A stretch of DNA of 64,000 bases, from positions 22,948,987 to 23,012,986 of the forward strand of contig NC_087073.1 of NCBI RefSeq assembly GCF_026151205.1, written 5' to 3'. Source of the DNA: Bolinopsis microptera. Lineage: Eukaryota > Ctenophora > Tentaculata > Lobata > Bolinopsidae. This document shows, piece after piece, positions 1 through 64,000 of this stretch. Below the pieces are notes generated by a model. That model was not told where the DNA came from, made no database searches, and worked only from the letters and a program-made list of their open reading frames with translations. The first letter of the stretch is position 1; each line of letters begins with the position of its first letter. The translations under genes were made by a program, and so were the position numbers.

Positions 1-1204
1 ACCTTCCCTTAAAAAACCCCCCTTAAAACTTTAAAAAGAGAAAAACGGGTATTATAACACCCCCTTAAATTAGAAAATAACAGGTAAAAACCCCCTTTAT
101 TTTAGTGGTAAACAGGTAACACCCTTTTATATTAGTGAAAACAGGAAACACCTTCTTATATTAGAGGTAACAGGAAAACCCCTTTCTTATATGATGGGGA
201 ATTAACAGGTAACACCTTTTAATATTAGGGGTTTAACGGAAACCCCTCCTTATTTTAAGTGGTAACAGGAAACACCTCTTTAATTAGTGGAAAACCCAGG
301 TAACCCCCTTCTTAAAAAAGAGATAAAAGGAAACCCCTTTCTTATTTTAAGGGGAAAAAACAGGAAACCCTTTCCCTTATTTTAAGTGGAAAAACCGGTT
401 TACAAATTCTTTTTATTAGGGAACGGGTAACCCCCCCAAAAATTAGTGGAACAGGTAACACCCTTTAAAAATTGGGGGGAACGGGTAACACCCCTTTTAA
501 AATGGGAGAAAAACCCGGAAACGACCTAAATTTTTTTGAGATAACGGGTTTAACACCCCCTTTTATTAGGGGTTTAAAGGAAAACACCTTTTTATTTAGT
601 GAAAACAGGAAACCACCTTTTATATTAGAGGAAACCAGGTAAAAAACCTCTTTAATTAGGGGAAAACGGGTTAACCCCTTTTTTTATATTTAAGGATAAC
701 AGGAAACCCACCTCCTTATTTCGGGAAAAGGGGGGAACACCCCCAAAAATTTTGAGAGGTAACAGGTAACACCCTTCGTATTTTATGGAAAAACCGGAAA
801 ACACCTCCAAAAATTAGGGGGGAAACCCGGGTAACCCCGCCTTATTTTTAGGGATTTTAAAGGTAACCCCTATTTTTTGGGTGAAGGGGGTAACCCTTTT
901 TTTAAAAGGTGAAACAGGTAAAAACCTCCTTATATTAAAGTAACAGGTAAAAACCTCCTTATAAAAAAGATAAAAAGGGTTTGGCACCCCCTATTATATT
1001 AGTGGTAACAGGTAACACCCCCCTTATATTAGTATAACAGGAAAACACCCCTTATACCCAAGATAAGGGTAAAAACCTCCTTAAAATTAGAGATAAAAAG
1101 GAACCCCCTCCTTTATTAGGGGAAAACCCTGTAAACCTCCTTATTTTAGTGGTAACGGGAAAAACACTTCTAATATTAGTGGTAACAGGAAACCCTTCCT
1201 TTGT

Positions 1205-1247
<43 letters not shown>

Positions 1248-3790
1248 TGGTAACAGGTAACCCCCCTTTATATTGGGAAATAATAGGAACACCCCCCCCC
1301 TTTTTAAACCAGATAACATGTAACACCCTCCTTAAAATTAAAAGGTAACATGATTTTAACACCTTTTATAAAGGGGATAAAAAGGAAACCCCTTTTAAAT
1401 TAGAGGAAACCCGGAACACCTTCTTATTTTAGAGGAAAACAGGTAACCCCAATCATTTTATTAGGGGGGAACGGTAATCCCACCTTTAAAAAATTAGAGT
1501 TAACGGGTAACCCTCCTTTATTTTAAAGAGATAACAGGAAACCCCCTTTCTTTTTTTTGAGGTAAACAGGAAACCACCTTCTTTTATTAGGAAACCCGGG
1601 TAAACCCCTTTAATATTAGGGGTTTAACAGGTAACCCTTCTTATATTAGGGGGATAACAGGAAACCCACCTTTTAAAAAGTGGAAAGGGTACACCTTTTA
1701 TTTTAGAGGTAAAGGTTTAAACACCTCTTTATTTATGGTAACGGGTAACCCTTCTTATAATGGGAGATAACAGGAAAACCCCTTTCTTAAAATAAGGTAA
1801 CAGGAAACACCTTCTTAAAATTAGGGGAAAAGGGTTTAAAAAACTTTTTTTAAATTAGTGGTAACAGGTAACCCCCTCCTTAAAATTAGTGGAAACAGGT
1901 AACACCTTTAAAAATTTAGTGGTAACAGGTAACCCCTCCTTATATTAGGGGAAAACAGGTAAAAACCTCCCTTATATTAGGGGTTAACAGGAAAACCCCT
2001 CTTTAAAAAAAAGTTTGGGGAACGGAACCCCCTTTAAAAAATTAGTGAAAACAGGAACACCTCCTTATATTAGGGGTTAACAGGTAAAATCCCCCAAAAT
2101 TTAGGGGGGAAACCAGGAAAAACCCCTTTCTTAATTAGTGATAACAGGAAACCCACCCCCAAAAATTAGGTTACATGAAAACCCTTTCTTTTTTTTGGAT
2201 AACAGGAAACCCCCTTTTTTTAAAAAATTCAGGTAACCCCTCCTTAAAATTAGGTTAAAAGGTAAACCCTCCTTATATAGTGGTAAAAAGGAAACCACCT
2301 TTTAAAATTAAAGGGATAACATTTTAAACACCCCCTTATTTTGGGAGATAAAGGTAACACCTCCTTATATTAGTGGTAACGGGTTAAACACCCCCTTAAA
2401 TTTTTGTGATAACGGGTTAACACCCCCCATAAACCAGGGGTAACGGGTAAACCCCCCTTAAAATTAAAAGAAAATTTGGTAAACCCCTTTTTATAAGAGA
2501 TAACATGTAAAAACCTCCTTATATTAGGGGGTTTAAACGGGGGCCCCAAACACTTCCATATTAGGGGAAAACCGGTAAAACTTCCTTTTTTTAAAGTGGT
2601 AACAGGTAACCCTTCTCAAATTAGTGGAAACAGGGAAAAAACCTTATAATTAGAAAAAAATTAGGAAACCCCTCCTTAAATATTACAGAACAGGGTTAAC
2701 ACCTTCTTAATTAGGGGGAAAAACATGATGTAACACCCCTTTTTAAAAAAAGGATAAAAGGTAACCCTTCTTAAAATTAGAGGAAAACAGGTAAACCCCT
2801 TATTTTTGGGGAACCCGGTTTTTCCCCCCCCCCACATAATTTTTTTTTTTGGGTAACGGGGAATCCCTAATTTTAATCGAGATAACGGGTAACACCCCCA
2901 AAAATAATTTGAGAAAAACGGGGCAACCCTTCTTATATTTGGTGGTAAAGGGTTAAAACCTTTTTAAATTTTTGGGGGATAACATTTTAACCCCTTTTAA
3001 ATATTAGGGAAACGGGAAACCTTGGATTTTAAAAGGTTAGAACGGAACCTCTTATAAAAGGGGGTTAACGGTTTTCACCCTTCTATAATAGAATAACAGG
3101 TTTTAAAAACCTTCCTTAATTAGGGTTACGGGGAACCCTTCTTTAAAATGGGTGGAAATAGGGTTTTATTCAATTAAAGTGGGAACGGTTTAACCCTCCT
3201 TATTTAGTGGGAAACCGGGTAAACCTCTTTATTTTTTGGTGGGTAACGGGGTAACACCCTCCCTTAAAATTTTAGGAGATCCCGGTAACCCCTTTTTTTA
3301 TATTAGGGGGTAAAAGGAAACACCTCCTTATATTAGGGGGAAACAGGTAAAAACATCCTTTAATAGGAAACCCGGGTAAACCCTTTTTTAGGGGTTTAAA
3401 AATTTAACCCCTCCTTATTTTAGTGACTACGGTAAAACCTCCTTTTTTTAAGGGGGGAAACCGGTAAAAACCTCCTTATATTAAGTTAACCGGAAAAACA
3501 CCCCCTTATATTATAGATAACCGGAAACCCCCCTTTTAAATTTTTGAAAGGGTTTAACCCTCCTAAATTTTTGGGGGAAACCGGGTTAACCCCTCCTTAT
3601 TTTAAAGTGAAAGGGTAAACCTTCTTTTTTTGTGGAAAAAAATTTAAATTCCCCTCCTTATATTAGTTAAACCTTAACACCCTTTAAAGTTAAAAACCCG
3701 GGAAAAACCCCCTTATATTATTTTTTTCCCCGGGAACACCCCTTATTAGGAAAACGGTTTAACACCCCCCATATTAGTGGAACGGGGAAA
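1..3790. repeat. Degenerate ~29 bp AT-rich minisatellite
   Basis: The stretch is a run of imperfect copies of a unit of about 29 bp that reads roughly GGTAACAGGTAACACC followed by TCCTTATATTAGT. Copies differ by many one- to three-base indels and by homopolymer stretching (AAAA, CCCC, TTTT), so the period drifts. No open frame has protein-like composition. The indel-rich pattern is what uncorrected long-read consensus looks like, so the degree of divergence may be partly technical. Confidence 0.75.
1206..1246. repeat. Poly-C run (41 bp)
   Basis: An uninterrupted run of 41 C sits inside the ~29 bp minisatellite. It could be a real (dC)n tract or a consensus error. Similar G/C homopolymers occur at 4,793, 18,147, 30,190, 31,025 and 61,597. 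Confidence 0.9.
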
Positions 3791-4160
3791 CCCTTTTATT
3801 TTAGGGAAAGGGGTTTAGTGGTTCTTTGGTACTTTCCTCTGTTTGGGCTGAAAATGTATATCCGGGGTTTTTCTTTACTTGGGGGGGGTGCAGAATGGTG
3901 GGGCGGTGTAGCACGGGGGGGGGGTGGCGCGGGGTTGGTTTTTACAGCCCCAGGGGGGTCCCCGGCCCCCCCCTGGTTTGGGTGCACCCCCATGGTGGCC
4001 CCTTTGGGGGGGGGTACCCCCCCCCCCCCCCCCCCCCAGGGGCCAGAGGGCCCCCCCCCCCCTTTTGTACCAGGGGGCCCCCTGGCCCGGGGGTACCCCC
4101 AAGGGGGCCCTGGTGGCCCCCGGTTTAGGGCCTTTAAAATGGTGGCACGGGGGTAGCGCA
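3791..4160. repeat. GC-rich low-complexity segment
   Basis: Runs of G and C of 6 to 19 bases alternate with fragments resembling the TGGTGGC motif of the following 22 bp array. It looks like a corrupted continuation of that array. Collagen-like Gly/Pro open frames on both strands come from the base composition and are not treated as genes. Confidence 0.5.
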
Positions 4161-4555
4161 TGGTGGGGGGCCGTTGGGGGGTTTAGCAGAGGGTGGCACT
4201 GTGGGTTCAGCATGGTGGCGCCGTTGTGGGCAGAAATGGTGGAACTGTGGTAGCAGAAAGGTTTGGTTTTTCTTTTTTGGGGAGCAGCTGGTGGCGGTTT
4301 GGTAGGGGGGGCATGGTGGCGCTGTGGTAGCGCATGGTGTCGTTGTGGTTGCAGCATGGTGGGTGTGGTAGGCAGCTTAGTGGCACACTGTGGTAGCAGC
4401 ATGGTGGCGCTGTACTGGATTAGCAGCATGGTGGGCACTGTTGGTAGCAGCATGGAGGCGCTGTGGTAGCAGCATGGTGGCACTGTGGTAACAGCATGGT
4501 GGCACTGTGGTAGCATCATGGTGGCGCTGTGGTAGCAGCATGGTGGCGCTGTTAT
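4161..4555. repeat. ~22 bp minisatellite (TGGTGGCGCTGTGGTAGCAGCA-type)
   Basis: Tandem copies of a unit containing GCATGGTGGCGCTGTGGTAG are clearest from about 4,380 to 4,552, where the period settles at 22 bp. GCACTG and GCGCTG variants alternate. No coding evidence. Confidence 0.75.
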
Positions 4556-4719
4556 CACTTATAATAATTGTACACTGTCGTTGTAAGGATGGACTTCCAA
4601 TTCAAGAATATTTCGCAATAATGTCAAAAATCTATGAATAATAATTAACGATTATAATATAATAAATCTAATTAAAAATGATTCTAAATCAAATAATAAT
4701 GTTTATCGAGCATATTGTA

Positions 4720-4760
4720 TAGTTGGGGACGAAGTGAGACTCTCACTTCGTCCTCAACTA
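4720..4760. other. 20 bp inverted repeat (hairpin/cruciform)
   Basis: The arm TAGTTGGGGACGAAGTGAGA (4,720-4,739) is followed after one base by its reverse complement with a single mismatch (4,741-4,760). There is no T-run to suggest a terminator and no ORF. It lies in AT-rich sequence upstream of the mannosidase exons. Confidence 0.85.
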
Positions 4761-4792
4761 TCCAACGTCACGTACGGTATTAAGTGTATGAT

Positions 4793-4816
4793 CCCCCCCC
4801 CCCCCCCCCCCCCCCC
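4793..4816. repeat. Poly-C run (24 bp)
   Basis: Uninterrupted run of 24 C just upstream of the partial mannosidase exon copy at 4,828. Confidence 0.9.
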
Positions 4817-4827
4817 GTACAAATAAT

Positions 4828-4878
4828 AATGTGTTGCAGACAAGCAGACTACTGGAGTGGTTATTACACTTCACGACC
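4828..4878 (+). pseudogene. Truncated duplicate of a mannosidase II acceptor and exon start
   Basis: These 51 bp are identical to 5,228-5,278, exactly 400 bp downstream: AATGTGTTGCAG (acceptor) plus the first 39 bp of the exon that begins at 5,240. Here the exon copy breaks off directly into the 16 bp minisatellite; reading on in frame gives ...TSRP then TAG. If spliced in, it would truncate the protein. The complete copy at 5,240 is therefore taken as the functional exon. Confidence 0.85.
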
Positions 4879-5230
4879 ATAGTAACCAGTTACCATAGTA
4901 ACCAGTTACCATAGTAACCAGTTACCATAGTTACCAGTTACCGTAGTAACCAGTTACCGTAGTAACCAGTTACCGTAGTAACCAGTTACCGTAGTAACCA
5001 GTTACCGTAGTAACCAGTTACCGTAGTAACCAGTTACCGTAGTAACCAGTTACCGTAGTAACCAGTTACCGTAGTAACCAGTTACCGTAGTAACCAGTTA
5101 CCGTAGTAACCAGTTACCGTAGTAACCAGTTACCGTAGTAACCAGTTACCGTAGTAACCAGTTACCATAGTAACCAGTTACCATAGTAACCAGTTGCCAT
5201 AGTAACCAGTTACCATAGTAACCAGTTAAT
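4879..5230. repeat. 16 bp minisatellite abutting a 3' splice site
   Basis: About 22 copies of GTAACCAGTTACCATA or GTAACCAGTTACCGTA. The unit contains GTAAC and GTTAC as short inverted arms, and TAAC resembles the branch-site core. The array ends about 10 bp before the acceptor of the exon at 5,240, so the branch site of that intron probably lies inside the last unit (TAGTAACC, about 18 nt from the AG). Confidence 0.9.
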
Positions 5231-5239
5231 GTGTTGCAG

Positions 5240-5320
5240 ACAAGCAGACTACTGGAGTGGTTATTACACTTCACGACCCTTTTACAAAAACTTGGACCGT
5301 GTTTTGGAGTCAGCCCTGAG
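5240..5320 (+). CDS. MAN2A: Mannosidase II exon ([10 protein letters not shown])
   Basis: The acceptor TGTTGCAG precedes the exon and the donor is GAG|GTTAGT. It reads [16 protein letters not shown] then [11 protein letters not shown], a conserved stretch of Golgi ManII. Phase 2 at both ends. A 51 bp copy of its acceptor and start lies at 4,828. Confidence 0.92.
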
Positions 5321-8300
5321 GTTAGTTTTAAATATGTGACCTGTACCCCAGTTACCATAGTAACCAGTTACCATAGTAACCAGTTACCATAGCAACACTG
5401 ACTGTGTAACGAGTGTGTTGTTACTGAGTGTGTAATGATTGCGCCTATCAGTATTAACCAGTGATCCAATTTTCCTAAACCAACAACAAGACAATTGACT
5501 TAACATTCCGTGAGTGTGGCTATATAGTCTGCTATATAGTCCTCTGTATACTGGGTGTGTGTTACCATGGTGTTACCATGGTAATTGCGCTCTATACTTT
5601 CAACAAATTACTCGTTTTCAGGAGGACGGAGATACTGTTTTCCTTTTACCGCTCAGATCTGAGAAAAGGAGCGTTTGTGATGGCTAGAAACACGTTGTCT
5701 TTGTTCCAACACCACGATGGTATTACTGGCACTGCCAAGACGCACGTTGTCAATGACTACGGGGCAAGGCATGTAGTAAAGTATAATTAATTAAGTGCTG
5801 TAACCCCGCTGTAATTGCAACAACCTGACGTCATGCTCTACCCTACTTACTACCATGGAGTGCTGTAACCCCGCTGTAATTGCAACAACCTGATGCTCTA
5901 CCCTACTTACTACCATGATTCTGCCCAAGATGAGCAGTTATCTTGTATTTTGTATTTAGTGCGTAAATTGCGACTCGCGAGAGCGAAAATAGGTGTGGCC
6001 AGATAACTCATCAAACTCGATGTCTGATGACTTTTTTATGCTATATCCCACTAAATGTGATAATTCTGCACATTTTTATGGCCAAGTTGAGTTTCTTACT
6101 CCAATTAGAAGCGGAGTTATTTTGATTTTAAAGGGTGTGCGTGATCAATTGCACAAAACTGCACCATAGCCAAAATTTCAACCCAAGTCAAATTTGTTTC
6201 TGATGGGTCCCTTGAGCTATTCCAAGTCTCAAACCCCGGGTCGGAAGTTATATAGAATATCACCAACTATAGACGGGAATATTTTCAGATCCATATACAT
6301 CCAATATACATTTATTTATTCTGTACTAGCTGTACTTCTACAGATAAAGGAAGTAGTATTATACTACTGTTGAGCACTCTGCCATTATCAACACCAACTG
6401 TTGAGCACTCTGCCATTATCAACACCAACTGTTGAGCACTCTGCCATTATCAACACCAACTGTTGAGCACTCTGCCATTATCAACACCAACTGTTGAGCA
6501 CTCTGCCATTATCAACACCAACTATTGAGCACTCTGCCATTATCAACACCAACTGTTGAGCACTCTGCCATTATCAACACCAACTGTTGAGCACTCTGCC
6601 ATTATCAACACCAACTGTTGAGCACTCTGCCATTATCAACACCAACTGTTGAGCACTCTGCCATTATCAACACCAACTGTTGAGCACTCTGCCATTATCA
6701 ACACCAACTGTTGAGCACTCTGCCATTATCAACACCAACTGTTGAGCACTCTGCCATTATCAACACCAACTGTTGAGCACTCTGCCATTATCAACACCAA
6801 CTGTTGAGCACTCTGCCATTATCAACACCAACTGTTGAGCACTCTGCCATTATCAACACCAACTGTTGAGAACTCTGCCATTATCAACACCAACTGTTGA
6901 GCACTCTGCCATTATCAACACCAACTGTTGAGCACTCTGCCATTATCAACACAAACTGTTGAGCACTCTGCCATTATCAACACAAACTGTTGAGCACTCT
7001 GCCATTATCAACACCAACTGTTGAGAACTCTGCCATTATCAACACCAACTGTTGAGCACTCTGCCATTATCAACACCAACTGTTGAGCACTCTGCCATTA
7101 TCAACACCAACTGTTGAGCACTCTGCCATTATCAACACCAACTGTTGAGCACTCTGCCATTATCAACACCAACTGTTGAGCACTCTGCCATTATCAACAC
7201 CAACTGTTGAGCACTCTGCCATTATCAACACCAACTGTTGAGCACTCTGCCATTATCAACACCAACTGTTGAGCACTCTGCCATTATCAACACCAACTGT
7301 TGAGCACTCTGCCATTATCAACACCAACTGTTGAGCACTCTGCCATTATCAACACCAACTGTTGAGCACTCTGCCATTATCAACACCAACTGTTGAGCAC
7401 TCTGCCATTATCAACACCAACTGTTGAGCACTCTGCCATTATCAACACCAACTGTTGAGCACTCTGCCATTATCAACACCAACTGTTGAGCACTCTGCCA
7501 TTATCAACACCAACTGTTGAGCACTCTGCCATTATCAACACAAACTGTTGAGCACTCTGCCATTATCAACACCAACTGTTGAGCACTCTGCCATTATCAA
7601 CACCAACTGTTGAGCACTCTGCCATTATCAACACCAACTGTTGAGCACTCTGCCATTATCAACACAACTGTTGAGCACTCTGCCATTATCAACACCAACT
7701 GTTGAGCACTCTGCCATTATCAACACCAACTGTTGAGCACTCTGCCATTATCAACACCAACTGTTGAGCACTCTGCCATTATCAACACCAACTGTTGAGC
7801 ACTCTGCCATTATCAACACCAACTGTTGAGCACTCTGCCATTATCAACACCAACTGTTGAGCACTCTGCCATTATCAACACCAACTGTTGAGCACTCTGC
7901 CATTATCAACACCAACTGTTGAGCACTCTGCCATTATCAACACCAACTGTTGAGCACTCTGCCATTATCAACACCAACTGTTGAGCACTCTGCCATTATC
8001 AACACCAACTGTTGAGCACTCTGCCATTATCAACACCAACTGTTGAGCACTCTGCCATTATCAACACCAACTGTTGAGCACTCTGCCATTATCAACACCA
8101 ACTGTTGAGCACTCTGCCATTATCAACACCAACTGTTGAGCACTCTGCCATTATCAACACCAACTGTTGAGCACTCTGCCATTATCAACACCAACTGTTG
8201 AGCACTCTGCCATTATCAACACCAACTGTTGAGCACTCTGCCATTATCAACACCAACTGTTGAGAACTCTGCCATTATCAACACCAACTGTTGAGCACTC

Positions 8301-11300
8301 TGCCATTATCAACACCAACTGTTGAGCACTCTGCCATTATCAACACAACTGTTGAGCACTCTGCCATTATCAACACCAACTGTTGAGCACTCTGCCATTA
8401 TCAACACCAACTGTTGAGCACTCTGCCATTATCAACACCAACTGTTGAGCACTCTGCCATTATCAACACCAACTGTTGAGCACTCTGCCATTATCAACAC
8501 CAACTGTTGAGCACTCTGCCATTATCAACACCAACTGTTGAGCACTCTGCCATTATCAACACCAACTGTTGAGCACTCTGCCATTATCAACACCAACTAT
8601 TGAGCACTCTGCCATTATCAACACCAACTGTTGAGCACTCTGCCATTATCAACACCAACTGTTGAGCACTCTGCCATTATCAACACCAACTGTTGAGCAC
8701 TCTGCCATTATCAACACCAACTGTTGAGCACTCTGCCATTATCAACACCAACTGTTGAGAACTCTGCCATTATCAACACCAACTGTTGAGCACTCTGCCA
8801 TTATCAACACCAACTATTGAGCACTCTGCCATTATCAACACCAACTGTTGAGCACTCTGCCATTATCAACACCAACTGTTGAGCACTCTGCCATTATCAA
8901 CACCAACTGTTGAGCACTCTGCCATTATCAACACCAACTGTTGAGCACTCTGCCATTATCAACACCAACTGTTGAGAACTCTGCCATTATCAACACCAAC
9001 TGTTGAGCACTCTGCCATTATCAACACCAACTGTTGAGCACTCTGCCATTATCAACACAAACTGTTGAGCACTCTGCCATTATCAACACCAACTGTTGAG
9101 CACTCTGCCATTATCAACACCAACTGTTGAGCACTCTGCCATTATCAACACCAACTGTTGAGCACTCTGCCATTATCAACACCAACTGTTGAGCACTCTG
9201 CCATTATCAACACCAACTGTTGAGCACTCTGCCATTATCAACACCAACTGTTGAGCACTCTGCCATTATCAACACCAACTGTTGAGCACTCTGCCATTAT
9301 CAACACCAACTATTGAGCACTCTGCCATTATCAACACCAACTGTTGAGCACTCTGCCATTATCAACACCAACTGTTGAGCACTCTGCCATTATCAACACC
9401 AACTGTTGAGCACTCTGCCATTATCAACACCAACTGTTGAGCACTCTGCCATTATCAACACCAACTGTTGAGCAATCTGCCATTATCAACACCAACTGTT
9501 GAGCACTCTGCCATTATCAACACCAACTGTTGAGCACTCTGCCATTATCAACACCAACTGTGAAGACCAAGATTCTTTAAATCCAGCAATACACCACCCC
9601 AACACCCCGACCTACAATATTTCGAATCAGAATTGTATGATCTTATTGGCAGTTCTCAAAGTCTGAAACATTTCTCCATCCCTTTCGATCTGCAGTTAAT
9701 CTTCTCATACAATCAATCGTGAGTCCATTCCGATCCAATCTCTGCTCAGCATCCTCAATAAATACATCATTTAAGCTCTTCCTAGGCCTGCCTCTTGATC
9801 TCTTCCCATGCTTTGGTTTCCATTCAAGTAGATAGTTGGGTAACCGATCTTCAGGCATTCTACTGACATGTCCAAATCAACCACCAGTGGGGTACCATAT
9901 ACCATATACCCCACTGTATATATCTCTAAACAAGTCATCTCCCAACAGAGTAACTTATCGATCACTATTTCCGCACGGACCTAACTCTTGCACTACTTGG
10001 ATCAGAACTTCTGAGACATTACGTACAATTCTGAGAAGAAAACATCTGCTGAGTTGGACTTTCTGTACCAAACTGTACTGCAGAATGTTAAAATGGCTCA
10101 CTAAATGGAAGGCGCGATAATTTGAACATTGTGGTAAGTTAAGTTTGTATACAGCGACGGTGACAAGAATCATGCGCGCATCTTGTGTCGTGGTAAGAAA
10201 CCAGCATTGTAACTTTTATTTGAAGTGACCAACTATAACTGTTTCAGGTTAGTAACAACTACTGTTTCAGGTTGTACAACGCTTATAAGACCTGCACCGA
10301 CCTGACAATATTAGCTATACAGTATCTGCTGAAAGAAAGAACCACTTTTTCCCCGACTAGCAGTCGACTTGCTTTCAACACGGTTGAAAAGTACGACGTT
10401 TTGGGGGGGCCCAGTGAGTTGGTCCTTGCTAACACTCTATCCAGAGACGCACTCTCCTTAATAATTGTCGCCGTCAATAACTCCCAGCAACTTCAAGTAA
10501 GAAAAGGAATTAACATTCACCCAACAGTACCTAGTGTTATTTGTTTCCACTTTCCGCCTTTTTTGAATGCTATTTTATTAACAGAAATTAGACAATTTTT
10601 TTGTTTTTCCCGTCGAGCAATTTGTTAAGCAGCTGACCTCCCTCCTGCTGCAACCTCCCCCTGCTGTAACCCCTCCTGCTGCCACCCCTCCTGCTGTAAC
10701 CCCCTCCTGCTGCCACCCCTCCTGCTGCCACCCCTCCTGCTGTAACCCCTCCTGCTGTAACCCCCCTCCTGCTGTAACCCCTCCTGCTGCCACCCCTCCT
10801 GCTGTAACCCCCTCCTGCTGCCACCCCCTCCTGCTGTAACCCCCTCCTGCTGTAACCCCTCCTGCTGTCACCCCATCCTGCTGCCACCCCTCCTGCTGCC
10901 ACCCCTCCTGCTGCCACCTCTCCTGCTGTAACCCCCCTCCTGATGTAACCCCCTCCTGCTGTAACCCCCTCCTGCTGCCACCCCCTCCTGCTGTAACCCC
11001 CTCCTGCTGCCACCCCCCTCCTGCTGTAACCCCCTCCTGCTGTCACCCCCTCCTGCTGTAACCCCTCCTGCTGTCACCCCCTCCTGCTGTAACCCCTCCT
11101 GCTGCCACCCCTCCTGCTGTAACCCCTCCTGCTGCCACCCCTCCTGCTGTAACCCCCTGCTGATGTAACCCCCCTCCTGATGTAACCCCTCCTGCTGCCA
11201 CCCCTCCTGCTGTAACCCCCTCCTGCTGCCACCCCCTCCTGCTGCCACCCCTCCTGCTGTAACCCCCTCCTGCTGTAACCCCCTCCTGCTGTAACCCCTC

Positions 11301-14300
11301 CTGCTGCCACCCCTCCTGCTGTAACCCCCCTCCTGCTGTAACTCCCTCCTGCTGTAACTCCCTCCTGCTGCCACCCCTCCTGCTGTAACCCCCCTCCTGA
11401 TGTAACCCCCCTCCTGATGTAACCCCTCCTGCTGCCACCCCTCCTGCTGCCACCCCTCCTGCTGTAACCCCTCCTGCTGTAACCCCTCCTGCTGCCACCC
11501 CCTCCTGCTGCCACCCCTCCTGCTGTAACCCCTCCTGCTGTCACCCCCTCCTGCTGTAACCCCTCCTGCTGCCACCCCTCCTGCTGTAACCCCCCTCCTG
11601 CTGTAACCCCTCCTGCTGTAACCCCTCCTGCTGCCACCCCTCCTGCTGTAACCCCCCTCCTGATGTAACCCCCCTCCTGATATAACCCCTCCTGCTGCCA
11701 CCCCTCCTGATGTAACCCCCTCCTGCTGTAACCCTCTCCTGCTGCCACCCCTCCTGCTGCCACCCCTCCTGCTGTAACCCCCTGCTGATGTAACCCCCCT
11801 CCTGATGTAACCCCTCCTGATGTAACCCCTCCTGCTGCCACCCCTCCTGCTGTGACCCCCTCCTGCTGCCACCCCTCCTGCTGTAACCCCCTCCTGCTGT
11901 CACCCCTCCTGCTGTAACCCCCCTCCTGCTGTAACCCCCCTCCTGCTGTAAACCCTCCTGCTGCCACCCCTCCTGCTGTAACCCCCCTCCTGATGTAACC
12001 CCCTCCTGCTGCCACCCCTCCTGCTGTAACCCCCCTCCTGATGTAACCATCTCTCGCTGCCACCCCCTCCTGCTGTAACCCCCTCCTGCTGTAACCCCTC
12101 CTGCTGCCACCCCTCCTGCTGCCACCCCCTCCTGCTGTAACCCCCTCCTGCTGCCGCCCCTCCTGCTGCCACCCCCTCCTGCTGTAACCCCCTCCTGCTG
12201 TAACCCCCCTCCTGCTGTAACCCCTCCTGCTGCCACCCCTCCTGCTGTAACCCCCCTCCTGCTGCCACCCCCTCCTGCTGTAAACCCTCCTGCTGTAACC
12301 CCCTCCTGCTGTAACCCCTCCTGCTGCCACCCCTCCTGCTGTAACCCCTCCTGCTGTAACTCCCCTCCTGCTGCCACCCCTCCTGCTGTAACTCCCCTCC
12401 TGCTGCCACCCCTCCTGCTGTAACCCCTCCTGCTGTAACTCCCCTCCTGCTGCCACCCCTCCTGCTGCAACCTCCCCCTGCTGTAACCCCTCCTGCTGCC
12501 ACCCCTCCTGCTGTAACCCCCTCCTGCTGTAACCCCTCCTGATGTAACCCCTCCTGCTGTAACCCCCTCCTGCTGTAACCCCCCTCCTGCTGTAACCCCC
12601 TCCTGCTGCAACCCCTCCTGCTGTAACCCCCCTCCTGCTGTAACTCCCTCCTGCTGCCACCCCTCCTGCTGTAACTCCCTCCTGCTGCCACCCCTCCTGC
12701 TGTAACCCCCTCCTATTTATTCTGCACAGGTGACAGGTTTAGAGGGAGCAGTGTTACCACAACAGTCTGAGCCTCGTGTGGAATACGGAGAGGTACACTA
12801 CAATTCTAAATACCTGGTGTTCCTTGCTGACACGCCCTCTGTCTCTATACAAACGTACGTAACCATAGCAACACGCCCTCCGTCTCTATACAAACGTACG
12901 TAACCATAGCAACACGCCCTCCGTCTCTATACAAACGTACGTTACCATAGCAACACGCCCTCCGTCTCTATACAAACGTACGTTACCATAGCAACACGCC
13001 CTCTGTCTCTATACAAACGTACGTAACCATAGCAACACGCCCTCCGTCTCTATACAAACGTACGTAACCATAGCAACACGCCCTCCGTCTCTATACAAAC
13101 GTACGTTACCATAGCAACACGCCCTCCGTCTCTATACAAACGTACGTAACCATAGCAACACGCCCTCCGTCTCTATACAAACGTACGTTACCAGAGCAAC
13201 ACGCCCTCCGTCTCTATACAAACGTACGTGCTAACTAGACACGCCCTCCGTCTCTATACAAACGTACGTGCTAACTTCCCAATTATTCGAATACAATTGT
13301 TCCAAAACCCAAAACATTGAGTGGACCGTCGTTATAGTACTACTATTACGACGACTCAATTTTCCCCGATCCATGCCTCATGTGCCGACAAGGGTTAGCG
13401 AGCGTGCTAAATCACTCTACAGTCGATCTTCGAGATTGTTCTAATAGGGCCCCTGATGGTTGTAACCAACTTCAACCGATGTATTTTCGGATGCTGATTC
13501 CGAATCACCCCCCATGACATAGGGTTAAAATGCTCTCCTGACGAGATATTGGCGAAAAACTGTATCGATCACCCGGAGGCCTAAAACATTTTTTGAAGAT
13601 TGTGGTCACTAAACGTACGCATCCACAGAAATTCTAAGGAACAATATTCTTTTTTAAGACCATTTTGTGGGTAAAATTTTTGAATTTTTCATCTTACTAA
13701 GCCTTGATTGATATGACGATTTTAACCCTTCGAGATCCTTGCTCGAAGGGTTCGCATCGATCTGCGAAGATAAATGCAAAGCAAAAATGATAGTTCGCGC
13801 GGCGCGTCGAAGTCCTCCAAATCAAGCATCAAGATGGAAAAAATGAACCATGAAAGTCGAAGCACGGTCGCAACGGTAGCTTTTGACCTCTTTCTGCACT
13901 TTCTGCAGTTGGAATTTGGTGGATTTGTGATTAATATCAATATGGACACTGAAAACGTAAATTTTTCCTCACTGGGAAATTTTCGAGAGCAGGCAAAATG
14001 TTTTCTAAAGCAAGCATTGCCTTCTTTTGCCTTAGGCTGGCTACGTCACTGGTTATTTATTTACTAACAGATGATCCCTCAGTTACAAAATAGTGCCAGC
14101 GAGCTCCCCGATCACAAGGGCATCGCTAGACGTTTACAACTACGAGCTGGCACCTGAGTTTCACGACTCTTACCACAGCAGGATCCACTCTGAGGCTCAT
14201 TGCAAAGATATTGTTCTCGGGACGAACAAACTCAGCATTGTCTTGGACTGCAGGACGGGTGGGTCACATGTTGTGTATTACAAGTCACGTGTTGTTTATA

Positions 14301-15826
14301 TAAGTTAACTTTTAAGGTAATTAATAAGTACTAACCTGCTCATATATATAGGGCGGCTATTACAACACTTGAAGGAAGGAGTGGTAACGAGAATGGAGCA
14401 GGAGATACTGCTGTACAACAATACTGCTGGTGCTTACCTCTTCTTACCTAACGGCCCCCCTGCTCAACAGGGTGAGTACTTGTCGAGTAGCAGGGTGAGT
14501 ACTTGTTGAGTAGCAGGGTAAGTACTTGTTGAGTAGCAGGGTGAGTACTTGTTGAGCAGCAGGGTAAGTACTTGTTGAGTAGCAGGGTGAGTACTTGTTG
14601 AGCAGCAGGGTGAGTACTTGTTGAGCAGCAGGGTGAGTACTTGTTGAGTAGCAGGGTGAGTACTTGTTGAGCAGCAGGGTGAGTACTTGTTGAGTAGCAG
14701 GGTAAGTACTTGTTGAGTAGCAGGGTGAGTACTTGTTGAGCAGCAGGGTGAGTACTTGTTGAGTAGCAGGGTGAGTACTTGTTGAGCAGCAGGGTGAGTA
14801 CTTGTTGAGTAGCAGGGTGAGTACTTGTTGAGCAGCAGGGTGAGTACTTGTTGAGTAGCAGGGTGAGTACTTGTTGAGTAGCAGGGTGAGTACTTGTTGA
14901 GTAGCAGGGTGAATACTTGTTGAGTAGCAGGGTGAGTACTTGTTGAGTAGCAGGATGAGTACTTGTTGAGCAGCAGGGTGAGTACTTGTTGAGCAGCAGG
15001 GTGAGTACTTGTTGAGTAGCAGGGTGAGTACTTGTTGAGTAGCAGGGTGAGTACTTGTTGATTAGCAGGGTGAGTACTTGTTGAGTAGCAGGGTGAGTAC
15101 TTGTTGAGTAGCAGGGTGAGTACTTGTTGAGTAGCAGGGTGAGTACTTGTTGAGTAGCAGGGTGAGTACTTGTTGAGTAGCAGGGTGAGTACTTGTTGAG
15201 TAGCAGGGTGAGTACTTGTTGAGTAGCAGGGTGAATACTTGTTGAGCAGCAGGGTGAGTACTTGTTGAGTAGCAGGGTGAGTACTTGTCGAGTAGCAGGG
15301 TGAGTACTTGTTGAGAAGAAGGATGAGTACTTGTTGAGTAGCAGGGTGAGTACTTGTTGAGTAGCAGGGTGAGTACTTGTTGAGTAGCAGGGTGAGTACT
15401 TGTTGAGTAGCAGGGTGAGTACTTGTTGAGTAGCAGGTTGAGTACTTGTTGAGTAGCAGGGTGAGTACTTGTTGAGTAGCAGGTTGAGTACTTGTTGAGT
15501 AGCAGGGTGAGTACTTGTTGAGTAGCAGGGTGAGTACTTGTCGAGTAGCAGGGTGAGTACTTGTTGAGTAGCAGGGTGAGTACTTGTTGAGTAGCAGGTT
15601 GAGTACTTGTTGAGTAGCAGTGTGAGTACTTGTTGAGTAGCAGGGTGAGTACTTATTGAGTAGCAGGGTGAGTACTTGTTGAGTAGCAGTACTTATATCC
15701 TGTTTGTTGCAGTTGTAGAGACGTCTCGACCTCGAATTGTGGTAATGAAGGGACCTGTAAGACACAAGGCAGTTGTGAAGTATGACAGAAACATCGTCAT
15801 CAGCTACATCGTGAACCTATTGGGAG
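5240..15826 (+). CDS. MAN2A: Golgi alpha-mannosidase II (GH38), internal exons, partial gene
   Basis: Seven exons (5240-5320, 5622-5768, 10271-10496, 12730-12854, 14083-14258, 14352-14471, 15713-15826) join with consistent phases into one uninterrupted frame of about 330 codons. The product resembles the middle and early C-terminal part of Golgi alpha-mannosidase II, the lumenal, zinc-dependent enzyme that trims two mannoses from GlcNAcMan5 N-glycans. Motifs in order: [25 protein letters not shown] (the zinc-ligand His of GH38 lies in QHHD), NDYGARLYNA, and GAYLFLPNG in the beta-sandwich part. The GAYLFLPNG and SRPFYK versions fit the Golgi rather than the lysosomal member. Catalytic Asp exons and the membrane anchor would lie upstream of the window. 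C-terminal exons were not found before the ANP32 gene, so the gene is either interrupted by repeats, truncated, or has a very long intron. Confidence 0.9.
5345..5393. repeat. Short second block of the 16 bp repeat
   Basis: Three copies of CAGTTACCATAGTAAC follow 25 bp after the donor of the exon at 5,240-5,320. Together with 4,879-5,230 they flank this exon on both sides. Confidence 0.85.
5622..5768 (+). CDS. MAN2A: Mannosidase II exon (zinc-ligand QHHD motif)
   Basis: The acceptor is CGTTTTCAG. The exon reads [18 protein letters not shown], then [16 protein letters not shown] and NDYGA. In the Drosophila Golgi enzyme the second His of QHHD is a zinc ligand. The only donor that keeps the frame into the next exon is AAG|GCATGT, a GC-type donor. 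The nearby GT at 5,773 would put the next exon out of frame and reach a stop within a few codons. Confidence 0.9.
5795..5918. repeat. Direct duplication of ~60 bp
   Basis: GTGCTGTAACCCCGCTGTAA... occurs at 5,795-5,859 and again at 5,860-5,918, with the second copy lacking six bases (ACGTC region). It sits just after the GC donor, at the start of the intron. From there to 6,362 I see no gene and no other repeat. Confidence 0.9.
6366..9560. repeat. 31 bp minisatellite, ~103 copies
   Basis: Nearly identical head-to-tail copies of a 31 bp unit, CTGTTGAGCACTCTGCCATT plus ATCAACACCAA. Recurrent point variants are GAGAAC, CTATTG and ACACAAA, and one-base-deleted units occur at about 7,664 and 8,345. 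There are no spacers, so it is not a CRISPR array. It lies inside a mannosidase intron, 600 bp from the donor and 700 bp from the next acceptor; unlike the other arrays it does not touch a splice site. Confidence 0.95.
9640..9876 (-). pseudogene. C-terminal fragment of a non-LTR retrotransposon polyprotein
   Basis: On the minus strand the frame reads [19 protein letters not shown], then [20 protein letters not shown] and ends near [12 protein letters not shown]. This R/K-rich [10 protein letters not shown] followed by a DR..W motif is the usual C-terminal tail of LINE-type reverse transcriptases. The codon before FGHV is TGA where W is usual, and nothing of the RT core precedes it. It is a dead 5'-truncated insertion in the mannosidase intron. 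Confidence 0.75.
9885..9916. other. 10 bp inverted repeat
   Basis: CAGTGGGGTA at 9,885-9,894 is matched by TACCCCACTG at 9,907-9,916, with an AT-rich 12 bp loop. It lies at the upstream edge of the LINE fragment. Confidence 0.8.
10271..10496 (+). CDS. MAN2A: Mannosidase II exon (LYNAYKTC...AVNNSQQLQ)
   Basis: The acceptor TGTTTCAG precedes G-TTG; the donor is CAA|GTAAGA. It encodes [20 protein letters not shown] and onward to [14 protein letters not shown], the region after the catalytic barrel leading into the beta-sandwich domains. ACTGTTTCAGGTT occurs twice upstream (10,238 and 10,261), so an alternative acceptor 21 nt earlier is possible but would add a stop-containing leader. Confidence 0.88.
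10630..12712. repeat. ~15 bp pyrimidine-rich minisatellite upstream of an acceptor
   Basis: About 140 copies of CCCCTCCTGCTGTAA or CCCCTCCTGCTGCCA, 14-16 bp each because the C run varies from 4 to 6. Rare variants are TGATGTAA and TGCAACC. The array stops 17 bp before the acceptor of the exon at 12,730, and its last unit supplies TGTAACCCCCTCC, which can serve as branch core and polypyrimidine tract. Minus-strand open frames rich in GGVTAGG are by-products of the stop-free repeat. Confidence 0.95.
12730..12854 (+). CDS. MAN2A: Mannosidase II exon (VTGLEGAVL...SVSIQT)
   Basis: The acceptor is TTCTGCACAG. It encodes [20 protein letters not shown] then [20 protein letters not shown]. To keep frame into the next exon, the donor must be AAAC|GTACGT, phase 2. 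The last ~24 coding bases and this donor are then repeated ten more times downstream. Confidence 0.85.
12830..13272. repeat. 41 bp minisatellite made of exon end plus donor
   Basis: About 10.7 copies of a 41 bp unit: ACACGCCCTCCGTCTCTATA, then CAAAC|GTACGT and AACCATAGCA. The first copy is the real 3' end of the preceding exon, so every unit repeats coding bases plus the donor GTACGT. 41 is not a multiple of 3; reading into the second unit reaches TAA within it, so only the first donor gives the normal protein. The last two units have GTGCTAAC in place of the CCATAGCA tail. Confidence 0.93.
13273..14082. other. Mannosidase intron, unique sequence
   Basis: No gene or tandem repeat is seen. 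A perfect 11 bp inverted repeat AACCCTTCGAG / CTCGAAGGGTT lies at 13,724-13,752. Near the 3' end TACTAAC (14,062-14,068) is a perfect branch-site match 14 nt before the acceptor AG at 14,081-14,082, which explains why the closer AG at 14,069 is not used. Confidence 0.7.
14083..14258 (+). CDS. MAN2A: Mannosidase II exon (YKIVPASSP...[10 protein letters not shown])
   Basis: The acceptor is CCCTCAG|T and the donor ACGG|GTGGGT. It reads [20 protein letters not shown], then [20 protein letters not shown], matching the family segment that introduces the C-terminal beta-sandwich. Phase 2 in, phase 1 out. Confidence 0.85.
14352..14471 (+). CDS. MAN2A: Mannosidase II exon (GAYLFLPNG)
   Basis: The acceptor ATATATAG precedes GG-CGG; the donor is CAGG|GTGAGT. 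It encodes [20 protein letters not shown], then [26 protein letters not shown](D/N)G is the best-conserved motif of this part of Golgi mannosidase II. The donor is followed at once by about 53 repeats of itself. Confidence 0.92.
14462..15690. repeat. 23 bp minisatellite made of a 5' splice site
   Basis: About 53 copies of GTGAGTACTTGTTGAGTAGCAGG-type units beginning at the true donor CAGG|GTGAGT (14,471/14,472). Almost every unit keeps CAGGGTGAGT, a strong donor consensus. Variants are GTAAGT, CAGCAG for TAGCAG, and TCGAG. 23 is not a multiple of 3 and read-through meets TGA within two units, so only the first donor preserves the protein. The array ends 21 bp before the next exon's acceptor and thus fills nearly the whole intron. 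Confidence 0.95.
15713..15826 (+). CDS. MAN2A: Mannosidase II exon (last one found)
   Basis: The acceptor is TTTGTTGCAG and the donor GGAG|GTATGT. It encodes [20 protein letters not shown], then [18 protein letters not shown], continuing the beta-sandwich. It ends in phase 1, so more exons are needed downstream, but I could not find any before 34 kb. Confidence 0.85.
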
Positions 15827-16377
15827 GTATGTTAATTAAGAGACCTGCAAAATCAAATCAGTTTTTAAAATGCCTGTAAACACTTTTAAAATTTTTGGCA
15901 GGACTGCCGAAAGCTGCATCCTGTCCAAATTCTGTTAGCAGATGGGTATTAATGGCGAACATGTCGCCGTAGGCGAAAATTGTTTTGAAGATTTTGCTCA
16001 TGCAAAAAGCCTAGCTGAGCAATTTGGCATTATAGAGATAATTTTCAAACACAGTTTCAAGAACGATTCATATAATACGATATTAAATGCATATTAGAGC
16101 CATGCCAGCAGCAGCTCTTGCTAATTAAGTGTGATTCGAAAAAGGGATACATAGTGTATTCTTTGGAAGAATTTCAGAAAGTTTGCTTTCAGGATTGAAA
16201 TCTAGCAATGTGAATTGATAAATCAAGCAAGATTTTGGCTTTGTTGTGCCAATTGAGGGGTCAAGTCCTTACAGTAATAGCCGATAGGTCTCAAAAAGGG
16301 TGCAAAGAGGGGGGGGGGCATATTAAAGTATATTCCCGCCCTCAAATCGGGAAAAACCTACATTTTAATATACTTGA
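15827..16377. other. Intergenic or intronic sequence, no gene seen
   Basis: AT-rich unique sequence after the last mannosidase donor. There is a 10 bp G run at 16,309-16,318. I see no exon-like open segment or repeat. Confidence 0.6.
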
Positions 16378-16708
16378 ATTTGACCAAAACCCATAATCAT
16401 GGGTAGAGTGTACCGCTGCCAGTGTCTCTCTTTTCCAAACAAAAGGAAATGATATTAATTTGAATAACCGTCCGAAAATGCAAATTGATACCGAGAATGA
16501 AATCGGTCGCTCGCTTTTTCCATTCGATCACGGCTTACGAATTGTAATATAAAGCTTATTGATTGGAAAAAGCGAGCGACCGATTTCATTCTCGGTATCA
16601 ATTTGCATTTTCGGACGGTTATTCAAATTAATATCATTTCCTTTTGTTTGGAAAAGAGAGACACTGGCAGCGGTACACTCTACCCATGATTATGGGTTTT
16701 GGTCAAAT
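16378..16708. repeat. Perfect 145 bp inverted repeat with 41 bp loop
   Basis: 16,378-16,522 and 16,564-16,708 are exact reverse complements (they contain TTTGACCAAAACCCATAATC at one tip and GGTCGCTCGCTTTTTCCA near the loop). The loop carries CGGCTTACGAATTGTAAT. This is the cleanest copy of an end module that recurs in both orientations through 28,920. Confidence 0.95.
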
Positions 16709-18044
16709 ATCATCTCTTTTTGATTATAATGTCAAGATAATTTACAAAGCCGAAATGTAAACTCATAACTTCATTAATATTTATATTAATAATTAGGAGG
16801 TAATTTCATCAATTTCGAAATTTTACCTGACTGAATATGGCACTTTTTACTTATTCAAGTTGGCATTAAATTCATATATAATGCCATTTAAATATCGTAG
16901 GAAAGCAGATTTTATTCGAAATCACGAATGAGCAAAATTCTCACCTTTCGCACGTGCAAACTTTGAGCGGACGTTGCGTGCGGATACAATATTGAATCAC
17001 CGTAAATTTTTGCATAGCAGTATTTTATATATAGTTTAATAAGCATGCAAAGTTTCAGAAGATTTCATATAGAACTTGGATCACAACGAGACTCCAAAGT
17101 TGATAAAAATGGTGAAAACAGCAATTTTCAGTAATTTTAGCAATTTTCTATCAAACTGGGTGTGTCCCCACGTGTGCAACTTTTTGATTTTCAACTTTTA
17201 AACTAGCCTATAACACAATTTAGACCTTTAAAAAGCAAAATTGAGCTCCACAACCCAAGGGATGGCCCAACACCAGAGAATACTAATTCACAACTTTTGT
17301 GTTTTTATAAAATTATTCTTCAAAAAAGCACTTACTTCAATAGCGAATATCTTTATGAAGGAGCAAAGTAAGAAACTATTCCGGTAGATTTTCAGAATGC
17401 TTGAACAATTATCTAAGATGAAAATGTCCTCAAGTTTTGAATAAAATTACTCCTTAATGGTTTAAAATCGATTTGAAAAGTTGTTACTTTGTCAAAAATC
17501 AAGTTTTAAAAACACCTAATTTGATGACGTCATCAAGTGATGATGATGAAGATAAATTATTTTTTGATATAATGTAAACTAAAGTATAAACAATTATCTT
17601 TAAAACCTGTGGTTCGAAATGACTGTATCTTTTATACTTTTGAATCTACGGACACTTAAATGTAGGCTACAATTGACTTCAAAAGCGTCTATATATATAT
17701 ATATATACTTCACGACAATCTGTTGTAAAACAGGGGTTCCAGAAAACCCACTTCCCGATACTCCTGAAACATGCAATTTTTTTTACAGTCGATTTGGACA
17801 AGGTCTAGACGCCGTGCAAAGTTTCAGATCTCTAACTCAATTTTAACATGGTTTTTAAGGCACCTGAATATGGCGATTTTGGGTTTTTTACCTAATTTCG
17901 TATAACATGCTGGCGCGTATTTTGCGCAAATTTCTTAAAAACCTCCACATAACTATTTCTTATTCCTGTCATCTTTAACATTGAATTAGAATGTTTTGAA
18001 CTTAAATTTACCTGCTGAACTACTTTCGATGAGTCTTAATGCCT

Positions 18045-20070
18045 AGTATTTCGGGGTAGGGTGGTAGTTATTTGTTGATACATGTTTCGTATCCGCGAAA
18101 GTGCATGCAACGTATGTCAAGTTATTTGTTTTTAGTATTACTTAATGGGGGGGGGGGGGGGGGGGAATTAGCCTTGAAGTTTATTGAATCTTCATTGCGA
18201 GTACAGCTGCTTTGGGTAGTTTTTCTTATTCTATTACAATTGTAATGAATGGGGAAAAGCGATCGACCGATTTCATTTCGGTTTCATTTTGCATTTTAGA
18301 ACGAGTCAATCAAGTTATATCATTTCCTTTGTTGGGAAAGAGAGACCATGCCAGCTGTCCACTCTACCCTTGTTATGGGTTTTGGTTCAATTATCATCTC
18401 TTTTTGATTATAATATCAGGATATTTCAATGCCGAAATGTAAAACTCATAACTTCATTTTTTCAATTTATATCAGTAATATGAGGTAATTTCATCGATTT
18501 CGAAAATTTTACATGACTGAATATGGCACTTTTACTCATTCAAGTTGGCATTAAATTCATATATAATGCCATTTATATATCGTGGGGAAAGGCAGAATTT
18601 ATTCGAATCTCGAATGAGCAAAATTCTCCACCTTTCGCACGTGCAACTTTGAGCGGAGTTGCGTGGGCATACAATATTGAATCACGGTAAAAATTTTTGC
18701 ATAGCAGTATTTTATTATTTTTTTACATATTTGATTGACCGTTCTTCAAAGCAAACATGATACCGAGAATGAAAACGGTCGCTCCGCTTTTCCCATTCAT
18801 CACGGCTTACGCATAGAAATAAGTTATCGATTTGATTACATCAATCAGATTGCTGTAAAAACTTTTGGGTTGCGTTCGGGTCGATACCTGTATTTGGGGT
18901 AAGGGTGGTAGTGATTTGTTTAAACATGTTTCGTATCCGCGAAAGTGGCATGCAACGTATGTCAAGTTATTTGTTTTTAGTATTACTTAATTGAATTGCT
19001 GAAGTTTATTGAATCTTCATAGCCGGAGTTACAGCTGCCTTTGGGTAGTTTTTCTTAATCTATACAATTGTAAATGAAGGGGAAAAGCGAGAAGCGACCG
19101 ATTTTTCATTATCGTATCATTTTGCATTTGAGAACGGTCAATCAAAAGTAAATATCATTTCCTTTTGTTTGGGAAAGAGAGACCCTGACAGGGTCCACCT
19201 CTACCCATGATTATGGGTTTTGGTCAAATATCATCTCTTTTTGATTATAATTTCAGGATAATTTACAAAGCCGAAATGTAAATTCATAACTTCATTCATA
19301 TATTATTAATTAATATGAAGGTAATTTCATCGATTTCCGAAATTTTACCTGACTGAATATGGCACTTTTTACATTCAAGTTTGGCATTAAATTCAGTATA
19401 ATGCCATTTAATTCGTGGAAAGCAGAAATTATTCGAAATCACGAAGCGCGAAATTCTCACCTTTCGCACTGCAACTTGAGCGGACGTGCGTGCGCAGACA
19501 ATTTGACACACGGTAAAATTTTTGCATAGCAGTATTTTATATCTTTTTTACATATTTGATTGGACGTTTCAAATGCAAAATGATACCGAGATTGAAATCG
19601 GTCGCTCGCTTTTCCCATTCATTCACGGCCTAACGAATAGTAATAAGTTTTCGATTGATTACATCAATCAGATGCTGTACCAAACTCTTTGGGTTGCGTT
19701 CGGGTCGATACCTAGTATTTCGGGGTAAGGGTGGTAGTTATTTGTTGATACATGTTTCGTATCCCGCGAAAAGTGGCATGCAACGTATGTCAAGTTATTT
19801 GTTTTTAGTATTACTTATTGAAATTAGCTGATGTTTATTGAATCTTCCTTGCCGAGTACAGCTGCCTTTGGGTAGTTTTTCTTAAATCTATTACAATTGT
19901 AAATGAATGGAAAAGCGAGAGCCGACGCCGATGTCATTCTCGGTATCATTTTGCATTTGAGAACGTCAATCCAAAGTAATATCATTTCCTGTTTGTTTGG
20001 GGAAAGAGGACACTGACAGCGGGTCCACACTAACCATGATTATGGGTTTTGGTCAAATTATCATTCTTTT
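18045..20070. repeat. ~830 bp tandem units, left arm
   Basis: The marker TTTATTGAATCTTC occurs at about 18,179, 19,008 and 19,833, a spacing of 825-829 bp. Each unit contains GGTCGCTCGCTTTTCC-type sequence in both orientations, GGGTTGCGTTCGGGTCGATA and CATGCAACGTATGTCAAG. A 19 bp G run at 18,147-18,165 is present in only one unit. Confidence 0.85.
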
Positions 20071-21189
20071 TGATTATAATGTAGGGTATTATAAAGTCGA
20101 ATATTAAAAACTGATTCTTCATTAATAAGGAGGGAGAGTTTCAAAACGATTTCGAATATCTATCCTTTAAAAAACATTTCCTTGAGTTTAGGGAAGCAAT
20201 ATCGGTCGATCATGACTGAATATGCCACTTAATACTCATTAGTTGGCAGTAATATTCATATATAATGACATTAAAAACTGGGTTCGTGGGGGGGCAAAGC
20301 AGAATTTGTTGGAAATCACGAATGAGCAACATTATCACCTTTGCACGTGCGAACTTTGAGGCAGACGTTGCGTGCGCATCCAATATGAATGCCGTAAATT
20401 TTTGCATGTAATTGTTTTATTGTTTTTTATATAGCTGAAAGCATAGCAAAGTTTCAAAGTATTTCAAGAAGAAACTGTAATCCAAACGGCACTTAAAGTT
20501 GACAGAAAAAATGACGAAAAAGCAATTTTCAGTGATTTTAGCGATTTCAATCAATTAGGGCGTGTCCACGTGTGCACTTTTCGATTTCAACTTAAATAGC
20601 CTATGACCAATTTATACCATTGGAAGCAGAACTGAGTCACACCAAGGATGGGCCACACCAGAGAATACTAAATCGCAAAATGACGTTTTTATAAAATCAT
20701 TCTTCAAAAAGCACAGACTTCAATGCGAAAATCTTTTGAAGGAGCAAGCTGAAAAACTTTCCGGATAGATTTCTATCAGAATGTTGAAACAAATTATTAA
20801 GATAAAAATTCCCTCAGATTATGAATAAAATTACTCCATAATGGTTTAAAATAAATTTTAAAAGTTATTACTTTGTCAAACAACTAAGTTTTAAAAACGG
20901 TTAAATTGATGACGTATCTAGGGGTGTTTATGAGTCATATAATTTTTGTATACTTGTAAACTAATGTATAAACAATTATTTGCAAGACCTGTGGTTCGGA
21001 AATGGCTGTATCTTTTATATTTTGAATCTATGGACAAATAAATACAGGCTACAATTGGACTGGCATGGTTATCCTGAATACATTAGCTGGCAAGCTTGAC
21101 CGTGCTCTTATATCAATGCTTGCACGCATTACCGTTGCCCTTTATTCACCCACATATGTACCCCCTATACTATTATATCCCTTTATTGT

Positions 21190-24100
21190 TGTCCTGGCAT
21201 TAAGACTCATCGAAGTAGTACAGCGGTATATTTAAGTAAAAACATTGAATTCAAATGTAAAAGATGACGGAATAAGAAATAGTTTGTGGAGGTTTTTAAG
21301 AAATTTTGTGCAAATTACGCGCCAGCATGTTATACGAAATTAGTTAAAAAACCCAAAAATGCCATATTCATGTGCCTTAAAAAACCCATGTAAATATTGA
21401 GTTAGTGATCTGAAACTTTGCAGGGCGTCTAGACCTCGACCAATCGACTGTAAAAAAAGTTTCATGTTTCAGGAGTATCGGGAAAGTGGTTTTCTGGAAC
21501 CCTGTTTTACAACAGATTGTCGTGAAGGACTATATATATATGTATGTATAGGCGCTTTGGCAGTCAAATGTAGATACTTTTAAGTGTCCGTAGGATTCGA
21601 AGTATAAAAGATCAGTCATTTCGAACCACAGGTTTTAAAGATAATTCATGTTTATACTTAAGTTTACCTTATATCGATAAATTAATTTATCGTCACATCA
21701 TCACTTGATGAGTCATCAAGTAAGTGTTCTAAACTTGATTTTTGACAAATAACAACTTCACATCGATTTTACACCCATTAAAAAGTAATTTTATTCAAAT
21801 CTGAGGACCTTTTCATCTAGATAATTGTTCACGATTCTAAAAATCTACGGAAAAGTTTCCTACCCTTTACACCTTCATAAAGATATTCGCTATTGAAGTT
21901 AGTGCTTTTTTGAAGAATTAATTTTATAAAAACACAAACAGTTGTGAATTTAGTATTCTTGGTGTTGGCCATTCCCTTGGGGTTGTGGGAGTCAATTTTG
22001 CTTCTTAAAGGTCTAAATTGTGGTTAGGCTAGTTTTAAATTGAAAATCGAAAAGTTGCACACGTGGGACACGTCCAAATTGATTTAAAACTAGCTTATAT
22101 CACTGAAAATTGTTATTTACATGAATTTTATCAACTTGGTGTCCGTTGTGATTCAAGTTCTTTTTGAAATCTTTTGCAAACTTTAGCATGCTTATAAACT
22201 ATATATTAAATACCCACTATGCAAAAATTTACGGTGATTCAGTATTGTATGCGCCGCAAACGCGCACACAGTTTGCACGTGGCGAAAGGTGTGAATTTTG
22301 CGCATTCGTGATTTCGAATATATTCTGCTTTCCCCGATATTTAAATGGCATTATATATGAATTAAATGCCAACTTGAATTGAGTTAAAAGTGCCATATTT
22401 CAGTCTGTTATCGCCTAATTACCTACCTTAAACACAAGGAAATGTTTTCAAATGTAAAATTCGAAAAATCGTTGAAAATTGCCTCTTATTAAAGAAGTTT
22501 CGACTATGTAAATTATCTGACAATGACATATATTCAAATGAGATGATATTAGACCAAAACCCATAATCATGGGTTAGAGTGGAACCGCTGCAGTGTCTCT
22601 CTTTTCCAAACAAAAGGAAATGATATTAATTTGAGGAACCGTCCGCAAATGCAAATTGATTCGAGGATGAAATCGGTCGCTCGCTTTTTCCATTCAATAA
22701 GCTTTATTATAATTCGTATAAAGCTGTGAATGAATGGGAAAGCGAGCGGACCGATTTCATTCTCCGGTATCAATTTGCATTTGCGGACGGTTCCTCAAAA
22801 TAATCTCATTTCCTTTGGTTTGGAAAAGAGAGTACATGGCAGCGGTGCACTCTACCCATGATTATGGGTTTTGGTCAAATATCATCTCTTTTTTGATTAT
22901 AATGTCATTTTCTGGATAATTTACACTGTCGAAACTTCATTAATAAGGCGGCACTTTCAACACGATTCGAATTTCATTTGAAACATTTCCTTGTGTTTAG
23001 GTGGGTATAGCTGTCGATAAAACAGTCTGAATATGCACTTTTATCATTCAAGTTGGGGCATTTAATCATATATACTGCCATTTAAATATCGTGGGAAAGC
23101 AGGAATATATTCGAAATCACGAATGAGCAAAATTCTCACCTTTCGCACGTGCAAACTTTGAGCGGGGAGTTGCAGTGCGCATACAATATGAATCACCGTA
23201 AATTTTGCAATAGTGGTATTTTTAATATATAGTTTAAAATGCATGCAAAGTTTCAGAAGATTTCAAAAAGAACCTTGAATCACACGGGACTCAGTGATAA
23301 AAATCATGTAAATAACAATTTCAGTGATATAGGTATTTTAAATCCCATTTGGGACGTGTCCCACGGTGCAACTTTTCCAGATTTTCAATTTTAAATACAG
23401 CTATAACACAATTTAGACCTTTAAGAAGCAAAATTGAGCTCCACCAACCTAAGGGATGGTCCCACCACCACGAGCATATAATTCACAACTTTTGTGTTTT
23501 GATAAAATTATCTTCAAAAAGCCACTTAACTTCAATAGCGAATATCTTTATGAAGGAGTAAGGTAGGAAACTTTTCCGGTAGCTTATTGAATGCTGAACA
23601 TTATCTAAGAGAAAATGTCCTCAGATTTGAATAAAAAGACTTTTTAATGTGTAAAAATCGTTTGAAAGAGTTATTTGTCAAAATCAAGTTTAGAAACACT
23701 TTAATTGATGACGTCATCAAGTGATGATGATGACGTAATTATTTTTCGATATAAGGTAAACTAAAGTATATAACAATATCTTTAAATCCTGTGTGTTCGA
23801 ATGGACTGTTCTTTTCTACTTTCGAAATCTACGGACACTTAAATGTAGGCTACAATGACTGCCAAAGCGTCTATACATCAATATATATATACCTACACGA
23901 ACAATTGTTGTAAAAACAGGGGTTCCAGATAACTCACTTCCCGATACTCCTGAAACATGAAAATTTTTTACAGTCGATTTGGACGAGGTCTAGACGCCCT
24001 GCAAGTTTCAGATCTCTAACTCAATTTTAACATGTTTTTAAGGCACCTGAATATGGCGATTTTGGGTTTTTTAATTATTTGTTAACATGCTGGCGCGTAT

Positions 24101-24230
24101 CGTATTTTGCACAAATTTCTTAAAAACCTCCACATAATATTTCATATTCCTGTCATCTTTTACATTTAATTAGAAGTTTTTTACTTAAATATACCTGTGA
24201 AGCTAGCTTCGAGAGTCTTAATGCCCTGGA
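21190..24230. repeat. Central palindrome of the foldback block
   Basis: 21,190-22,700 reads as the reverse complement of 22,740-24,230 with scattered indels. Outer markers are GGCATTAAGACTCATCGAAG at 21,198 and its reversed form GAGAGTCTTAATGCC near 24,210; the loop is TAAGCTTTATTATAATTCGT. Arms are about 1.5 kb here, and the symmetry continues outward on both sides. Confidence 0.8.
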
Positions 24231-25389
24231 AGAAAACAATAAAGGGGATATAATAGTATAGGGGTACAATAGTGTTGAGACTATAAGGGCAACGGTTTAA
24301 ATGCTTTCCAGCATTGTGTTTGATATAAGCGGCACGGTATGCTTGCCAGCATTGTGAATTCTGGGATAGACGCTTTGCCAGTCAATTCGTAGCCTGTATT
24401 TAATTGTCCATAGTTAAAAGTATAAAAAGTACAGCATTTCCGACCACAGGGTCTTGCAAATAACTTGTTTAACTTTAGTTTACAATGTATACAAAAATTA
24501 TTATGACGTCATAAAACCCTGATGACGTCATCAATTTAACGTTTTTAAACTGGTTTTTTGACCAAGTAATAACTTTTAAAATTAATTTTAAACCATTTAA
24601 GGAAGTTATTTATTCAAAATTGAGGGAATTTTTATCTTAGATAATTGTTTCAAGCATTCTGACAAATTACCGGAAAGTTTTTCTAGCGTGCTCCTTCATA
24701 AGAGATTCCGTCATTAGAAGTTAGTTGCTTTTTTTGAAGAATTATTTTATAAAAAACGTTTTTTTTTCAATTTTGCGATTTTAGTATTCTCTGGTGTGTT
24801 GGGCCATGCCTTGGTTGTGAAGCTCTGTTCTGCTTCCTATAGTATAATTTGTGTCTTAGGCTAGTTTTAAAGTGAAAATCGAAAAAGTTGCACCGTTGGG
24901 GAACGCCCAAATTGCTAGAAATCGCTAAAATCACTAAAATTGCTGTTTTGTCATTTTTGTCATACTTTAGAGTGCCGTTGTGATAAGTTTTTCTTGAAAT
25001 ACTTTGAAACTTTGCATGCTTATCAAGGCTATTATATAAAAACCAATTACATGCAAAAATTTACGGCGATTCCAATATTGGATGCGCACGCAAACGTCTG
25101 TCAAGTTTGCACGGGACGGTGATAATTTTGTCATTCGGATTTCCAAACAAATTCTGCTTTGCCACGACAGTTTAATGTTCATTATATATGGAATTTAATG
25201 CCCACTTGAATGAGTATAAGTGCATATTCAGTCAGTGATCGACCGATTATGTTCCCTAAACACAAGGAAATGTTTTTAAAGGCTAGATTTCGAAATCGTT
25301 TTGAAACTTCCTCCTTATTTGATGAATGATACAGTTTATTTCGACTCTATAAAGTACCCTGGACATTATAAGCCAAAAGGTTGATATTT

Positions 25390-28300
25390 GACCAAAACCA
25401 TAATCATGGGTAGCGTGGACCGCTGTCCGTGTCTCTCTTTCCCAAACAAAAGGAAATGATATTACTTTGATTTGACCGTTCTCAAATTGCAAAATGATAC
25501 CGAGAATGATAATCGGTCGCTGCTTTTCCCCATTGATTTAAATTGTAATTTTTAGATTAAGAAAAACATACCCAAAAGGCAGCTGTACTCGGCAATGAAG
25601 ATTCAATAAACTTCAGCTAATTCAATAAGTAATACTAATAACAAATAACTTGACATACGTTGCATGCCACTTTTCGCGGGATACGAACCTGTATCACAAT
25701 AACTCCCACCCTTACCCGGAAATACTAGGGTATCGACCGAACGCAACCCAAAGAGATTTGTACGCCATTGATTTGATGTAATCAATCGAAACTTTATTAC
25801 AATTCGTAGCCGTGAATGAATGGGAAAAGCGAGCGACCGATTTCATTCTCGGGATCATTTTGCATTTTGAGAACGGTAATCAAATATGTAAAAATATATA
25901 AAAAATACTGCTATGCAAAAATTTACCGTGATTCAATATTGTATGCGCACGCAACGTCCGCTCCACAGTTTGCACGTGCGAAAGGTGAGAATTTTGCTCA
26001 TTCGTTGATTCGAATAAATTCTGCTTTCCCACGATTATTTAAATGGCCTTATATATGAAGTTAAATGCCAACTTGAATGAGTAAAAGAGCCTATTCAGTC
26101 AGGTAAAAAACAAAAAAAAAAAAAAAAAAAAAATTCGAAATCGATGAAATTACCTCATATTTTTAATCAATATGAATGAAGTTAGAGTTTACATTTCGGC
26201 TTTGTAACTTCTCTTGTATTATAATCAAAAAGAGATTGATAATTTGACCAAAACCCATAATCAGGGTAGAGTTGGGACCGCTGTCAGTGTCTCTCTTTCC
26301 CAACAAAGGAAATGATATTACTTTGATTGACGTTTCTCAAATGCAAAATGGATTAGAGTATGAAATCGGTTAGGTCGCTCGCTTTTCCCCGTCATTTACA
26401 ATTGTTATAATAGATTAAGAAAAACTACCCAAAGGCAGCTGTAACTCTTACGGCAATGAAGATTCAATAAACTTCAGCCTAATGCAATAAGTAATACCTA
26501 AAAACAAATAATTGACATACGTTGCATGCACTTTTCGCGGGATACGAAACATTATCAACAAATAAACTACCACCCTTACCCGAATCACAGGTTCGACCGA
26601 ACGCAACCAAAGAGAGTTTTACAGCATCTGATTGATGTAATCAATCGAAACTATATTACAACTTGTAAGCCGTGAATGAAGGGGAAAAGCCGAAGCGACC
26701 GATTTTCCATTCTCGGTATCATTTTGCATTTGAGGGAAACGGTCAATCAATATGTAAAAAAATATATATAAAATACTGCTATGCAAAATTTACCGTGATT
26801 CAATATTGTATGCGCACGCAACGTCCCGCTCAAAGTTTGCACGTGCGAAAGGTGAGAATTTTGCTCAGTCGTGTTTTGAATAAATTTGCTTTCCCACGCT
26901 ATTTAATTGGCATTATATATGAATTTAATGCCAACTTGAATGAGTTAAAAAGTGCCATATTCAGTAGGGTAAAAATTTCGAATCGATGAATTACCTCATA
27001 TTAATTATCTAAATATGAATGGGAAGTTATGGAGTGTACATTGCGGCTTTTGTAAATTCTCCTGATATTATAATACTAAACGAGGATGATATTGACAAAA
27101 ACCCATTATCATGGGTAGAGTGGGACCGCTGTCGTGTCTCTCTTTCCCACAAAAGGACAATGATATTACTTTGATTGACCGTTCACAAATGCAAAATGAT
27201 ACCGAGACTGAACTCGGGTCGCTCGCTTTTTCCCATTCATTTACAATTGAAATAGATTAAGAAAAATAACCAAAAAGCAGCTGTATCGGCAATGAAGATT
27301 CAAATAAAACTTCAGCTATTCAATAAGTAATAATAAAAAAAAAACTTGACATACGTTGCATGCACTTTTCGGGGGATACGAAAATGTATCAAACAAATAA
27401 ACTACCCACCCTTACCCGAAATACTAGGTATCGACCAGAACGCAACCAACAACAGGATTTTTACAGCATTGATTGAGGGTAATCAATCGAAACTTATTAC
27501 AATTCGTAAGCGTGATGAATGGGAAAAGCGAGCGACGATTTCATTCTCGAATCATTTTGGCATTTTGAGAACGTCAATCAAATTATGTAAAACAATATAA
27601 AAATACTGCTATGCAAAATTTCCCGTGATTTCAATATTGTATGCGCACGCACGGCGCTCAAAGTTTTGGCACGTGCGAAAGGTGAGAATTTTGCTCATTC
27701 GTGGATTTCGAATAAAATTGCTTTCCCACGATATTTAATTGGCCTTAGATTTGGAATTTAATGCCAACTTGAATGAGTAAAAAGTGCCATATTCAGTCAG
27801 GTTAAAAATTTCGAATTCGATTGAATTACCTCATATCTATTAAATATAAATATGCATGATGTATGAGTTTACATTTGGCTTGGTAAATTATCTGATATTA
27901 TAATCAAAAAGAGCTGATATTTGACCAAAACCATAATCATGGGTAGAGTGGACGCTGTCAGTGTCTCTTTTCACAAACAAGAGGAAATGATATTACTTTG
28001 ATTGATCCGTTCTTCAAATGCACCAAAATGATACCGAGAATGAAATCTGTCGCTCGTTTTTCCCATTCATTTTACAATGTAATAGATTAAGAAAAACTAA
28101 CCAAAGGCAGCCTGTACTCGGCTATGAAGATTCAAAAAAACTTCAGCTAATTCAAAATGTAATACTAAAAACAAATAACTTGACATACGTTGCATGCCAC
28201 TTTTCGCGGGATACGAAACATGTATCAACAAATAACTACCACCCTTACCCCGAAATACTAGGTATCGACCCGAACGCAACCCAAAGAGATTTTTACAGCA

Positions 28301-28750
28301 TCTGATTGATGTATCAATCGAAATTAAGTACAATTCGTAAGCCGTTGAAATGAATGGAAAAGCGGAGCGGACCGATTTCCTTCTCGGTATCATTTTGCAT
28401 TTGGAGAACGGTCAATTCAAATATGTAAAAAATATATACAATTCTGCTATGCAAAAAATTTACCGTTGATTCAAATATTGTATGCGCACCGCAAACGTCC
28501 GTCAAATGTTTGCAGCGTGCGAAAGGTGGAGAATTTTGCTCATTTCGTGATTTCGAATAAATTTGCTTTCCCACGATATTTTTAAATGGCATTATATATG
28601 AATTTAATGCCCAACTTGAATTGAGTTAATAGTGCCATATTCAGTCAGGTAAAAATTCGAAATCGATGAAATTTCCCTCATATTTATTAATATAATAGAA
28701 TGAAGTTATGAGTTTACATTTCGGCTTTGTAAATTATCTGACATTTATCA
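25390..28750. repeat. ~830 bp tandem units, right arm (inverted)
   Basis: The reverse-complement marker GAAGATTCAATAAAC (or close variants) recurs near 25,599, 26,459, 27,293 and 28,124, spacing 831-860 bp. These four units mirror the three in the left arm. Confidence 0.85.
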
Positions 28751-28960
28751 AAAAAGAGAGATCATTTGGGGGGGACCAAAAACAATAATCATGGGTAGAG
28801 TGTACGCTGCCAGGTCTCTCTTTTCCAAACAAAAGGAAATGATATTAATTAGAATAACCGTCCGCAAATGCAAAATTGATTACCGAGAATGAAATCGGTC
28901 GTCGCTTTTTCCATTCGATCACGGCTTATATTTATTACAAATTGTAATAAAGCTTATTGA

Positions 28961-31340
28961 CACGTTATAAAAAGGTGGCACTACAGATTGATTTTTCACT
29001 GCCAAAATTGTGTTGAGCATTTTTTTTAAAATACTTGTATTCAAGGAGTATGCTATGAAAGTTAACCAAATTTTAATATTGTGGTCCAAAAAGATTCAAA
29101 TGTTCACATAATTAAGTCATTCTTCGCTTTATTCTGTTATTGTTGCAGATATGAGCCAGGGAAAGAAATCACAAATATTATTTCTTGCACTCTAATGATG
29201 AATTTACATTCTGTGTGTGTTGTCCGCCTTCAATTTGATTATTGAACTTACTGAGATAGTTGAGTGTTAAAAGTGCGAAGGAGTCCACCGGTTAAATGAG
29301 GCGTTACGATGCAATTATTGTCACAACGGGTTAATTCTGATAAGTATTTTAGAATGATGAATGTGATATGAATATCAACGGAAATGATTGTAACAATGAA
29401 CTCTATCAATCACAATTATATCATTCTAATAATAATTAGATTAATTTTAGATGGTTAAAAGTGCTATAAGAGTCAAAAAATCACATAAATGCGCATGTAT
29501 TGAAATGATACTGTATCCAGGGGAATGTATCATATTTGGCTCTATATCAGGTTAGGTATTCATAGTAAATCTGCAGTAACTTGTTGTGACACTAGTTTAT
29601 GGTCATGGAGAAGTTCGTTTATTAGAGTACTAGTGGAATTCATATCACAAACACTGATTTTAAAAACTGAGTAAACTAGGCAAGTACTTTTACTACCCAA
29701 GCTATGAATAATTTTGTCTCCATAAAGTGACATGAATCAATCAGTATCAGTAGACGTATAATACTTAATGAATTTTTGAATGTGGATTTCGATTCTTTAC
29801 CTTCCTTTCAAAATGTCCTTACAACTTGAACATTACATATGATTCAATTGTCACACTTTAAAGAAAATTAATATTTGGTAGCTGATTTATGTGATTTTTG
29901 AAATCATTTAAGCACCCAGATCAAAATTGTCGCTCATGGCCTTTAATAGGTATAAGCTTGGACATGGATTCAAAAATCACATAATTAGAATCATAGAATG
30001 GATATAAAATTGGCACAATAACAATTCAGATTACGACATTCCATCTCTGCTGATTACAAGCATTATAGTCACCATATCAATTTTGGCGTCTTTGAGAATA
30101 GTACCTTTTCAGATTATCTACTAGTGTTTGATTCATTTGCATTTTTAATTGGGTGGACTTTTGAATCCTTGCGCTAAAATAACGATTAATCCCCCCCCCC
30201 CCCCCTTGTGATAAGCACTTAGAGACTCCGTGTTTTAGATCATGCAATTAATCGAATTTCTAAAGTATAGATAGAATATATCAATCCAACAAAGAGCAAT
30301 GATATTTTTAAAACGCATAAAAAAATCAATATCTTAGTGCACCTTTTTTTGAACGTTGTCCAATCTGTAGTAGTTATTTACTAATGACTCCTAAGTGAGC
30401 GTTTTTGAGTAAATGATGTGGCATTGAGTCGGCAATTGCGAACAATTTGCTGTTATAGCAGCGATCCTTTGCCTTAAGATAACCGTATTAAAAAAAATGC
30501 CCTTTCGTAAGACACAAATATGCTGCTGTCCTGGCCATTAAGAGAGATGCCCAATAAAGTAGAAGCATTCTCATTTTTGGTAGGTGTTTCTGGACCACAG
30601 AGTGAGTCATCTTACATTTGTGACAAATGCTATGTTGTATCATGAGTCTTTCAGACCTTTTAGGGAACAGTCCAATAGCCATTAGTGGATACTGTCATTG
30701 TTCGCTCGGCAAAAATCCGTTTTTCAGCCACATTTCCGAAATAAGCCTTTTTAGGGTATATGTTTGCTCATACGTAGTATTAAATGTGGCCATTATGTAC
30801 ATTTTAGTGTATTACTATTAGAATAGTCCTAATAGACTAGATCACTGACCAAGTAGCTCAGGAGGTTGATTTGAGTAAACTAACTGATTATCGGCAAAAT
30901 TATTTAAGAACGAGAGTTCAAGAATTATAAAAATTTTTGCCGAAATTTACCTCATTTTACTCATATTACATCATTCGGGCAGCCAAAAAGGCAAAATTGG
31001 GATGAGGTAAAAATGAGGGTTGAACCCCCCCCCCCCCCCCCCCCCCTAAGTATAACATACACGTTAAACTGGTGGTTCCAAATAATAAAACCGTAACAAA
31101 CCGTAGGGACTTACCGGTCAGTTAAACAGCATTTGTTCTCTTCATTGTGCTGATAAGTGATTCCGAGAAGATTCTCTTTACGCTGTTATCATATTAAAAA
31201 GCAAGATATCGGTCATTACAAATTTAGTAAATTATAGGCCTTTGTTAGATTGAAGTCCAGTGGGACCGCCGATCAAATCACGTGACTTGCTTTGTAAATC
31301 ATCTGTCCCGTAATCACATTCGTAACGTGTTCGAATGTGA
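28961..31340. other. AT-rich sequence, no gene recognised
   Basis: No protein-like open frame or tandem repeat was found. C runs occur at about 30,190-30,206 and 31,025-31,046. The longest frames (about 64 codons near 30,490-30,820) have no recognisable similarity. Confidence 0.55.
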
Positions 31341-31349
31341 TTATCTCGT

Positions 31350-33860
31350 GACTTCACCAGGCTCAAGCTACTTGATCAGGCCTTATATGTTTTGTTAAGC
31401 TTTCTGCTGTGGCTTCCTCGACCGAAAAATCAACAATGCAGCAACTCAATCGTGCCATTTGGTATTCTATTGTGGACTATTTAATTGGTTGCGGGTGAAA
31501 AAAAATCAGTTAAAATCTGTAAAATTTCGGTCCTCGAAATATCATCTTACACACATAACTGAACATTGGACACAGATTGGGCCAATATGATTTTGCAATT
31601 TTATTCGAGGATTTTGACGCTCAGTACCTCAATTTGGTTTCAAACCATCATAAATTAACTGTCTTATTGGTTTCTGGGAAAAGTTTCATCCAATCTGTCA
31701 AATTGTGTTCCAGGAAAATTTCATATTGGAAAAATGGAAAGGATTTTGAAACAATACAACTTTTCTTTTTGTTAAGCTTGCTGGCTTTGCTGTGGGCTTC
31801 CTCCGACCGAATCAAAACTTCCAGCACCTTCAAATAGTTGTTCAAGTGTTATCAATAGTTGACTTATTATTGGTTGCAGGTGAAAAAAAATCAGTAAAAA
31901 ACTGTAATAATGTCGGTCCTGGAAATTTCCATCTTTCTAAAAACTGAAATGGGGACAGATATTGGACTTAACAATCAACAATATTGAATATGATTTTGCA
32001 ATTTTATTTCGGGATGTTGACTCCAGTACACCTCAATTTGGTTTTTATACCATCATTGATTAGCTGACTAATTGGTTTCTGCGGCAAACAGTTTATCCCA
32101 TCTGTTAAATTTGTGTTCAGAAAATTTCATATTTGACCCCCTCCAATCGGGCCAGGATTTGAAAATACACTTTTTGTTTTGTTAAGCTTTCTGCTGTGGG
32201 CTTCTCGACCAAATCAAACTTCCAAGCACCTCCATCGTGTCCATTACTTGTTATCTATTGTAGACTTACTTAGGGGGGGCGGGGGGGGTACAAACTAAAT
32301 TTTGTTGTCATACTTTGTTTAGACCCGCCGGTATCGTCAGGACGATATAGGGGGACCATAGTTTGAAAACGACCCGTGGGGGTTCGCAACGTAGATACAA
32401 CATTTTTTGTACATGTCCACCAGAGTTTTGCCAAATGTTAGTGTCTCACATAAATGTACAAAAATATCGAGAGAGAGAGAGAGAGAGAAGAGACCCGGCA
32501 CCGATTTTTGCCAAATGTCCATGTACAAAATAAGTTTTTTCCTGTTTGGGCCACCAGATTTTTGCCAAATGTACATGTACAAAAATGTACTGTGTGTGCA
32601 GCATGATGATAGCAAGAGCAGAGTTTCCTGTTTGGTCACCAGATTTTTGCCAAATGTCCATGTTACAAAATATGATTTTTCCTGTTTCGTTTCCAGGGAT
32701 TCCGATTTTTTGTAACATTTTTTTGACCATTAAATTGACATGGCATCAGATTTTAGCCAAAATGTACGCTAAATTAGTGTACAAAATTGTAGTTGGATCC
32801 CCCCACCCCCCCCCATTATGGTTTGATTACTAATTGGTTAGCGGTGGAAAAATCAGGTCAAATTACTGTTAATTTCGATCCTGGAAATTTCATCTTCAAA
32901 AAACTGAACATGGGACAAAAGATTGGGACAATTTAATTTTGCACTCACTGCATTTATTCGGGGGATTTTGTTTGATTTCCCATTACCTCAATGCTGGTTT
33001 CATACCATCATCAAATTAACTGTCTTTTTGGTTTTTCTGGGCATCTCAGTCCCTGTTTCATCCAATCTGTCAAATTTGGGTTAGAAAATTTCATATTTGA
33101 ATGTTCCGAAAAAGGGAACAGGATTTTGAAAATATAACTTTTTAGGAGAGAGAGTGAGTGATAGCACTTTCTGCCCTGCTCGGCTCCCCCCACCCCCCCT
33201 GTGCGGGCTTCCTCCGACCGAAATTCAAACTTCCAGAATCAATCGTGTCATTTAGCCTCTATAGTTGACTTACTAATTGGGTGCGGGTGAAAAAAATCGG
33301 TAAAACACTGTAAAATTTCGGTCCTGGAAATTTCATCTTCAAAAACTAAAAATGGGACCAAAGATTGGGACAATATGATTTTGCAATTTTATTCGGGATT
33401 TTTACTCAGACCTCAATTTTTGGTTCAAAATCTACCTCTTTGGCGGTTTATAAAACATCATTGTACTTGCTGTAGTGTGTGTCTAATTTTGCAGTTTTAT
33501 TCGGGATTTTGACTTCCAGTACCGTCATTTGGCATCATAACATCATCAATTAACTAACCAATTGGTTTATGGGCAAAAAGTTCGTCCAATCTGTCAAATT
33601 TGTGTTCAGAAAATTTCATGTTTGAAAATGGGACAGACATTTGAAAATACAACTTCCAGCACCTCGATCGTGTCATATACCATTTACAGTTTAAACTGAC
33701 TTATTGGTTACCGGAGAGAAATTCAATCTAAAGTGTGAAATTTCATCTTCAAAATATGAAAATGGGACAGAGAAAAGGACAATACGATTTTTCCATTTTG
33801 TCCCCGATTTCGATTTCCAGTACCTCAATTTGGTCTCATACGCCTAAGATAATATTTAGT
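31350..33860. repeat. Degenerate ~400 bp tandem repeat
   Basis: Recurring landmarks are GCTTCCTCCGACCGAA (near 31,405, 31,795, 32,200, 33,205), TCGTGTCAT, AATTTCATCTTC, GATTTTGCAATTTTATTCGG and TCCAATCTGTCAAATT. Four to five diverged copies are present, the third interrupted by the block at 32,410-32,770. No coding signal survives in any frame. Confidence 0.7.
32410..32775. repeat. Short dispersed repeat with TTTTTGCCAAATGT motif
   Basis: About five diverged copies of a ~80 bp segment containing TTTTTGCCAAATGTACATGT and ACAAAA...TCCTGTTTGG. A GA-dinucleotide run lies at 32,469-32,489. It appears to be inserted in, or to replace, part of the ~400 bp repeat. Confidence 0.7.
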
Positions 33861-34446
33861 TTTTTGGTGATAACAAAGAAAAAGTCTGTGTTTACCACTT
33901 TCGTCACAAAGCCATAATATATGTATTTTGTAAATATCTGAAATTTAATGTCATTACATATTCAACATATCCAAACCTGTGTCTCACTCTCATTGCCTTG
34001 AATAAATATAGTCAAAATATTTGTGGGTCATAGCCCATAGGACTTCACTGAATTTGTGGCGTCATAAAAATTGTATGTATGAAAAAATTTCATATTTCAT
34101 TCAATCCATTATATATAATAGGTATGTAAATATCATGAAGAATTCTTATAAAGATATATTAAATATCAGATATGGCTATGGGGCCATATTAACAATCCAA
34201 CTCAAAGAGTTTTACCACATTGGTACCGGTTACTTAAAAGTAGAAATTGCCACTTTTAGGAGCATATGTTTTCAATAACTTTGCCTAACAGCAGAAATGG
34301 CTATCCTTTAATCTGATGACTTCAGATAACTGTATTTAATACAGTAGTATCCAGATCATATATTAAACAATAAAATAACTGGTAAGTTTCACAAATAACA
34401 GGAAATTACGCACTCAGACAGACTACGAGTTCTGGTCGGCTCAATA
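33861..34446. other. Region 3' of ANP32, no other gene seen
   Basis: AT-rich unique sequence. It should contain the ANP32 3' untranslated region on the minus strand. Confidence 0.5.
34335..34340 (-). promoter_or_regulatory. Candidate ATTAAA polyadenylation signal for ANP32
   Basis: ATTAAA on the minus strand lies about 105 nt after the ANP32 stop codon. It sits inside a short perfect palindrome, ACTGTATTTAATACAGT (34,329-34,345). A second ATTAAA is at 34,307-34,312. Only position and motif support this. Confidence 0.35.
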
Positions 34447-34620
34447 TCACAACTCTACATCATCTGATACATTCTTAATGTCAGGGTCTATTTTAGCTCG
34501 CTTTGCAGCAGGCTGTGATTCGTCGTCAGGAACCTCTACTACTGCCTCCTCGTTATCAGATACATTTTGTTCCTCTCCATCTTCTCCTTCTTTATCATCA
34601 TCTCCTTCTTTATCGTCATC
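34447..34620 (-). CDS. ANP32: ANP32 exon 6: acidic C-terminus and stop
   Basis: The acceptor TGATTTCAG precedes GATGACGAT. It encodes DDDKEGDDDKEGEDGEEQN, then VVEVPDDESQPAAKRAKIDP and ends DDVEL-stop. The KRAK patch resembles the C-terminal nuclear signal of vertebrate ANP32 proteins. Confidence 0.9.
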   Translation of the reverse strand, partial: DDDKEGDDDKEGEDGEEQNVSDNEEAVVEVPDDESQPAAKRAKIDPDIKNVSDDVEL

Positions 34621-37600
34621 CTGAAATCAGCAATCCCTTTCAGCGCGTAGTTGACAATGTAAGATTAATTAATATGAGACATAGAATTATATTTTAATAT
34701 GATTTTAAAAAGAGTTGACAAAAGCACATGAATATAAACTCGATAATCGCTTACCTCGTCGTCTTCCTCCTCCTCCTCCTCCTCCTCCTCCTCCTCCTCG
34801 CTATCTAAATCATCGTCCTCTCCCTCTTCATCTAACTCGAAGTCTTCATCTGAATCTGGCTCTGCAGTACCTTCCCTATTTCATTATTTAGGTTTATTGA
34901 GCCAACATTCGGATAGGAGCAAAACAGGCAAAATTGTAAACAAAAATGATCGAGCGCGGGTAAAACTTGCGCGCTAAAATGGCGCGAAAATTAAAAAATC
35001 AATTTTGAGTAGACCTTTTCTAAAGTCACCAGAAGACGTTTCCCTGAAATGTGTATGCGATTTTGTATGCGATTTGCGCGCCGCACGTACGTTAAAATAA
35101 TTATATTTGTAGAATTTATGACGGTAACCCTTCAAAAGTCAAAATAAACTGCTCGTATATTTATAGACACTATGATATGAATAACTAAATAACACCTTGA
35201 ACCCAACTTGGAACCACATCCAAGGGCTGCACCGACCCCAGAAAAGCTATAATTCAAGTCAAAAATCTTTACTCGGCCCTGTATGTGATTTGTGTTCCGG
35301 GGTAGTGGACAGATGTTTTAGTGGTTGAATAGCTAGTACCTATCCCAAACCATCATAAAAACCAAGTTTTGTTCTCTCAACCCACTCAGGCCACTCCCAG
35401 GGGCCACACATAACCCAAAATAGCTGAAATCCAGGTCAAATCCCATACATAAAAATCAAGACTAAGAATCTTTACCCCCGTATGCGATTTATGTTCCGGG
35501 GTAGGTGGCCCATGTTTTAGTATAAACCACTCTCAAACCACTCAGGCCACTCCCAGGAGCCACGCCCATCCCAAAATAGCTGAAATCCAGCTGAAATCCC
35601 ATACAAATTCAGACTGAGAATCTTTACCCCCGTATGCGATTTATGTTCCGGGGTAGGTGGCCCATGTTTTAGTATAAAAATGGGTACTGCCTATCCCAAA
35701 CCATCATAAAAACGAAGTTTCAACCTCTCAAACCACTCAGGCCACTCCCAGGGGCCACGCCCATCACAAAATAGCTGAAATCCTGGTCAAATCCCATACA
35801 AATTCAGACTGAGAATCTTTACCCCCGTATGCGATTTATGTTCCGGGGTAGGTGGCCCATGTTCTAGTATAAAAATGGGTACAACCTATCCCAAACCATC
35901 ATAAAAACCAAGTTTCGACCTCTCAAACCACTCAGGCCACTCCCAGGAGCCACGCCCATCCCAAAATAGCTGAAATCCAGCTGAAATCCTAAACAAATTC
36001 AGACTGAGAATCTTTACCCCCGTATGCGATTTATGTTCCGGGGTAGGTGGCCCATGTTCTAGTATAAAAATGGGTACTGCCTATCCCAAACCATCATAAA
36101 AATCAAGTTTCGACCTCTCAACCCACTCAGGCCACTCCCAGGAGCCACGCCCATCCCAAAATTACTGAAATCCAGCTAAAATCCTGACTTTAAAATCTTT
36201 ACCCCCGTATGCGATTTATGTTCCAGGGTAGGTGGCCCATGTTTTACTATAAAAATGGGTACTACCTATCCCAAACCATCATAAAAACCAAGTTTCGACC
36301 TCTCAAACCACTCAGGCCACTCCCAGGGGCCACGCCCATCACAAAATAGCTGAAATCCTGGTCAAATCCCATACAAATTCAGACTGAGAATCTTTACCCC
36401 CGTATGCGATTTATGTTCCGGGGTAGGTGGCCCATGTTTTAGAATAAAAATGGGTACTACCTATCCCAAACCATCATAAAGACTAAGTTTCGACCTCTCA
36501 AACCACTCAGGCCACTCCCAGGAGCCACGCCCATCCCAAAATAGCTGAAATCCAGCTGAAATCCTAAACAAATTCAGACTGAGAATCTTTACCCCCGTAT
36601 GCGATTTATGTTCCGGGGTAGGTGGCTCATGTTCTAGTATAAAAATGGGTACTGCCTATCCCAAACCATCATAAAAATCAAGTTTCGACCTCTCAACCCA
36701 CTCAGGCCACTCCCAGGAGCCACGCCCATCCCAAAATTACTGAAATCCAGCTAAAATCCTGACTTTAAAATCTTTACCCCCGTATGCAATTTATGTTCCG
36801 GGGTAGGTGGCCCATATTTTGGTATAAAAATGGGTACAACCTATCCCAAACCATCATAAAAACCAAGTTTCGACCTCTCAAACCACTCAGGCCACTCCCA
36901 GGAGCCACGCCCATCCCAAAATAGCTGAAATCTAGCTGAAATCCCATACAAATTCAGACTGAGAATCTTTACCCCCGTATGCGATTTATGTTCCGGGGTA
37001 GGTGGCCCATGTTTTAGTATAAAAATGGGTACTACCTATCCCAAACCATCATAAAAACCAAGTTTCGACCTCTCAGACCACTCAGGCCACTTCCAGGGGC
37101 CACGCCCATCCCAAAATAGCTGAAATCCAGCTGAAATCCTAAACAAATTCAGACTGAGAATCTTTACCCCCGTATGCGATTTATGTTCCGGGGTAGGTGG
37201 CCCATGTTTTAGAATAAAAATGGGTACTACCTATCCCAATGATATGATGGTTTGGGATAGGCAGTACCCATTTTTATACTAAAACATGGGCCACCTACCC
37301 CGGAACATAAATCGCATACGGGGGTAAAGATTTTCAATCTTGATTTTACCAGGATTTCAGCTATTTTGGGATGGGCGTGGCCCCTGGGAGTGGCCTGAGT
37401 GGGTTGGGAGGTCGAAACTTGATTTTTATGATGGTTTGGGATAGGCAGTACCCATTTTATACTAAAACATGGGCCACCTACCCCGGAACATAAATCGCAT
37501 ACGGGGGTAAAGATTCTCAGTCTGGATTTGTATGGGATTTGACCTGGATTTCAGCTATTTTGGGATGGGCGTGGCCCCTGGGAGTGGCCTGAGTGGTTTG

Positions 37601-39228
37601 AGAGGTCGAAACTTGGTTTTTATGATGGTTTGGGATAGTCAGTACCCATTTTTATACTAAAACATGGCCCACCTACCCCGGAACATAAATCGCATACGGG
37701 GGTAAAGATTCTCAGTCTGGATTTGTATGGGATTTGACCTGGATTTCAGCTATTTTGGGATGGGCGTGGCCCCTGGGAGTGGCCTGAGTGGTTTGAGAGG
37801 TCGAAACTTGGTTTTTATGATGGTTTGGGATAGGCAGTACCCATTTTTATACTAAAACATGGGCCACCTACCCCGGAACATAAATCGCATACGGGGGTAA
37901 AGATTTTCAATCTTGATTTTACCAGGATTTCAGCTATTTTGGGATGGGCGTGGCCCCTGGGAGTGGCCTGAGTGGGTTGGGAGGTCGAAACTTGATTTTT
38001 ATGATGGTTTGGGACAGGTACTAACTATTTAAAACCCTAAACCTGTTCCAAATACCCCGGAACACAAATCGCATACAGGGGTGAAATCGCATACAAATCG
38101 CATACACAAATCAAGGAAACGTGCTCTCAAAGTCACGATATTGCCACGATATTGTCACAATATTGTCCACACCAGGAGATGTTTCCCCAAAATGTAAAGC
38201 AATGGTTTACTAAAATAATGCTTAATTTCATACAAAAAATAGTCCTCAAAAGGGAATGCAACGCAATTTGTCCTTTACAACTATCCTTTAACAGGTCAGA
38301 AAAAATAATGTTATTATCTTTTCTTTTATTTTTGCTACAATCACGCCACAACATTTGTAAAAACATAACCTAACATTGTTAGGACCTTATCAATTATTTG
38401 AAGAAATTTAAATGTGTTAAGTAAAGTTTTAATACCTGTCAATTCCATCAAGGAAGGTAAGTTGTGGAATCGCTGAAAATACTTTATCTCGATATTTTTC
38501 AACTTCAGCAATCGGACATTCGATCAAATCCAAACTTGACAGATTACTCAGCAATTTCTGAAAGATTTTATTACATTAAATTGTACAACCAAGTTTATAA
38601 AATGGATAGCTCTGAATCACAACTCAAACAAAGGTAACCGAGATAAAACACCACCAGCATTTGTTAAAAAGTTAACCCTAGTAGCAGTGTAAAGATAAAC
38701 AAACCAGTGGTTCCAGCGTAGCAACATCTTTAATCCTATTATTACAGATCTTGAGGGAGGTGAGGTTTGGGCAACTCTTCAAATACTCCAGATCCCCCGA
38801 CAACTTATTATCACTAACCTCCAACTGTAATATCAGTGAGATATATCAAACTGGTACTTTCAGAGACAACAATAAAATAACAGTTAGCACACCGGTGTCC
38901 GGGCAATATTTTATTATTTGGCGATTTCAACATAGGTAGGTTAGATCTCCAAAGTTAATTCCAGGTTAACTATTTTAGCACTGTCAATGTTTATTGTTGG
39001 CTTAATTAACTCACTATGGTCGTATAACATATAATATTCTGCGTTCTAATTTCTATTATAATTAAACGTTCCCCTACTACCTACCGATCTTAGTTTGGGG
39101 TAAGCAGGGAATCCTTTAAGAGAAGTGAGACCTATGTTGATCATGCTGAGAACCTCTAACTCCTCGTATTTATCTGTTAGTCCTGTTAGCGTGCTGGCTC
39201 TACAGTTATCTAGAAACAACTCCTTTAC
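34447..39228 (-). CDS. ANP32: ANP32-family acidic leucine-rich nuclear phosphoprotein, exons 2-6
   Basis: Five minus-strand exons (39228-39085, 38824-38705, 38557-38436, 34875-34755, 34620-34447) give one frame of about 226 codons ending in TGA. The product has the ANP32 layout: leucine-rich repeats (VKELFLDNC, EELEVLSMINIGLTSLKG, LEVSDNKLSGDLEYL, CPNLTSL), an LRR cap (KVFSAIPQLTFLDGID), then a low-complexity acidic tail with ten or more consecutive Glu and a terminal basic patch AAKRAKID that may be a nuclear signal. Only the ~17-residue exon 1 is missing, so the full protein would be near 245 residues, normal for the family. These proteins act in the nucleus in histone binding, phosphatase inhibition and mRNA export. 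Intron 1 acceptor DNA is multiplied ~283-fold; intron 4 holds a satellite. Confidence 0.93.
34755..34875 (-). CDS. ANP32: ANP32 exon 5: acidic tract
   Basis: The acceptor is GAAATAG and the donor GAG|GTAAGC. It encodes EGTAEPDSDEDFELDEEGED and a run of about ten Glu from a GAG trinucleotide repeat (34,766-34,799). The next AG, TACTGCAG, would break the frame, so the weaker upstream AG is chosen. Confidence 0.85.
35270..38095. repeat. 195 bp satellite with an orientation switch at 37,237
   Basis: Units contain ACCCCCGTATGCGATTTATG, GTTCCGGGGTAGGTGGCCCA and CACTCAGGCCACTCCCAGG. Around ten units run in + orientation, then from 37,237 about four run inverted. Unit lengths from 35,821 are 195, 185, 195, 195, 185, 195, 195, so 185 bp units recur every 575 bp as a three-unit higher-order repeat. 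The head-to-head junction (CCTATCCCAATGATATGATG) makes a long foldback of ~800 bp arms. All of it lies inside ANP32 intron 4. The opening ~200 bp and the last unit are more diverged. Confidence 0.93.
38436..38557 (-). CDS. ANP32: ANP32 exon 4: last LRRs and LRR cap
   Basis: The acceptor is TCTTTCAG and the donor ACAG|GTATTA. It encodes KLLSNLSSLDLIECPIAEVE, then KYRDKVFSAIPQLTFLDGID. The ending is the LRR C-terminal cap typical of ANP32. Confidence 0.93.
38705..38824 (-). CDS. ANP32: ANP32 exon 3: central LRRs
   Basis: The acceptor is ATTACAG and the donor ACTG|GTTTGT. It encodes LEVSDNKLSGDLEYLKSCPN, then LTSLKICNNRIKDVATLEPL, close to the conserved ANP32 segment with CPNLT and NxIKD. Confidence 0.93.
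39085..39228 (-). CDS. ANP32: ANP32 exon 2 (genuine copy)
   Basis: From CTGCAG|GTAAAG to TCG|GTAGGT it encodes VKELFLDNCRASTLTGLTD, then KYEELEVLSMINIGLTSLKG to PKLRS, 48 residues in phase 0 at both ends. The first 57 bp are the part copied in the 69 bp array; only this copy continues into KYEELE. Confidence 0.92.
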
Positions 39229-42200
39229 CTGCAGAGTATTATCTGTTAGTCCTGTTAGCGTGCTGGCTCTACAGTTATCTAGAAACAACTCCTTTACCTG
39301 CAGAGTATTATCTGTTAGTCCTGTTAGCGTGCTGGCTCTACAGTTATCTAGAAACAGCTCCTTTACCTGCAGAGTATTATCTGTTAGTCCTGTTAGCGTG
39401 CTGGCTCTACAGTTATCTAGAAACAACTCCTTTACCTGCAGAGTATTATCTGTTAGTCCTGTTAGCGTGCTGGCTCTACAGTTATCTAGAAACAACTCCT
39501 TTACCTGCAGAGTATTATCTGTTAGTCCTGTTAGCGTGCTGGCTCTACAGTTATCTAGAAACAACTCCTTTACCTGCAGAGTATTATCTGTTAGTCCTGT
39601 TAGCGTGCTGGCTCTACAGTTATCTAGAAACAGCTCCTTTACCTGCAGAGTATTATCTGTTAGTCCTGTTAGCGTGCTGGCTCTACAGTTGTCTAGAAAC
39701 AGCTCCTTTACCTGCAGAGTATTATCTGTTAGTCCTGTTAGCGTGCTGGCTCTACAGTTATCTAGAAACAACTCCTTTACCTGCAGAGTATTATCTGTTA
39801 GTCCTGTTAGCGTGCTGGCTCTACAGTTATCTAGAAACAGCTCCTTTACCTGCAGAGTATTATCTGTTAGTCCTGTTAGCGTGCTGGCTCTACAGTTATC
39901 TAGAAACAGCTCCTTTACCTGCAGAGTATTATCTGTTAGTCCTGTTAGCGTGCTGGCTCTACAGTTATCTAGAAACAGCTCCTTTACCTGCAGAGTATTA
40001 TCTGTTAGTCCTGTTAGCGTGCTGGCTCTACAGTTGTCTAGAAACAGCTCCTTTACCTGCAGAGTATTATCTGTTAGTCCTGTTAGCGTGCTGGCTCTAC
40101 AGTTATCTAGAAACAGCTCCTTTACCTGCAGAGTATTATCTGTTAGTCCTGTTAGCGTGCTGGCTCTACAGTTATCTAGAAACAGCTCCTTTACCTGCAG
40201 AGTATTATCTGTTAGTCCTGTTAGCGTGCTGGCTCTACAGTTGTCTAGAAACAGCTCCTTTACCTGCAGAGTATTTATCTGTTAGTCCTGTTAGCGTGCT
40301 GGCTCTACAGTTATCTAGAAACAACTCCTTTACCTGCAGAGTATTATCTGTTAGTCCTGTTAGCGTGCTGGCTCTACAGTTATCTAGAAACAGCTCCTTT
40401 ACCTGCAGAGTATTATCTGTTAGTCCTGTTAGCGTGCTGGCTCTACATTTATCTAGAAACAGCTCCTTTACCTGCAGAGTATTATCTGTTAGTCCTGTTA
40501 GCGTGCTGGCTCTACATTTATCTAGAAACAGCTCCTTTACCTGCAGAGTATTATCTGTTAGTCCTGTTAGCGTGCTGGCTCTACAGTTATCTAGAAACAG
40601 CTCCTTTACCTGCAGAGTATTATCTGTTAGTCCTGTTAGCGTGCTGGCTCTACATTTATCTAGAAACAGCTCCTTTACCTGCAGAGTATTATCTGTTAGT
40701 CCTGTTAGCGTGCTGGCTCTACAGTTATCTAGAAACAGCTCCTTTACCTGCAGAGTATTATCTGTAAGTCCTGTTAGCGTGCTGGCTCTACAGTTGTCTA
40801 GAAACAACTCCTTTACCTGCAGAGTATTATCTGTAAGTCCTGTTAGCGTGCTGGCTCTACAGTTATCTAGAAACAGCTCCTTTACCTGCAGAGTATTATC
40901 TGTTAGTCCTGTTAGCGTGCTGGCTCTACAGTTATCTAGAAACAGCTCCTTTACCTGCAGAGTATTATCTGTTAGTCCTGTTAGCGTGCTGGCTCTACAG
41001 TTATCTAGAAACAGCTCCTTTACCTGCAGAGTATTATCTGTTAGTCCTGTTAGCGTGCTGGCTCTACAGTTATCTAGAAACAGCTCCTTTACCTGCAGAG
41101 TATTATCTGTTAGTCCTGTTAGCGTGCTGGCTCTACAGTTATCTAGAAACAGCTCCTTTACCTGCAGAGTATTATCTGTTAGTCCTGTTAGCGTGCTGGC
41201 TCTACAGTTATCTAGAAACAGCTCCTTTACCTGCAGAGTATTATCTGTTAGTCCTGTTAGCGTGCTGGCTCTACAGTTATCTAGAAACAGCTCCTTTACC
41301 TGCAGAGTATTATCTGTTAGTCCTGTTAGCGTGCTGGCTCTACAGTTGTCTAGAAACAACTCCTTTACCTGCAGAGTATTATCTGTTAGTCCTGTTAGCG
41401 TGCTGGCTCTACAGTTATCTAGAAACAGCTCCTTTACCTGCAGAGTATTTATCTGTTAGTCCTGTTAGCGTGCTGGCTCTACAGTTGTCTAGAAACAACT
41501 CCTTTACCTGCAGAGTATTTATCTGTTAGTCCTGTTAGCGTGCTGGCTCTACAGTTGTCTAGAAACAACTCCTTTACCTGCAGAGTATTATCTGTTAGTC
41601 CTGTTAGCGTGCTGGCTCTACAGTTATCTAGAAACAGCTCCTTTACCTGCAGAGTATTATCTGTTAGTCCTGTTAGCGTGCTGGCTCTACAGTTATCTAG
41701 AAACAGCTCCTTTACCTGCAGAGTATTATCTGTTAGTCCTGTTAGCGTGCTGGCTCTACAGTTATCTAGAAACAGCTCCTTTACCTGCAGAGTATTATCT
41801 GTTAGTCCTGTTAGCGTGCTGGCTCTACAGTTGTCTAGAAACAACTCCTTTACCTGCAGAGTATTATCTGTTAGTCCTGTTAGCGTGCTGGCTCTACAGT
41901 TATCTAGAAACAGCTTCTTTACCTGCAGAGTATTTATCTGTTAGTCCTGTTAGCGTGCTGGCTCTACAGTTGTCTAGAAACAACTCCTTTACCTGCAGAG
42001 TATTATCTGTTAGTCCTGTTAGCGTGATGGCTCTACAGTTATCTAGAAACAGCTCCTTTACCTGCAGAGTATTATCTGTTAGTCCTGTTAGCGTGCTGGC
42101 TCTACAGTTGTCTAGAAACAACTCCTTTACCTGCAGAGTATTATCTGTTAGTCCTGTTAGCGTGCTGGCTCTACAGTTATCTAGAAACAGCTCCTTTACC

Positions 42201-45200
42201 TGCAGAGTATTATCTGTTAGTCCTGTTAGCGTGCTGGCTCTACAGTTGTCTAGAAACAACTCCTTTACCTGCAGAGTATTTATCTGTTAGTCCTGTTAGC
42301 GTGCTGGCTCTACAGTTATCTAGAAACAGCTCCTTTACCTGCAGAGTATTTATCTGTTAGTCCTGTTAGCGTGCTGGCTCTACAGTTATCTAGAAACAAC
42401 TCCTTCACCTGCAGAGTATTATCTGTTAGTCCTGTTAGCGTGCTGGCTCTACAGTTATCTAGAAACAGCTCCTTTACCTGCAGAGTATTATCTGTTAGTC
42501 CTGTTAGCGTGCTGGCTCTACATGTATCTAGAAACAGCTCCTTTACCTGCAGAGTATTATCTGTTAGTCCTGTTAGCGTGCTGGCTCTACAGTTATCTAG
42601 AAACAGCTCCTTTACCTGCAGAGTATTATCTGTTAGTCCTGTTAGCGTGCTGGCTCTACAGTTATCTAGAAACAGCTCCTTTACCTGCAGAGTATTATCT
42701 GTTAGTCCTGTTAGCGTGCTGGCTCTACAGTTGTCTAGAAACAACTCCTTTACCTGCAGAGTATTATCTGTTAGTCCTGTTAGCGTGCTGGCTCTACAGT
42801 TATCTAGAAACAGCTCCTTTACCTGCAGAGTATTATCTGTTAGTCCTGTTAGCGTGCTGGCTCTACAGTTATCTAGAAACAACTCCTTCACCTGCAGAGT
42901 ATTATCTGTTAGTCCTGTTAGCGTGCTGGCTCTACAGTTATCTAGAAACAGCTCCTTTACCTGCAGAGTATTATCTGTTAGTCCTGTTAGCGTGCTGGCT
43001 CTACAGTTGTCTAGAAACAGCTCCTTTACCTGCAGAGTATTATCTGTTAGTCCTGTTAGCGTGCTGGCTCTACAGTTATCTAGAAACAGCTCCTTTACCT
43101 GCAGAGTATTATCTGTTAGTCCTGTTAGCGTGCTGGCTCTACAGTTATCTAGAAACAGCTCCTTTACCTGCAGAGTATTATCTGTTAGTCCTGTTAGCGT
43201 GCTGGCTCTACAGTTATCTAGAAACAGCTCCTTTACCTGCAGAGTATTATCTGTTAGTCCTGTTAGCGTGCTGGCTCTACAGTTGTCTAGAAACAGCTCC
43301 TTTACCTGCAGAGTATTATCTGTTAGTCCTGTTAGCGTGCTGGCTCTACAGTTATCTAGAAACAGCTCCTTTACCTGCAGAGTATTATCTGTTAGTCCTG
43401 TTAGCGTGCTGGCTCTACAGTTATCTAGAAACAGCTCCTTTACCTGCAGAGTATTATCTGTTAGTCCTGTTAGCGTGCTGGCTCTACAGTTATCTAGAAA
43501 CAGCTCCTTTACCTGCAGAGTATTATCTGTTAGTCCTGTTAGCGTGCTGGCTCTACAGTTGTCTAGAAACAGCTCCTTTACCTGCAGAGTATTATCTGTT
43601 AGTCCTGTTAGCGTGCTGGCTCTACAGTTATCTAGAAACAGCTCCTTTACCTGCAGAGTATTATCTGTTAGTCCTGTTAGCGTGCTGGCTCTACAGTTGT
43701 CTAGAAACAGCTCCTTTACCTGCAGAGTATTATCTGTTAGTCCTGTTAGCGTGCTGGCTCTACAGTTGTCTAGAAACAGCTCCTTTACCTGCAGAGTATT
43801 ATCTGTTAGTCCTGTTAGCGTGCTGGCTCTACAGTTATCTAGAAACAGCTCCTTTACCTGCAGAGTATTATCTGTTAGTCCTGTTAGCGTGCTGGCTCTA
43901 CAGTTATCTAGAAACAGCTCCTTTACCTGCAGAGTATTATCTGTTAGTCCTGTTAGCGTGCTGGCTCTACAGTTATCTAGAAACAGCTCCTTTACCTGCA
44001 GAGTATTATCTGTTAGTCCTGTTAGCGTGCTGGCTCTACAGTTATCTAGAAACAGCTCCTTTACCTGCAGAGTATTATCTGTTAGTCCTGTTAGCGTGCT
44101 GGCTCTACAGTTATCTAGAAACAGCTCCTTTACCTGCAGAGTATTATCTGTTAGTCCTGTTAGCGTGCTGGCTCTACAGTTGTCTAGAAACAGCTCCTTT
44201 ACCTGCAGAGTATTATCTGTTAGTCCTGTTAGCGTGCTGGCTCTACAGTTATCTAGAAACAGCTCCTTTACCTGCAGAGTATTATCTGTTAGTCCTGTTA
44301 GCGTGCTGGCTCTACAGTTGTCTAGAAACAGCTCCTTTACCTGCAGAGTATTATCTGTTAGTCCTGTTAGCGTGCTGGCTCTACAGTTATCTAGAAACAA
44401 CTCCTTTACCTGCAGAGTATTATCTGTTAGTCCTGTTAGCGTGCTGGCTCTACAGTTATCTAGAAACAGCTCCTTTACCTGCAGAGTATTATCTGTTAGT
44501 CCTGTTAGCGTGCTGGCTCTACATTTATCTAGAAACAGCTCCTTTACCTGCAGAGTATTATCTGTTAGTCCTGTTAGCGTGCTGGCTCTACAGTTGTCTA
44601 GAAACAGCTCCTTTACCTGCAGAGTATTATCTGTTAGTCCTGTTAGCGTGCTGGCTCTACAGTTATCTAGAAACAGCTCCTTTACCTGCAGAGTATTATC
44701 TGTTAGTCCTGTTAGCGTGCTGGCTCTACAGTTATCTAGAAACAGCTCCTTTACCTGCAGAGTATTATCTGTTAGTCCTGTTAGCGTGCTGGCTCTACAG
44801 TTATCTAGAAACAGCTCCTTTACCTGCAGAGTATTATCTGTTAGTCCTGTTAGCGTGCTGGCTCTACAGTTATCTAGAAACAGCTCCTTTACCTGCAGAG
44901 TATTATCTGTTAGTCCTGTTAGCGTGCTGGCTCTACAGTTATCTAGAAACAGCTCCTTTACCTGCAGAGTATTATCTGTTAGTCCTGTTAGCGTGCTGGC
45001 TCTACATTTATCTAGAAACAGCTCCTTTACCTGCAGAGTATTATCTGTTAGTCCTGTTAGCGTGCTGGCTCTACAGTTATCTAGAAACAGCTCCTTTACC
45101 TGCAGAGTATTATCTGTTAGTCCTGTTAGCGTGCTGGCTCTACATTTATCTAGAAACAGCTCCTTTACCTGCAGAGTATTATCTGTTAGTCCTGTTAGCG

Positions 45201-48200
45201 TGCTGGCTCTACAGTTATCTAGAAACAGCTCCTTTACCTGCAGAGTATTATCTGTTAGTCCTGTTAGCGTGCTGGCTCTACAGTTATCTAGAAACAGCTC
45301 CTTTACCTGCAGAGTATTATCTGTTAGTCCTGTTAGCGTGCTGGCTCTACAGTTATCTAGAAACAGCTCCTTTACCTGCAGAGTATTATCTGTTAGTCCT
45401 GTTAGCGTGCTGGCTCTACATTTATCTAGAAACAGCTCCTTTACCTGCAGAGTATTATCTGTTAGTCCTGTTAGCGTGCTGGCTCTACAGTTATCTAGAA
45501 ACAGCTCCTTTACCTGCAGAGTATTATCTGTTAGTCCTGTTAGCGTGCTGGCTCTACAGTTATCTAGAAACAGCTCCTTTACCTGCAGAGTATTATCTGT
45601 TAGTCCTGTTAGCGTGCTGGCTCTACAGTTATCTAGAAACAGCTCCTTTACCTGCAGAGTATTATCTGTTAGTCCTGTTAGCGTGCTGGCTCTACAGTTG
45701 TCTAGAAACAGCTCCTTTACCTGCAGAGTATTATCTGTTAGTCCTGTTAGCGTGCTGGCTCTACAGTTGTCTAGAAACAGCTCTTTTACCTGCAGAGTAT
45801 TATCTGTTAGTCCTGTTAGCGTGCTGGCTCTACATTTATCTAGAAACAACTCCTTTACCTGCAGAGTATTATCTGTTAGTCCTGTTAGCGTGCTGGCTCT
45901 ACAGTTGTCTAGAAACAGCTCCTTTACCTGCAGAGTATTATCTGTTAGTCCTGTTAGCGTGCTGGCTCTACAGTTATCTAGAAACAACTCCTTTACCTGC
46001 AGAGTATTATCTGTTAGTCCTGTTAGCGTGCTGGCTCTACAGTTGTCTAGAAACAGCTCCTTTACCTGCAGAGTATTATCTGTTAGTCCTGTTAGCGTGC
46101 TGGCTCTACAGTTATCTAGAAACAGCTCCTTTACCTGCAGAGTATTATCTGTTAGTCCTGTTAGCGTGCTGGCTCTACAGTTATCTAGAAACAGCTCCTT
46201 TACCTGCAGAGTATTATCTGTTAGTCCTGTTAGCGTGCTGGCTCTACAGTTGTCTAGAAACAGCTCCTTTACCTGCAGAGTATTATCTGTTAGTCCTGTT
46301 AGCGTGCTGGCTCTACAGTTATCTAGAAACAACTCCTTTACCTGCAGAGTATTATCTGTTAGTCCTGTTAGCGTGCTGGCTCTACAGTTATCTAGAAACA
46401 GCTCCTTTACCTGCAGAGTATTATCTGTTAGTCCTGTTAGCGTGCTGGCTCTACAGTTGTCTAGAAACAGCTCCTTTACCTGCAGAGTATTATCTGTTAG
46501 TCCTGTTAGCGTGCTGGCTCTACAGTTATCTAGAAACAGCTCCTTTACCTGCAGAGTATTATCTGTTAGTCCTGTTAGCGTGCTGGCTCTACAGTTATCT
46601 AGAAACAGCTCCTTTACCTGCAGAGTATTATCTGTTAGTCCTGTTAGCGTGCTGGCTCTACAGTTGTCTAGAAACAGCTCCTTTACCTGCAGAGTATTAT
46701 CTGTTAGTCCTGTTAGCGTGCTGGCTCTACAGTTATCTAGAAACAACTCCTTTACCTGCAGAGTATTATCTGTTAGTCCTGTTAGCGTGCTGGCTCTACA
46801 GTTATCTAGAAACAGCTCCTTTACCTGCAGAGTGTTATCTGTTAGTCCTGTTAGCGTGCTGGCTCTACAGTTATCTAGAAACAGCTCCTTTACCTGCAGA
46901 GTATTATCTGTTAGTCCTGTTAGCGTGCTGGCTCTACAGTTGTCTAGAAACAGCTCCTTTACCTGCAGAGTATTATCTGTTAGTCCTGTTAGCGTGCTGG
47001 CTCTACAGTTATCTAGAAACAGCTCCTTTACCTGCAGAGTATTATCTGTTAGTCCTGTTAGCGTGCTGGCTCTACAGTTATCTAGAAACAGCTCCTTTAC
47101 CTGCAGAGTATTATCTGTTAGTCCTGTTAGCGTGCTGGCTCTACAGTTATCTAGAAACAGCTCCTTTACCTGCAGAGTGTTATCTGTTAGTCCTGTTAGC
47201 GTGCTGGCTCTACAGTTATCTAGAAACAGCTCTTTTACCTGCAGAGTATTATCTGTTAGTCCTGTTAGCGTGCTGGCTCTACATTTATCTAGAAACAGCT
47301 CCTTTACCTGCAGAGTATTATCTGTTAGTCCTGTTAGCGTGCTGGCTCTACATTTATCTAGAAACAGCTCCTTTACCTGCAGAGTATTATCTGTTAGTCC
47401 TGTTAGCGTGCTGGCTCTACAGTTGTCTAGAAACAACTCCTTTACCTGCAGAGTATTATCTGTTAGTCCTGTTAGCGTGCTGGCTCTACAGTTATCTAGA
47501 AACAGCTCCTTTACCTACAGAGTGTTATCTGTTAGTCCTGTTAGCGTGCTGGCTCTACAGTTATCTAGAAACAGCTCCTTTACCTGCAGAGTATTATCTG
47601 TTAGTCCTGTTAGCGTGCTGGCTCTACAGTTATCTAGAAACAGCTCCTTTACCTGCAGAGTATTATCTGTTAGTCCTGTTAGCGTGCTGGCTCTACAGTT
47701 ATCTAGAAACAGCTCCTTTACCTGCAGAGTATTATCTGTTAGTCCTGTTAGCGTGCTGGCTCTACATTTATCTAGAAACAGCTCCTTTACCTGCAGAGTA
47801 TTATCTGTTAGTCCTGTTAGCGTGCTGGCTCTACATTTATCTAGAAACAGCTCCTTTACCTGCAGAGTATTATCTGTTAGTCCTGTTAGCGTGCTGGCTC
47901 TACATTTATCTAGAAACAGCTCCTTTACCTGCAGAGTATTATCTGTTAGTCCTGTTAGCGTGCTGGCTCTACAGTTATCTAGAAACAGCTCCTTTACCTG
48001 CAGAGTATTATCTGTTAGTCCTGTTAGCGTGCTGGCTCTACAGTTATCTAGAAACAGCTCCTTTACCTGCAGAGTATTATCTGTTAGTCCTGTTAGCGTG
48101 CTGGCTCTACAGTTATCTAGAAACAGCTCCTTTACCTGCAGAGTATTATCTGTTAGTCCTGTTAGCGTGCTGGCTCTACAGTTATCTAGAAACAGCTCCT

Positions 48201-51200
48201 TTACCTGCAGAGTATTATCTGTTAGTCCTGTTAGCGTGCTGGCTCTACAGTTATCTAGAAACAGCTCCTTTACCTGCAGAGTATTATCTGTTAGTCCTGT
48301 TAGCGTGCTGGCTCTACAGTTATCTAGAAACAGCTCCTTTACCTGCAGAGTATTATCTGTTAGTCCTGTTAGCGTGCTGGCTCTACAGTTGTCTAGAAAC
48401 AGCTCCTTTACCTGCAGAGTATTATCTGTTAGTCCTGTTAGCGTGCTGGCTCTACAGTTATCTAGAAACAACTCCTTTACCTGCAGAGTATTATCTGTTA
48501 GTCCTGTTAGCGTGCTGGCTCTACAGTTGTCTAGAAACAGCTCCTTTACCTGCAGAGTATTATCTGTTAGTCCTGTTAGCGTGCTGGCTCTACAGTTATC
48601 TAGAAACAGCTCCTTTACCTGCAGAGTATTATCTGTTAGTCCTGTTAGCGTGCTGGCTCTACAGTTATCTAGAAACAGCTCCTTTACCTGCAGAGTATTA
48701 TCTGTTAGTCCTGTTAGCGTGCTGGCTCTACAGTTATCTAGAAACAGCTCCTTTACCTGCAGAGTATTATCTGTTAGTCCTGTTAGCGTGCTGGCTCTAC
48801 AGTTGTCTAGAAACAGCTCCTTTACCTGCAGAGTATTATCTGTTAGTCCTGTTAGCGTGCTGGCTCTACAGTTGTCTAGAAACAGCTCTTTTACCTGCAG
48901 AGTATTATCTGTTAGTCCTGTTAGCGTGCTGGCTCTACATTTATCTAGAAACAGCTCCTTTACCTGCAGAGTATTATCTGTTAGTCCTGTTAGCGTGCTG
49001 GCTCTACATTTATCTAGAAACAGCTCCTTTACCTGCAGAGTATTATCTGTTAGTCCTGTTAGCGTGCTGGCTCTACAGTTGTCTAGAAACAGCTCCTTTA
49101 CCTGCAGAGTATTATCTGTTAGTCCTGTTAGCGTGCTGGCTCTACAGTTGTCTAGAAACAGCTCCTTTACCTGCAGAGTATTATCTGTTAGTCCTGTTAG
49201 CGTGCTGGCTCTACAGTTGTCTAGAAACAGCTCCTTTACCTGCAGAGTATTATCTGTTAGTCCTGTTAGCGTGCTGGCTCTACAGTTGTCTAGAAACAAC
49301 TCCTTTACCTGCAGAGTATTATCTGTTAGTCCTGTTAGCGTGCTGGCTCTACAGTTGTCTAGAAACAGCTCCTTTACCTGCAGAGTATTATCTGTTAGTC
49401 CTGTTAGCGTGCTGGCTCTACAGTTATCTAGAAACAGCTCCTTTACCTGCAGAGTATTATCTGTTAGTCCTGTTAGCGTGCTGGCTCTACAGTTATCTAG
49501 AAACAGCTCCTTTACCTGCAGAGTATTATCTGTTAGTCCTGTTAGCGTGCTGGCTCTACAGTTATCTAGAAACAGCTCCTTTACCTGCAGAGTATTATCT
49601 GTTAGTCCTGTTAGCGTGCTGGCTCTACAGTTATCTAGAAACAGCTCCTTTACCTGCAGAGTATTATCTGTTAGTCCTGTTAGCGTGCTGGCTCTACAGT
49701 TATCTAGAAACAGCTCCTTTACCTGCAGAGTATTATCTGTTAGTCCTGTTAGCGTGCTGGCTCTACAGTTATCTAGAAACAGCTCCTTTACCTGCAGAGT
49801 ATTATCTGTTAGTCCTGTTAGCGTGCTGGCTCTACATTTATCTAGAAACAGCTCCTTTACCTGCAGAGTATTATCTGTTAGTCCTGTTAGCGTGCTGGCT
49901 CTACATTTATCTAGAAACAGCTCCTTTACCTGCAGAGTATTATCTGTTAGTCCTGTTAGCGTGCTGGCTCTACAGTTATCTAGAAACAGCTCCTTTACCT
50001 GCAGAGTATTATCTGTTAGTCCTGTTAGCGTGCTGGCTCTACAGTTATCTAGAAACAGCTCCTTTACCTGCAGAGTATTATCTGTTAGTCCTGTTAGCGT
50101 GCTGGCTCTACAGTTATCTAGAAACAGCTCCTTTACCTGCAGAGTATTATCTGTTAGTCCTGTTAGCGTGCTGGCTCTACATTTATCTAGAAACAGCTCC
50201 TTTACCTGCAGAGTATTATCTGTTAGTCCTGTTAGCGTGCTGGCTCTACAGTTGTCTAGAAACAGCTCCTTTACCTGCAGAGTATTATCTGTTAGTCCTG
50301 TTAGCGTGCTGGCTCTACAGTTATCTAGAAACAGCTCCTTTACCTGCAGAGTATTATCTGTTAGTCCTGTTAGCGTGCTGGCTCTACAGTTGTCTAGAAA
50401 CAGCTCCTTTACCTGCAGAGTATTATCTGTTAGTCCTGTTAGCGTGCTGGCTCTACAGTTATCTAGAAACAGCTCCTTTACCTGCAGAGTATTATCTGTT
50501 AGTCCTGTTAGCGTGCTGGCTCTACAGTTATCTAGAAACAGCTCCTTTACCTGCAGAGTATTATCTGTTAGTCCTGTTAGCGTGCTGGCTCTACATTTAT
50601 CTAGAAACAGCTCCTTTACCTGCAGAGTATTATCTGTTAGTCCTGTTAGCGTGCTGGCTCTACATTTATCTAGAAACAGCTCCTTTACCTGCAGAGTATT
50701 ATCTGTTAGTCCTGTTAGCGTGCTGGCTCTACATTTATCTAGAAACAGCTCCTTTACCTGCAGAGTATTATCTGTTAGTCCTGTTAGCGTGCTGGCTCTA
50801 CATTTATCTAGAAACAGCTCCTTTACCTGCAGAGTATTATCTGTTAGTCCTGTTAGCGTGCTGGCTCTACAGTTATCTAGAAACAGCTCCTTTACCTGCA
50901 GAGTATTATCTGTTAGTCCTGTTAGCGTGCTGGCTCTACATTTATCTAGAAACAGCTCCTTTACCTGCAGAGTATTATCTGTTAGTCCTGTTAGCGTGCT
51001 GGCTCTACATTTATCTAGAAACAGCTCCTTTACCTGCAGAGTATTATCTGTTAGTCCTGTTAGCGTGCTGGCTCTACAGTTATCTAGAAACAGCTCCTTT
51101 ACCTGCAGAGTATTATCTGTTAGTCCTGTTAGCGTGCTGGCTCTACATTTATCTAGAAACAGCTCCTTTACCTGCAGAGTATTATCTGTTAGTCCTGTTA

Positions 51201-54200
51201 GCGTGCTGGCTCTACAGTTGTCTAGAAACAGCTCCTTTACCTGCAGAGTATTATCTGTTAGTCCTGTTAGCGTGCTGGCTCTACAGTTATCTAGAAACAG
51301 CTCCTTTACCTGCAGAGTATTATCTGTTAGTCCTGTTAGCGTGCTGGCTCTACAGTTGTCTAGAAACAGCTCCTTTACCTGCAGAGTATTATCTGTTAGT
51401 CCTGTTAGCGTGCTGGCTCTACAGTTATCTAGAAACAGCTCCTTTACCTGCAGAGTATTATCTGTTAGTCCTGTTAGCGTGCTGGCTCTACAGTTGTCTA
51501 GAAACAGCTCCTTTACCTGCAGAGTATTATCTGTTAGTCCTGTTAGCGTGCTGGCTCTACATTTATCTAGAAACAGCTCCTTTACCTGCAGAGTATTATC
51601 TGTTAGTCCTGTTAGCGTGCTGGCTCTACATTTATCTAGAAACAGCTCCTTTACCTGCAGAGTATTATCTGTTAGTCCTGTTAGCGTGCTGGCTCTACAT
51701 TTATCTAGAAACAGCTCCTTTACCTGCAGAGTATTATCTGTTAGTCCTGTTAGCGTGCTGGCTCTACATTTATCTAGAAACAGCTCCTTTACCTGCAGAG
51801 TATTATCTGTTAGTCCTGTTAGCGTGCTGGCTCTACAGTTGTCTAGAAACAGCTCCTTTACCTGCAGAGTATTATCTGTTAGTCCTGTTAGCGTGCTGGC
51901 TCTACAGTTGTCTAGAAACAACTCCTTTACCTGCAGAGTATTATCTGTTAGTCCTGTTAGCGTGCTGGCTCTACAGTTATCTAGAAACAGCTCCTTTACC
52001 TGCAGAGTATTATCTGTTAGTCCTGTTAGCGTGCTGGCTCTACATTTATCTAGAAACAGCTCCTTTACCTGCAGAGTATTATCTGTTAGTCCTGTTAGCG
52101 TGCTGGCTCTGCAGTTATCTAGAAACAGCTCCTTTACCTGCAGAGTATTATCTGTTAGTCCTGTTAGCGTGCTGGCTCTACATTTATCTAGAAACAGCTC
52201 CTTTACCTGCAGAGTATTATCTGTTAGTCCTGTTAGCGTGCTGGCTCTACAGTTGTCTAGAAACAGCTCCTTTACCTGCAGAGTATTATCTGTTAGTCCT
52301 GTTAGCGTGCTGGCTCTACAGTTATCTAGAAACAACTCCTTTACCTGCAGAGTATTATCTGTTAGTCCTGTTAGCGTGCTGGCTCTACAGTTGTCTAGAA
52401 ACAGCTCCTTTATCTGCAGAGTATTATCTGTTAGTCCTGTTAGCGTGCTGGCTCTACAGTTGTCTAGAAACAGCTCCTTTACCTGCAGAGTATTATCTGT
52501 TAGTCCTGTTAGCGTGCTGGCTCTACAGTTATCTAGAAACAGCTCCTTTACCTGCAGAGTATTATCTGTTAGTCCTGTTAGCGTGCTGGCTCTACAGTTA
52601 TCTAGAAACAGCTCCTTTACCTGCAGAGTATTATCTGTTAGTCCTGTTAGCGTGCTGGCTCTACAGTTATCTAGAAACAACTCCTTTACCTGCAGAGTAT
52701 TATCTGTTAGTCCTGTTAGCGTGCTGGCTCTACAGTTATCTAGAAACAGCTCCTTTACCTGCAGAGTATTATCTGTTAGTCCTGTTAGCGTGCTGGCTCT
52801 ACAGTTATCTAGAAACAGCTCCTTTACCTGCAGAGTATTATCTGTTAGTCCTGTTAGCGTGCTGGCTCTACAGTTGTCTAGAAACAGCTCCTTTACCTGC
52901 AGAGTATTATCTGTTAGTCCTGTTAGCGTGCTGGCTCTACAGTTATCTAGAAACAGCTCCTTTACCTGCAGAGTATTATCTGTTAGTCCTGTTAGCGTGC
53001 TGGCTCTACAGTTATCTAGAAACAACTCCTTTACCTGCAGAGTATTATCTGTTAGTCCTGTTAGCGTGCTGGCTCTACAGTTGTCTAGAAACAGCTCCTT
53101 TACCTGCAGAGTATTATCTGTTAGTCCTGTTAGCGTGCTGGCTCTACATGTATCTAGAAACAGCTCCTTTACCTGCAGAGTATTATCTGTTAGTCCTGTT
53201 AGCGTGCTGGCTCTACAGTTGTCTAGAAACAGCTCCTTTACCTGCAGAGTATTATCTGTTAGTCCTGTTAGCGTGCTGGCTCTACAGTTGTCTAGAAACA
53301 GCTCCTTTACCTGCAGAGTATTATCTGTTAGTCCTGTTAGCGTGCTGGCTCTACAGTTATCTAGAAACAACTCCTTTACCTGCAGAGTATTATCTGTTAG
53401 TCCTGTTAGCGTGCTGGCTCTACAGTTGTCTAGAAACAGCTCCTTTACCTGCAGAGTATTATCTGTTAGTCCTGTTAGCGTGCTGGCTCTACAGTTGTCT
53501 AGAAACAGCTCCTTTACCTGCAGAGTATTATCTGTTAGTCCTGTTAGCGTGCTGGCTCTACAGTTATCTAGAAACAACTCCTTTACCTGCAGAGTATTAT
53601 CTGTTAGTCCTGTTAGCGTGCTGGCTCTACATTTATCTAGAAACAGCTCCTTTACCTGCAGAGTATTATCTGTTAGTCCTGTTAGCGTGCTGGCTCTACA
53701 GTTATCTAGAAACAACTCCTTTACCTGCAGAGTATTATCTGTTAGTCCTGTTAGCGTGCTGGCTCTACAGTTATCTAGAAACAGCTCCTTTACCTGCAGA
53801 GTATTATCTGTTAGTCCTGTTAGCGTGCTGGCTCTACATTTATCTAGAAACAGCTCCTTTACCTGCAGAGTATTATCTGTTAGTCCTGTTAGCGTGCTGG
53901 CTCTACAGTTATCTAGAAACAGCTCCTTTACCTGCAGAGTATTATCTGTTAGTCCTGTTAGCGTGCTGGCTCTACAGTTATCTAGAAACAGCTCCTTTAC
54001 CTGCAGAGTATTATCTGTTAGTCCTGTTAGCGTGCTGGCTCTACAGTTATCTAGAAACAGCTCCTTTACCTGCAGAGTATTATCTGTTAGTCCTGTTAGC
54101 GTGCTGGCTCTACATTTATCTAGAAACAGCTCCTTTACCTGCAGAGTATTATCTGTTAGTCCTGTTAGCGTGCTGGCTCTACAGTTATCTAGAAACAGCT

Positions 54201-57200
54201 CCTTTACCTGCAGAGTATTATCTGTTAGTCCTGTTAGCGTGCTGGCTCTACAGTTATCTAGAAACAGCTCCTTTACCTGCAGAGTATTATCTGTTAGTCC
54301 TGTTAGCGTGCTGGCTCTACAGTTGTCTAGAAACAGCTCCTTTACCTGCAGAGTATTATCTGTTAGTCCTGTTAGCGTGCTGGCTCTACAGTTGTCTAGA
54401 AACAACTCCTTTACCTGCAGAGTATTATCTGTTAGTCCTGTTAGCGTGCTGGCTCTACAGTTATCTAGAAACAGCTCCTTTACCTGCAGAGTATTATCTG
54501 TTAGTCCTGTTAGCGTGCTGGCTCTACAGTTATCTAGAAACAGCTCCTTTACCTGCAGAGTATTATCTGTTAGTCCTGTTAGCGTGCTGGCTCTACAGTT
54601 ATCTAGAAACAGCTCCTTTACCTGCAGAGTATTATCTGTTAGTCCTGTTAGCGTGCTGGCTCTACAGTTATCTAGAAACAACTCCTTTACCTGCAGAGTA
54701 TTATCTGTTAGTCCTGTTAGCGTGCTGGCTCTACAGTTATCTAGAAACAACTCCTTTACCTGCAGAGTATTATCTGTTAGTCCTGTTAGCGTGCTGGCTC
54801 TACATTTATCTAGAAACAGCTCCTTTACCTGCAGAGTATTATCTGTTAGTCCTGTTAGCGTGCTGGCTCTACATTTATCTAGAAACAGCTCCTTTACCTG
54901 CAGAGTATTATCTGTTAGTCCTGTTAGCGTGCTGGCTCTACATTTATCTAGAAACAGCTCCTTTACCTGCAGAGTATTATCTGTTAGTCCTGTTAGCGTG
55001 CTGGCTCTACAGTTGTCTAGAAACAGCTCCTTTACCTGCAGAGTATTATCTGTTAGTCCTGTTAGCGTGCTGGCTCTACAGTTATCTAGAAACAGCTCCT
55101 TTACCTGCAGAGTATTATCTGTTAGTCCTGTTAGCGTGCTGGCTCTACAGTTATCTAGAAACAGCTCCTTTACCTGCAGAGTATTATCTGTTAGTCCTGT
55201 TAGCGTGCTGGCTCTACAGTTGTTTAGAAACAACTCCTTTACCTGCAGAGTATTATATGTTAGTCCTGTTAGCGTGCTGGCTCTACAGTTATCTAGAAAC
55301 AGCTCCTTTACCTGCAGAGTATTATCTGTTAGTCCTGTTAGCGTGCTGGCTCTACAGTTGTCTAGAAACAGCTCCTTTACCTGCAGAGTATTATCTGTTA
55401 GTCCTGTTAGCGTGCTGGCTCTACAGTTATCTAGAAACAGCTCCTTTACCTGCAGAGTATTATCTGTTAGTCCTGTTAGCGTGCTGGCTCTACAGTTATC
55501 TAGAAACAGCTCCTTTACCTGCAGAGTATTATCTGTTAGTCCTGTTAGCGTGCTGGCTCTACAGTTATCTAGAAACAGCTCCTTTACCTGCAGAGTATTA
55601 TCTGTTAGTCCTGTTAGCGTGCTGGCTCTACAGTTATCTAGAAACAGCTCCTTTACCTGCAGAGTATTATCTGTTAGTCCTGTTAGCGTGCTGGCTCTAC
55701 AGTTATCTAGAAACAGCTCCTTTACCTGCAGAGTATTATCTGTTAGTCCTGTTAGCGTGCTGGCTCTACAGTTATCTAGAAACAGCTCCTTTACCTGCAG
55801 AGTATTATCTGTTAGTCCTGTTAGCGTGCTGGCTCTACAGTTGTCTAGAAACAGCTCCTTTACCTGCAGAGTATTATCTGTTAGTCCTGTTAGCGTGCTG
55901 GCTCTACAGTTATCTAGAAACAGCTCCTTTACCTGCAGAGTATTATCTGTTAGTCCTGTTAGCGTGCTGGCTCTACAGTTATCTAGAAACAGCTCCTTTA
56001 CCTGCAGAGTATTATCTGTTAGTCCTGTTAGCGTGCTGGCTCTACAGTTGTCTAGAAACAGCTCCTTTACCTGCAGAGTATTATCTGTTAGTCCTGTTAG
56101 CGTGCTGGCTCTACAGTTATCTAGAAACAGCTCCTTTACCTGCAGAGTATTTATCTGTTAGTCCTGTTAGCGTGCTGGCTCTACATTTATCTAGAAACAG
56201 CTCCTTTACCTGCAGAGTATTATCTGTTAGTCCTGTTAGCGTGCTGGCTCTACAGTTATCTAGAAACAACTCCTTTACCTGCAGAGTATTATCTGTTAGT
56301 CCTGTTAGCGTGCTGGCTCTACAGTTATCTAGAAACAGCTCCTTTACCTGCAGAGTATTATCTGTTAGTCCTGTTAGCGTGCTGGCTCTACAGTTGTCTA
56401 GAAACAGCTCCTTTACCTGCAGAGTATTATCTGTTAGTCCTGTTAGCGTGCTGGCTCTACAGTTATCTAGAAACAGCTCCTTTACCTGCAGAGTATTATC
56501 TGTTAGTCCTGTTAGCGTGCTGGCTCTACAGTTATCTAGAAACAGCTCCTTTACCTGCAGAGTATTATCTGTTAGTCCTGTTAGCGTGCTGGCTCTACAG
56601 TTATCTAGAAACAGCTCCTTTACCTGCAGAGTATTATCTGTTAGTCCTGTTAGCGTGCTGGCTCTACAGTTATCTAGAAACAACTCCTTTACCTGCAGAG
56701 TATTATCTGTTAGTCCTGTTAGCGTGCTGGCTCTACAGTTATCTAGAAACAGCTCCTTTACCCAGGTCAATATCATTACATATTTCGCATATTAATATAC
56801 GACATATTTCGAAGGAAAACCACGACATAACAAAATTATTGTTAAAATTTGTTACAAATTAATTTAATTTCAGAAATAGTTGATTGCAGAATTCCTTTGA
56901 AAAAAATTTTTTTCGAAAAATTTTCTTGAAAAAATTTTGCGAATATTTTGATATTTTCATGACATCCGAAATCATGACATCCGAAATCTTGACATCATGT
57001 CATGATTTACAAATATCTGAGAAAGTTCACGCATATTTTTACCTGTATTTTACAGGCAAAACTTGACATGAAAAACGTCCCCGCATATTTGATAAGATGA
57101 GCGCATATTTGACATGGATCTAAATATCTGACGGGGGATATCATATAAAAAATATCCTTGTGTTTGAAAAATTATATCAAAAAAGTTAAGAATTTTTTAA

Positions 57201-59310
57201 TAAATTTTTCTAGGACTCGCCTGTAGCAGGCTTTGTCCCCCTGGATCGGGCTCTGCCAATTTGGATCATTGTGGGGCCCAAAAATGCCCCATCGGGTGAT
57301 AAAAACCATGACATATTTCACCCAGATATAATAATATACGACATATTTTTAATGATATTGACCTGGGCTCCTTTACCTGCAGAGTATTATCTGTTAGTCC
57401 TGTTAGCGTGCTGGCTCTACAGTTATCTAGAAACAGCTCCTTTACCTGCAGAGTATTATCTGTTAGTCCTGTTAGCGTGCTGGCTCTACAGTTGTCTAGA
57501 AACAACTCCTTTACCTGCAGAGTATTATCTGTTAGTCCTGTTAGCGTGCTGGCTCTACAGTTGTCTAGAAACAGCTCCTTTACCTGCAGAGTATTATCTG
57601 TTAGTCCTGTTAGCGTGCTGGCTCTACAGTTATCTAGAAACAGCTCCTTTACCTGCAGAGTATTATCTGTTAGTCCTGTTAGCGTGCTGGCTCTACAGTT
57701 ATCTAGAAACAGCTCCTTTACCTGCAGAGTATTATCTGTTAGTCCTGTTAGCGTGCTGGCTCTACAGTTATCTAGAAACAGCTCCTTTACCTGCAGAGTA
57801 TTATCTGTTAGTCCTGTTAGCGTGCTGGCTCTACAGTTATCTAGAAACAGCTCCTTTACCTGCAGAGTATTATCTGTTAGTCCTGTTAGCGTGCTGGCTC
57901 TACAGTTATCTAGAAACAGCTCCTTTACCTGCAGAGTATTATCTGTTAGTCCTGTTAGCGTGCTGGCTCTACAGTTATCTAGAAACAGCTCCTTTACCTG
58001 CAGAGTATTATCTGTTAGTCCTGTTAGCGTGCTGGCTCTACATTTATCTAGAAACAGCTCCTTTACCTGCAGAGTATTATCTGTTAGTCCTGTTAGCGTG
58101 CTGGCTCTACATTTATCTAGAAACAACTCCTTTACCTGCAGAGTATTATCTGTTAGTCCTGTTAGCGTGCTGGCTCTACAGTTATCTAGAAACAACTCCT
58201 TTACCTGCAGAGTATTATCTGTTAGTCCTGTTAGCGTGCTGGCTCTACAGTTATCTAGAAACAGCTCCTTTACCTGCAGAGTATTATCTGTTAGTCCTGT
58301 TAGCGTGCTGGCTCTACATTTATCTAGAAACAGCTCCTTTACCTGCAGAGTATTATCTGTTAGTCCTGTTAGCGTGCTGGCTCTACAGTTATCTAGAAAC
58401 AGCTCCTTTACCTGCAGAGTATTATCTGTTAGTCCTGTTAGCGTGCTGGCTCTACAGTTATCTAGAAACAACTCCTTTACCTGCAGAGTATTATCTGTTA
58501 GTCCTGTTAGCGTGCTGGCTCTACAGTTATCTAGAAACAGCTCCTTTACCTGCAGAGTATTATCTGTTAGTCCTGTTAGCGTGCTGGCTCTACAGTTATC
58601 TAGAAACAGCTCCTTTACCTGCAGAGTATTATCTGTTAGTCCTGTTAGCGTGCTGGCTCTACAGTTATCTAGAAACAGCTCCTTTACCTGCAGAGTATTA
58701 TCCTGTTAGCGTGCTGGCTCTACAGTTATCTAGAAACAGCTCCTTTACCTGCAGAGTGTTATCTGTTAGTCCTGTTAGCGTGCTGGCTCTACAGTTATCT
58801 AGAAACAACTCCTTTACCTGCAGAGTATTATCTGTTAGTCCTGTTAGCGTGCTGGCTCTACAGTTGTCTAGAAACAGCTCCTTTACCTGCAGAGTATTAT
58901 CTGTTAGTCCTGTTAGCGTGCTGGCTCTACAGTTATCTAGAAACAGCTCCTTTACCTGCAGAGTATTATCTGTTAGTCCTGTTAGCGTGCTGGCTCTACA
59001 GTTATCTAGAAACAGCTCCTTTACCTGCAGAGTATTATCTGTTAGTCCTGTTAGCGTGCTGGCTCTACAGTTATCTAGAAACAGCTCCTTTACCTGCAGA
59101 GTATTATCTGTTAGTCCTGTTAGCGTGCTGGCTCTACAGTTGTCTAGAAACAGCTCCTTTACCTGCAGAGTGTTATCTGTTAGTCCTGTTAGCGTGCTGG
59201 CTCTACAGTTATCTAGAAACAACTCCTTTACCTGCAGAGTATTATCTGTTAGTCCTGTTAGCGTGCTGGCTCTACAGTTATCTAGAAACAGCTCCTTTAC
59301 CTGCAGAGTA
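39171..59310 (-). repeat. 69 bp array, ~283 copies, derived from the ANP32 intron 1/exon 2 junction
   Basis: On the minus strand each unit is AATACTCTGCAG (12 bp of intron end) plus 57 bp of exon 2 coding VKELFLDNCRASTLTGLTD; the joint reads NTLQ, so the frame stays open through units of 23 residues. Seven units are 70 bp (near 40,272, 41,449, 41,519, 41,933, 42,281, 42,350 and 56,151). One unit near 58,700 lacks 8 bp, and a 607 bp element interrupts the array at 56,761. The longest run without a length change is about 200 units (42,350-56,151). One unit has a stop (TAG at 47,515-47,517). Very long plus-strand frames across it are by-products. At the far end (59,311) the array joins unique sequence ending AACATACTCTGCAG, the presumed original intron 1 end. 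Confidence 0.95.
56761..57367. mobile_element. 607 bp non-autonomous DNA transposon, hAT-like
   Basis: It has perfect 18 bp terminal inverted repeats, CCCAGGTCAATATCATTA at the left and its reverse complement at the right, flanked by an 8 bp direct duplication CTCCTTTA (56,753-56,760 and 57,368-57,375) taken from one 69 bp unit. An 8 bp target duplication is characteristic of hAT elements. The interior is AT-rich with no transposase frame. The terminal bases are not a textbook hAT CAGxG, so the superfamily is tentative. Confidence 0.85.
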
Positions 59311-59528
59311 TGTTATACTGCATGTTCATGTGGAAACAAATCACTACATCTTCTTAATTTATAAATGTAATAAACTAATTTAAACTAATTACAACACTAC
59401 AAATCTATTACATTTATTGAGGACGTTACAGAAGGTGTTAATTTAATGTAGTTGGAGGAGTCCTAACTCTCCTCACGTCCGAAAATGGCGTTTCTCTTGT
59501 ATCAAATATGTAGCATTCTATGATACCC
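59311..59528. other. Presumed ANP32 intron 1, unique part
   Basis: Unique sequence beyond the array. ANP32 exon 1 (about 17 codons) should lie further along on the minus strand, but I could not identify it up to 64,000. Confidence 0.4.
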
Positions 59529-59852
59529 ACACAGGGTATACAGGGTATACAGGGTATACAGGGTATACAGGTGATACAGGGTATACAGGTGATACAGGGT
59601 ATACAGGGTATACAGGTGATACAGGGTATACAGGGTATTATACAGGGTATACAGGGTATACAGGTGATACATGTGATACAGGGTATACACCCTATACAGT
59701 GTATACAGGGTATGCAGGGTATACAGGGTATACAGTGTATACAGTGTATACAGGGTATACAGGTGATACAGGGTATACAGGGTATACAGGGTATGCAGTG
59801 TATACAGTGTATACAGTGTATACAGGGTATACACTATACAGGGTATACACAG
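59529..59852. repeat. 9 bp minisatellite (GTATACAGG)
   Basis: About 36 copies of GTATACAGG, with GTGATACAG, GTATGCAGG and GTATACAGT variants. GTATAC is itself a palindrome. Repetitive IQGIQG and YTLYTL frames are by-products. Confidence 0.93.
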
Positions 59853-59858
59853 TAGTAA

Positions 59859-59888
59859 TGAAAATGTCCTACCGGTAGGACATTTTCA
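59859..59888. other. Perfect 30 bp palindrome
   Basis: TGAAAATGTCCTACC is followed directly by its reverse complement with no loop. It lies 7 bp after the 9 bp array. From here to about 60,300 I see no gene. Confidence 0.9.
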
Positions 59889-61376
59889 GATTTCAGCTTT
59901 CCTTCAAGACCCAAATTTCACTATTTCGACTGAATTTTTCTTCAATGATCAACTAGTGAGTTCATTGTGGATGGCACAAGACACCATTAAGGCACTGAAA
60001 GCTAAATCACCGAACAAAGCTTTGATAAACGGAAAAACATCAGAAAACAAGGAGACATTTTGGATGATTTTTAAATAGAACCTTTTCTGTCGTTTGACGG
60101 AATTTCACACTTTTGACTGAATTTGTTTTATTAATACATAAAAACTAGTTGTTGAAATGCTTTTAACAAACCTCTTTGGGCTTAAGATCTCGTGTCTCTA
60201 GTTCTATTCTTGCTTCCATACTCAGATTTGACATGGCTCAATTCTTCCTGTGATAAATTCAATGGTCAGTAAAATTTGTAAATGTAAAAACTATTTGGTC
60301 TAGAAGATTGCTCTTCGAACGAAATATTGAAAATCATAAGCGAGTTCGAAAATGGTAAAGCCAGTGACATACCCATAAAAGTCATCTCATGTAATTGCAC
60401 CTGTATTATCGAATTACTTCAATATCCTTATGGCCAAAGGTATATTTCCTGATGTCCTGAAAACTGGTAAAATAACACCTGTATATAAGAAAGGTAACCC
60501 AGAAGAAATCGAGAACTACCGTCCTATCTCCACACTGTCCGTCTTCGGTAAAATCTTTGAAAAGCTCATATATTCAAGAAAACAACAAATTTTCAAGAAA
60601 ACAACAAATTTGTATTTAAATCAATTATAGCAACATTTCGGAAAACTTTAAAGTTAATCTATTACCAAGGAATATACTACGGGTATGGTGACTTGGGCTA
60701 TTGAGTTGTTAAGTAATTAAGATTAGTAAACATGCACTTGCATTGTATTTATAAAAACTAGAAATTAGGCTTCACGGTAAAATGGAGAAGCAGGCTGATC
60801 TTTGAGAGAGCAGACCGTAAAGTTTACGCACCCAACCAGGGTTACCTACCTACCCCAGTTGTTCTTTTTGGTTTATCAGCTTGTATTGTTATATTTATAG
60901 ACCCCAAGTCACCACACTAATCTGAAGAAGTATGTAACAAAATAAGTTGAGTTAATGTCATCATATAAGTTTAAAGCAGTAAAAGTTAAGTTGAGGATTG
61001 AATTTTCTAGTTAATTTAATGGTTCAAACGGTTGGGAATATAAAAATGTTCTAGAATAATATTCTAGAATAATATTCTAGAATATTTGTTAGCTCCCAGG
61101 GAGTTGTATCGAATACACAGTTTGGATTTAGGAAATCTTTTGACACTATCGACCATTCAACGCTTCTTATAAAATTAGAGGGATGTGGAGTGAGAGGAGT
61201 TGCAAATAACCTCATAAAAAGCTACTTGACAAACAGGCAACAATACACCGAAGTTGTAGGAGAAAAATCAGATACCCTATCTATTCAATTTGGTGTCCTG
61301 CAGGCCGCAGGGTTCAATTCTTGGACCTCTCCTATTTCTTCTTTATATATGTATGACATCACAAACAGTTCTAAAC

Positions 61377-61975
61377 CATAGGTGCAGATTTCGTTTTGAG
61401 GTGAACTTTTAAGTTCCCGAGAAATTTTCTTAAGTTTGCTTTTTTTTTCCTCCTCGGGCACATTCGTAACCTACGGGCCAGGTAAACCTAAACTACATAT
61501 TGACTGTTATGTACGTCGGTATCTGTTGAGGAGCCAAATCATCTGAAAAGCCCTTGACCTATATTTTGCTCAGGCACGTAGCCAGGATTTTTCTTTGGGG
61601 GGGGGGGGGGGGGGGCTGTCGGCGAGTGAAGCTGCAAGCTGTGGCAGGGGTCTTTGCGAAATAGGGTGTTTTAGGCTAAATTGAAAGTTTAATGAATTTA
61701 CAAAAATGTATGGTTTGGCATAATCATTGCCTACAATCCTGACCTGAGTAATTTACCCCTGGCCCTTTGAGACTTTATTTTGGGTTGAAAATTAAGTTTA
61801 TCGAGAGGAAGTGAAAAATCTCTGGTTCAAATTTGGATTTGAAGCCATGTTTAATTTTTTCTGTTGAGGTCAATTTTTTGCGCAGAAAGCGTTCGATTTT
61901 AGGGGAAAAAATTTATGTTTGCTTTTAATTTGTATGGTGCCGACGGCACCTGAAATCGACGAAATGTGCAGGGGC
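61377..61975. mobile_element. ~600 bp insertion splitting the LINE
   Basis: The LINE reads ...SSK at 61,378 and resumes SKLGSFVTFAD at 61,972. The intervening 599 bp are flanked by the direct repeat GTTCTAAAC (61,368-61,376 and 61,976-61,984), a probable 8-9 bp target duplication. The ends show imperfect inverted similarity (TGCAGATTTCGT... against ...ACGAAATGTGCA). The interior has no ORF and carries CACGTAGCCAGGATTTTTCT followed by a G run. Confidence 0.65.
61597..61615. repeat. Poly-G run (19 bp)
   Basis: It lies inside the insertion in the LINE, just after GTAGCCAGGATTTTTCTTT. Confidence 0.9.
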
Positions 61976-62785
61976 GTTCTAAACTAGGATCATTTGTTAC
62001 CTTTGCTGATAATACCAATATATTTGTTGTCGACAAAACAAAACGTGAGGCATATGAACGAGGAAATGAGCTTTTGTCATCATTGCAGTCTTATATGAGA
62101 GCAAATAAGTTACATATAAACATGTCCAAGTGCTGCTACATACACTTCAAACCCAACATGGCAGGTTATAAATCAGAGACACCCTGAAGTTGTACTAACT
62201 ATAGACAACTTTCCAATAAAAAAGGGTTCATCCGCAAAATGTCTGGGTGTTATAATTGACTAGAACCTATCATGGGAAGATCACATTAAAGCTCTTAAGC
62301 GAACTCTCAATCATTCTACATCCACTTTATGTAGACTTCGCTGCTCCCTTCCAGAATTACTACATCAACAATTATATCATACCCTGTTCGAATCACATCT
62401 TTCTTACTGTGTATCTGTATGGGGTGGGGCAGCGAAGCAACGTATAAGTTCAATATTTACTGCTCAGAAGTACTGTCTCAGAGTACTATTTGGTGATAGG
62501 CTGGCATACCTTAATAAGTTTAAGACTTGTGCACGTACTAGGCCTATAGGACACCAGAAACTTGACCAAAAATTTTTCATAAAAGAGCACACCAAACCGA
62601 TATTCAAGCATAATAACATTCTAGCTATCCAAAATCTCTATACATACTACAGTTACGTCGAGCTTTACAAGAAAGAAGTTATAATAAATCAAAAATTATA
62701 TCATAACTTCTTAAGGATAATTACACGGTGGGTGGAATGATTTAAACTGTGATGTATTATATCAATAGATGTGGATACTGGCGGG

Positions 62786-62908
62786 GAGGTGAAACACATT
62801 TGTTTACGTTTTAAGTGGCGCCTCTATTCAGCAGGTTGAAGAGGTGATACACATTTGTTTACTTTTGAGTGGCGCCTCTATTCAGCAGGTTAAAGAGGTG
62901 ATACATAT
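62786..62908. repeat. 55 bp tandem duplication
   Basis: Two full copies and part of a third of GAGGTGATACACATTTGTTT...GGCGCCTCTATTCAGCAGGT start at 62,786, 62,841 and 62,895. Confidence 0.85.
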
Positions 62909-63025
62909 TTTGTATTATAGAAGGCTTGTAACACTTGTAACTCCTTCTTGTTACCCCCCTTTGAAGGTCCCGAATTATTTTCTGAACGAAAGCTCAAAAA
63001 TAACCGAGAAATCGACCTTCGTATT

Positions 63026-63600
63026 AACTCATTTTGATGACTGTTTCTGACCTAAAATTGCACGAAAAATCGATTTAACTAGGTTTCAGAACCTATAAAC
63101 ACTTCCTTATCCCTCAAAATTGATGTTTTATAGTTAATACGACCAACAAGCAACATATATTTTGATCCTTCGGTTCTACTCATGACCTAGGGCCTAGGGA
63201 GTTACGCTGAAACCGAAAGATCCAGGCAATCCTCACCCTAACTGATCGAACAGGTACTAACACAATTTTCAGATAGAAATGTTCGTTGCAATATGTCTAT
63301 TGCAGCTTTGCAACTTGAGCGAAGAGCAGAATACGAAAAAACACAGCAGGTAAGCAACTCATTTTGTTAACTGTTCCTCACCTAACGTTGCACGAGAAAT
63401 CGATTTAAGTTGGTTTTACAGCCCAATAACGCTTCCTTATTCCTCAAAATTCTTGTGTTATTCAAACAAAGAATATTTTGATTCTGCAACGGAAAAACAA
63501 GGAGATCGTCATTCGTCTCGTTAACAACTCGAACAGGTACTATCACAATTTTTAGAGCAGAGCACAATTATAGCAAAGTCAAAAGAAACACAATGAAGGT
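63026..63600. repeat. Diverged ~300 bp tandem duplication
   Basis: The block from AACTCATTTTGATGACTGTT at 63,026 to ACAATTTTCAG at 63,272 is repeated, with about 25% differences, from 63,357 to 63,555. Shared landmarks are TTGCACGA(A/G)AAATCGATTTAA, TTCCTTAT(C/T)CCTCAAAATT and CGAACAGGTACTA(A/T)CACA. Each copy ends in a 3' splice-site-like sequence. Confidence 0.75.
63273..63349 (+). CDS. Possible exon of an unidentified gene
   Basis: A perfect TACTAAC branch motif (63,256-63,262), the acceptor ATTTTCAG and the donor CAG|GTAAGC bracket 77 bp. One frame is open and protein-like: RNVRCNMSIAALQLERRAEY then EKTQQ, charged and helix-prone. I do not recognise the protein. The duplicated copy (63,556-63,598, TTTTTAG to AAG|GTAGGT) is shorter and has decayed. 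Confidence 0.35.
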
Positions 63601-64000
63601 AGGTAACCATTAACCATCACCATGATATTATAACAATCATAATAACAACTGAATTATATTTAGTTTGAACGGTACGGGCAGCCATGCCCTCCGTGATCCT
63701 GACCAAGCGACCAATTGTAATAGAGGTGTTATGTCACGTGACGCCGATCCGTCCAATCACAAACAGGAAGAGTCATGCCCAAATACGGACATATGTGTTT
63801 GAGCCCATAACTCAGCCATTTTTAGTCTAATCTGGATAAAAATTCATATACGAGTTTAGAAGACCACTAGCTACAAGTAAACTAGTAAAGCAACTCAAAC
63901 ATATGTTTTGGGCAGTCCCATTTCCTCTTGTTGCACAGCATCATTGTGGATTCCTGATTGCTAGATCTTCACTATTGAAGGTCAAAAATGTCAAAATTTC
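63601..64000. other. No feature recognised
   Basis: Unique sequence without repeats, RNA gene signatures or protein-like open frames. Confidence 0.5.

Follow-up and report, generated by a model that had tools for sequence, protein, structure and literature searches.

The 69-bp tandem array at positions 39170-59311 of the window (the whole stretch of 64,000 nucleotides analysed here) is a duplication of the ANP32 intron 1/exon 2 boundary that has expanded to 20 kb within intron 1, and it is most likely removed together with that intron. Taken as a whole, the explanation in which the duplicated boundary extends intron 1 and the last acceptor, or one nearby, is used appears on balance probable. 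The event is of a known kind, intron-exon boundary duplication, at an extreme scale.

Unit Composition and Splice-Like Motifs

On the minus strand, the interval from ANP32 exon 1 to the real exon 2 contains 282 closed units (39229..59300): 273 of 69 nt, seven of 70 nt, one of 61 nt and one of 684 nt, the last being split by a MITE. Each combines the 59 nt that open exon 2 with the 10 nt that close intron 1, and the source of every unit's end is the native 3' end of intron 1, TACTCTGCAG, located upstream of the first unit (59301..59310, minus strand). Given this make-up, the "donor" and "branch site" of a unit are exon 2 codons and its acceptor is the native one. A single exon 1 donor consequently faces 283 candidate 3' splice sites.

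GT opens 281 of the 282 closed units (GTAAAG in 276) and CAG precedes 281, so that the units indeed meet as AG|GT, as the preliminary description had claimed. ACTAAC occurs in 279, where the branch A stands 17 nt, and a second CTAAC 26 nt, ahead of the end of the unit; AG ends all 282, as CTGCAG in 281. The same description had assigned the motifs to every unit, which holds for the complete set in 271/282 and not for every unit: one (47515..47583, minus strand) ends in CTGTAG, an in-frame TAG stop, and another (52345..52413, minus strand) starts with ATAAAG, carrying AT in place of GT. In a whole-genome search the unit junction CAGATAATACTCTGCAGGTAAAG was found 271 times and was confined to two places, the window array with 262 and a second copy with 9. 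A COX1 search aimed at the identity of the organism gave no matches, and an animal source is presumed.

The array is far beyond chance. Within a unit, AG|GT is unremarkable and the full motif set is mildly remarkable, because among 20,000 dinucleotide-shuffled units AGGT occurs on either strand in 49.6% and AGGT with CTAAC 12-45 nt upstream in 4.9%. The pattern [AC]AGGT[AG]A with CTAAC appears in 0.44% of shuffled units, a flattering figure, as the pattern was fitted to the unit. The window's other arrays gave six consensus units, none of which contains AGGT on either strand.

The ANP32 Gene Model

All features of the gene lie on the minus strand. The coding part of exon 1 (60172..60234, 63 nt, MSNLSMEARIELETRDLKPKE) ends in the donor GAG|GTTTGT and is followed by intron 1 (39229..60171), which measures 20,943 nt with the last acceptor and 871 nt with the first. 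The real exon 2 (39085..39228, 144 nt) is the last copy, an open one, and carries the donor TCG|GTAGGT. Exons 3 (38705..38824, 120 nt) and 4 (38436..38557, 122 nt) precede the acidic exon 5 (34755..34875, 121 nt) and exon 6 (34447..34620, 174 nt), which holds the acidic tail, KRAKID and the stop. In this model, based on splice sites and homology, the six exons are all open and join into a 247-aa ORF with an acidic tail. Residues 1-150 match a solved ANP32A-type chain (E = 4.7e-45) and the LRR families were found in Pfam, so that LRRs and an acidic tail (exons 5-6) occur together. The gene, its strand, the splice-like motifs and exon 2 as their source had thus been named correctly, and removal of all units does leave a normal exon 2. 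No second complete ANP32 was found in the assembly; with one clear gene only, ANP32 appears to be single and is presumably expressed normally.

Proposed Origin and Splicing of the Array

A stretch spanning the last part of intron 1 and the first part of exon 2 was copied in tandem and expanded to about 280 copies; the simplest starting point would be a pair of ATAC tetranucleotides spaced by 70 bp. This spacing would yield the 70-nt form of the unit, which is seen seven times, 69 being 70 minus one A. Each copy would bring its own acceptor, leaving one exon 1 donor to choose among the 283, and the array would in effect lengthen intron 1. In most productive mRNA, exon 1 would be joined to the last acceptor or to one of a handful just upstream of it, since in that region alone a strong donor, GTAGGT, follows at a distance typical of exons. 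The weak GTAAAG "donors" would be codons carried along with exon 2. Against use of the last acceptor stands the position of the native one, which comes first and is separated from exon 1 by 871 nt. During transcription this acceptor could take up exon 1 long before the last acceptor exists, and splicing inside the array would then be needed later.

Splicing of the ANP32 RNA has to pass hundreds of near-identical sites. The locus constitutes a natural experiment in splice-site choice, with one donor opposed to 283 near-identical acceptors over 20 kb in a conserved gene, and ANP32 RNA from the organism would allow acceptor choice to be measured as first-come, exon definition or recursive. It also shows how far the tandem duplication of such a boundary, already recognised as giving rise to new introns, can proceed with the coding exons still open.

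Splice-Site Strength and Recursive Splicing

Score models were derived from 35 reference introns of four genes, with two ends that look doubtful kept in the counts (the last VCP intron and a 275-nt HSP90 intron) and the HSP90-like region L022, too divergent, left out of the alignments. The reference introns span 107-4113 nt and the other four predicted ANP32 introns 134-3560 nt, as measured from exon ends; a single 69-nt unit is shorter than all of them. The unit donor GTAAAG scores 4.87 bits, above 4/35 reference donors, and lacks the +5 G present in 29/35, while the exon 2 donor GTAGGT reaches 8.64 bits (above 22/35) and the exon 1 donor exceeds 30/35. The native, first acceptor lies above 25/35 reference acceptors and those of later units above 9/35. 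A weak score is no proof of disuse, since the predicted exon 4 donor of ANP32 (3.98) scores lower than the unit donor; the predicted exon 3 acceptor (4.33) is likewise below that of the unit (7.02).

These values bear directly on the possibility of recursive splicing, in which exon 1 would join an early unit, the donor GAG|GTAAAG would be re-created and blocks of units would be removed stepwise until the process halts at the real exon 2, whose own donor is stronger. We regard this route as possible, though rather unlikely; that serial recursive splicing over unit blocks clears the 20-kb exon-derived satellite from ANP32 pre-mRNA is marginally more doubtful still. AG|GT at 281/282 unit starts is the arrangement expected of ratchet points, and the junction of exon 1 with any unit does re-create GAG|GTAAAG. 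CTAAC stands 17 and 26 nt upstream of the later acceptors, the 9-mer CAG|GTAAAG is also the predicted donor of EEF2 intron 1, the native acceptor is both first and best-scoring, and the exon 4 donor is weaker than the unit donor. Furthermore, blocks of at least two units (138 nt up) fall within the normal intron range of 107-4113 nt.

On the other side, the unit donor, with its low rank and missing +5 G, is no stronger than that of the next unit and is weaker than that of exon 2, whereas the donors of ratchet points are generally stronger than the donor of the following exon, according to PMC8605326, which adds that donor strength is not the whole story for recursive sites. Outside the array, about 10% of the window's GTs reach the score of the unit donor, and single units are shorter than any reference intron. 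The motif columns give no sign of constraint: 18 of the 69 columns hold 5 of the 15 kinds of variant, without depletion (p = 0.83), a comparison to which the uniform array lends little power. If recursive splicing were true, the gene would contain hundreds of interchangeable ratchet points, each step re-creating AG|GTAAAG, and the satellite would be harmless because each copy carries its own splice signals.

The preliminary description had treated each unit as formally a minimal intron. As a working intron the single unit is not borne out, being shorter than the 107-nt minimum and having a donor above only 4/35. Moreover, the real exon 2 also carries AG|GTAAAG, where splicing out must not occur, 13/35 ordinary exons likewise start with GT after AG, and the motif columns are undepleted.

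Reading Frame and Alternative Fates of the Array

Splicing in one step gives a readable product from 16 of the 283 acceptors, namely those of the 15 most 3' units (39229..40263, minus strand), which have an open frame continuous with that of exon 2, and exon 2's own. Beyond these 15 units the frame is broken by the 70- and 61-nt units, the stop and the MITE. The suggestion that any whole number of units could be removed in frame fails on these irregular lengths and on the 16/283 readable acceptors. If acceptors were chosen uniformly, about 6% of the RNA would be productive, which lends some weight to a quite improbable reading in which the array cripples the gene, with unproductive acceptors, degraded transcripts and a hypomorphic or null allele. 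Against it, all six exons are open in a gene that appears single, the one further trace of the gene is an incomplete copy that shares its last units, and no array-free copy was found.

It is highly improbable that the units are kept as coding repeats, giving mRNAs with several 23-aa repeats as ANP32 variants. The 15 open, in-frame units agree with this, as does single-sequence AlphaFold2, which folds five units together with 141 nt of the 144-nt exon 2 into a regular strand solenoid of modest confidence (mean pLDDT 68.5, pTM 0.65). Opposed to it are the frame broken past 15 units, the lack of any LRR family match at E <= 1 for the 398-aa translation of units plus exon 2, and the synonymous changes, which show no clear excess (7 of 15 kinds, p = 0.06; with the count restricted to transitions, 6 of 10, p = 0.18). 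The array as a single coding repeat domain was rejected on the broken frame and the missing LRR match.

Long uniform arrays can be mis-sized and an incomplete duplicate of the locus breaks off at a 100-N gap, yet an assembly artefact, with the array absent from the organism, is the least credible reading of all, given 28 distinct unit types in mixed order, among which a block-duplication search found no varied block of at least 10 units repeated, a MITE inserted with its target duplication, and a second contig end that reaches the array with nearly the same last units. The MITE (56761..57367, minus strand, 607 bp) lies within one unit, has perfect 18-bp terminal inverted repeats and is flanked by the 8-bp duplication TAAAGGAG at 57368-57375 and 56753-56760. 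The copy number of about 280 is that of the assembly and is not secured as an exact value.

The second locus was rejected as a separate working ANP32: the copy is partial, and its array runs into the 100-N gap before any exon 1. Its last units are nearly the same and its exon 3 has one extra base relative to the window; the 3' flank is 99.8% identical over 4134 aligned bases, and farther out identity drops to 91.5% across 1597 aligned bases. The simplest reading of the locus is a haplotig or a duplicated contig end, with a recent real duplication as a conceivable alternative. With window positions 26500-28000 as query for this copy, the matches listed included the window itself and nearby and dispersed repeats.

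Comparison with Known Systems

A literature search found no paper joining ANP32, minisatellite and intron, and titles and abstract openings on repeat expansion and recursive splicing gave no useful lead. The recursive splice sites treated in PMC8605326 share the AG|GT juxtaposition, and a 69-nt unit would be the counterpart of a short recursive exon; the ANP32 units differ in their weak donor, in the lack of detected constraint and in an AG|GT that derives from the start of a coding exon. In the Rogers/Hellsten model of AGGT duplication (ATP2A1), as cited in PMC4974935, tandem AGGT copies formally make GT...AG introns, likewise here; its source is exonic, and intron creation was reproduced experimentally in ATP2A2. 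The potato case in the same paper combines an inherited acceptor with a cryptic exonic donor, as in the ANP32 array, but involves one duplication and a new intron with RNA-Seq reads, against about 282 copies known from DNA.

The gained introns of fission yeast SPOG_01682 and SOCG_00815 consist of exon-derived repeats in tandem, each of which has splice sites (PMC3629103, PMC4974935), and span four and two repeats (PMC4974935). The sites are given as AGGC in PMC3629103 and as AGGT in PMC4974935, and the former describes one of the two cases as in need of further study. Those units are 24 nt long and exonic only (PMC3629103), in contrast to the ANP32 units, which measure 69 nt, number in the hundreds and carry an inherited acceptor.

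ANP32 gene and intron 1 array

The ANP32 exon model, based on homology and splice sites, comprises six exons on the minus strand: exon 1 (60234-60172), exon 2 (39228-39085), exon 3 (38824-38705), exon 4 (38557-38436), exon 5 (34875-34755) and exon 6 (34620-34447). Joined, these give an uninterrupted reading frame of 247 aa that closes in an acidic tail; residues 1-150 match solved ANP32A-type chains with E = 4.7e-45. A protein search of the species' own genome (264.65 Mb, 232 contigs) gave at least three matches of 27-32% identity beyond two places on contig C2, and no other complete ANP32 is among the matches listed. Intron 4 carries 195-bp tandem repeats at 35374-38082, in two oppositely oriented blocks.

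Tandem Repeats Finder (TRF) places a 69-bp array at 39170-59311, inside intron 1. Cut on the minus strand at the exon 2 start, it yields 282 closed units, with the real exon 2 as the last, open copy; 273 are 69 nt long, seven 70 nt, one 61 nt and one 684 nt. Units begin with GT in 281/282 cases (GTAAAG in 276), are directly preceded by CAG in 281, contain ACTAAC in 279 and end with AG in all 282 (CTGCAG in 281). The preliminary description had ascribed GTAAAG, CAG, ACTAAC and CTGCAG to every unit, which holds for the 271 of 282 with the complete set and fails for the remainder. The 684-nt unit harbors a 607-bp MITE (56761-57367) whose 18-bp terminal inverted repeats match perfectly and whose target duplication measures 8 bp, a size from which we take it to be hAT-like; the genome contains 19 further near-full copies (at least 573 bases, 92-99% identity), and more that are partial or more diverged.

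Origin of the repeat unit

In each unit, 59 nt from the start of exon 2 precede the final 10 nt of intron 1 (TACTCTGCAG), and all three splice-like motifs thus have plain sources: GTAAAG represents Val-Lys codons, ACTAAC lies within Gly-Leu-Thr-Asp codons, and CTGCAG is the native acceptor. ATAC is common to the intron end and exon 2, 70 bp apart, so that a duplication between the two yields exactly a 70-nt unit. This form occurs seven times, on five variant backgrounds, and the 69-nt form equals it minus one A; we infer that the 70-nt form was the founder. In that case the initial duplication broke the frame, and splicing past it would have been required from the start.

Both ingredients are already known. 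Tandem duplication of an intron-exon boundary supplies intron signals in potato RdRp (PMC4974935), and gained introns in fission yeast are built from tandem exon-derived repeats (PMC3629103); the ANP32 array resembles the former in its duplicated boundary and the latter in its exon-derived repeats with intron signals. No published array of comparable size was found in listings of the open-licence literature.

Splice-site strength of the unit

Among 20,000 dinucleotide-shuffled units, 49.6% contain AGGT on one strand or the other, 4.9% have it together with an upstream CTAAC, and 0.44% match a tighter pattern chosen post hoc. AGGT is found in 0/6 consensus units of the other window arrays, which counts against its being cheap. 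Reference introns were obtained by aligning four conserved proteins to their own-genome genes, with splice-aware alignment requiring only GT...AG. The resulting 35 introns span 107-4113 nt (median 245), none being as short as 69 nt, and GT directly follows AG at the start of 13 of the 35 following exons.

With 4.87 bits, the unit donor beats 4/35 reference donors, and it does not have the +5 G present in 29 of them; its 9-mer, CAG/GTAAAG, recurs at EEF2 intron 1 as the donor inferred there (1/35). The donors of exons 1, 2, 3 and 5 beat 30, 22, 17 and 30 of the 35, respectively, and that of exon 4 (3.98) only three. For acceptors, the unit (7.02) beats 9/35, the native first acceptor (9.95) 25, exon 3 (4.33) five and exon 4 (8.46) 15. 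A previous model built on 20 introns put the unit donor above 3/20 and the unit acceptor above 5/20; on that scale, the unit sites are equalled or exceeded by about 10% of the window's GTs outside the array and 8% of its AGs there.

Reading frame and splicing across the array

When exon 1 is joined in one step to each of the 283 acceptors and read through exons 2-6, open products result from 16, namely the last acceptor and the 15 preceding units. The earlier proposal, by which the frame survives removal of any number of units, is thus incorrect for the whole array. Single-base variants in the 273 69-nt units fall into 15 kinds (7 synonymous, 7 non-synonymous, 1 stop); the synonymous excess (p = 0.06 for all kinds, 0.18 for transitions) and the lack of depletion in the 18 splice-motif columns, which hold 5 of the 15 kinds (p = 0.83), come from tests that are weak because the array is so uniform.

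Exon definition is an established principle of splice-site choice. It would favor the last acceptors of the array, because only these have a strong donor within normal exon length, the exon 2 donor lying 144 nt from the last acceptor. Direct or near-direct use of these acceptors is, on balance, the course toward which we lean. Recursive splicing, as put forward in the preliminary description, would have an early-joined exon 1 spliced again within the array, and appears rather unlikely. The native acceptor is both first in order and best scoring, so early joining is possible, and the exon 1-unit junction would then read GAG/GTAAAG, a donor for another splice; recursion is most plausible if at least two units (138 nt or longer) are removed as a block. 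However, the re-created donor is equal to or weaker than that of the following exon, whereas at described ratchet points it is generally the stronger, although donor strength does not account for every case (PMC8605326). Moreover, the real exon 2 begins with the same AG/GTAAAG yet must survive, and use of the GTAAAG donor is consequently not obligatory.

Second copy and repeat-rich setting

The unit junction occurs 271 times in the genome, 262 in the window array and nine in a second copy, and nowhere else. This copy, with about 11 unit starts (C2:22445132-22445879), is a partial duplicate of the array and its 3' flank (region L009, 4132-4986, equal to G000:C2:22445132-22445986) and stops at the adjacent 100-N gap. 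The 3' flank shared with the window covers 4134 aligned bases at 99.8%, and of the last 11 units, 10 have letters identical to those of the window at the three variable positions while one contains an indel. We interpret this copy as a haplotig or duplicated contig end, likely created by false duplication during assembly; its presence shows that the array was reached by a second contig as well.

The TRF tandem-repeat fraction is 0.498 in the window and 0.35 and 0.72 in two stretches at the second copy, compared with 0 for both the VCP and the EEF2 region. The 15 kb from the window to the contig end contain few tandem repeats (0.00 and 0.09), and no array of TTAGGG, the sole telomere motif checked, is present at that end, which thus lends no support to a telomeric position. 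Minisatellites are common in this neighborhood, and the ANP32 one chanced to capture an exon boundary. In a 23-bp array of 53 copies at 14468-15689 (consensus CAGGGTGAGTACTTGTTGAGTAG), the plus-strand consensus unit likewise bears a donor-like GTGAGT and a TAG. A 31-bp unit is repeated 103 times at 6366-9561 (99% matches, TRF), and additional arrays lie at 4876-5228, 10640-12714 and 12830-13269. Degenerate repeats of ~28-35 bp occupy 1-3600, with a 41-base poly-C at 1206-1246, and a 158-aa open frame at 62264-62740 resembles, by eye, the terminal part of a reverse transcriptase from a retroelement.
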